This document shows, in pieces, positions 1 through 33,122 of a stretch of 33,122 bases of DNA. The translations under genes were made by a program, and so were the position numbers. Source of the stretch: Prolixibacteraceae bacterium (GTDB lineage Bacteria > Bacteroidota > Bacteroidia > Bacteroidales > Prolixibacteraceae). The notes below the pieces were generated by a model, which had not been told where the DNA came from, ran no database searches, and saw nothing but the letters and a program-made list of their open reading frames with translations. Numbering within the stretch: position 1 is the stretch's first letter; the number at the start of each line of letters is the position of its first letter. Location: the NCBI GenBank assembly GCA_009773765.1, contig WTWZ01000052.1, positions 1-33,122 of the forward strand. The letters are read 5' to 3'.

Positions 1-35
1 AAATTCTTACTTTTACATTTTGGGCAACTATCCAT
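1..35 (-). CDS. Partial 5' end of a divergent zinc-knuckle protein
   Basis: Read on the minus strand, an ATG at 35-33 opens a frame that runs to the window edge and encodes MDSCPKCKSKN. The CPxC at residues 4-7 is typical of the first half of a small zinc ribbon, but only 11 residues are visible and no family can be named. A perfect TAnnTTTG element (TATATTTG, minus strand 71-64) lies about 28 bases upstream of the ATG, which supports a real divergent gene. It shares its upstream region with the JAB-E1 gene at 136. Confidence 0.45.
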   Translation of the reverse strand, partial: MDSCPKCKSKN

Positions 36-63
36 AATTATATTGATTAGATTAATAATTGAA

Positions 64-71
64 CAAATATA
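64..71 (-). promoter_or_regulatory. Bacteroidota -7 promoter element for the divergent gene
   Basis: The minus strand reads TATATTTG, an exact match to the TAnnTTTG -7 element. Transcription would start near position 57 and leave a leader of about 20 bases before the ATG at 35. No clear -33 TTG at the usual 19-21 base spacing was confirmed. Confidence 0.4.
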
Positions 72-135
72 AACAAACTATACTAAATTAACAATGCCAA
101 TTTTTGGTTCGAACAAGAGTTTTTAAAGCAAGCTT

Positions 136-1530
136 ATGCAATTACAACTTAAAATATCAGGAGAGCATTATTCCCTATTAAAAGACCATTTATTCCCTGG
201 GGATGGGAAGGAAGCTGTTGCGATTGCTTTGTGTGGCCGTCATATTAATAAGAATTATCATTGTTTGTACATACACGACATTATATTGATTCCCTATGAG
301 GACTGCTCCATTCGCGAAAAGGATATTATTCGTTGGTCAACTCTTAAAATAATCCCTTTTCTGAAACGCCTATCAAAAGGAGATTTTGGAATTTTAAAAA
401 TTCATTGTCATCCTACTGGAGTAAATGATTTTTCCATACAAGATGATATTTCAGATAAAGAATTTTTCGATTCGGTTTTTGGATGGTCAGATTCAACTTA
501 TCCACATGCTAGTGCAATTATGTTACCCAATGGGAAAATTATTGGCCGATTTGCTTTTGAGGATTTGCATTTTGAACCTATTTCGAAAATATCGATAGCT
601 GGAGACAAAATTGAATTTTTTTATGAAATTGAAAATAAAAACGTCAATCCCGATTTTGCATTTCGGACAATTCAAACTTTTGGAGATGAAACATACAATA
701 AATTGTCGCAGCTTAAAATTGCAATAGTAGGATGTTCTGGCACTGGTAGTCCGGTTATTGAACAACTGGTTCGGTTAGGAGTTGGAGAGTTGGTTCTGAT
801 TGATCCTAATGTTATGGAATTTAAGAATCTAAACCGTATTATTAATTCAAAGTTTTCAGATGCAGAGATGTGTAAGCCTAAAGTTCAGGTGCTAAGTGAA
901 GTAATAAAAACTATTGGTCTTGGGACGAAAGTAAAAACTTTTCAAAAAAATCTTTTTGATGATGTTGAGGTTTTAAAGACAATATTAAGATGTGATATTG
1001 TATTTGGATGTATGGATAGTGTTGACGGGAGATTTTTATTGAATCAGCTTTGCACATTTTATTTATTACCCTATTTCGATATCGGTGTAAAATTAGAAGC
1101 GGATGGAAAAGGAGGAATTAACCAGATTGTTGCATCTGTTCATTATATACAACCGGGTAGGTCATCATTAATTACAAGAGGAATGTTCGACATGGATGAT
1201 GTAAAGGCATCAAGTCAGTATCGAAAATGTCCTGAAGAATTTCTGGAGCTTAAGAAGAATGCATATATAAAAAATATTCGCGTGAATAACCCTGCCGTTA
1301 TAAGCATCAATATGACTGTTGCCAGCCATGCAATTAATGATTTTTTAAATAGAATTCATCCATTTAAAGTGGAATCACCAGGTTCGTATGCATCAAGTAC
1401 AATTGATATTACCGAAGGATATATTATCAATTCCAAAGAGGAGGATTTTGAGATTGATTATTATTTGAAAAAGAAATCTGGTCGTGGTGATATGAGTCCG
1501 TTTATTGAAATGTCAGAATTAAATTTATGA
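136..1530 (+). CDS. JAB (JAMM) isopeptidase fused to ThiF/E1-like adenylyltransferase
   Basis: The 464-residue protein joins two ubiquitin-pathway enzymes. Residues about 1-130 form a JAB/JAMM metalloprotease domain: H90-x-H92-P, S100 and D103 give the full HxHP-x6-SxxD zinc motif, and E26 is a candidate catalytic glutamate. Residues about 180-450 form an E1/ThiF adenylation domain: the nucleotide-binding loop is G199-C-S-G202-T-G204, D223 ends the second strand, and N231-L-N-R234 matches the E1 NxxR signature. The family adenylates the C-terminus of a ubiquitin-like protein, and JAB domains process or remove such proteins. The CxxC pair often seen after 'PG' in ThiF-type E1s is absent here (PGRSSLIT), so zinc binding or thioester chemistry at that spot may be lost. 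The stop overlaps the next start as ATGA, indicating translational coupling to the DUF6527 gene. No E2 or Ubl gene is visible in the window. Confidence 0.85.
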   Translation: MQLQLKISGEHYSLLKDHLFPGDGKEAVAIALCGRHINKNYHCLYIHDIILIPYEDCSIREKDIIRWSTLKIIPFLKRLSKGDFGILKIHCHPTGVNDFSIQDDISDKEFFDSVFGWSDSTYPHASAIMLPNGKIIGRFAFEDLHFEPISKISIAGDKIEFFYEIENKNVNPDFAFRTIQTFGDETYNKLSQLKIAIVGCSGTGSPVIEQLVRLGVGELVLIDPNVMEFKNLNRIINSKFSDAEMCKPKVQVLSEVIKTIGLGTKVKTFQKNLFDDVEVLKTILRCDIVFGCMDSVDGRFLLNQLCTFYLLPYFDIGVKLEADGKGGINQIVASVHYIQPGRSSLITRGMFDMDDVKASSQYRKCPEEFLELKKNAYIKNIRVNNPAVISINMTVASHAINDFLNRIHPFKVESPGSYASSTIDITEGYIINSKEEDFEIDYYLKKKSGRGDMSPFIEMSELNL

Positions 1531-1859
1531 GCTGGTTTAAGAAAATTGCGGATAGGGTTTTTGAATGGCAATCACCAGGACTTCAATTGAGGTATGTTGA
1601 TGAATTACCTGAAATGGTCACTGATAAAGTCATTTATATTGTAGGTGAGATGAAATCCCCTTGGCTTTTAGCATTTAAATGTCCTTGTGGTTGTCAAAAA
1701 TTAATCCAATTAAATCTTCTTAAAGATGCTGACCCATGTTGGAGATTTAAAGTTGATAAGAATAAGAAAATTAATATTTATCCTTCAGTATGGAGAACGA
1801 GTGGATGTAAAAGCCATTTCATAATTCGCAATAGTAAAATTCAGTGGATAAAGTTATAG
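1527..1859 (+). CDS. DUF6527 family protein, putative metal-binding partner of the E1
   Basis: This 110-residue protein starts inside the stop codon of the JAB-E1 gene (ATGA overlap). It carries C52-P-C54-G-C56 and, near the end, W90, C94-K-S-H97-F and W107. These match the DUF6527 pattern of a Cys cluster in the middle and a GCxSHF...W ending, so four or more Cys/His side chains could hold a zinc ion. DUF6527 proteins commonly sit in operons with bacterial E1, E2, JAB and ubiquitin-like genes. Their biochemical role is unknown to me; a substrate adaptor or E3-like role is speculation. There is no signal peptide or membrane segment. Confidence 0.8.
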   Translation: MSWFKKIADRVFEWQSPGLQLRYVDELPEMVTDKVIYIVGEMKSPWLLAFKCPCGCQKLIQLNLLKDADPCWRFKVDKNKKINIYPSVWRTSGCKSHFIIRNSKIQWIKL

Positions 1860-1941
1860 TTCAAAGGAAGACAGTGAGGTATTTAAAATTTCACACTCTT
1901 TTCACTTTTCGTTTTGAAAGGTAAAACTTGAAATATGCAAA

Positions 1942-1973
1942 TTGATTATATTGGAAATGATTGATTAGTTTTG
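1942..1973 (+). promoter_or_regulatory. Predicted promoter of the nucleotidyltransferase gene
   Basis: TTG at 1942-1944 is followed after 21 bases by TAGTTTTG at 1966-1973, an exact TAnnTTTG element at the normal spacing. Transcription would start near 1979. That argues for translation from the ATG at 1989 rather than the in-frame TTG at 1971, which would lie upstream of the transcript. Confidence 0.5.
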
Positions 1974-1988
1974 TCAAATACTGAAATT

Positions 1989-2678
1989 ATGAATATTAAT
2001 CCCAAGGAAACGATGTTTGGCCTCCCCATTTTGAAAGTAAGAGAGATTTTAAGGCAGGCAATTAAAGAAAGGCTATGGGGTAATTCACGTAAAAAAGTAA
2101 TTGGAAAAGTTGCTCTGATTTTAAAACAACCAACCGTAATAGCACAGGAATTGGTGAGTCAATTATTAAATGAAAATTACATTGTCTTGGAAAAAAAGAA
2201 ATTTCAGGATGGGATTCAATATGAATTGATAGCAACCGAAAAGGGACGTCGTTTTGGTATTGCAAAAGCAACCGCTTCAATTTCCAGGGCAAAAGCGAGC
2301 GAATTACTTCAGGATTTGATTGAAAGGGCAAAATCAATAAACGAAAATCCGGAGTTTGTTTTTTTCGTGGAAAGAATAGAGGTATTTGGCAGTTACATAA
2401 CGGATAAAGAATTACTGGGTGATTTGGATGTGGGAGTAAAACTTGACAGAAGGTACAACGGAACGCAATTCACACAACACAATCAGCACCGTATAGAAAT
2501 GGCCAAATCCGGTGGTCGCAGTTTTAATAATTCAACAGATCAACTGAACTGGCCTTATTTGGAAGTAATTTTAATGTTAAAGGCAAGAAAAAGAGGATTA
2601 AGTATTCACGATATTAATGAAGATGAAGTTTTCAGTGTTACTGAAACAAGAGTGGTTTACCAGTTTCCGGGAAATTAA
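1989..2678 (+). CDS. Winged-helix protein with nucleotidyltransferase (NTP_transf_2-like) domain
   Basis: From the ATG at 1989 the protein has 229 residues; an in-frame TTG at 1971 would add six. The N-terminal half, about residues 15-95, is rich in short helices and resembles a winged helix-turn-helix. The C-terminal half has a polymerase-beta type signature, G-S-Y followed by L-G-D-L-D-V (catalytic pair D145 and D147 from this start), with a possible third acid in YLEV (E192). Such proteins transfer nucleotides to proteins, RNA or small molecules; the target cannot be read from the sequence. It lies 129 bases after the DUF6527 gene with its own predicted promoter, so it need not belong to the ubiquitin-like module. 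It is too short and lacks the OAS-like C-terminal part expected of a CBASS CD-NTase. Confidence 0.65.
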   Translation: MNINPKETMFGLPILKVREILRQAIKERLWGNSRKKVIGKVALILKQPTVIAQELVSQLLNENYIVLEKKKFQDGIQYELIATEKGRRFGIAKATASISRAKASELLQDLIERAKSINENPEFVFFVERIEVFGSYITDKELLGDLDVGVKLDRRYNGTQFTQHNQHRIEMAKSGGRSFNNSTDQLNWPYLEVILMLKARKRGLSIHDINEDEVFSVTETRVVYQFPGN

Positions 2679-2885
2679 TATTATCACTTTACTATTTTCT
2701 TGAATTGTAATGAATCATTCCGGAAAGCGATTTGATTATGTTTCACTCGGGATAAAACACTAATCAATCCCTATGATAAAAGAAAGCAAAGTCGTTTTGA
2801 GAAATCTGCTATCAGAAATAATGATTAGTGCTATATTTACCAAACAAACAGGAAATCAACTTCAAGACTAAAAAAGATTACTATT

Positions 2886-4412
2886 TTGAAGAAGCTAAAA
2901 CTATTCATATCAAGTGTCCAAAATGAGTTTGCCAAAGAACGGGCTGAATTGGCAAGCTATTTCAGACAAGATACTTTGCTTGGAACTTTCTTTGAACCTT
3001 TTATTTTTGAGGAAGTTCCTGCTAATACACATGCTCCGGGCAAGGTATATTTGGCTGAGGTGAAAGATTCGGATATTTATATTGGATTATTGGGTGCATC
3101 TTATGGTTTCGAGGATGAAATGGGAGTTTCGCCAACTGAACGGGAATATGATCGGGCAAAAACGGAACACATACCCAGATGGATTTTTATAAAGAATATT
3201 GCCGGAGCTGAGCGGCATCCAAAAGAAGCTGAATTAATCCGAAAAATTGAACAAGATGTTTCCAGAAAAAAGTTTTCAGATGTTGATTCTCTTAAAAAGG
3301 AAGTTTATAATTCATCTGTTCTGTATTTAAAGCAAATAGGAAAAATTGAAAGCCACGATTTTGATGATTCGCTGCATTCCACTGCTGATATACAATCACT
3401 GGATGAAACTAAAGTAAAGGAATTTGTTATTATCGCCAGAGAAAAACGCAACTTCCCGTTAAAAGAAACTGCATCAGTTGAACAGGTGTTGAAACATTTG
3501 CGAATGATTAGAAATGGAAAGATTGTTAATAGTGCGTTACTGGCTTTTGCCCCTGATCCACAATTGTATTTTCCATCAGCTACGATTAAATGTGCTCATT
3601 TTCATGGGTTACAAGTGCAAAAACCGATTCCTGATTACAAAGAGTTTGGTGGAACTGTATTTGAGGTAGCGGACGAGGCTGTAAATTTTGTTCTTTCCAA
3701 AATAAGCTTGTCAACCGGTACCCGGGAAAAAAGTAATCAGGTTGAGACCATTTACGAAATTCCCCGTGCTGTTATTTCTGAAGCAATCATTAACGCAGTA
3801 GCACACCGTGATTATTACAGCAAAGGCAGCATACAATTGTCGGTTTTCAGGGATCGGATTGAAGTAACTAATCCTGGCAGTTTACCTCCAGAGTTGGATA
3901 TTAATGATTTGAAAGAACCTCATAGTTCATATCCCCATAATCCGTTGCTTGCGGGATGTATGTTTTTAACCGGTGAGATTGAACGTTATGGTACCGGAAC
4001 TGTTGAAATGTTTAAACTAACAAAAGAAAGAGGATTAAAGCCACCACTTATTACTCTTGATGAAGGTTTTAAGTTAACGATTTGGAGGCCTTCAGCCGAT
4101 ACCGAACATGATACCGAACATGATACCGAACATGATACCGAACATGATGTTTCTGTTGAATTTTCGGAAATAGCTGAACTAACTCATCGTTTGGTATTGG
4201 TTTTAAATGGTGAAATGAGCCGGCCACAATTAATGGCTATTCTGGAATTAAAAAGCAGGCCTCATTTTGTTATATATTACCTTGAGCCTGCTTTGAAAGA
4301 GGATTTAATTGAAATGACCCTGCCAGACAAGTCAACCAGCAAAAATCAGAAATACAGATTAACTCAAAAAGGATTGAAATTGAAAAAGAATCTGATAAGT
4401 AAAAATAATTGA
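2886..4412 (+). CDS. DUF4062-AlbA_2-HATPase_c_4-winged helix protein
   Basis: The 508-residue protein starts at TTG (2886); no in-frame ATG lies near. Residues 4-100 form a DUF4062 domain (LFISSVQNEF, then YIGLLGASYG), a TIR/nucleosidase-like fold found in STAND and other conflict proteins. Residues about 185-260 resemble the AlbA_2/Schlafen DNA-binding fold (REKRNFPL ... FPSATIKC). Residues about 290-400 resemble HATPase_c_4: E-x3-NAVAHRDY, then YGTGT. A linker of four DTEH repeats (405-420) leads to a C-terminal winged helix. The family is usually annotated as RecG-like or transcriptional-regulator ATP-binding proteins. Its stop lies 21 bases before the Wadjet-like jetA start on the same strand, so it may be the first gene of that operon as a sensor, regulator or accessory effector; this is inferred from position only. 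Confidence 0.75.
   Translation: MKKLKLFISSVQNEFAKERAELASYFRQDTLLGTFFEPFIFEEVPANTHAPGKVYLAEVKDSDIYIGLLGASYGFEDEMGVSPTEREYDRAKTEHIPRWIFIKNIAGAERHPKEAELIRKIEQDVSRKKFSDVDSLKKEVYNSSVLYLKQIGKIESHDFDDSLHSTADIQSLDETKVKEFVIIAREKRNFPLKETASVEQVLKHLRMIRNGKIVNSALLAFAPDPQLYFPSATIKCAHFHGLQVQKPIPDYKEFGGTVFEVADEAVNFVLSKISLSTGTREKSNQVETIYEIPRAVISEAIINAVAHRDYYSKGSIQLSVFRDRIEVTNPGSLPPELDINDLKEPHSSYPHNPLLAGCMFLTGEIERYGTGTVEMFKLTKERGLKPPLITLDEGFKLTIWRPSADTEHDTEHDTEHDTEHDVSVEFSEIAELTHRLVLVLNGEMSRPQLMAILELKSRPHFVIYYLEPALKEDLIEMTLPDKSTSKNQKYRLTQKGLKLKKNLISKNN
4098..4145 (+). repeat. Four perfect 12-base in-frame tandem repeats (DTEH)4
   Basis: The unit GATACCGAACAT occurs four times without a mismatch and encodes D-T-E-H four times in the linker between the HATPase-like and winged-helix domains of the DUF4062 protein. 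The unit is a multiple of three, so copy-number change by slippage would lengthen or shorten the linker without a frameshift. Confidence 0.97.
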
Positions 4413-4433
4413 CTCAGAGCAAAATAACTGAAC

Positions 4434-5654
4434 TTGGCCAAATTTGAAAAAATAGAAAACTTACTGGGAGAACTTTACAATCACAGGAATCTGTTTGCCG
4501 CATTGTTTGACAAAAGGATGTTTCCCATACAGGAAGAGATGGTTTTGCCACTGGTTGAACACGACACTGAAAAATTAGAACGGCTTGCTGCTTTTGATCT
4601 TCTTTTTCGAAACCAGTCACAAATTAGCCTCGAATCCCGCTTGCAGGAATTCTTTGAGGAATTTCTGGAAGTGGACGAGACCGTACATGTTTTATATATA
4701 CAGGAAAACCTGAACCAGATTAAAATAAATCAATCTTATTATTTAAAAGAGAATCAGGCTATTAAAAGGGATCAGTACCTGATCAGGATAAAGAAACATT
4801 TACGGAGGATTACCCAAATTACATTGCAAAATGTAAAAACACTGCGAAACAATACGGATGAAACCTATAAAACAGAAACAAATTTTGAAATAAAGAAAGA
4901 GAAACTTACCAATCTCCGAAGTCAGCGTGATGAGTTGGAGGGAGTTATCAAAGCAGTGGATCGGTTATTATTGGATGATCTGTTTTTTAAAACTGCGGTA
5001 GATGCTGAGCTGCTGATAATTGTCCATAGATTGCGTTTGGCTTTAAATGAGAGTATTCATAACCTCATTGAAATACAACAACAGATTATAGAATACCTTA
5101 ACCACATTGAAAAGCGGGTTCAGATAGTTGAGAAAGTGTTCAGGTTGAAAATGCTCAGGGACAAACATTATCTGAAAGAAAGGACTAACTTTTACCAGGT
5201 TGTCAATTCCATTCAGGACCTTCCTATGAGAAAAACAGAAGGATTCAGGACCCGGCTATCAATAAATGATATACTAAATGATGAAGTAAAACGAAACATG
5301 GTTTTAAAGGTTCGGGGTAAATTAAGAAATCAAAAATTAATTGCTTTAAATACTGCAGGCGATATTCCCGAGGATGCATTTCTCAGCCAGGAACAATTTG
5401 AAGAAGTCGCGAACCTTCACGCACTGAAACGGATTTTCATGGGAAAGAACCAGGATTTATTTACGTTCATCCTTCATCACCAATTCCGTAACGAAGTTTC
5501 AGTTGAAAACAGAATCAGGTTGTTTTGCAAATTGGCTTCTCTATTCGAAACCGAATTCGTGTTTTCAGATGAAACAGGAAAATTTGAAAACCTGGAATAT
5601 GCCATGATTTATCCTGGAGTAACTGCCGAACAGCATTTTACTCAGGTAAATTAA
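4434..5654 (+). CDS. jetA: Wadjet-like JetA / MksF (MukF-like kleisin)
   Basis: This 406-residue protein opens the condensin block. The start is TTG at 4434: an in-frame TAA lies at 4425-4427 and the next Met is residue 29. It is largely alpha-helical. An N-terminal helical winged-helix part (about 1-110) is followed by a long helical region (about 125-260, with lysine/glutamate-rich coiled-coil segments) and a second winged-helix-like part (about 300-390). That is the layout of MukF-type kleisins, which bridge the SMC heads. The assignment rests mainly on gene order, since kleisin sequences diverge fast: JetB-like, SMC and Toprim genes follow directly. The family partner forms a dimer holding two SMC dimers together. 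It is shorter than many JetA proteins (about 450-500 residues). Confidence 0.7.
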   Translation: MAKFEKIENLLGELYNHRNLFAALFDKRMFPIQEEMVLPLVEHDTEKLERLAAFDLLFRNQSQISLESRLQEFFEEFLEVDETVHVLYIQENLNQIKINQSYYLKENQAIKRDQYLIRIKKHLRRITQITLQNVKTLRNNTDETYKTETNFEIKKEKLTNLRSQRDELEGVIKAVDRLLLDDLFFKTAVDAELLIIVHRLRLALNESIHNLIEIQQQIIEYLNHIEKRVQIVEKVFRLKMLRDKHYLKERTNFYQVVNSIQDLPMRKTEGFRTRLSINDILNDEVKRNMVLKVRGKLRNQKLIALNTAGDIPEDAFLSQEQFEEVANLHALKRIFMGKNQDLFTFILHHQFRNEVSVENRIRLFCKLASLFETEFVFSDETGKFENLEYAMIYPGVTAEQHFTQVN

Positions 5655-5672
5655 ACTTAAACACATTAAAAA

Positions 5673-6257
5673 ATGCCAAATAACAATTATCGTACAGCCG
5701 AAATATTCGACATTCTTAGCAAAGGACAATTTATATGCTCCAATGCCATCGATTCGCAACGTCGTCATTTGTATCAACATATTGAAGAGAATTTTGATGA
5801 ACTGGAACCCAAATTCAGGGAAATTGGTTATCAACTTGAGAATGGGAACAATTATTATTATTTCTCACGGACCAATGAAAGTAACCAAAATGTCGAAGGT
5901 AAAATTGAAAAAGCGCTACGGTGGCTGGATATACTGGCATTTTTTACAACTTTCAGAAAAGATTTATGCAGGGGTGCACGCTTTCAGCCGTATGATATTC
6001 TGAAGCAAATAGAAATTAATTTGTCTCTGAAAGAGCAATTGGCTGATTTACAGAAACGAATAAATCCCGGGAAAAATTACCAGGAAATGCTCAGTGATTT
6101 GATTAAAGAGATTCAGAAAGAAGGTTTTATTGATCTCGAAAATGAGATGGAACAGACATGGAAAATCCTGGATTCGTGGGATTATATGGAAAAACTTGTC
6201 ATGGCAGTAAATATTCAGGATGTGGAAACCTTAACCCAACCGGAGAAAATAAACTAA
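5673..6257 (+). CDS. jetB: Wadjet-like JetB / MksE (MukE-like)
   Basis: The 194-residue protein begins with ATG 18 bases after jetA stops and ends one base before the SMC start. It is small, acidic-basic mixed and helical with two likely winged-helix units, as in MukE/MksE, which bind the kleisin and DNA. The part around residues 75-95 (IEKALRWLDILAFF) and the helical second half resemble MksE proteins annotated in Bacteroidota. Identification depends on position between a kleisin-like and a MukB-like gene. It should bind JetA and help load or retain DNA in the SMC ring. Confidence 0.72.
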   Translation: MPNNNYRTAEIFDILSKGQFICSNAIDSQRRHLYQHIEENFDELEPKFREIGYQLENGNNYYYFSRTNESNQNVEGKIEKALRWLDILAFFTTFRKDLCRGARFQPYDILKQIEINLSLKEQLADLQKRINPGKNYQEMLSDLIKEIQKEGFIDLENEMEQTWKILDSWDYMEKLVMAVNIQDVETLTQPEKIN

Positions 6258-6258
6258 A

Positions 6259-8757
6259 ATGAACCAACTAAAGCGTATTATACTAATCAATAGCGGGAAA
6301 GTCGATTTTTATGAACTTTTGCTTGACGGGAACATTCATTTTATAGGAACCCAAGGCACAGGCAAAAGCACAATTCTCAGGGCTATTTTATTTTTTTACA
6401 ATGCCGATGCGCGCAAACTGGGTATTTCAAAAGAAAAGGAACCTTTTAGTGAATACTATTTTCCTTATGCTGATTCTTATATTGTTTATGAAGTAAGCCA
6501 GGAAAGCCGAAATTTTTGTGTCTGGTTGTACAAAAAACAAAATCGTTTGTGTTTTCGCTTTGTTGATGGACCTTATGAGCGTCATCTTTTTATAGATAAA
6601 CTACAGGCCAGATTAGAGAATCAGGTAATTGAAAATGCCAATAAACAAGGATATAAGGTTCATCGTCCGATATACAATTTTTCGGAATACCGGGATATAA
6701 TTTATGGTGCAAATAAAAGCATGAATCGGTTCAATATCCTGCAAAACTCAAGCTACCATAATATTCCGAGAACCATCACCAATGTTTTTCTTAATTCCTC
6801 GCTTGATGGGGGATTTATCAAAACAACCATTATTAATTCATTAAGCGATGACCCTTTTGAGATAAATCTGGATAAAAACAGACATCATTTAGAAACTGCA
6901 CGTAACGATTATCGTGATGTTTCAGAATATCTTCTTCACGAAAAAAAGGCACAAAACATTGTTTCTATTTTTAATGGGCTACTTAAAATGGAAGAAGATA
7001 AAAAAGAACTTGCATGGAAAATCGGAGCTGCATTTAATTATTCACGAGAGAAGGAACGCACATTGCAGGATGAACAAATTGCTATAAACCAGCAGTTTGC
7101 CGACCAGCAAATTAAAATCGAAAAAATTAACCTGGAATTTTCAACAGATCAGCGCAGGGTGCAGGACAAATTGGCCATTGTGAAACAGGATATTCTTAAA
7201 GCCAACCAAAAGGGAAAAGAATATGCTTCAAAAAACATTGATCAATTGTTGATAGAACATGCCGCAAAACCTGATTATGAACGTGAACAGTCTCAAATTA
7301 AAGCTCAACTTGCATTGCTTACAGCGAATCAACAAGATATTGAAACTCGTTATCAGACTGACAAACAACGGTTGGAGACACAATGCCAACAGCAAATTTT
7401 GGATTTTGAATTGTCGCTGGCCAAAGAAAAAGAAAAATTGCAACAGGATTCAACCTATATAGCAACTGCATTTTATCAGGAAAAGGAAAGACTTTTATTG
7501 GACCAAAACAAGAAACTTGAAGAACAAACCAGCGAAAAAATAACTATTGATAAAAAAATAAGGGAAGTTGAATTCAGCATTGAGAGTATTCAGAAAACTC
7601 CTTTCTTAAAAGAAGAAAAAGATAAACTGAAAAATGATCAACGCGAACTTTCAGAGAAAAAGCAAAGACTTACTTCTCAGGAATCCCATGCCAGACTTCA
7701 AAAAGAAAGTACGGTGAAAGAAGGGGAAAAAGAAAAGGAACTTTTGGAACTTAAAAGCAATCAGGAAAATGAAAAGCTTTTAATCAAGAAAAAAACATTG
7801 GAAATGGAAATCAGCCAGTTACAAGCTGATTTGCAAGCTTTATCAGGTTCATTGTTGGAATTCCTGGAGCAAAATAAACCTGATTGGAATAATTCAATAG
7901 GGAAAGTGGTTTCAAGGGAAGTCCTACTGCAAAATGATTTACAACCTTCAATTTCTGACGGCAGAGACTTATATGGTTTGTACCTTGATTTGGGGCAACT
8001 TCAGCCTGTGCAGTTATCAAAAACCGGATTGGAAATTAAACTAAGTAAATTAACTGATGAACTAAAGGAACTGAACAATCTGATTCAGCAAAATCTGCAG
8101 GAAATTCATGACCAGAAGGATAAGCTTCAAAAGAAATACAATAAGAAAATTATAGAGCTTACACAGGAGATAAAAGAGTGTGAATACCAGCTTGAAAAAA
8201 CGGGTATTGATATTGAAAGATGCAGGATAGACCTGGCTGAACTGAATGCAAGGTCTGAAAATATGAAGCTGCGGGAAATCGATGAAAAAGAGAAGGAAAA
8301 ACATAACCTGAAAGCTGAACTTTATAAAATATTGGAATTCATAAGGCAAATAAAACAACGCCATCAGAATTCGATTGATGAGTTGGAATCCAGAAAACGC
8401 ACGCAGGAGAAGAAGGTAAAAAATCTGTTGACGGAGTTGACTGAAAAAATAGAATCCAATAAAAAATCAATTACTGAAAAATTCAATACTCAGATAAAAG
8501 TACTGGAAGAAAGCCGAAACACTTTGCTAAAAGAGAAAGGAGTTGATACTTCGGAGATTCAAAAGCTGGAAAGCCAGCTTGAAATTGTAAAAGGTAAATT
8601 GGAAGCCATCGGGAAAAATAACCGGTTGATTATCGAATACAACAAAGATCGGGAAGAATATATTGATCGTTTGGAAGATTTTAGGCAAAATCGTAAAAAT
8701 CTGGAGAACGAATTGGAACACCTTCAGCAGCGACATTCCATCAGGATAAACAAATAG
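6259..8757 (+). CDS. jetC: Wadjet-like JetC (MukB/MksB-type SMC), N-terminal portion ending at an in-frame TAG
   Basis: The 832 residues before the stop hold the N-terminal ATPase half of an SMC protein. The Walker A motif is G30-T-Q-G-T-G-K36-S37. After the head (about 1-230) comes a long Glu/Lys/Gln-rich coiled coil, then a small MukB-like hinge (about 530-595; FLEQNKPDW, GKVVSREVL, LYLDLGQLQP), then the returning coil. The frame stops at TAG (8755-8757) inside that second coil, so this product lacks the Walker B and signature motifs and cannot form a complete ATPase site by itself. Family members are about 1,100-1,200 residues; the interrupted frame totals 1,204 codons, the expected size. 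The gene starts one base after jetB. Wadjet SMC complexes extrude DNA loops and license cleavage of small circular DNA such as plasmids. Confidence 0.85.
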   Translation: MNQLKRIILINSGKVDFYELLLDGNIHFIGTQGTGKSTILRAILFFYNADARKLGISKEKEPFSEYYFPYADSYIVYEVSQESRNFCVWLYKKQNRLCFRFVDGPYERHLFIDKLQARLENQVIENANKQGYKVHRPIYNFSEYRDIIYGANKSMNRFNILQNSSYHNIPRTITNVFLNSSLDGGFIKTTIINSLSDDPFEINLDKNRHHLETARNDYRDVSEYLLHEKKAQNIVSIFNGLLKMEEDKKELAWKIGAAFNYSREKERTLQDEQIAINQQFADQQIKIEKINLEFSTDQRRVQDKLAIVKQDILKANQKGKEYASKNIDQLLIEHAAKPDYEREQSQIKAQLALLTANQQDIETRYQTDKQRLETQCQQQILDFELSLAKEKEKLQQDSTYIATAFYQEKERLLLDQNKKLEEQTSEKITIDKKIREVEFSIESIQKTPFLKEEKDKLKNDQRELSEKKQRLTSQESHARLQKESTVKEGEKEKELLELKSNQENEKLLIKKKTLEMEISQLQADLQALSGSLLEFLEQNKPDWNNSIGKVVSREVLLQNDLQPSISDGRDLYGLYLDLGQLQPVQLSKTGLEIKLSKLTDELKELNNLIQQNLQEIHDQKDKLQKKYNKKIIELTQEIKECEYQLEKTGIDIERCRIDLAELNARSENMKLREIDEKEKEKHNLKAELYKILEFIRQIKQRHQNSIDELESRKRTQEKKVKNLLTELTEKIESNKKSITEKFNTQIKVLEESRNTLLKEKGVDTSEIQKLESQLEIVKGKLEAIGKNNRLIIEYNKDREEYIDRLEDFRQNRKNLENELEHLQQRHSIRINK
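8755..8757 (+). other. jetC: Premature in-frame TAG stop in jetC
   Basis: TAG is codon 833 of a frame that stays open from 6259 to 9873 with no other stop. Both sides keep the coiled-coil composition: residues just after the TAG read KTELQELKNQQDK. A C-to-T change in a Gln CAG codon would explain it with one base. TAG terminates other genes here (the DUF6527 gene, the T9SS plug gene and the GH2 gene), so general reassignment of TAG is unlikely. Confidence 0.95.
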
Positions 8758-9873
8758 AAAACAGAACTGCAGGAATTAAAGAATCAACAGGATAAAGTTT
8801 CAAAAGATCTTATTGAAACAAGGCGCCAGTTATCAACTTATGACCGGTTTTGCAAAAGCCAGTTGTTTATCGAACTTCAAAACTTTGTACAACACCACGA
8901 TAAGGAAAGTCAGTGGAATTGTGATGAGTTAATTGAAAAACTGCAAAATCTGGCATTTGAATATGAAAAGACCGATAAGTCTTTCACAGAGAAGATAACG
9001 GAATTTTCGGGGTATTTTTCACCTGACAATTGTCTGGGTTTTGAGATTAATTTGTCAGGATATTTTCAATACCATGCATTTGCCAATAACTTAAAAGAGT
9101 TTGTAAGGGAACAAAAGATTATCGACTTTAAAACGGAAGTAACACGAAAATATGCCATGGTACTAACCAATATCGTGAATGAAACCAATGAATTGCTTCA
9201 AAAGGAAGAATATGTGCAGAAGATAATCCAGCGTATAAATGTTGATTTCAAAAAATCAAATTTTGTTGGTGTTGTAAAAAGTATTGAAATGCGCCTTCAG
9301 GAAAGTACCGATAAAATTATTCAGCTTCTCCGCAGAATACGAAAGTTTCAGAAGGATAATAACCTGAATTATGGAGAGATCAATTTATTCAACCAGGGTG
9401 GTACCAACAGGAACAACGATGAAGCCGTAACCCTGTTGGAAAATTTACTGACCCAAATTGGACAGGCAAAATCAAAGGTATTGAAGTTGGAAGATGCGTT
9501 TGAACTTGAATTCAGAATACGTGAGAATGAAAATGACACGAACTGGGTTAGCCGGTTGGCCAATGTCGGTTCAAACGGAACCGATGTTTTAGTCAAATCG
9601 ATGATCTACATTAACCTGCTGCACATTTTCAAAAGCAATGGTACCAAACAAAAATCAGATACCATTTTGCATTGCCTGATTGACGAGGTTGGAATTTTGC
9701 ACGACAGCAATGTCCGTGGCCTTATTTCATTTGCCAGCGAACGCAATATCCGGTTAGTAAATGGTTCGCCAAATTCTCATAACGAACAGGATTACAGGCA
9801 TATTTATATGTTTCGAAAAGATCCGAAATCAAACAAAACCGGAATCACAAAACTGATCAGCCATGAACTCTAA
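8758..9873 (+). CDS. jetC: Wadjet-like JetC, C-terminal portion (same frame after the TAG)
   Basis: This continues the jetC frame for 371 codons after the TAG. It finishes the coiled coil and supplies the C-terminal ATPase half. An ABC-type signature is visible at codons 1104-1108 of the full frame (GSNGT, followed by K), and the Walker B is CLID1142-E1143 with the SMC glutamate. An NGSPN segment follows, like the switch region of MukB-type ATPases. The first possible restart is a TTG at 8863 and the first in-frame ATG is near 9157; neither has an obvious ribosome site. Unless read through, re-initiated or corrected, the gene is split. The end overlaps jetD by 11 bases. Confidence 0.8.
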   Translation, partial: KTELQELKNQQDKVSKDLIETRRQLSTYDRFCKSQLFIELQNFVQHHDKESQWNCDELIEKLQNLAFEYEKTDKSFTEKITEFSGYFSPDNCLGFEINLSGYFQYHAFANNLKEFVREQKIIDFKTEVTRKYAMVLTNIVNETNELLQKEEYVQKIIQRINVDFKKSNFVGVVKSIEMRLQESTDKIIQLLRRIRKFQKDNNLNYGEINLFNQGGTNRNNDEAVTLLENLLTQIGQAKSKVLKLEDAFELEFRIRENENDTNWVSRLANVGSNGTDVLVKSMIYINLLHIFKSNGTKQKSDTILHCLIDEVGILHDSNVRGLISFASERNIRLVNGSPNSHNEQDYRHIYMFRKDPKSNKTGITKLISHEL

Positions 9874-10726
9874 ACCTTTGTCACTGTCGTTTGCCCGATG
9901 CCTGCTTCGGTTACAAAATGGGGAAATGCTGAACTTCAGTGAAATAGCTTCAAAGGAACTGTTAAAACAATTTTGTGATGATGGTATTTTTCAAAAGCTA
10001 CCGGCAGGAGGAAGACGGGTAAATTATGTTTGCACTGAACCAATGTCATTGCACAATTATTTGAAGGCTCAATTCGACATTATTTCACTGAAAAATTATG
10101 TCAGCGAATTTGAAACAGATTTATCTGACGGAGAACGCTCATTGTTTGCCTCCAAATCGACAAAAACTTTTAGGGGAAAGAGTTTGCAGGGTTTTTTTAT
10201 AAGAGCCTTCCATACAGAAATTGTCGTTTCCGGGATCACAATTCGGTCAGTTCCACAGGGTACTGAATTATTTATCCATCAGCCTGAAAAACTGGTAATT
10301 TCACATAATGCATTAGTTATTGGTATTGAAAACCCGGAATGCTTTTTAAAGTTCGAAAAACTGGTTCATCTTTTCCCTCAAAAAGAGCTGGTTATCATTA
10401 TGCGATATTTGAGCAACAGTCCCAACAAATGGCTTCAGACAATTACAAATAGCTACCTGCATTTTGGAGATTTTGATCCTGCAGGTTTGCATATTTACAT
10501 TCGCGAGTACCGAAACCAGTTGCCTGCATCCAGGTGCAGTTTTTTTATTCCAGCGAACATTGAGAAATTGATAGATCGATATGGCATACCAACCCTTTAT
10601 GACCAGCAAATTCATTTATTAAAGAATATTGATTTTCAACTGTATCCCGAAGTGGAAGGACTGATGCGTCTCCTCAAAAAACATCGAAAAGGCCTGGAAC
10701 AGGAACGACTACTGACACATGTTTAA
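9863..10726 (+). CDS. jetD: Wadjet-like JetD / MksG, Toprim nuclease subunit
   Basis: The 287-residue protein starts inside the end of jetC. The N-terminal 130 residues are helical and winged-helix-like. The C-terminal part is a Toprim domain: a strand ending in the conserved glutamate (IGIE156NPE), then HFGD203-F-D205-PAG, the DxD metal pair. In Wadjet and MksBEFG, this topoisomerase VI-A-like subunit makes the double-strand cut in the circular DNA once the SMC motor stalls. It is shorter than the usual 350-400 residue JetD, and the motif reads GDFDPAG where better-known JetD proteins have GDIDxxG, so this is a divergent branch. It is the last gene of the block and meets a minus-strand nuclease gene tail to tail after 35 bases. 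Confidence 0.78.
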   Translation: MNSKPLSLSFARCLLRLQNGEMLNFSEIASKELLKQFCDDGIFQKLPAGGRRVNYVCTEPMSLHNYLKAQFDIISLKNYVSEFETDLSDGERSLFASKSTKTFRGKSLQGFFIRAFHTEIVVSGITIRSVPQGTELFIHQPEKLVISHNALVIGIENPECFLKFEKLVHLFPQKELVIIMRYLSNSPNKWLQTITNSYLHFGDFDPAGLHIYIREYRNQLPASRCSFFIPANIEKLIDRYGIPTLYDQQIHLLKNIDFQLYPEVEGLMRLLKKHRKGLEQERLLTHV

Positions 10727-10761
10727 CCAATAATTCAGATGATTTTCTGTTGGCAAAAAGT

Positions 10762-11394
10762 TTACACGTTCTCAAAAAACTGAACGGCAAAATCACAAAA
10801 TGTAATGATGGTTTCCTTATCCAAATCAAATTCCTTACGACTGCCAAGGTAATTTCTGCTTTCCGGCGTAATTTCTTTACCGTCTTTTAATTCTTTGTAG
10901 TTTATGCATTTAATATGTTTTTTTGAAACAAGGATAAAAAAAGCATTTTCCCATGCATAATCTTTTGGTAAGTCCTTTATTGTAAATGTTCCGCTGGCTC
11001 TGAATTTAACCTCAATAAAAAATACTTCTCCAGAGCGTGGATTTTGTACCACAAAGTCAGGCATTCTCTTAATTTCTTCAGCTACTTCCGATTTTATTCC
11101 TTTTAAAAGTTCCATGATACCCGGAATTGTATTTTCCATTCCGTACCTGAACACATTGTATTTCAGTGTTAGAAACAATTCCTGAACAAGTGTTTCTGCA
11201 ATACGCCCCTTTATCATATTGTACCTGTAATTCCACTCTTTTTCTGATATTCCGTTGGAATTTAGTCCGGTGTCCTGTTTTTCGGTGGGTAAGTTCTTTT
11301 TACCGGAAGGGTTCTTATTGCCACCTTTGTAACACGAAAGGCATAAACCTCCTTCAAATTTGGTGTAATCACCACAAATTATACAGTCAGGCAT
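10762..11394 (-). CDS. Zinc-ribbon PD-(D/E)XK nuclease-like protein
   Basis: The 210-residue protein has an N-terminal zinc ribbon (C4-x2-C7 ... C18-x2-C21), a polar linker rich in Lys, Asn and Ser (24-52), and a C-terminal domain with a PD-(D/E)XK layout: E67 in the first helix (GRIAETLV), P112-D113 opening a strand (MPDFVV), and E128-V-K130 in the next (FFIEVKFR). These residues would bind the metal for phosphodiester cleavage. It is the third gene of a minus-strand set, 40 bases after the DUF2971 gene and downstream of a restriction-methylase. It may be an accessory nuclease of that system or a separate effector. No named family was recognised with certainty. Confidence 0.7.
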   Translation of the reverse strand: MPDCIICGDYTKFEGGLCLSCYKGGNKNPSGKKNLPTEKQDTGLNSNGISEKEWNYRYNMIKGRIAETLVQELFLTLKYNVFRYGMENTIPGIMELLKGIKSEVAEEIKRMPDFVVQNPRSGEVFFIEVKFRASGTFTIKDLPKDYAWENAFFILVSKKHIKCINYKELKDGKEITPESRNYLGSRKEFDLDKETIITFCDFAVQFFENV

Positions 11395-11434
11395 AATTGA
11401 TTTATTTGTTGTTATTTAGAAGATAATTAATTGC

Positions 11435-12148
11435 TTAATTTATACATTTTCCATCCCAAATATCAGGTATCCTGTATTCTTTATTTCGGTTATAAGTAAA
11501 TGACATTTTACCTAATTGGAAAGAATATATTGAAAGATACATTTTTGAAATAATAAGATTTTCATAACGATTATTGATAATGTCAAGAACTAAATTAATA
11601 TCCATTCTTGAAGTCTGACTACCAAATATTATCTCAATAAGTTTTCCGGGATAATTTTCATAAACCTTTTTTTCCATGAAAACCTGCCTAAATTCTTTTT
11701 CATACTGCCATTCAATTGATTTTGTTTTTACGATTTTAATAAGTTGAGCCCAGTTATCAGCATTATTAACGTCAAAATAAGCGCTTGGTATTTCTTCGCT
11801 ATATTCAACTTTAACAAAGCCAAATTTAAGATTCTCTTTTGGGATTTCAAATACCAGACACATTCCTTTATGGCTGTCAGCATAATGTGACCACATTAAT
11901 TTACTATCATCAAATGAGCTATAGCATACGACCCCAAAATTTGATATGAGTTTTTTAATTTTCTCTCTATTCTCATATCTTTCAACATGACTAAGCTTAA
12001 TTTCCTTTTGTTTATTTGACAACACTTCTTCTTTCAAATGAAATTCAAATGGGTCATTAAATTCTAAAGGGTCGGCAACCCAATTTTTTTGAATCGATAA
12101 ATTAGTTAAAGTTAATTTGTTAATTGGTTGGTAACGATATAAATGCAT
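11435..12148 (-). CDS. DUF2971 family protein
   Basis: From the ATG at 12148 the protein has 237 residues; a TTG at 12157 would add three. I prefer the ATG because GGAG lies just before it. It matches DUF2971: a start with YRYQPI, then W..DPLEFNDPFEF, and in the middle VVCYSS...LMWSHYADSHKGMCLVFE. The family is common in bacterial defence and abortive-infection loci; its biochemical activity is not established to my knowledge. It lies 39 bases downstream of the restriction-methylase stop and upstream of the zinc-ribbon nuclease, all minus strand, so the three are likely co-transcribed. No signal peptide or membrane segment is seen. Confidence 0.85.
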   Translation of the reverse strand: MHLYRYQPINKLTLTNLSIQKNWVADPLEFNDPFEFHLKEEVLSNKQKEIKLSHVERYENREKIKKLISNFGVVCYSSFDDSKLMWSHYADSHKGMCLVFEIPKENLKFGFVKVEYSEEIPSAYFDVNNADNWAQLIKIVKTKSIEWQYEKEFRQVFMEKKVYENYPGKLIEIIFGSQTSRMDINLVLDIINNRYENLIISKMYLSIYSFQLGKMSFTYNRNKEYRIPDIWDGKCIN

Positions 12149-12187
12149 AATCTCCAAAATTCTAAATTGCCTTATTATTTTAAAATT

Positions 12188-15100
12188 TCATTTTATACTT
12201 CCCTCCACAATCCCAACCTCCTCTTCGGTCAATCCATACAATTCATAAACCATTCTGTCTATTTCACGGTCAGTTTTGTCGATTTCGGCTTTCAGGGTTT
12301 GGGCTTTTTGTTTTTGTCCGGTGAAATAGTCTTCCCATTCGGCTTCATCCGAAAGGCTTAATTTTATTCGCTTTTTCGCGAGTTCCTTAATGTATTCCGG
12401 ATATGAAAGCAAATACCATTCCTGCAATTTAACCGACAAATCTTCAAGGTTAAATTTACGCTGAACTGTGCGCGTAAATTTTAAAACAATGTTTTGTAAA
12501 TCACTTGTCAGACTGGTACGTTCTGAAGCACATTTTGCGAGTATTGCCGTTTGTTCATCGTTCGCTTTCGGCACCGGAAAATGTTCAAAATAAACTTTTC
12601 TGATTTCGCGTGTTCCACCCTGAAGTTCAGGACAGTTGTACCAAATCCAGAGTTTTGCAAGCGAAGAATTTAAAACAGCAGTCAAAAAAAGCAGCGAAAC
12701 TGAATTGTCTTTTGCAGTCAGAATAAAGCTTTTCTGATTTGCTAAAATTCCACTTTCATCGTACATGAACGGAGAAAATGCAGTTATTTCCGGATAGAGG
12801 ATTTTTGGTTTGGAAAACTCTTCAAAATAGTTGATGCTATCCTGAGTTTCGAACCATTTTCCATTTGTTTTTTTCCGCGCGCCGGTTTCTCCGGTTTGTT
12901 TTAAACGGTCATAACCAAATGATAACAAATGATTTTTTATTGCTGGATAATTATCAATTTCAAGTTTTAAAGCTGGAAAAGTACCTACCAAATATTCAAA
13001 ACCGGTAATTCCATAAGCTGAAATATCTCTTCCCCGAACCATCGGTTTTATCAGTTCATTACTTTTGGGGTCGGCCGTAATCAGCATGTTTCGGGTTGCT
13101 TCATCAATATAAAAGGCATCATTAAAACCGGTAAGAATGCCCCGATAAATTAAAACTGGCAAATCCTTTAGTTCAATGCCATTCAGTTTCATTTTCTCCA
13201 GCTTTATTGAGTCGAGATAAGGCTGGATGCTCCATTCAGCATCGCTGAATTTTGACGAAGGATAATTGTAAGTGCTGTTTTTAACTTCTGTAAGAAAATC
13301 GCCGGAATAGGTTTTTTTGTTGAGCGACAAGACTTCTACACTTTCTAATGGCTGGCTGTTTTGCGTAACAAAAATGCAAACATAAGTAGTTGCTTCCTCA
13401 AAAAACTGAATATCACCAAAATTCAGAATTTGGCGCAACCCAGTTTTCGACAAAAATTTCCGCAATGGTTTACCATATTCCACGAGCATCCATTTATTGG
13501 GCATAATAAACGATTGCAGACCACCGGGTTTTAAAAGCTTGAATCCTCTTTCAATAAAAATGCAATACAGGTCAGCGCCTTTGTCAAAAGTTACGAAGCC
13601 GCATTTTGAAAGTTTGTCGCTCATTTCACCCATCGACTGGAGCTGCACATACGGCGGATTTCCAATCACCACATCAAAACCACCTTTGGCAAACACTTCG
13701 GGGAATTCGGTGGACCAGTGAAATGCTTTTTCACCGGCAATTGCCGTGTCGTCAATCAGCGAGTTGCCGCATTTAATATTGTTGCTCAGCGAGGTGAGTT
13801 TCCGCCCTTTTTGTGCGGTGCGCAGCCACAGCGAGAGTTTGGCAATTTCAATGGATTCTTCGTTAATGTCAACCCCGTAAATGTTGTTTTCAAGGATACT
13901 GTTTTCCACTTCGGTAAAAACCATCGGCACCTCCAGCAGTTTGGCCCGCAGCTCGTCGATGGTCCGGTGTTCGCGAATCAGAAAATCGAGCGCCTGGTTT
14001 AAAAACGCCCCCGAACCACAAGCCGGGTCGCAAATCGTCAGCGTTAACATCCAGTTGCGGTAGCTGGTCAATTTGTCGTCAAGCTCTTTCAGCTTTTTGG
14101 TGGTGCGTCCTTTCCGGCTTTTCTGGTATTCGCTTTCGTCAATTTCTAGTTCCGCTTTCTTATCGCTGCAAAGTTTGCCCACCGTGTTTTCAACAATGTA
14201 TTTGGTTATGTATTTCGGCGTGTAAAAAACACCGTCCTTTTTGCGTTTGCTTTTCTTCAGGTCAATTTCGGCCCCTTCAATCTGGGCTGCTACTTCCTCA
14301 ATTTCGTTCAGACTGTTTTCGAAAATATGGCCCAGAATGTTTACATCCACCTCCGATTCAAAATCGTAACCGGTCAGCGTTTTTGTGTGTTTGTAAAGCA
14401 TTTCGTCGCTGATGGTAACTGCATCGAGTATTTCGTCAGGCAAAAACAATCCGCCGTTGTAGGCAAAAATCTCGTACTTTTTACCTTTCCAGCCGTCGTT
14501 CATGTACCCAAAATACTTTTTAAAACGGTCGTACAGCGGTTTGTATTCGTCGAGTTCTTTTAACTGTTCCCACTGTGTCAGGATTTCGCTGATGGAGTTG
14601 GGCGGCAGCAAACCGCGGTCTTCGCCAAAAAGAATAAACAGAAATCGGTCAATCAGTTTTTGTGATTTCTTGAAAAGCAAGAGTTTGATTTCCTTTTCAT
14701 CCTTGCCGCTGAAAATCTCTGCAACGGAGCATGCTCCATTGTAGAGATTGTTCTGGATTAAATCGTTATACAAATCGCGTTTAAAAGCTGAGTAGTCGGT
14801 ATAAATTTTCCGGGTTACATCTTCCTCTTTTACAACCGATTCGTTTTTAATAGCCAGCGGAATTCCCCTTAAAAGGTTCTCTCTTGCCAGGCACAACCAC
14901 ATCAGTTGAAATTGTTCGGAATTCAGCCTGAAAAGGTCGAACTCCTCAAAATCAACTGCATTGTTGATGTAAAACCTTACTTTTTCGAAGTTCGAGGTAA
15001 TTACATAAACACAGTTTTTCTGGTTGGCTTTATAATCGAACGCCTGTAAACGAATGGATTCGAGGTCTTTTGTAGTTGTAGATTTTAACTCGATAACCCC

Positions 15101-15394
15101 GATTGCAGCACCTTCTTTCAGAATTGCGCCATCGGCTTTTCTGGCACCTTTTTCGTTTTTAAATTCACGGGTGAGGTTAAAGTCGGGGTTGGGTTTTAGT
15201 GTGAAACCAAAAACATTCACAAACAGGGCAGTCAGAAATCCATCCTGGTATTCTTCTTCTTTACATTCGCGTATATTTTGCTGAATAACACAATTGTGAA
15301 AGTACCCGGCGAACTTCTCGAAAGCCGGTTTCATTGCTGGCTGGTCTGCCTCTTTGAGGTATTTTTTTAATACCGATTGCTGAAATAATCCCAT
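12188..15394 (-). CDS. Type IIG-like restriction endonuclease-methyltransferase (Eco57I class)
   Basis: The 1,068-residue protein combines cutting, methylation and recognition in one chain. An N-terminal PD-(D/E)XK nuclease is marked by KAD88GA and IE102-L-K104. A helical connector leads to an N6-adenine methyltransferase with motif I D456-PACGSG (S-adenosylmethionine binding) and motif IV N579-P-P-Y582. The region after about 720 is a TaqI/Eco57I-type target-recognition part, followed by C-terminal helices. The long form without separate S or R genes fits type IIG enzymes that modify an adenine and cut at a fixed distance. It is the first gene of a minus-strand trio with DUF2971 and a nuclease, and its upstream region is shared with the divergent abiEi. 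The middle of the gene (about 13,700-14,300) looks richer in G+C than its neighbours, a possible sign of transfer. Confidence 0.88.
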   Translation of the reverse strand: MGLFQQSVLKKYLKEADQPAMKPAFEKFAGYFHNCVIQQNIRECKEEEYQDGFLTALFVNVFGFTLKPNPDFNLTREFKNEKGARKADGAILKEGAAIGVIELKSTTTKDLESIRLQAFDYKANQKNCVYVITSNFEKVRFYINNAVDFEEFDLFRLNSEQFQLMWLCLARENLLRGIPLAIKNESVVKEEDVTRKIYTDYSAFKRDLYNDLIQNNLYNGACSVAEIFSGKDEKEIKLLLFKKSQKLIDRFLFILFGEDRGLLPPNSISEILTQWEQLKELDEYKPLYDRFKKYFGYMNDGWKGKKYEIFAYNGGLFLPDEILDAVTISDEMLYKHTKTLTGYDFESEVDVNILGHIFENSLNEIEEVAAQIEGAEIDLKKSKRKKDGVFYTPKYITKYIVENTVGKLCSDKKAELEIDESEYQKSRKGRTTKKLKELDDKLTSYRNWMLTLTICDPACGSGAFLNQALDFLIREHRTIDELRAKLLEVPMVFTEVENSILENNIYGVDINEESIEIAKLSLWLRTAQKGRKLTSLSNNIKCGNSLIDDTAIAGEKAFHWSTEFPEVFAKGGFDVVIGNPPYVQLQSMGEMSDKLSKCGFVTFDKGADLYCIFIERGFKLLKPGGLQSFIMPNKWMLVEYGKPLRKFLSKTGLRQILNFGDIQFFEEATTYVCIFVTQNSQPLESVEVLSLNKKTYSGDFLTEVKNSTYNYPSSKFSDAEWSIQPYLDSIKLEKMKLNGIELKDLPVLIYRGILTGFNDAFYIDEATRNMLITADPKSNELIKPMVRGRDISAYGITGFEYLVGTFPALKLEIDNYPAIKNHLLSFGYDRLKQTGETGARKKTNGKWFETQDSINYFEEFSKPKILYPEITAFSPFMYDESGILANQKSFILTAKDNSVSLLFLTAVLNSSLAKLWIWYNCPELQGGTREIRKVYFEHFPVPKANDEQTAILAKCASERTSLTSDLQNIVLKFTRTVQRKFNLEDLSVKLQEWYLLSYPEYIKELAKKRIKLSLSDEAEWEDYFTGQKQKAQTLKAEIDKTDREIDRMVYELYGLTEEEVGIVEGSIK

Positions 15395-15540
15395 ATCTAC
15401 GGGTCAGGTTAGTACTGTTTAAAATTTTGATGCTAAAATTATAGTATTCTGATTGATAATCGAATTTTTGGACCGAAGTATTTAGCAGAATAAGGAATTT
15501 TTGTTGTGAAAAAAAGTAAGTGAAGAATAGTAACATTAAA

Positions 15541-15570
15541 TTTGATAGTTTATATTATTTAGTATATTTG
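15541..15570 (+). promoter_or_regulatory. Predicted abiE promoter (TTTG-N18-TATATTTG)
   Basis: TTTG at 15541-15544 and TATATTTG at 15563-15570 match the -33 and -7 elements with 18 bases between. The -7 element ends only four bases before the ATG at 15575, so transcription probably starts at or beside the start codon. Confidence 0.65.
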
Positions 15571-15590
15571 TACTATGAGTACAGATATAC
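15562..15590. promoter_or_regulatory. Near-perfect palindrome centred on the abiEi start codon, putative AbiEi operator
   Basis: The left arm GTATATTTGTACT (15562-15574) and right arm AGTACAGATATAC (15578-15590) are inverted repeats matching at 12 of 13 positions, and the three bases between them are the ATG of abiEi. The left arm contains the -7 element. AbiEi antitoxins are known to repress their own operon by binding inverted repeats, so this is the likely operator. Confidence 0.75.
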
Positions 15591-16345
15591 AATCGAAAAT
15601 AAACCAATTGCTTCAGAAATTGCCTTCGGGAGCATTGTTTTTTTCATCGTGGATGAAGGAGAATGGTATATCCTATGAGTTGCAAAGACGGTATCGCGAT
15701 TCCGAATGGCTGACATCCATCGGGGCAGGAGTGATGGTCCGTTCCGGCGAAAGCCCGACCATATTTGGAGCATTATCATCAATGAACAAACAAACCGGCA
15801 AACATTTTTATGTTGGTGGTTTATCCGCTTTGGAATTAGCAGGATTTACCCATTATGTGCCAATGGGGCGACCTGTTGTTTACGTTGGTTATACAAAAGG
15901 CGATTGGGTTCCGTCCTGGTTAAAGAAACAGGATTGGGGAGTGGATTTATTAGATGTTGCATCGGAATATTTCGATACAAACACCGGTATAACGACCATG
16001 ATACAAGGTGCTTTTGAAATACTGGTTTCCACCCCGGAACGCGCATTTATGGAATGCCTGAACCTTGCTCCCCAAAGGTACAACCTCATGGACTTGTACT
16101 ATGTGATGGAACAACTGACAGCGCTTCGTCCCGGCATGATACAGACATTGCTGGAGCAGAATACATCGGTGAAAATAAAGCGTTTGTTCCTGTACATGGC
16201 AGAAAAAGCAGGTCACACATGGTTCAGCGAACTGGATTTGAAAAAAATAGATATCGGGAGTGGAAAACGGGAAATCGCACCCAATGGTGTTTACGACAGC
16301 AAATACCAGATAGTAATACCCGAAGAACTAAGGAATTATGAATAA
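15575..16345 (+). CDS. abiEi: AbiEi-type antitoxin / transcriptional repressor
   Basis: The 256-residue protein matches AbiEi antitoxins of type IV toxin-antitoxin systems. Its N-terminus is a winged-helix domain (LPSGALFFSSWMKENGISYE ... WLTSIGAGVMVRSGE). The middle (GGLSALELAGFTHYVPMG) and C-terminal parts (STPERAFMECLNL, then FLYMAEKAGHTWF) follow the AbiEi_3 pattern. In known systems it represses the operon and counteracts the nucleotidyltransferase toxin without a tight protein complex. The gene overlaps abiEii by eight bases. Its start codon sits at the centre of the 15562-15590 palindrome and next to the -7 element, so the message is probably leaderless and autoregulated. It is transcribed away from the restriction-methylase. 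Confidence 0.9.
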   Translation: MSTDIQSKINQLLQKLPSGALFFSSWMKENGISYELQRRYRDSEWLTSIGAGVMVRSGESPTIFGALSSMNKQTGKHFYVGGLSALELAGFTHYVPMGRPVVYVGYTKGDWVPSWLKKQDWGVDLLDVASEYFDTNTGITTMIQGAFEILVSTPERAFMECLNLAPQRYNLMDLYYVMEQLTALRPGMIQTLLEQNTSVKIKRLFLYMAEKAGHTWFSELDLKKIDIGSGKREIAPNGVYDSKYQIVIPEELRNYE

Positions 16346-17237
16346 CCTCTACAAAGAACAGGTCAGGCTTTTACTCCGCATATTGCCGGTAATTTACCGT
16401 GAAGAAGATTTTGCAGTTCACGGAGGTACTGCTATAAACCTGTTTGTCAAAAATCTACCGAGATACTCTGTTGATGTGGATTTGACTTATATTCCAATTG
16501 GTACAAGGGAAGTAAGCATGGCAGAAATCGATAAAAAGTTGGCTGCAATTAGCCTGCAACTCCAACGGGTAGTACCGGAGTTAAATATTCGTCCAATACC
16601 CAATAAACTTTTGTGCACTGTCGGTAGAAGCACGGTAAAAATTGAAGTTAACGGAATTAAACGGGGAATTATCGGACCAACAATTGAAATGCCATTGTGC
16701 GATAAAGCACAAACAGAATTCGGAATGTACTGCAAAGCTCGTATCGTTCCGTTGGAACAATTGTACGGCGGGAAAATTGCTGCAGCTCTAAGCCGTCAGC
16801 ACCCACGCGACCTGTTCGACTACAATTATATGGACACTGATAAAATAGTTGTTTTGAAAAGGGGATTTATGTTTGCTTTGCTGGGAAGCGACAAGCCGTT
16901 TATCGAATCGTTGTCGCCTAATGTGATAAACCAGCATGAAGCATTGGAAAATCAATTCCGGGGCATGACAGATGTACCTTTTACTTATGAAAACTATGAA
17001 AGAACCCGGGAACAACTGATTAAATTTGTTAATGAGATGCTGAATGAAGAAGATAAAACTTTTCTTATCAGTTTTGAAGAAGGCAGCCCGCAATGGGAAA
17101 GCTCAGCTTACAATGATTTCATGGAATTTCCCTCTGTTCAGTGGAAGTTGCAAAACGTAAACAAACTGAAAATACAAAATCCGGCCAAACACCAACAGGA
17201 AGTGAACAGGATGAAGGATTATTTTGGGATAAAATAA
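16338..17237 (+). CDS. abiEii: AbiEii/AbiGii-type nucleotidyltransferase toxin
   Basis: The 299-residue protein is the toxin partner of abiEi. The nucleotidyltransferase signature is complete: H28-G29-G30-T31 in FAVHGGTAI, then R42-Y-S44-V-D46-V-D48-L. Downstream, LYGGKIAAALSRQHPRDLFD carries the conserved lysine and aspartate of AbiEii-like enzymes. Relatives transfer nucleotides to tRNA acceptor ends or related targets and block translation, causing growth arrest during phage infection. The start lies inside the end of abiEi (ATGAATAAC), so the pair is translationally coupled. The stop is 20 bases from the integrase remnant on the other strand. All visible catalytic residues are intact, so the toxin should be active. 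Confidence 0.92.
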   Translation: MNNLYKEQVRLLLRILPVIYREEDFAVHGGTAINLFVKNLPRYSVDVDLTYIPIGTREVSMAEIDKKLAAISLQLQRVVPELNIRPIPNKLLCTVGRSTVKIEVNGIKRGIIGPTIEMPLCDKAQTEFGMYCKARIVPLEQLYGGKIAAALSRQHPRDLFDYNYMDTDKIVVLKRGFMFALLGSDKPFIESLSPNVINQHEALENQFRGMTDVPFTYENYERTREQLIKFVNEMLNEEDKTFLISFEEGSPQWESSAYNDFMEFPSVQWKLQNVNKLKIQNPAKHQQEVNRMKDYFGIK

Positions 17238-17257
17238 AACAGTTATTTAAGTGTTTT

Positions 17258-17577
17258 TCAGTTAATCAGTGTTTCTTCAGGTTCTTCTATTCCATAAAAT
17301 TTTTTCTTTATGGCTTCAGGGGTAAGCTTTTGTTTTTCCAAAACCAATTCATGATAACAGTTAACGAATTGAGCCCTGGTTTTTTCCAAAAGCGAATTCA
17401 GTTCAGCCGTTTCTGAACTCTTGCCTTTTGCCATTCCCCGTGCAGAATTCCAGTTTGTATTAGCAATTTTTTGTTTCAAGGAAATCTCAAATCGATGTTT
17501 ATAATGGTAGATGATTCAATGTCGGATTTGTTGCCTCTGATCACAAAATGAACGCCGAAGGTGCTAATAGTTTTCAT
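17258..17577 (-). pseudogene. Decayed tyrosine recombinase (integrase) N-terminus
   Basis: An ATG at 17577 begins MKTISTFGVHFVIRGNK, a typical start of Bacteroidota tyrosine recombinases, but the frame hits TGA after 33 codons. A second frame, overlapping the first near 17,500, continues the same protein: RFEISLKQKI, NWNSARGMAKGKS, then the arm-binding and SAM-like helix region ending EEPEETLIN. The change of frame is a small deletion or insertion. The core-binding and catalytic (RHRY) domains are missing: a stop at 17258-17260 precedes the abiEii end. What remains is about 100 of the usual 400 residues. It marks a past integrative element and lies about 290 bases from tRNA-Pro. Confidence 0.8.
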
Positions 17578-17868
17578 ATCAATTTAAATTAATTTGTTTA
17601 AGGTTGCCTTTTAGCTCACCTGAGAATGGTTAAAACACTCACTAAAGTGAACCAAAAAGGACCATTCCGAATGAATTTAAACCGATGTAACCATTAGATA
17701 TTCAGTTTTTTAAGTCTTTAAAGGTGAGTCAAATATATTTGAAAAATTTACTCACCTTATAACTCACATTTCCTTTGGTTTTTTATGGTTTATTTTGACA
17801 TTTTAAACAAAAAAGCCTGTAAATCATTTGATTTACAGGCTTTTGAATTATTTTGATTTTCTAATTCG
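17578..17868. other. Non-coding boundary region between integrase remnant and tRNA-Pro
   Basis: No convincing gene is seen in these 291 bases. They hold an inverted repeat, AAGGTGAGT (17721-17729) and ACTCACCTT (17750-17758), which flanks a 12-bp palindrome CAAATATATTTG (17730-17741). The palindrome reads as a -7-like TATATTTG on both strands. A strong hairpin follows at 17811-17844. The layout suits the regulatory and attachment region of an integrated element. Confidence 0.5.
17811..17844. terminator. Perfect 16-bp-arm hairpin beside tRNA-Pro, bidirectional terminator
   Basis: The arm AAAAGCCTGTAAATCA (17811-17826) pairs perfectly with TGATTTACAGGCTTTT (17829-17844) across a TT loop. Because it begins with A and ends with T runs, it can act in both directions. 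It lies 25 bases downstream of tRNA-Pro in the sense of tRNA transcription and probably ends the tRNA transcript. Confidence 0.8.
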
Positions 17869-17943
17869 TCGGGGTAGCAGGATTCGAACCTGCGACCCCC
17901 TGGTCCCAAACCAGGTGCGCTAGCCGGACTGCGCTATACCCCG
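17869..17943 (-). tRNA. tRNA-Pro (anticodon UGG)
   Basis: The minus strand gives a 75-base cloverleaf: acceptor stem CGGGGTA/TACCCCG with discriminator A, a T arm with GGTTCGAATCC, and an anticodon loop TTTGGGA that places TGG at 34-36. The CCA end is not encoded; the bases after the discriminator read CGA. Its 3' end faces the defence island and integrase remnant. Confidence 0.95.
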
Positions 17944-17958
17944 TTATTTAAATAAATG

Positions 17959-18045
17959 CGGTGAGGGCGGGATTCGAACCCGCGGTACAGTTTCCCGTAC
18001 GGCAGTTTAGCAAACTGCTGGTTTTAGCCACTCACCCACCTCACC
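17959..18045 (-). tRNA. tRNA-Ser (anticodon GCU)
   Basis: The minus strand gives an 87-base class II tRNA: acceptor GGTGAGG/CCTCACC with discriminator G, a long variable arm, the T arm GGTTCGAATCC, and anticodon loop TTGCTAA with GCT at 34-36. CCA is not encoded. It lies 15 bases upstream of tRNA-Pro in transcription order, so the two are likely one transcript. Confidence 0.95.
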
Positions 18046-18057
18046 TTTTCAAAGAAC

Positions 18058-18083
18058 AAAGAGGCAATAAACCTCTTTTTTTT
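18058..18083. terminator. Short hairpin followed by T tract
   Basis: AAAGAGG (18058-18064) pairs with CCTCTTT (18072-18078) over a seven-base loop, and the plus strand continues with a T run to 18083. It lies between the SNase gene and tRNA-Ser, both minus strand, and may separate the two transcripts, though the better T run is on the plus strand. Confidence 0.4.
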
Positions 18084-18252
18084 CGTGCGTGCAAATGTAT
18101 TAATTGTTTTTACAATGACAAAACATTTTATTTTTTATTTGAAGAGTTCAGGGTATTTTAGCAAGTGATTCATTACACTTCTCCAGGTTTGTAAAACAGG
18201 ATTGAAGGATATGCAAAATTATTAAAGTATCTTTTTAAATCGCACTCTAATA

Positions 18253-18603
18253 TTAGTATTTAACATATTTAGCCAGGCCTTTTTCCACAAGCTCGTCGTT
18301 TAACGAAATTGTTGAGTCGTCCAAAAATATAGTTCCAATGTAGCGACCGTATTTTTCCTGAACTTTTACAGTTTCAAGTTTAATTTCGTTATTGTTGGCT
18401 GCCAGTCGCTCCTCAACAAACTGTTTTGAAGTGAGTCCGCTCTGGTATTCTTCCGAGTCCCTTTTTACATTGTAGGTTTCAGGAGTGTTAATATTTGCCA
18501 GGCGAATGCGCTGAAATGTAGTGATTTTAAAACCAAGATCAATTACAATATCAATGGTGTCGCCATCAATTACTCTTTCTACTTTTGCTTTGTACTGGTA
18601 CAT
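18253..18603 (-). CDS. Staphylococcal nuclease-like (thermonuclease family) protein
   Basis: The 116-residue protein is a single SNase domain (OB fold). Visible motifs are VIDGDTIDI (the metal-binding aspartate), R33-x-R-L-A-N-I-N-T-P-E (catalytic arginine and glutamate), and KYGRYIG (second catalytic arginine). The position that is Asp40 in the staphylococcal enzyme is Asn here (INTPE), which may change calcium binding. No signal peptide is seen, so it would act in the cytoplasm, unlike the secreted enzyme. Family members hydrolyse DNA and RNA. The ATG at 18603 follows an A/T-rich leader. It lies beyond the tRNA genes and is not clearly part of the defence island. Confidence 0.85.
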   Translation of the reverse strand: MYQYKAKVERVIDGDTIDIVIDLGFKITTFQRIRLANINTPETYNVKRDSEEYQSGLTSKQFVEERLAANNNEIKLETVKVQEKYGRYIGTIFLDDSTISLNDELVEKGLAKYVKY

Positions 18604-18794
18604 AATTTGTTTTTTTAATGGTTTATAGGTACAATTTAGATAAAAAATGTATGTGATTCAATATTTAATCAAAACGGTTATTATTTTTTTGTTTTTATTC
18701 ACTATAATCACTCTTAGGTTACTTTTACTTTCGAATTTATTTAATAAGTTTACCTCTTGCTTTTTAAATTAATAAGAATCCAAAAAACTGCATT

Positions 18795-20279
18795 ATGAAT
18801 GCAAACAGAAGGTCGTTTCTCAGAAATATTACTTTAGGTTCGGGAGTATTGGCAGCCTCTCCTTTGTTCGGCTCAAATAATTTTTCATCTCAGAACGAGT
18901 TTGATAAAATTAGAAAAGCTGCCGGTTACAATCCGAAGATGACATTTAACATGTGTGGATATGCAGCGCCAAAATTAGATAAAGTCAGAGTTGGTTTTGT
19001 AGGAATTGGCGACCGTGGTTCGGGCGCTGTTGAACGTATGACCTTTATTGAAGGTGTTGAAATTACTGCACTTTGCGATGTTCGTCAGGCTGCGGTTGAC
19101 GGGGCACAGAAAATTCTGACAGAAGCAGGGCTGCCAAAAGCCAAAGAGTACGTTAATGGAGAACTGGGCTTCAAAATCCTGTGCGAAAGCGACGATGTTG
19201 ACCTTGTTTATATTTGCACCAACTGGGAATGGCATATTCCGGTGGCTGTGGCAGCAATGGAAGGAGGAAAACACACAGCTGTTGAAGTAACACCGGCATT
19301 TACAATGGACGACTGCTGGCAAATAGTTGAGGTTTCTGAACGCACCAGGAAGCATTGTGTAATTCTTGAAAACTGCTGTTACGATTTCTTCGAACTGTTA
19401 ACACTGAACATGGTTCGCCAGGGAATGTTTGGCGACCTGGTCCATGGCGAGGGCGCTTACATTCACGACCTCGATTACTGGTTGTTTAATAAACCGAAGG
19501 ACGATAAAATGAGTGATGGCGCTTACCATAAAATGTGGCGTATGCATGAAAACAAGCGTAAAGCAAACGTTTATCCAACGCACGGGTTGGGGCCAATTTG
19601 CCAGGCCATGAATATAAACCGTGGCGATAAACTGGAATACCTCACTTCGATTATGTCGGATGATTTTACTCTGAAAAAGCGGATTGAGGAAAAAGCAAGG
19701 GAAGATACGTTTTTCGAACAGTTTGTTGGATGGGATATGCGCGGGAATATGGATATCCAGCTCATTAAAACAAACAAGGGCAGAACAATTATGATTCAGC
19801 ACGATGTGAGTTCACCCCGCCCGTATTCGCGAATTCACATGCTAAGTGGCACCAAATGTTTTGCCCAGAAATGGCCGTTGCAACACATAGCATTTGGCCA
19901 CGAAATTGCCGATGAAGCCAAAATGAATGAACTCGAAGAAAAATATACACCTGAAATTGTTCGAAGAGTAGGGGAGATGGCCAAAAAGGTGGGAGGTCAC
20001 GGAGGTATGGATTTTATGATGGACTGGCGTTTAATCGATTGTTTGCGAAATGGTTTGCCAATGGATATGGATGTTTATGATGCAGCTACCTGGAGTTGCA
20101 TTGTTCCGTTGAGCGAATGGTCTATTGCAAATGGGTCTCAACCCATCGAAGTCCCGGATTTTACCCGCGGTGCATGGAAAACAAACCAACCTGTTGATAT
20201 TACCCTGAAAGGTGGCGGAACCACCGGAGTCCGCAACCTGGCAGGTTCCACCGGAAAAGGGCAACTGAAAGTAAATTAA
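18795..20279 (+). CDS. Tat-exported GH109-like Gfo/Idh/MocA family protein
   Basis: The 494-residue protein starts with a twin-arginine signal (N-R5-R6-S-F-L-R, hydrophobic stretch to about 24), so it should be folded with its cofactor and exported to the periplasm. A Rossmann fold follows with G70-I-G72-D-R-G75 for NAD+. The pattern WEWHIPVAVAAMEGGKH, then HGEGAYIHDL, resembles glycoside hydrolase family 109, whose members cleave alpha-N-acetylgalactosamine by a transient NAD+ redox step. The specificity cannot be fixed here; many GH109-like proteins in Bacteroidota are untested. It is convergent with the lamin-tail lipoprotein gene, only three bases away. Confidence 0.82.
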   Translation: MNANRRSFLRNITLGSGVLAASPLFGSNNFSSQNEFDKIRKAAGYNPKMTFNMCGYAAPKLDKVRVGFVGIGDRGSGAVERMTFIEGVEITALCDVRQAAVDGAQKILTEAGLPKAKEYVNGELGFKILCESDDVDLVYICTNWEWHIPVAVAAMEGGKHTAVEVTPAFTMDDCWQIVEVSERTRKHCVILENCCYDFFELLTLNMVRQGMFGDLVHGEGAYIHDLDYWLFNKPKDDKMSDGAYHKMWRMHENKRKANVYPTHGLGPICQAMNINRGDKLEYLTSIMSDDFTLKKRIEEKAREDTFFEQFVGWDMRGNMDIQLIKTNKGRTIMIQHDVSSPRPYSRIHMLSGTKCFAQKWPLQHIAFGHEIADEAKMNELEEKYTPEIVRRVGEMAKKVGGHGGMDFMMDWRLIDCLRNGLPMDMDVYDAATWSCIVPLSEWSIANGSQPIEVPDFTRGAWKTNQPVDITLKGGGTTGVRNLAGSTGKGQLKVN

Positions 20280-20282
20280 CAG

Positions 20283-20801
20283 TTAAAAATCACCATTTGA
20301 TTTGTTAAAAGTGGGTGCCGACCACTGGAAATCGCCGGTCCCGTTTGGTTTTCGGGCATACGATTTTTCAAGCAAAGTTGCCGGATATTCAACAATGTTA
20401 ATCACTTCCTGGGTTGGTGAAAGTAAAACTACATTTTCACCATCAGCAGATAGTTTGTAATTGGTATGCAAACCAGAAACATGAGTGGAATCCCCGTCGG
20501 CCCAAACAATCAGAAATCCGTTTTTTCCGATAACCGTACCTGAAGGAAATTTCCATTTGGTTGGTTGTTTTTTGCTGTCGGTAAGGTAAAACCCCGATAA
20601 ATCAACATCTTCATTGGAAAGGTTGAATAATTCGATCCAGTCATCATATTCTCCATCTTCATCAGCGCCGTATTGGGTGTTTTTGGGAAGGATTTCATTG
20701 ATAACAATGGTTGTGCTATCGTCGGCCTCATCGTCGTTATTACTACATCCGAAAAACAGGGTAATTGATAAAATGAAAGTTGAGAAAAGTAAATACTTCA
20801 T
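20283..20801 (-). CDS. Lipoprotein with lamin-tail domain (LTD)
   Basis: From the ATG at 20801 the protein has 172 residues; upstream ATGs at 20825 and 20834 are also possible. A hydrophobic segment ends in a lipobox-like FFG-C, so the cysteine (residue 19 from this start) is probably lipidated. The next residues, SNNDDEADD, are acidic, as in Bacteroidota surface-export signals, so exposure on the outer surface is likely but inferred. The rest is one lamin-tail domain, an Ig-like fold: VINEILPKN, DDWIELFNLS, VDLSGFYLTD, WKFPSGTVI, FLIVWADGD. LTDs occur in secreted nucleases and surface proteins; the ligand here is unknown. No catalytic domain is attached. Confidence 0.78.
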   Translation of the reverse strand: MKYLLFSTFILSITLFFGCSNNDDEADDSTTIVINEILPKNTQYGADEDGEYDDWIELFNLSNEDVDLSGFYLTDSKKQPTKWKFPSGTVIGKNGFLIVWADGDSTHVSGLHTNYKLSADGENVVLLSPTQEVINIVEYPATLLEKSYARKPNGTGDFQWSAPTFNKSNGDF

Positions 20802-20923
20802 TGTTTTTTTGTTTATTAGCTTCATTGTTTTCATTTTTTAAGGATTGAAAAATACCAATATATAATAAAATAACTACAAAAAAAACGTTTGGAAGATGGA
20901 TTAAGTATTAAAACAGGAAAACA

Positions 20924-20955
20924 AAAAACCATTTCCCGTTAAGCAAATGGTTTTT
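20924..20955. terminator. Terminator hairpin downstream of nqrF
   Basis: AAAAACCATTT (20924-20934) pairs perfectly with AAATGGTTTTT (20945-20955) over a ten-base loop. On the minus strand the stem runs into a T-rich tail, the form of a Rho-independent terminator, 53 bases after the nqrF stop. Confidence 0.75.
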
Positions 20956-21007
20956 GTGAAAATATGTATTGAAATTTTGAGTTTCTGAAATTATTTTAAA
21001 ATCGAAT

Positions 21008-22270
21008 TTAACTTCCAAAATCATCGAAAGCTACATTTTCGGATGGTACCCCCAAATTGTAAACCATTTTCTGAACAGCGTCGTTCATCATTGGCGGACC
21101 GCAAAGATAATAATCAATTTCCTCAGGCTCTTCATGTTTGCTCAGGTAGTTATCATAAATTACCTGGTGAATAAAACCTACCGGGCCTTCCCATTTATCT
21201 TCAGGCAGTGGTTCAGAAAGTGCAAGGTGGAATTTAAAGTTCGGGAAATTCTTTTCAATTTCGCGGAATTGTTCGTAATAAAACACCTCTTTCCACGAGC
21301 GGGCTCCATACCAGAAAGTAACTTTTTTGTTTTTTTCTTTAACTGTATGGAAAAGATGGAAGAGGTGTGAACGCATCGGCGCCATTCCTGCCCCACCGCC
21401 AATAAACATCATTTCGTTGTTGTTCTTTTTCAGGAAAAATTCTCCGTACGGACCGGAAACCATTACTTTATCGCCAGGTTTAAGGGAGAAAATGTAAGAC
21501 GAACAAATACCCGGGTTTACTTTTTTGAATGTATTATTGGCCCTGTCCCAGGGTGGGGTAGCAATACGGATATTCAGCATTACAATATTACCTTCAGCAG
21601 GGTGGTTGGCCATTGAATAAGCGCGGAATGTAGGTTCCGGATTTTTCATTTTAAGTGCGAAAATGCCAAATTTTTCCCATTCATCGCGGAATTTGGCATC
21701 TACTTCCATGTCCTTAAAATCGACATCGATTTTTGGCACATCAATCTGGATGTACCCGCCTGATTTGAAATCAAGTTTTTCTCCTTCAGGTAGTTTAACA
21801 ACGAATTCTTTAATAAATGTAGCCACGTTTTTGTTCGAAACCACTTCGCATTCCCATTTTTTAACACCCAAAACTTCCTGGTGAAAATGGATTTTCATGT
21901 TCTCTTTCACCTTTACCTGACATGCCAGGCGCCAGTTTTCGTTTTGCTCTTTACGGGTAAAGAAACCGGTTTCGGTTGGCAGAATCGAGCCTCCGCCCTC
22001 TTCCACTTTACAACGGCACATGGCACAGGTACCACCGCCTCCGCAGGCAGAAGGAAGTAATATTTTGTTGTTGCCCAGTGTGCTTAAAAGCGTATTGCCT
22101 GGTTCGGTTTCCAATTCAAGGTATCCTTCGTTGATATTAATTTTAACGGTACCCGCCGGCGTTAGCTTCTTTTTAACATAGAGCAGTATTGCCACGAGTA
22201 GCAAAATTACCCCTAAAAATACTACCACACCGGCAATTACAACGGTGGTTTGTGTTGATAACAATATCAT
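21008..22270 (-). CDS. nqrF: Na+-translocating NADH:quinone reductase subunit F
   Basis: The 420-residue subunit takes electrons from NADH. An N-terminal membrane helix (about 8-31) anchors it; a 2Fe-2S ferredoxin domain has cysteines 76, 82, 85 and 117 (C-x5-C-x2-C-x31-C). The FAD site shows R216-A-Y218-S219, and the NADH domain has FIGGGAGMAPMRSH and YYLCGPPMM. All residues expected for activity are present. In the complex, FAD passes electrons to the 2Fe-2S cluster and on to NqrD/E. It is the last gene of the operon, 20 bases after nqrE, and a terminator follows. Confidence 0.98.
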   Translation of the reverse strand: MILLSTQTTVVIAGVVVFLGVILLLVAILLYVKKKLTPAGTVKININEGYLELETEPGNTLLSTLGNNKILLPSACGGGGTCAMCRCKVEEGGGSILPTETGFFTRKEQNENWRLACQVKVKENMKIHFHQEVLGVKKWECEVVSNKNVATFIKEFVVKLPEGEKLDFKSGGYIQIDVPKIDVDFKDMEVDAKFRDEWEKFGIFALKMKNPEPTFRAYSMANHPAEGNIVMLNIRIATPPWDRANNTFKKVNPGICSSYIFSLKPGDKVMVSGPYGEFFLKKNNNEMMFIGGGAGMAPMRSHLFHLFHTVKEKNKKVTFWYGARSWKEVFYYEQFREIEKNFPNFKFHLALSEPLPEDKWEGPVGFIHQVIYDNYLSKHEEPEEIDYYLCGPPMMNDAVQKMVYNLGVPSENVAFDDFGS

Positions 22271-22290
22271 TGGTAATTGATTTTTGTATT

Positions 22291-22908
22291 TTATAATTTA
22301 ATTCCCATGAAACCCATGAAAGCCAATCCCATTAAACCGGTAACAATGAATGTGATACCCAATCCGCGCAAAGGCGCCGGTACATTAGAATATTCAATTT
22401 TTTCCCTTATAGCTGCAATACCAACGATTGCTAAAAACCAGCCTACCCCAGAACCAACGGCATAAACTGTCGCTTCGCCAATGTTGTGGAAAGCTTTTTG
22501 CTGCATAAACAACGAACCTCCCAATATGGCACAGTTTACTGCAATCAGCGGAAGAAATATTCCCAACTGGTTATATAAAACGGGTGCAAATTTTTCAACA
22601 ATCATTTCAACAAGTTGCGTAATAGAAGCAATTACTGCAATGAATATGATAAAAGATAAAAAACTTAAATCGACATCGGCAAAAGCCGGGCTTAACCAAA
22701 CCAAAGCGCCTTCGACCAACACATGTTTTTCAAGCAGATAGTTTACCGGCAGGGTAATCACAAGTACAAAAATTACAGCTATTCCAAGTCCGGCAGCAGT
22801 GCTCACTTTTTTAGAAACAGCAAGAAAAGAACACATACCAAGGAAATAGGCAAAAATCATGTTCTCGATAAAAATCGATTTGACAAAAATATTAATCAGT
22901 TGTTCCAT
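22291..22908 (-). CDS. nqrE: Na+-translocating NADH:quinone reductase subunit E
   Basis: The 205-residue protein is an integral membrane subunit with about six helices. C26 (FLGMCSF) and C126 (VNCAILGG) are the half-channel cysteines that, with the matching pair in NqrD, hold the iron centre in the membrane between NqrF and NqrB/C. Length and motifs match the family. The gene follows nqrD after 20 bases. Confidence 0.97.
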
Positions 22909-22928
22909 AATAATTTTGAATTGGAATG

Positions 22929-23573
22929 CTAATTTTCAATTAATTTACGGTTGCGGCTGCGCTGTACCCAGATAATAATACCAATGGTAATCAGCGCCAT
23001 TGGCGGTAAAATCATCATGCCGTTATTGGCATAAAATCCTCCGTTGGCAATGTACCAGCTTTCGGGAATAATCCTGAACCCCAAAACAGAGCCTGATCCA
23101 AGTAATTCGCGGAAAAAAGCTACAATGATTAGTATCGCGGCATATCCGGAGCCGTTGCCAATACCATCAAGAAACGATTGCCAGGGGCGGTTTCCAAGTG
23201 CAAATGCTTCAAGCCGGCCCATCAAAATACAGTTGGTAATAATTAAACCAACAAAAACCGAAAGTTGTTTGCTGACATCGTAAACGTATGCTTTCAGAAT
23301 TTGATCGACCAAAATTACGAGAGCGGCTATAACTACCAGTTGTACAATGATTCTGATCCTGTTTGGAATCGTATTTCGCAGCAATGAAATAATAACATTG
23401 CCAAGGGCAACTACGGCAATTACCGATATAGACATTACAATTGCCGGTTTAAGCTGGGCTGTAACTGCCAAAGCTGAACAAATACCCAAAACCTGAACGG
23501 TAATAGGGTTGCTGCTGTTTAGCGGATCTGAGAGCAGTTTTAAATTTTTCTTTGAAAATAATGGTTCGCTCAT
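22929..23573 (-). CDS. nqrD: Na+-translocating NADH:quinone reductase subunit D
   Basis: The 214-residue membrane protein is homologous in fold to NqrE, with about six helices in inverted topology. C32 (LGICSAL) and C115 (TNCILMGR) are the expected iron ligands shared with NqrE. Residues 114-120 form the family motif NCILMGR. It lies three bases after nqrC, consistent with tight co-translation. Confidence 0.97.
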
Positions 23574-23576
23574 CGC

Positions 23577-24275
23577 TTATGATTTTTTCTTTTTAAAAAA
23601 CTCCTGATAACTGGTAAAATCGTCAAGAAGCATTTTCTCAAGCCCTTTAGAGGTAATAGTTCCTCCTGATATACCATCCACTTTGTGTTCAGCAGGTGCA
23701 TCCTGTCCAACTTTGGCCACAATTATGGAAATTAGTTTCCCTGATTCATCAAAAATCTTTTTACCAATAAACGGCTCTTCAAAAATGGGTGTATTTATTT
23801 CTGCTCCTAATCCGGGTGTTTCTCCCTGGTGGTCGAAATTGGCGCCATAAATGGTATTCATATCATCGTTTAAAGAAATAAATCCCCAGATTGGCCCCCA
23901 AAGCCCGGTTCCACGTAAGGGAAGAATATACTTTATACCCTCGCTGGTATGGCATTCAAAAACCGGGAGAAGCATATCCTCATGTGCTTTTGCCCGTTCC
24001 TTTTTAAGATCGATATTAAATGCATCGCCTTCAACCTGTTCGCCTTTTACGTTTACCACATACTGGGTTACGATTTTTTCAGCATAGATTTTTTCAGCAT
24101 TTGCCGCTGTACTTTCTATATTAACCGAAGCAAGGATACTTTGTTTCTTTTCAATTTCGGTATTTAGCACCTGTTTTGGTTTTAATGCCATTGAAACCGA
24201 TGCAAGAACCGCAGCAACAAGGATTACCATAACCGCTGCATATAAAACTGTGTATGTATTACCGTTTCTGTTCAT
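23577..24275 (-). CDS. nqrC: Na+-translocating NADH:quinone reductase subunit C
   Basis: The 232-residue subunit has one N-terminal membrane helix (about 9-31) and a periplasmic FMN-binding domain. The motif S203-G-G-T206-I-T208 is the site where ApbE attaches FMN covalently to the threonine (T206). GTGLWGPIWGF and TPGLGAEI are family hallmarks. It relays electrons between NqrD/E and NqrB. No apbE flavin transferase gene is present in the window. Confidence 0.97.
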   Translation of the reverse strand: MNRNGNTYTVLYAAVMVILVAAVLASVSMALKPKQVLNTEIEKKQSILASVNIESTAANAEKIYAEKIVTQYVVNVKGEQVEGDAFNIDLKKERAKAHEDMLLPVFECHTSEGIKYILPLRGTGLWGPIWGFISLNDDMNTIYGANFDHQGETPGLGAEINTPIFEEPFIGKKIFDESGKLISIIVAKVGQDAPAEHKVDGISGGTITSKGLEKMLLDDFTSYQEFFKKKKS

Positions 24276-24288
24276 GATCTGTAATTTT

Positions 24289-25452
24289 TCAGTTTGCGGA
24301 AATTTTTGCCCGTTTCAGTCTGCGGTTAATGTGTGCTGCCACAACGTAGTGGTCTATGAGCGGCGCAAAAGTGTTCATCAGTAAAATTGCAAGCATCATG
24401 CCTTCAGGATATGCCGGATTAACAACCCTGATAAGGATTGCAAGTAATCCTATCAGGAATCCATAAATCCATTTGCCTTTTTCGGTTTGTGTGCCCGAAA
24501 CAGGGTCGGTTGCCATAAATACGGCGCCAAATGCAAAACCACCAATAATCAAATGTTGCCAAAATGGAAGTGACATATATACATTATCGCCTGCAAAAAT
24601 ATTCAGTATAATACCCATTACTGCGCCTCCGGCAACTGTTGAAACCATAATCTTCCAGCTTCCGATACCGGTTATAATTAATATAACAGCTCCAAGTAAT
24701 ATAGCCAAAGTTGATGTTTCACCAATTGAACCGGGTATAAACCCGAAAAATGCATCGGATACGCTAAAATTTATATTTCCTGCCGCTGCCTCCGCCATCG
24801 GGGTGGCTCCCGAATAACCGTCAATAACTTTATCGGTTTCATTTAACGGCACCCACACCGAATTGCCCGACATTTGTGCAGGATAGGCAAAAAACAGGAA
24901 AGCACGGGCTACAAGTGCCGGATTCCAGATATTCATTCCTGTTCCGCCAAAAACCTCCTTGCCAATAATAACAGCAAAAGCAGTTGCAAGGGCAATCATC
25001 CAAAGCGGGGTTTCTATTGGCATTACCAGGGGGATCAGCATCCCCGAAACCAAAAAACCTTCCTGTATTTCGTGGCCGCGTATCTGTGCAAAAACGAATT
25101 CAATTCCCAAACCAACCACATACGAAACCACTATTACAGGAACCACTTTTATCAAACCGAATAAAAATATTTCAAAGAATCCGGTTGAAGCCAACTCCCC
25201 AATTGCTTTAAAATGTTGAAAGCCGGTGTTGTACATGCCAAATAAAATGGCTGGAACAAGCGCCAGCACAACCATTCCCATGGTTCTTTTTAAATCAATA
25301 TAATCGTGAATGTGTGTTCCCGATTTTGATGTATTCTTCTGAACAAAGAATAACGTAAAAAAACCATCGTGTACCGAGTGAAGCCAGTGATATTTAGCTC
25401 CTTTCTGTACCAGTGGATGAGTTTTTTCGAATATGTCTTTTATAAACTTCAT
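24289..25452 (-). CDS. nqrB: Na+-translocating NADH:quinone reductase subunit B
   Basis: The 387-residue polytopic protein (about ten helices) is the main ion-transport subunit. T217 in YSGATPMAEAA is the covalent FMN site, and NPALVARAFLFFAYPAQMSG is the conserved loop before it. The protein also holds riboflavin and the quinone site with NqrA. The N-terminal cytoplasmic stretch (1-55) contains the family pattern HxxxHDxFF. The gene lies 32 bases after nqrA. Confidence 0.97.
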   Translation of the reverse strand: MKFIKDIFEKTHPLVQKGAKYHWLHSVHDGFFTLFFVQKNTSKSGTHIHDYIDLKRTMGMVVLALVPAILFGMYNTGFQHFKAIGELASTGFFEIFLFGLIKVVPVIVVSYVVGLGIEFVFAQIRGHEIQEGFLVSGMLIPLVMPIETPLWMIALATAFAVIIGKEVFGGTGMNIWNPALVARAFLFFAYPAQMSGNSVWVPLNETDKVIDGYSGATPMAEAAAGNINFSVSDAFFGFIPGSIGETSTLAILLGAVILIITGIGSWKIMVSTVAGGAVMGIILNIFAGDNVYMSLPFWQHLIIGGFAFGAVFMATDPVSGTQTEKGKWIYGFLIGLLAILIRVVNPAYPEGMMLAILLMNTFAPLIDHYVVAAHINRRLKRAKISAN

Positions 25453-25484
25453 ACTGTAATTAGCAATTAATTTTCCCGATTTAG

Positions 25485-26831
25485 TTATCCAAGTTCTTTA
25501 ATCATTGTATTAATGCCGTTACGCAATATTTCCTGAACTTTTACTTTCGATGTGCAGGCATACTCGCAAAGGGCAAAATCTTCCTCAATTACTTCATAAA
25601 TGCCCAGTTGTTCCATTTTGTCGATGTCGTTTACCAGAATTGCTTTTATCAAATGAACAGGCAGAATATCCATTGGGACCAGTTTTTCGTATTGCCCGCT
25701 TAAAACAAAAGCGCGCTCGCCACCATGCAGGTTGGCATTTAATTCGTACTCTTTTTTGGGGAACAGCTTTGAAATAAAGGCTTTGGATGCTGTAAATTTA
25801 TTAATTCCGGGGTCGGCCCATCCCATAAATTCATATTCATCACCTTCTGGTATAACTGAAACCTGCTGATCATAAAAACCAATATAACCTTGTGTTTTTA
25901 TTTTTGCGCCAGTCAAAACATTTCCGCTAATGATACGCTGTTTATAGGGGGAATTTTTCAGTTTTCCATCGATAAAAACTGAAACAGGGACTCCCAAAAT
26001 TGTTTTATAATATTTTGGATTTTCAACTTCCGAACCGGTTAACGCGATAATTTTGGTAAAGTCAACCTTGCCGGTTTCAAATAAACGCCCAATGATAAGC
26101 ACATCCTGAACATTTACTGTCCAAACAACATCGCCTTTGTTAATGGGGTTGGTATTATGAATCTGGATACCAACATTTCCTGCCGGGTGCGGCCCGTCGA
26201 ATTGATTAACAACCACATTTTTTATGGCTGAAAACGGCGATTCATTGTTAACACCCAGGTAAACTTTTCCAGTGGTAAGTTTTGCCAGCGCATTTACACC
26301 GGTTTGAAAAGTATCCATCCGGCCCTTCAGGACGAAGCTGTAATCGGGAGCCAAAGGTGAAGTATCGAATGTTGAAATATAAATCGATATTGGCTTATCG
26401 GCCGGAGATGCTATAATTCCGTACGGCCGCCTTTTAATAAATGGCCAAAGGCCGCTTTTTAAAAGCTCTTGCCTGATAGCTTCCCCTGAAAGTGAGGCGG
26501 GATCTGCCTTGGCAAATTCAACCGAACCAGCCTTTGAATCTGTTTCAATGACAACTTCCAAAATTTTACGCCTTTCGCCGCGGTTAACCGAAACCACTTT
26601 ACCTCCGATTGGGGCTGTAAAAAGAATTTCAGGGTGGTACTTGTCGTAGAATAAAGCATCGCCGGCTTTAACCAAAGTATCGGCTTTAACTTTGAGTTTT
26701 GGAGTAAGTCCAGGGAAATCGGTAGGTTTCAGCGCAATGGTTCCCGGAACCGCAATGGGTTCCAATTCAGGTTTTGCACTTCCTTTTAGCTTAATATTCA
26801 GCCCTTTCCTTAACTTAATAGTTTCTGACAT
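25485..26831 (-). CDS. nqrA: Na+-translocating NADH:quinone reductase subunit A
   Basis: The 448-residue cytoplasmic subunit has the Rnf/Nqr N-terminal barrel (GLNIKLKG ... VKAGDALFYDK, FTAPIGGKV) and the central domain GPHPAGNVGIQIHNTNPIN. It binds quinone with NqrB. It is the first gene of nqrABCDEF. A good promoter lies 35-64 bases upstream of its ATG. The operon stores respiratory energy as a sodium gradient, common in marine and anaerobic Bacteroidota. Confidence 0.97.
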   Translation of the reverse strand: MSETIKLRKGLNIKLKGSAKPELEPIAVPGTIALKPTDFPGLTPKLKVKADTLVKAGDALFYDKYHPEILFTAPIGGKVVSVNRGERRKILEVVIETDSKAGSVEFAKADPASLSGEAIRQELLKSGLWPFIKRRPYGIIASPADKPISIYISTFDTSPLAPDYSFVLKGRMDTFQTGVNALAKLTTGKVYLGVNNESPFSAIKNVVVNQFDGPHPAGNVGIQIHNTNPINKGDVVWTVNVQDVLIIGRLFETGKVDFTKIIALTGSEVENPKYYKTILGVPVSVFIDGKLKNSPYKQRIISGNVLTGAKIKTQGYIGFYDQQVSVIPEGDEYEFMGWADPGINKFTASKAFISKLFPKKEYELNANLHGGERAFVLSGQYEKLVPMDILPVHLIKAILVNDIDKMEQLGIYEVIEEDFALCEYACTSKVKVQEILRNGINTMIKELG

Positions 26832-26865
26832 ATTTAACTCGAATAGTGTTGTTTTTGTAGTGTGG

Positions 26866-26895
26866 CAAAAGTAATAATTTATTGTATTGAAGCAA
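26866..26895 (-). promoter_or_regulatory. Predicted nqr operon promoter (TTG-N19-TACTTTTG)
   Basis: On the minus strand, TTG (26895-26893) and TACTTTTG (26873-26866) are separated by 19 bases, an exact fit to the Bacteroidota promoter. Transcription would start near 26859, giving a leader of about 28 bases before nqrA. Confidence 0.7.
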
Positions 26896-26943
26896 TTTTT
26901 TAAAAGTAAACTTAAACTTTTCTAAATATACAGATAGGTTAAT

Positions 26944-26962
26944 ATATTGATTGTATCAATAT
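26944..26962. repeat. Inverted repeat in the nqrA/plug intergenic region
   Basis: ATATTGAT (26944-26951) and ATCAATAT (26955-26962) are perfect inverted repeats around TGT. This lies between two divergent genes and upstream of the nqr promoter, so it may bind a regulator; that is inference. Confidence 0.5.
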
Positions 26963-26971
26963 CAGCCATGA

Positions 26972-26987
26972 AACTTGAATTCAAGTT
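26972..26987. repeat. 16-bp perfect palindrome between nqrA and the plug gene
   Basis: AACTTGAATTCAAGTT is its own reverse complement. It lies 10 bases from the inverted repeat at 26944 and 73 bases before the plug gene start. A dimeric regulator site is plausible but no family is recognised. Confidence 0.6.
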
Positions 26988-27060
26988 AACTTATTTTACT
27001 GAAAAATATAAATAAACAGATTAAAATGGCATTTTTATCGTTAAATTATAATCGCATGAA

Positions 27061-28368
27061 ATGAAAGTGTTAAAAAAACGTTTGGTTATGAAATTTAGCC
27101 GGTTTATTGTTGTTTTTTTCTTTTTTACAGTTTTTGCCGTAAATGCGCAGGAAAATAAGTTTTATTATGAAAATGCCATTTACTGCGAATATATAAAAAC
27201 GGTGCAAATGTACCGTGCGGGTTTCGAATTGTCGAATCCGATACTCACATTAAACGAAGATGCCCAGCTTCTTTTCAAATTCGATGATTTATCAGATGAG
27301 CTGCGGAATTATAATTACACTGTTATTCACTGCGATGCCAACTGGAACGAAAGTTTCATTTCGCAGGTTGAATACATCAGCGGTTTTCCGGAGAATCCGT
27401 TAACCGATTACAAATTGTCATTCAACACTACATTTAATTATGCCAATTACCAGCTTGTTTTGCCCAACGATGAGATGAAATTAAACGTTTCGGGCAATTA
27501 CATATTGGTGGTTTATGAAGATAACGACAAGGAAAAAGTGGTGATTACCCAACGTTTTTATATTGTTGAACCAAAAGTTGATATAAAGGGAACGGTACGC
27601 AGGGCTACCCTTGACCCGTTTGCGGGTTCGAAACATGAAATTGATTTTGTGTTGGCACATAATGATTTTCCGATAGAAAATCCGCAGAGAGATGTAAAAG
27701 TAGTACTGATGCAAAACGGGCGGTGGGACAATGCCATCCGGAATTTAAAACCTCTTTTTATTCGCCAAAACCGTCTGGAGTACGACTACCAAAAAGAGAA
27801 TGTATTTCAGGCGGGTAACGAGTTCCGGTATTTCGATAACCGCTCCAACCGTTTTAATGGTGAAAACATCGCTTCTACCGATTTTCACAGGCCTTATTAC
27901 CATAAAACCCTTATGAAAGACGAAGTTAGGGCCAATAAGGATTTTTTTCGGTACAAGGAAATGAATGGCAAATTTACCATAGAAAGCCAGGATCAGGAAG
28001 TACGTGATCCTGATACGGAATGTGATTACACTTTCGTGCATTTTACTCTGCCACTGCCATCGGTTTTACTGGGTGGTTCGGTTAATGTTTTCGGGGCCCT
28101 TACCGGCTGGAACGCCAATAAAAGCAACGAAATGACATGGAATTTTAATACAAGCGCATACGAACTTAATTTACTTCTGAAACAGGGATATTATAATTAC
28201 CAGTATGTTTATGTGCCACAAGGTGCAACTTCTGCCGACCATACCAATATTGAAGGCAGTTTCTGGCAAACTGAAAATGACTACCTTTTATTTGTGTATT
28301 ACAGCGATTTTTCAGCCCGCTACGACAGGTTGGTTGGTTACAGGATTTTTAACCCGGCAGATCAATAG
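27061..28368 (+). CDS. Type IX secretion system plug protein (DUF5103)
   Basis: The 435-residue protein has a signal peptide (hydrophobic FIVVFFFFTVFAVNA, cleavage after about residue 29; an alternative Met at 27088 gives a shorter n-region). The mature part matches DUF5103: YYENAIYCEYIKTVQ at its start, RNYNYTVIHCDANW, FNYANYQLVLPND, SGNYILVVYED, YYHKTLMKDEVRANKDF and a C-terminal domain starting FGALTGWN. In this system the plug closes the periplasmic side of the SprA outer-membrane channel when no cargo passes. Its presence implies a type IX secretion machine elsewhere in the genome. It is divergent from nqrA and followed 200 bases later by the GH2 gene. Confidence 0.88.
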   Translation: MKVLKKRLVMKFSRFIVVFFFFTVFAVNAQENKFYYENAIYCEYIKTVQMYRAGFELSNPILTLNEDAQLLFKFDDLSDELRNYNYTVIHCDANWNESFISQVEYISGFPENPLTDYKLSFNTTFNYANYQLVLPNDEMKLNVSGNYILVVYEDNDKEKVVITQRFYIVEPKVDIKGTVRRATLDPFAGSKHEIDFVLAHNDFPIENPQRDVKVVLMQNGRWDNAIRNLKPLFIRQNRLEYDYQKENVFQAGNEFRYFDNRSNRFNGENIASTDFHRPYYHKTLMKDEVRANKDFFRYKEMNGKFTIESQDQEVRDPDTECDYTFVHFTLPLPSVLLGGSVNVFGALTGWNANKSNEMTWNFNTSAYELNLLLKQGYYNYQYVYVPQGATSADHTNIEGSFWQTENDYLLFVYYSDFSARYDRLVGYRIFNPADQ

Positions 28369-28490
28369 AAATTATCCGCTTAAAAAATTGAGAAAATAGT
28401 CCTGAATTCATTAATGCCCAAATATGTTACACAAAAGAATTGATTTTAAAATTTTTATAATGTATGGTTACGTCAATACTTAAATAATTC

Positions 28491-28498
28491 TATTTTTG
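28491..28498 (+). promoter_or_regulatory. -7 promoter element upstream of the GH2 gene
   Basis: TATTTTTG matches TAnnTTTG exactly, 70 bases before the GH2 start. No clear TTG at -33 was found, so expression may need an activator. Confidence 0.4.
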
Positions 28499-28568
28499 CA
28501 TTTACTGACGAAAAATTACTTTTAAACTGAAGAGCTTATTTAAACCAAAAATGAAAAACAAATGACTT

Positions 28569-31211
28569 ATGAAAAACAAATGGAGTACTATTTTGGCAGC
28601 TATTACCGTTTGCCTTTGTATGGCATCGTGTTCCGCAGAAAAACAACCCTTTATTTATGAAACTGATATGAAAAGTGGATGGCGTTTATTCTCATCAGCT
28701 ACCGTAGCGGCTGGAGGTGATGTTATTTCGAATAAAGATTTTGACCAAAACACGGGTATGCCTGTGGTAATTCCAGCTACAGTTTTAAGTGGGTTGATTC
28801 AAAACGGGTATTATCCGGACATTTATTTTAACAAGAACCTTGAGAAGGTTGATAAATCTGCCTTTACAGTTCCGTGGTGGTACAGAAATAATTTTGAAAT
28901 AAACAAAACTGGGACAAATGTTTATCACCATATTATATTGGAGGGTATTAACTATAAAGCCAATCTTTGGGTAAACGGGAAAAAAGTTGCAGGCGACGAT
29001 GTATTGGAAGGATCGTTTGGTATATATAATTTTGATTTGACCAAATACGTTCGAAAAGGAAAAAATGCGGTGGCAATTGAAATTATTCCTCCTGTACATG
29101 GCGATCTGACACTTGGCTTCGTTGACTGGAACCCGGAAGCGCCCGACAGGAACATTGGGCTTTGGAGAGGGGTTAAGCTTAGAACTACTGGTCCTGTTTC
29201 TGTTGCACATTCAAATGTGGTTTCTGAAGTTGACTGTGACTCGCTGAATTATGCAGAACTTACCATTTCGGCATTTATTACAAACCATTCAGATGCGCCA
29301 AATGAGTTTACCTTGCTTGCCGGGTACGATGGAAAAGAATATTCACAGAATGTGAAACTTGCTGCAAAAGAGGAAAGAGAAGTATTTTTTACTCCCGATG
29401 AGTTCCCCGGCCTAAAGATAAAAAACCCGAGGCTCTGGTGGCCAAACAATTTGGGAGAAGCATACCTTCACGATCTTACCATTAAGGCTGTGGTTCAAAA
29501 CAATATTTCCGATGAACAGAAAATAAGGTTCGGGATAAGGCAGATTGGCGATTTCTGGACAAATGAAGGGCACAGGGGTTTTACCGTTAACGGACAAAAG
29601 GTAATGATCAGGGGAGGTGGCTGGGTCGATGATATGCTGCTTGCAGATTCTGACGAAAAAGTTAAAGCACAGGTTGACTATGTGAAACATATGAATTTGA
29701 ATGCAATACGAATTGAAGGGTTCTGGGGCAGGAACAATACCCTGTATGAACGTTGTGATGAACAAGGTATTATGTTAATGATTGGGTGGAGTTGCCAATG
29801 GGAATGGGAAAGTTATTGTGGCCGGCCCGATGGGCCATATATGTCGATTTATGAACACGAATATGAAAGGGAGGCCAAGGCTTACCGTAACCAGGTCTTG
29901 CGGGCCCGGCACCATCCCAGTGTTTTTCTGTGGACATACGGAAGCGACCGTCTTCCTCATCCTGACCTTGAAACAATTTTAAACAGGCACATGGAAGAAG
30001 TGGACCCAACGCGGCCAATAGTAACCACATGCCGCGGGGTAGAGGTTGGTGGCCATCGAAATACAAGTACAATTAGCGGCCCGTCAGGCGTAAAAATGCT
30101 GGGACCGTACGATTGGGTTTCGCCAAATTACTGGTACAACGACACAAATTATGGTGGGGCGTACGGTTTCAACACTGAAACAGGCCCCGGGCCCCAGGTG
30201 CCGCCAATTGAAAGTATTAAACGAATGTTGCCCGAAAAACACTGGTGGCCAAAAGATACCATGTGGAATTACCATTTGGGACGAAATGAGTTTTCTACAC
30301 TAAACCGTTTTCTGGAAGGTTTTAATGCCCGTTATGGCGAAGCATCAACGCTTGAAGAATTTGCTTTCAAAACCCAAATATCGAACTATGAAGCAATAAG
30401 GGGAATGTTCGAAGCCTTTGCTGTTAATAAATTTAAAAGTACAGGGGTAATCCAATGGATGTTAAATTCAGCATGGCCAGAAATGTTTTGGCAATTATAT
30501 GATTATTACCTTATGCCCAATGGGGCTTTCTATGGAACAAAAAAAGCTTCAGCGCCGCTCATGGCCATATACAACTATAAAGACAATAACATCTATATAA
30601 ACAACGACCATCTCGCTGCCGTTGAAAATCTTACGCTTGCCGTGTCAGTTTATGACATTAATTCCAGAAAGGTTTATTCCGACGAAGTTCAGTTTATTGC
30701 TGCGGCCAACAGCAGCGCCCTTATTCATAAAATGCCGCCGATTAACAACCTTTCCAAAACATATTTTCTCGACTTAAGGGTGTTGAATAGTTTAAAGGAG
30801 GAAGTTGCCGGTAATTTCTATTGGTTATCCACAAAACCTGATGTACAGGATTTTGCCTCAACAAAATGGTATTACACGCCAAATATTAAGTTTGCCGATT
30901 TAACAGGCATAAATTCAATGCCATTGGCAAATGTAGAAATGCATGTTGATAAAGCAGAAGAGGACGGGAAAGTACATTTTACATGCACCTTAGAAAATAC
31001 TTCAGATTTACTTGCATTTTTTATCGAACTTCGCATTGTAAATATCGATAATGATCAATCTGTTTTACCGGTATTTTGGAACGACAACTACGTGTCGTTG
31101 GTTCCGGGTGAAAAAAGGGTGTTGAAAGGATGGGTTTCCTCGGAAGGTTCAGACCATTCAAAACTTGGGATAGCAATAAAAGGGCAAAACATTGAGGTAA
31201 AAAAAATTTAG
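28569..31211 (+). CDS. GH2 exo-beta-D-glucosaminidase-like lipoprotein (CsxA type)
   Basis: The 880-residue protein begins with a lipoprotein signal: hydrophobic residues 6-20 and lipobox M-A-S-C21. The N-terminal sugar-binding domain reads VPWWYRNNF, GINYKANLWVNGKK, GDLTLGFVDWNPEAPDRNIGLWR; this last stretch is characteristic of exo-beta-D-glucosaminidases. Ig-like domains and a TIM barrel follow. The likely acid/base is D460 (YGSDRLP), an Asp as in CsxA (D469) rather than the usual GH2 Glu, and the nucleophile is E537 (NTETGPG; CsxA E541). It would release glucosamine from the ends of chitosan-type chains in the periplasm or on the cell surface. No SusC/SusD pair is adjacent, so it is not in an obvious utilisation locus. 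It is convergent with the kinase gene. Confidence 0.87.
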   Translation: MKNKWSTILAAITVCLCMASCSAEKQPFIYETDMKSGWRLFSSATVAAGGDVISNKDFDQNTGMPVVIPATVLSGLIQNGYYPDIYFNKNLEKVDKSAFTVPWWYRNNFEINKTGTNVYHHIILEGINYKANLWVNGKKVAGDDVLEGSFGIYNFDLTKYVRKGKNAVAIEIIPPVHGDLTLGFVDWNPEAPDRNIGLWRGVKLRTTGPVSVAHSNVVSEVDCDSLNYAELTISAFITNHSDAPNEFTLLAGYDGKEYSQNVKLAAKEEREVFFTPDEFPGLKIKNPRLWWPNNLGEAYLHDLTIKAVVQNNISDEQKIRFGIRQIGDFWTNEGHRGFTVNGQKVMIRGGGWVDDMLLADSDEKVKAQVDYVKHMNLNAIRIEGFWGRNNTLYERCDEQGIMLMIGWSCQWEWESYCGRPDGPYMSIYEHEYEREAKAYRNQVLRARHHPSVFLWTYGSDRLPHPDLETILNRHMEEVDPTRPIVTTCRGVEVGGHRNTSTISGPSGVKMLGPYDWVSPNYWYNDTNYGGAYGFNTETGPGPQVPPIESIKRMLPEKHWWPKDTMWNYHLGRNEFSTLNRFLEGFNARYGEASTLEEFAFKTQISNYEAIRGMFEAFAVNKFKSTGVIQWMLNSAWPEMFWQLYDYYLMPNGAFYGTKKASAPLMAIYNYKDNNIYINNDHLAAVENLTLAVSVYDINSRKVYSDEVQFIAAANSSALIHKMPPINNLSKTYFLDLRVLNSLKEEVAGNFYWLSTKPDVQDFASTKWYYTPNIKFADLTGINSMPLANVEMHVDKAEEDGKVHFTCTLENTSDLLAFFIELRIVNIDNDQSVLPVFWNDNYVSLVPGEKRVLKGWVSSEGSDHSKLGIAIKGQNIEVKKI

Positions 31212-31242
31212 GCATTTAAATTGAAAATCGCTCTCAGTATTT

Positions 31243-33122
31243 TTATTGAACCAGCGATAAAAATCCTTTGCCGTTTTTAAAGGGCAACGAAAACCAGAAT
31301 TTACTGCCTTTACCAACTTTAGATTCAAATTCGAGTTCGCCCCCAAGCAAAGCCACATAATGTTGCACAATGGGCAATCCCAGCCCCGAACCTGAAGTGG
31401 ATTGGTTAATGTCATTTTTAATACGGTAAAAGCGGTCAAAAATATGATTGAATTCATCTTCAGGAATTCCGATTCCGGTGTCGGATATTGTAAATTTAAC
31501 CCATTCATTCCTGATCATTTCATAATCGATGTTAATCTCTCCCTCAAGGGTGTATTTTACGGCATTATCAACCAGTAATGACAATACTTCGAATAAAAGT
31601 GCCGGATCGGTTTCAAAACCAAATTCTTTGTTGGGGACACTAAGCCGCAGATTTAATTTTACATTTTTAGAGTCGGGAATAAGAATAAAATATTTATTGT
31701 AAACATCGCGCAATAAACCATTGATGGAGTAAAATTTATATGTAATTTCAACTGTCTGGGTTTCAATTTTTGATAAATGAATCGTATTGTCAATCATGTT
31801 CATGAGCTGCTTCCCGTTTTGTGCGACAGCATCGGTCAATTCCAGTTTTTCGTCATGGTCGAGTTCACTATCTGCCAAAACCCTTGAGAGGTTCATTATC
31901 ACGTTCATAGGGGTGCGTATTTCATGCGACAGGTTCGAAAGGAATGCCGATTTTAAGCGGTCCGATTCTTCAGCACGAATCAGCGCCTTTTCAAGTTTAA
32001 ATTCGGCGGTTTTTCGTTTTGTGATGTCGCGCGCAATCGAAATTACCGAATGGGAATTTAATTTTGCCAGCCTCATTTCAAACAGAAAAGTTCCGTTTGG
32101 CGTATTCATTTGGTATTCTATTGTTTCTATTGAATTTGTTTTGATTGAAGATTGAATGCAACTGTAAATTTTGTCGGCCATGTTGTCAGGGAAGCCAACT
32201 TCAAATATTGTACTTCCAATTACATTTGCATCTTCAATTTTAAAAAGGTCACTCTCCTTAATTACAAAATCCTCGTAAGTCCCATCCTTGTCAATAACAA
32301 AAAATATGTCGGGAATTGCCTCCAGTAAAACCTTGTACCGCCGCTTGTGTTCTTCCAGGTCTGCAATTTTTTGTTTTGCTTTTGTGATATCTTCAAAAAT
32401 AATAAAAAACTTGTTGTAACCAGGTTGAATAACGTGTACATTAAACCAGCGCGCCAGTTCGGAAGTATGAAATTCGTTTATCCGTTTTTGTTTTGACTGG
32501 TTATAAATGTATTTGTTCAGGTCGAATTTACTTTTGAAAATTAAATTGAAAATATAGTCAGCTTTTTGCCCATGTACTTCATAAAGATTGATTTTAAAAT
32601 TGGCTTCAAAAGCATTATTTACCTTTTCAATAATTAGTTGAACAATGTTTCCTGCTTCGTCGCGTTCAGCAGTAATTTGGGCAATTGAAAATGAGGAATC
32701 CTGGAATACCTTGTTTATGCTTTGTTTTAACGAACTTAACTGGTTTTGATAATTTTTTATGATGGATTTATAATATATCCTTAAAAAATAAATAAAAACA
32801 GAAAGAACAGTATAAACGAACAAAGGATTGGTAATAAATGGTTTAAACTGTGTGAAAAAATCGTTGAACAGATTCATTTTTGCCATTTGAAAACCAATAG
32901 TAATCAATCCGATAAAAATGTATGTTCTTATTTTGCTGTTCGTTTCCGAAAAAAAGAGCATAAAAACTAATCCGGCATGCAACCAAAAAACAGTTAAATA
33001 AACAGTTTGCGAAGTAGGTGCCCCTGGATTAAAGTCGGAGAAATAAAATGAGTACAGTACAAGCGGGAGTATAAAAATGCTGTTTACTGAACAATGAATA
33101 CGGCCATTAATTGCGCAAATAA
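31243..33122 (-). CDS. PAS-containing membrane histidine kinase (N-terminus beyond the window)
   Basis: The minus-strand frame is open from the stop at 31243 to the window edge without an in-frame ATG in its first 45 codons, so the start lies outside. Upstream of the first alternative start (TTG at 32982) the frame reads hydrophobic segments (SIFILPLVLYSFYF; VYLTVFWLHAGLVF), so there are at least four membrane helices. Two PAS-type segments follow (one around RWFNVHVIQPGYNKFF, one around ILEAIPDIFFVIDKDG-like sequence). The kinase core has the H-box SHEIRTPMN (His codon at 31924-31926), the N-box VDNAVKYT, and G-boxes DTGIGIPEDEF and GSGLGLPIVQHY. No receiver domain is attached, and no response-regulator gene is adjacent, so it is an orphan kinase within this view. 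Confidence 0.9.
   Translation of the reverse strand, partial: ICAINGRIHCSVNSIFILPLVLYSFYFSDFNPGAPTSQTVYLTVFWLHAGLVFMLFFSETNSKIRTYIFIGLITIGFQMAKMNLFNDFFTQFKPFITNPLFVYTVLSVFIYFLRIYYKSIIKNYQNQLSSLKQSINKVFQDSSFSIAQITAERDEAGNIVQLIIEKVNNAFEANFKINLYEVHGQKADYIFNLIFKSKFDLNKYIYNQSKQKRINEFHTSELARWFNVHVIQPGYNKFFIIFEDITKAKQKIADLEEHKRRYKVLLEAIPDIFFVIDKDGTYEDFVIKESDLFKIEDANVIGSTIFEVGFPDNMADKIYSCIQSSIKTNSIETIEYQMNTPNGTFLFEMRLAKLNSHSVISIARDITKRKTAEFKLEKALIRAEESDRLKSAFLSNLSHEIRTPMNVIMNLSRVLADSELDHDEKLELTDAVAQNGKQLMNMIDNTIHLSKIETQTVEITYKFYSINGLLRDVYNKYFILIPDSKNVKLNLRLSVPNKEFGFETDPALLFEVLSLLVDNAVKYTLEGEINIDYEMIRNEWVKFTISDTGIGIPEDEFNHIFDRFYRIKNDINQSTSGSGLGLPIVQHYVALLGGELEFESKVGKGSKFWFSLPFKNGKGFLSLVQ

What the first reader, a model, noticed from the sequence alone, without database searches (positions are those of the whole stretch)
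6259..9873. Wadjet-like SMC gene jetC interrupted by a single in-frame TAG
The frame from 6259 to 9873 holds 1,204 codons, the size expected for a JetC/MksB SMC, with Walker A in the first part and signature plus Walker B after the stop. Codon 833 is TAG, in the returning coiled coil, and it is the only stop. One C-to-T change in a Gln codon would cause it. A split here removes the second half of the ATPase, so the system is either newly inactivated, read through, made as two chains, or a sequencing error. TAG ends other genes in the window, so code reassignment is unlikely.
Basis: seen in the sequence. Interest (0 to 1): 0.8.

Follow-up and report, generated by a model that had tools for sequence, protein, structure and literature searches.

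The report
Broken motor gene in anti-plasmid operon
A marine bacterium carries a four-gene, probably anti-plasmid operon whose DNA-motor gene is cut by one stop codon, most likely a recent natural knock-out; other broken copies turn up in relatives, so it is informative but not extraordinary.

Summary
In detail: frame 6259-9873 is one SMC-type gene (DUF3584, JetC/MksB-like) with a single in-frame TAG at codon 833 (8755-8757). It sits in a Wadjet-like operon jetA-jetB(MksE)-jetC-jetD(DUF7281, Toprim-like) of a Draconibacterium genome. Six of six close relatives have a sense codon there and no gene boundary; five of the six are one open frame of 1,204 codons, and the sixth, D. orientale FH5T, has its own frameshift elsewhere. 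TAG is an ordinary stop here: prfA is present, none of the 40 tRNA genes found reads it, and 4 of 25 window genes end in TAG. No readthrough structure and no good restart were found. The part after the stop is still conserved (1 of 56 invariant columns changed), so the break looks young. Of 35 JetC copies not cut by a contig end, 5 are broken, by different lesions. Best reading: recent nonsense inactivation of the motor, leaving this copy unable to restrict plasmids, while a second, distant, open copy remains in the same genome. A base error in the assembly is not excluded. Broken MksB/JetC genes are already in print, so this is a new instance of a known kind.

The parts
4434..5654 (+). jetA/mksF-like gene (406 aa, TTG start as listed), presumed kleisin; open
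   Evidence: Same place in the operon in the relatives whose stretch reaches it; no usable Pfam, NCBIfam or PDB match; predicted model too poor to tell
5673..6257 (+). jetB/mksE gene (194 aa), open
   Evidence: Pfam MksE PF21980 E 1.4e-38
6259..8757 (+). jetC N-terminal part (832 aa): Walker A, outgoing coil, presumed hinge, most of the returning coil; ends at the TAG
   Evidence: DUF3584 12-828, E 4e-59; PADLOC JetC1 over residues 1-44 only, E 2.3e-05
8755..8757 (+). in-frame TAG, codon 833
8758..9873 (+). jetC C-terminal part (371 codons): rest of the returning coil, signature-like motif, Walker B-like motif; not expected to be translated
   Evidence: DUF3584 967-1178, E 2.4e-11; up to 82% identity to open relatives; first in-frame ATG only at 9157
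9863..10726 (+). jetD/mksG-like gene (287 aa), Toprim-like with a GDFD motif, open; overlaps the end of jetC
   Evidence: DUF7281 E 3.3e-10, JetD_C E 0.004 below cut-off; PADLOC JetD1 E 2.7e-4; invariant E156 and G202-D203-F204-D205 in 10 sequences
2886..4412 (+). DUF4062 / HATPase_c_4 / Fic-like_C gene just upstream of jetA; goes with the operon in part of the clade, membership in the system not shown
   Evidence: found upstream of jetA in L015, L016, L017 and L068, not in L018 or L070

Best explanation
This is a Wadjet-like (JetABCD / MksFEBG) operon whose SMC motor gene jetC was recently inactivated by a nonsense mutation. By published models of Wadjet, JetABC extrudes DNA loops and on small circles triggers the JetD nuclease. 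Inferred here: the ribosome stops at codon 833 and makes an 832-residue chain with Walker A but without signature and Walker B, so no complete ATPase head can form, JetD is not activated, and this copy no longer restricts plasmids. Shown: gene order, the lone stop, open relatives, ordinary use of TAG, conservation after the stop. Inferred: that translation ends there, loss of activity, recency, and that the open form was anti-plasmid at all. A second, distant and open jetABCD set elsewhere in the genome could still defend the cell.
For: Lone TAG in an otherwise complete frame. Five of six close relatives have the whole gene as one frame of 1,204 codons; all six have Glu at the column. The window's jetA, jetB and jetD are open. 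TAG is a normal stop here: 4 of 25 window genes, prfA present, none of the 40 tRNA genes found has CTA. No unusual RNA fold after the stop (z -0.55), no promoter or terminator signal beyond shuffles, first in-frame ATG 133 codons downstream. Conserved columns after the stop are kept: 1 of 56 changed, against 0 of 55 in each of L015, L070 and L018, 2 of 57 in L072 and 9 of 64 in L019. Damage to this gene recurs: 5 of 35 copies not cut by a contig end are broken, by unrelated lesions, and the same-genus genome G032 holds only an operon remnant. In print: all four Jet subunits are needed to suppress plasmid transformation in B. subtilis (PMC10586767, passage); M. [quoted passage not shown]
Against: Raw reads were not available and no second genome of the same species was held, so the stop rests on one assembly. 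Faster change after the stop is only a hint: 28 against 16, binomial p 0.096, Fisher against the rest of the operon p 0.10; it is not stable over choices of sister and outgroup (13/13 in one), and the N-terminal head, before the stop, shows a stronger excess (16 against 5, chi-square 5.8). Synonymous sites are saturated in the pairs compared, so the break cannot be dated. The tRNA set found is incomplete (no Ile-GAT or Ala-TGC among the 40), so a missed tRNA is possible. No expression or activity data.
Confidence: 0.77

Rival explanations
1. The TAG is a base error in a draft assembly (or a minority allele chosen in a mixed sample) and the living gene is open.
For: Draft of 118 contigs, 1.27% contamination; one base would suffice; the window's other operon genes are open and conserved, and the region after the stop shows almost no decay.
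Against: From general knowledge, a substitution error landing as a stop is rarer than the indel errors of poor assemblies; the genome is rated 99.91% complete; breaks in this gene seem common (5 of 35), though those too are seen only in assemblies.
Confidence: 0.15
2. The stop is read through, or the two parts are made as separate chains that assemble into a split SMC, so the system still works.
For: The part after the stop is conserved (1 of 56 invariant columns changed); split coiled-coil ATPases can assemble in principle (recalled); mksB of P. putida KT2440 'seems to be split' in PMC10123090 (passage).
Against: No suppressor among the 40 tRNA genes found; no unusual structure after the stop; no ATG for 133 codons and a TTG at 8863 without an evident ribosome-binding leader; none of six close relatives is split at this place.
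Confidence: 0.05
3. The operon is a long-dead relic.
For: A remnant of a related operon exists in the same genus (G032).
Against: No other stop or frameshift was seen in the four genes; the window's rate is not raised in A (31/36), B (4/13) or D (25/22), and 0 or 1 invariant columns are changed in each.
Confidence: 0.03

Closest known systems
Wadjet type I / MksBEFG (JetABCD)
   Same: Gene order A-B-C-D, MksE-type JetB, DUF3584/MukB-like SMC of about 1,200 residues, Toprim-like JetD with GDFD
   Different: Sequences are far from the reference models: PADLOC JetC1 matches only the first 44 residues (E 2.3e-05), JetA has no match, JetD is DUF7281, 287 aa, and below the JetD_C cut-off; no solved Jet, Mks or Muk chain was matched by sequence. 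Here jetC carries a stop.
Broken MksB/JetC genes in print: M. smegmatis mc2 155 EptC and P. putida KT2440 mksB (PMC10123090, passages); spontaneous jetABCD deletion in C. cellulovorans (PMC12287153, abstract)
   Same: Damage to the SMC gene, or loss of the operon, in single strains
   Different: Here the lesion is one nonsense codon in a draft genome, without a phenotype
MukBEF condensin
   Same: MukB-like SMC architecture
   Different: Here a Toprim-like JetD gene overlaps jetC; MukBEF has none (recalled)

Membership tests
Wadjet (JetABCD) | SMC subunit JetC with Walker A, signature and Walker B in one chain | tested here: not met
   The motifs are in the DNA, but a TAG separates Walker A from the others; one open frame in 5 of 6 close relatives
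Wadjet (JetABCD) | JetB (KITE, MksE) | tested here: met
   PF21980 E 1.4e-38, over cut-off
Wadjet (JetABCD) | JetA kleisin | tested here: inconclusive
   No usable family or PDB match; model pLDDT 56; only its place in the operon and its conservation argue for it
Wadjet (JetABCD) | JetD nuclease with Toprim domain | tested here: inconclusive
   DUF7281 matches 10 of 10 members (best E 2.9e-12), JetD_C 5 of 10 (best 2e-4); invariant Glu and GDFD; model pLDDT 65, no fold match at E 0.001 or below, best hits are winged-helix regulators and ribosomal proteins; no PDB relative by sequence
Wadjet (JetABCD) | Adjacent genes in the order A-B-C-D | tested here: met
Wadjet (JetABCD) | Restricts small circular plasmids | not testable with these tools
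   needs a transformation assay
Recoded gene (stop readthrough / reassigned TAG) | tRNA able to read TAG, or loss of RF1 | tested here: not met
   prfA present; 0 of the 40 tRNA genes found with CTA; the set found is incomplete
Conserved two-gene (split) SMC | split conserved among relatives | tested here: not met
   0 of 6 close relatives split at this place

The most novel reading that the evidence does not exclude
In this Bacteroidota branch of Wadjet the motor gene is repeatedly switched off on its own (nonsense, a slip in an A-run, loss of the N part beside a TnpB-like gene) while jetA, jetB and jetD stay open, as in 4 of the 5 broken operons seen. This could be selection for easily reversible loss of plasmid immunity, a population-level on/off state of the motor rather than simple decay.
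Probability: 0.07. Interest if true: 0.6.

Novelty: new member of a known kind. Interest (0 to 1): 0.3.

Why it matters
Wadjet is thought to keep small plasmids out of many bacteria. An apparently young, single-codon knock-out with open relatives and an open second copy in the same cell gives a natural pair for asking when and why bacteria give up plasmid immunity. The survey also shows a Wadjet-like branch in Bacteroidota that PADLOC's 2023 models match only weakly.

Tried and rejected
Code reassignment or suppression: rejected. Conserved split gene: rejected. Readthrough structure: z -0.55, 59 of 200 shuffles fold at least as well. Internal promoter near the stop: one minus-strand match against a shuffle mean of 1.0. 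Dating by dN/dS: failed, synonymous sites saturated; that script stopped with an error, so codons 1001-1204 and three pairs of the stretch after the stop were not computed. JetC as preferred place of damage: with JetC hit in 5 operons and JetA in 2 (L102, and L081 = G914), and JetC 57.5% of the operon's length, P(5 or more of 7) = 0.37, so not shown (one search had counted 5 of 6, P 0.20, before I noticed the stops in jetA of G914). Structure models: JetA pLDDT 56 and JetD 65, too poor; the fold search of JetD gave 0 matches at E 0.001 or below. PDB by sequence: one weak coil match for JetC (a peptidase, E 9e-4), none below 0.05 for JetA, JetB or JetD. A Rep_3-type plasmid initiator (PF01051) in the own genome: none; it rang in only 2 of 14 controls, so this says little. 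DUF7281 in the held library: 0 papers. Draconibacterium with Wadjet: 0 papers. Rows dropped before the JetC count: L073 (weak), L069 and L071 (duplicates of L017 and L018), G139:C554 and G632:C101 (partial matches, not examined), G514 (weak, not examined); then L008, L011, L084 and L104 (contig ends; in L008 and L084 a stop lies within about 100 bases of the contig end, so either could be broken or just misassembled). G032 was found with JetA, so it is not in the count. (phylum, 3 of 392 genomes) was drawn evenly and added no usable copy beyond G519, which one search also gave.
Full report
OBSERVATION. Frame 6259-9873 holds 1,204 codons and one internal stop, TAG at codon 833, positions 8755-8757. 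The part before it (832 aa) matches Pfam DUF3584 over model positions 12-828 (E 4e-59) and the part after it positions 967-1178 (E 2.4e-11). A Walker A-like GTQGTGKST lies at residues 30-38; signature-like and Walker B-like motifs lie after the stop, mostly in columns invariant or nearly so in 12 relatives (motif names recalled).

SETTING. The window is contig C24 of a 4.27 Mb, 118-contig draft rated 99.91% complete and 1.27% contaminated. The same-genus genome G006 is Draconibacterium orientale FH5T: its fetched stretch is identical over 9 kb to the named record. The gene lies in an operon: jetA-like 4434-5654, jetB/MksE 5673-6257 (PF21980, E 1.4e-38), jetC, and jetD-like 9863-10726 (DUF7281, E 3.3e-10; JetD_C below cut-off). 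It sits among other defence-type genes: a ThiF/DUF6527 pair, a DUF4062 gene, a type IIG restriction enzyme and an AbiEi/AbiEii pair, ending near two tRNA genes.

RELATIVES. A search with the C part found matches in 12 of 101 genomes and 14 of 140 family genomes, the own genome included in both. Seven copies form a close clade (74% identity or more to the window over the C part, window included). Of the other six, five are open over all 1,204 codons: G034 and G030 (same genus), Mangrovibacterium lignilyticum, M. marinum and Sunxiuqinia dokdonensis. The sixth, D. orientale FH5T, has a sense codon at 833 but a frameshift near codon 322 in a run of A (seven, against six in L015 and L016). All six have Glu at column 833. 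Three of four more distant sequences have other residues there, as usual in a coiled coil; the fourth, L022, also differs, and L072 has Glu.

IS TAG A STOP HERE? Yes. RF1 (prfA) is present over the cut-off. The 40 tRNA genes found were all read for anticodon and none is CTA; the set is incomplete (no Ile-GAT or Ala-TGC seen), so a missed gene is possible. In the window TAG ends 4 of 25 genes that I took from the ORF list, TAA 17, TGA 4. The 101 bases from the stop onward fold no better than shuffles (z -0.55). After the stop the first in-frame ATG is 133 codons away; the TTG at 8863 has no evident leader.

HOW OLD? Synonymous sites are saturated between the window and L015, L016 and L018, the three compared, so dating fails; the script stopped before finishing. 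With L018 as outgroup and L015 as sister, lineage-specific changes (window/sister) are A 31/36, B 4/13, C before the stop 66/58, C after the stop 28/16, D 25/22. The excess after the stop is not significant (binomial p 0.096; Fisher against the rest p 0.10). With other sisters and outgroups it is 16/7 (L015, L072), 27/16 and 15/7 (L068), 30/16 and 13/13 (L070), so the hint is not stable. It is also not special to the part after the stop: residues 1-215 show 16/5 (chi-square 5.8). Columns invariant in ten other sequences and changed in the window: A 1 of 38, B 0 of 23, C before 2 of 71, C after 1 of 56, D 0 of 35; other members taken as focus have 0 to 9 after the stop. The gene seems to have been under constraint until recently.

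HOW COMMON ARE BREAKS? I examined 39 JetC copies with the frames of A-D: 37 of the 40 distinct or partial rows and earlier hits as listed under Tried and rejected, plus L072 and L011. Four end at contig edges (L008, L011, L084, L104). Of the 35 others 5 are broken: the window (nonsense), D. orientale (frameshift), G914 (frameshift at a run of eight A), G596:C121 (in-frame TAA near codon 384) and G602 (N part missing, with an ORF in its place that looks by eye like a TnpB transposon protein). jetB and jetD are open in all five. jetA is open in four; in G914 it holds two in-frame stops within 85 bases of the contig end, so that operon is damaged twice or misassembled there. One other operon (L102) has a stop inside jetA. 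Breaks in JetC are not more than its length predicts (5 of 7 lesions, P 0.37). In L093 and L097 no JetD was found beside an open JetC. In the genus, 6 of 37 genomes have a jetA match; of the 7 operon copies in these, 3 are damaged: the window, D. orientale and the remnant in G032, where jetA is frameshifted, jetB reduced to about 44-52 aligned residues and no JetC match found. All these are assemblies; some shifts in A-runs may be sequencing errors.

SECOND COPY. The same genome has another jetABCD set on contig C74 (28-40% identity) with all four frames open (A 401, B 205, C 1,229, D 291 codons). Loss of the window copy need not leave the cell undefended.

MECHANISM. From PMC10586767 (passages): JetA/B/C are kleisin, KITE and SMC, JetD holds a Toprim domain, and all four are needed to suppress plasmid transformation in B. 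subtilis; the model is loop extrusion that activates JetD on small circles. From PMC10123090 (passages): null alleles of mksB, mksF or mksG raise the copy number of plasmid pBHK18, not of pJC1, in C. glutamicum. A chain cut at 833 lacks half of the ATPase head, so I infer no loop extrusion, no JetD activation and no restriction. None of this was measured for this branch.

COMPARISON. The operon resembles Wadjet type I in gene order and domain content, but as a member it is distant: PADLOC JetC1 matches only at the N-terminus (11 of 12 relatives match the same model, best E 4.4e-08), JetA matches nothing, JetD is DUF7281, and no solved Jet, Mks or Muk chain came up by sequence. Broken MksB/JetC genes are in print: M. 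smegmatis mc2 155 (spontaneous mutation) and P. putida KT2440 (mksB 'seems to be split') in PMC10123090 (passages), and spontaneous loss of jetABCD, with two other systems, in a C. cellulovorans mutant that takes up plasmids better (PMC12287153, abstract). The finding is therefore a new instance of a known kind.

VERDICT. Real feature at the stated place; most likely a recent nonsense knock-out (0.77), less likely an assembly error (0.15), read-through or two chains (0.05), or an old relic (0.03).

Noticed in passing
L017 7741-7757 (D. orientale FH5T, same as L069 8459-8475): jetC of a complete, named genome carries a frameshift in a run of seven A near codon 322; either a real slip or a sequencing error.
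   Followed up: partly
L081 1-85 and 4099-4157, L083 3207-3209, L082 2312-3508: Three further broken jetC genes of the same order: frameshift at a run of eight A (with two stops in jetA as well), in-frame TAA, and N part missing beside a TnpB-like ORF.
   Followed up: partly
L105 10500-11890: Same-genus genome G032 holds a decayed remnant of a related operon (jetA frameshifted, jetB cut, no JetC found).
   Followed up: partly
window 2886-4412: DUF4062 + HATPase_c_4 + Fic-like_C gene lies directly upstream of jetA in 5 of 7 close-clade copies; possible extra partner or regulator.
   Followed up: no
L072 4845-5885 and 6591-7427: A Pontiellaceae operon, 61% identical in the JetC C part, has two extra open frames, between jetA and jetB and between jetB and jetC.
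   Followed up: no
window 4434-5654 and relatives (A5): The JetA-like family has no usable Pfam, NCBIfam or PDB match; DUF7281 is in no paper of the held library.
   Followed up: partly
L102 7169-8383: In-frame stop near the start of jetA in another operon of this family.
   Followed up: no
L093 and L097: Open jetA-jetB-jetC without a JetD match in the fetched stretch.
   Followed up: no
window 136-17237, tRNAs at 17868-18045: Dense run of defence-type genes (ThiF/DUF6527, Wadjet-like, DUF2971/PDC-S31, type IIG R-M, AbiEi/AbiEii) ending next to tRNA-Pro and tRNA-Ser genes.
   Followed up: no
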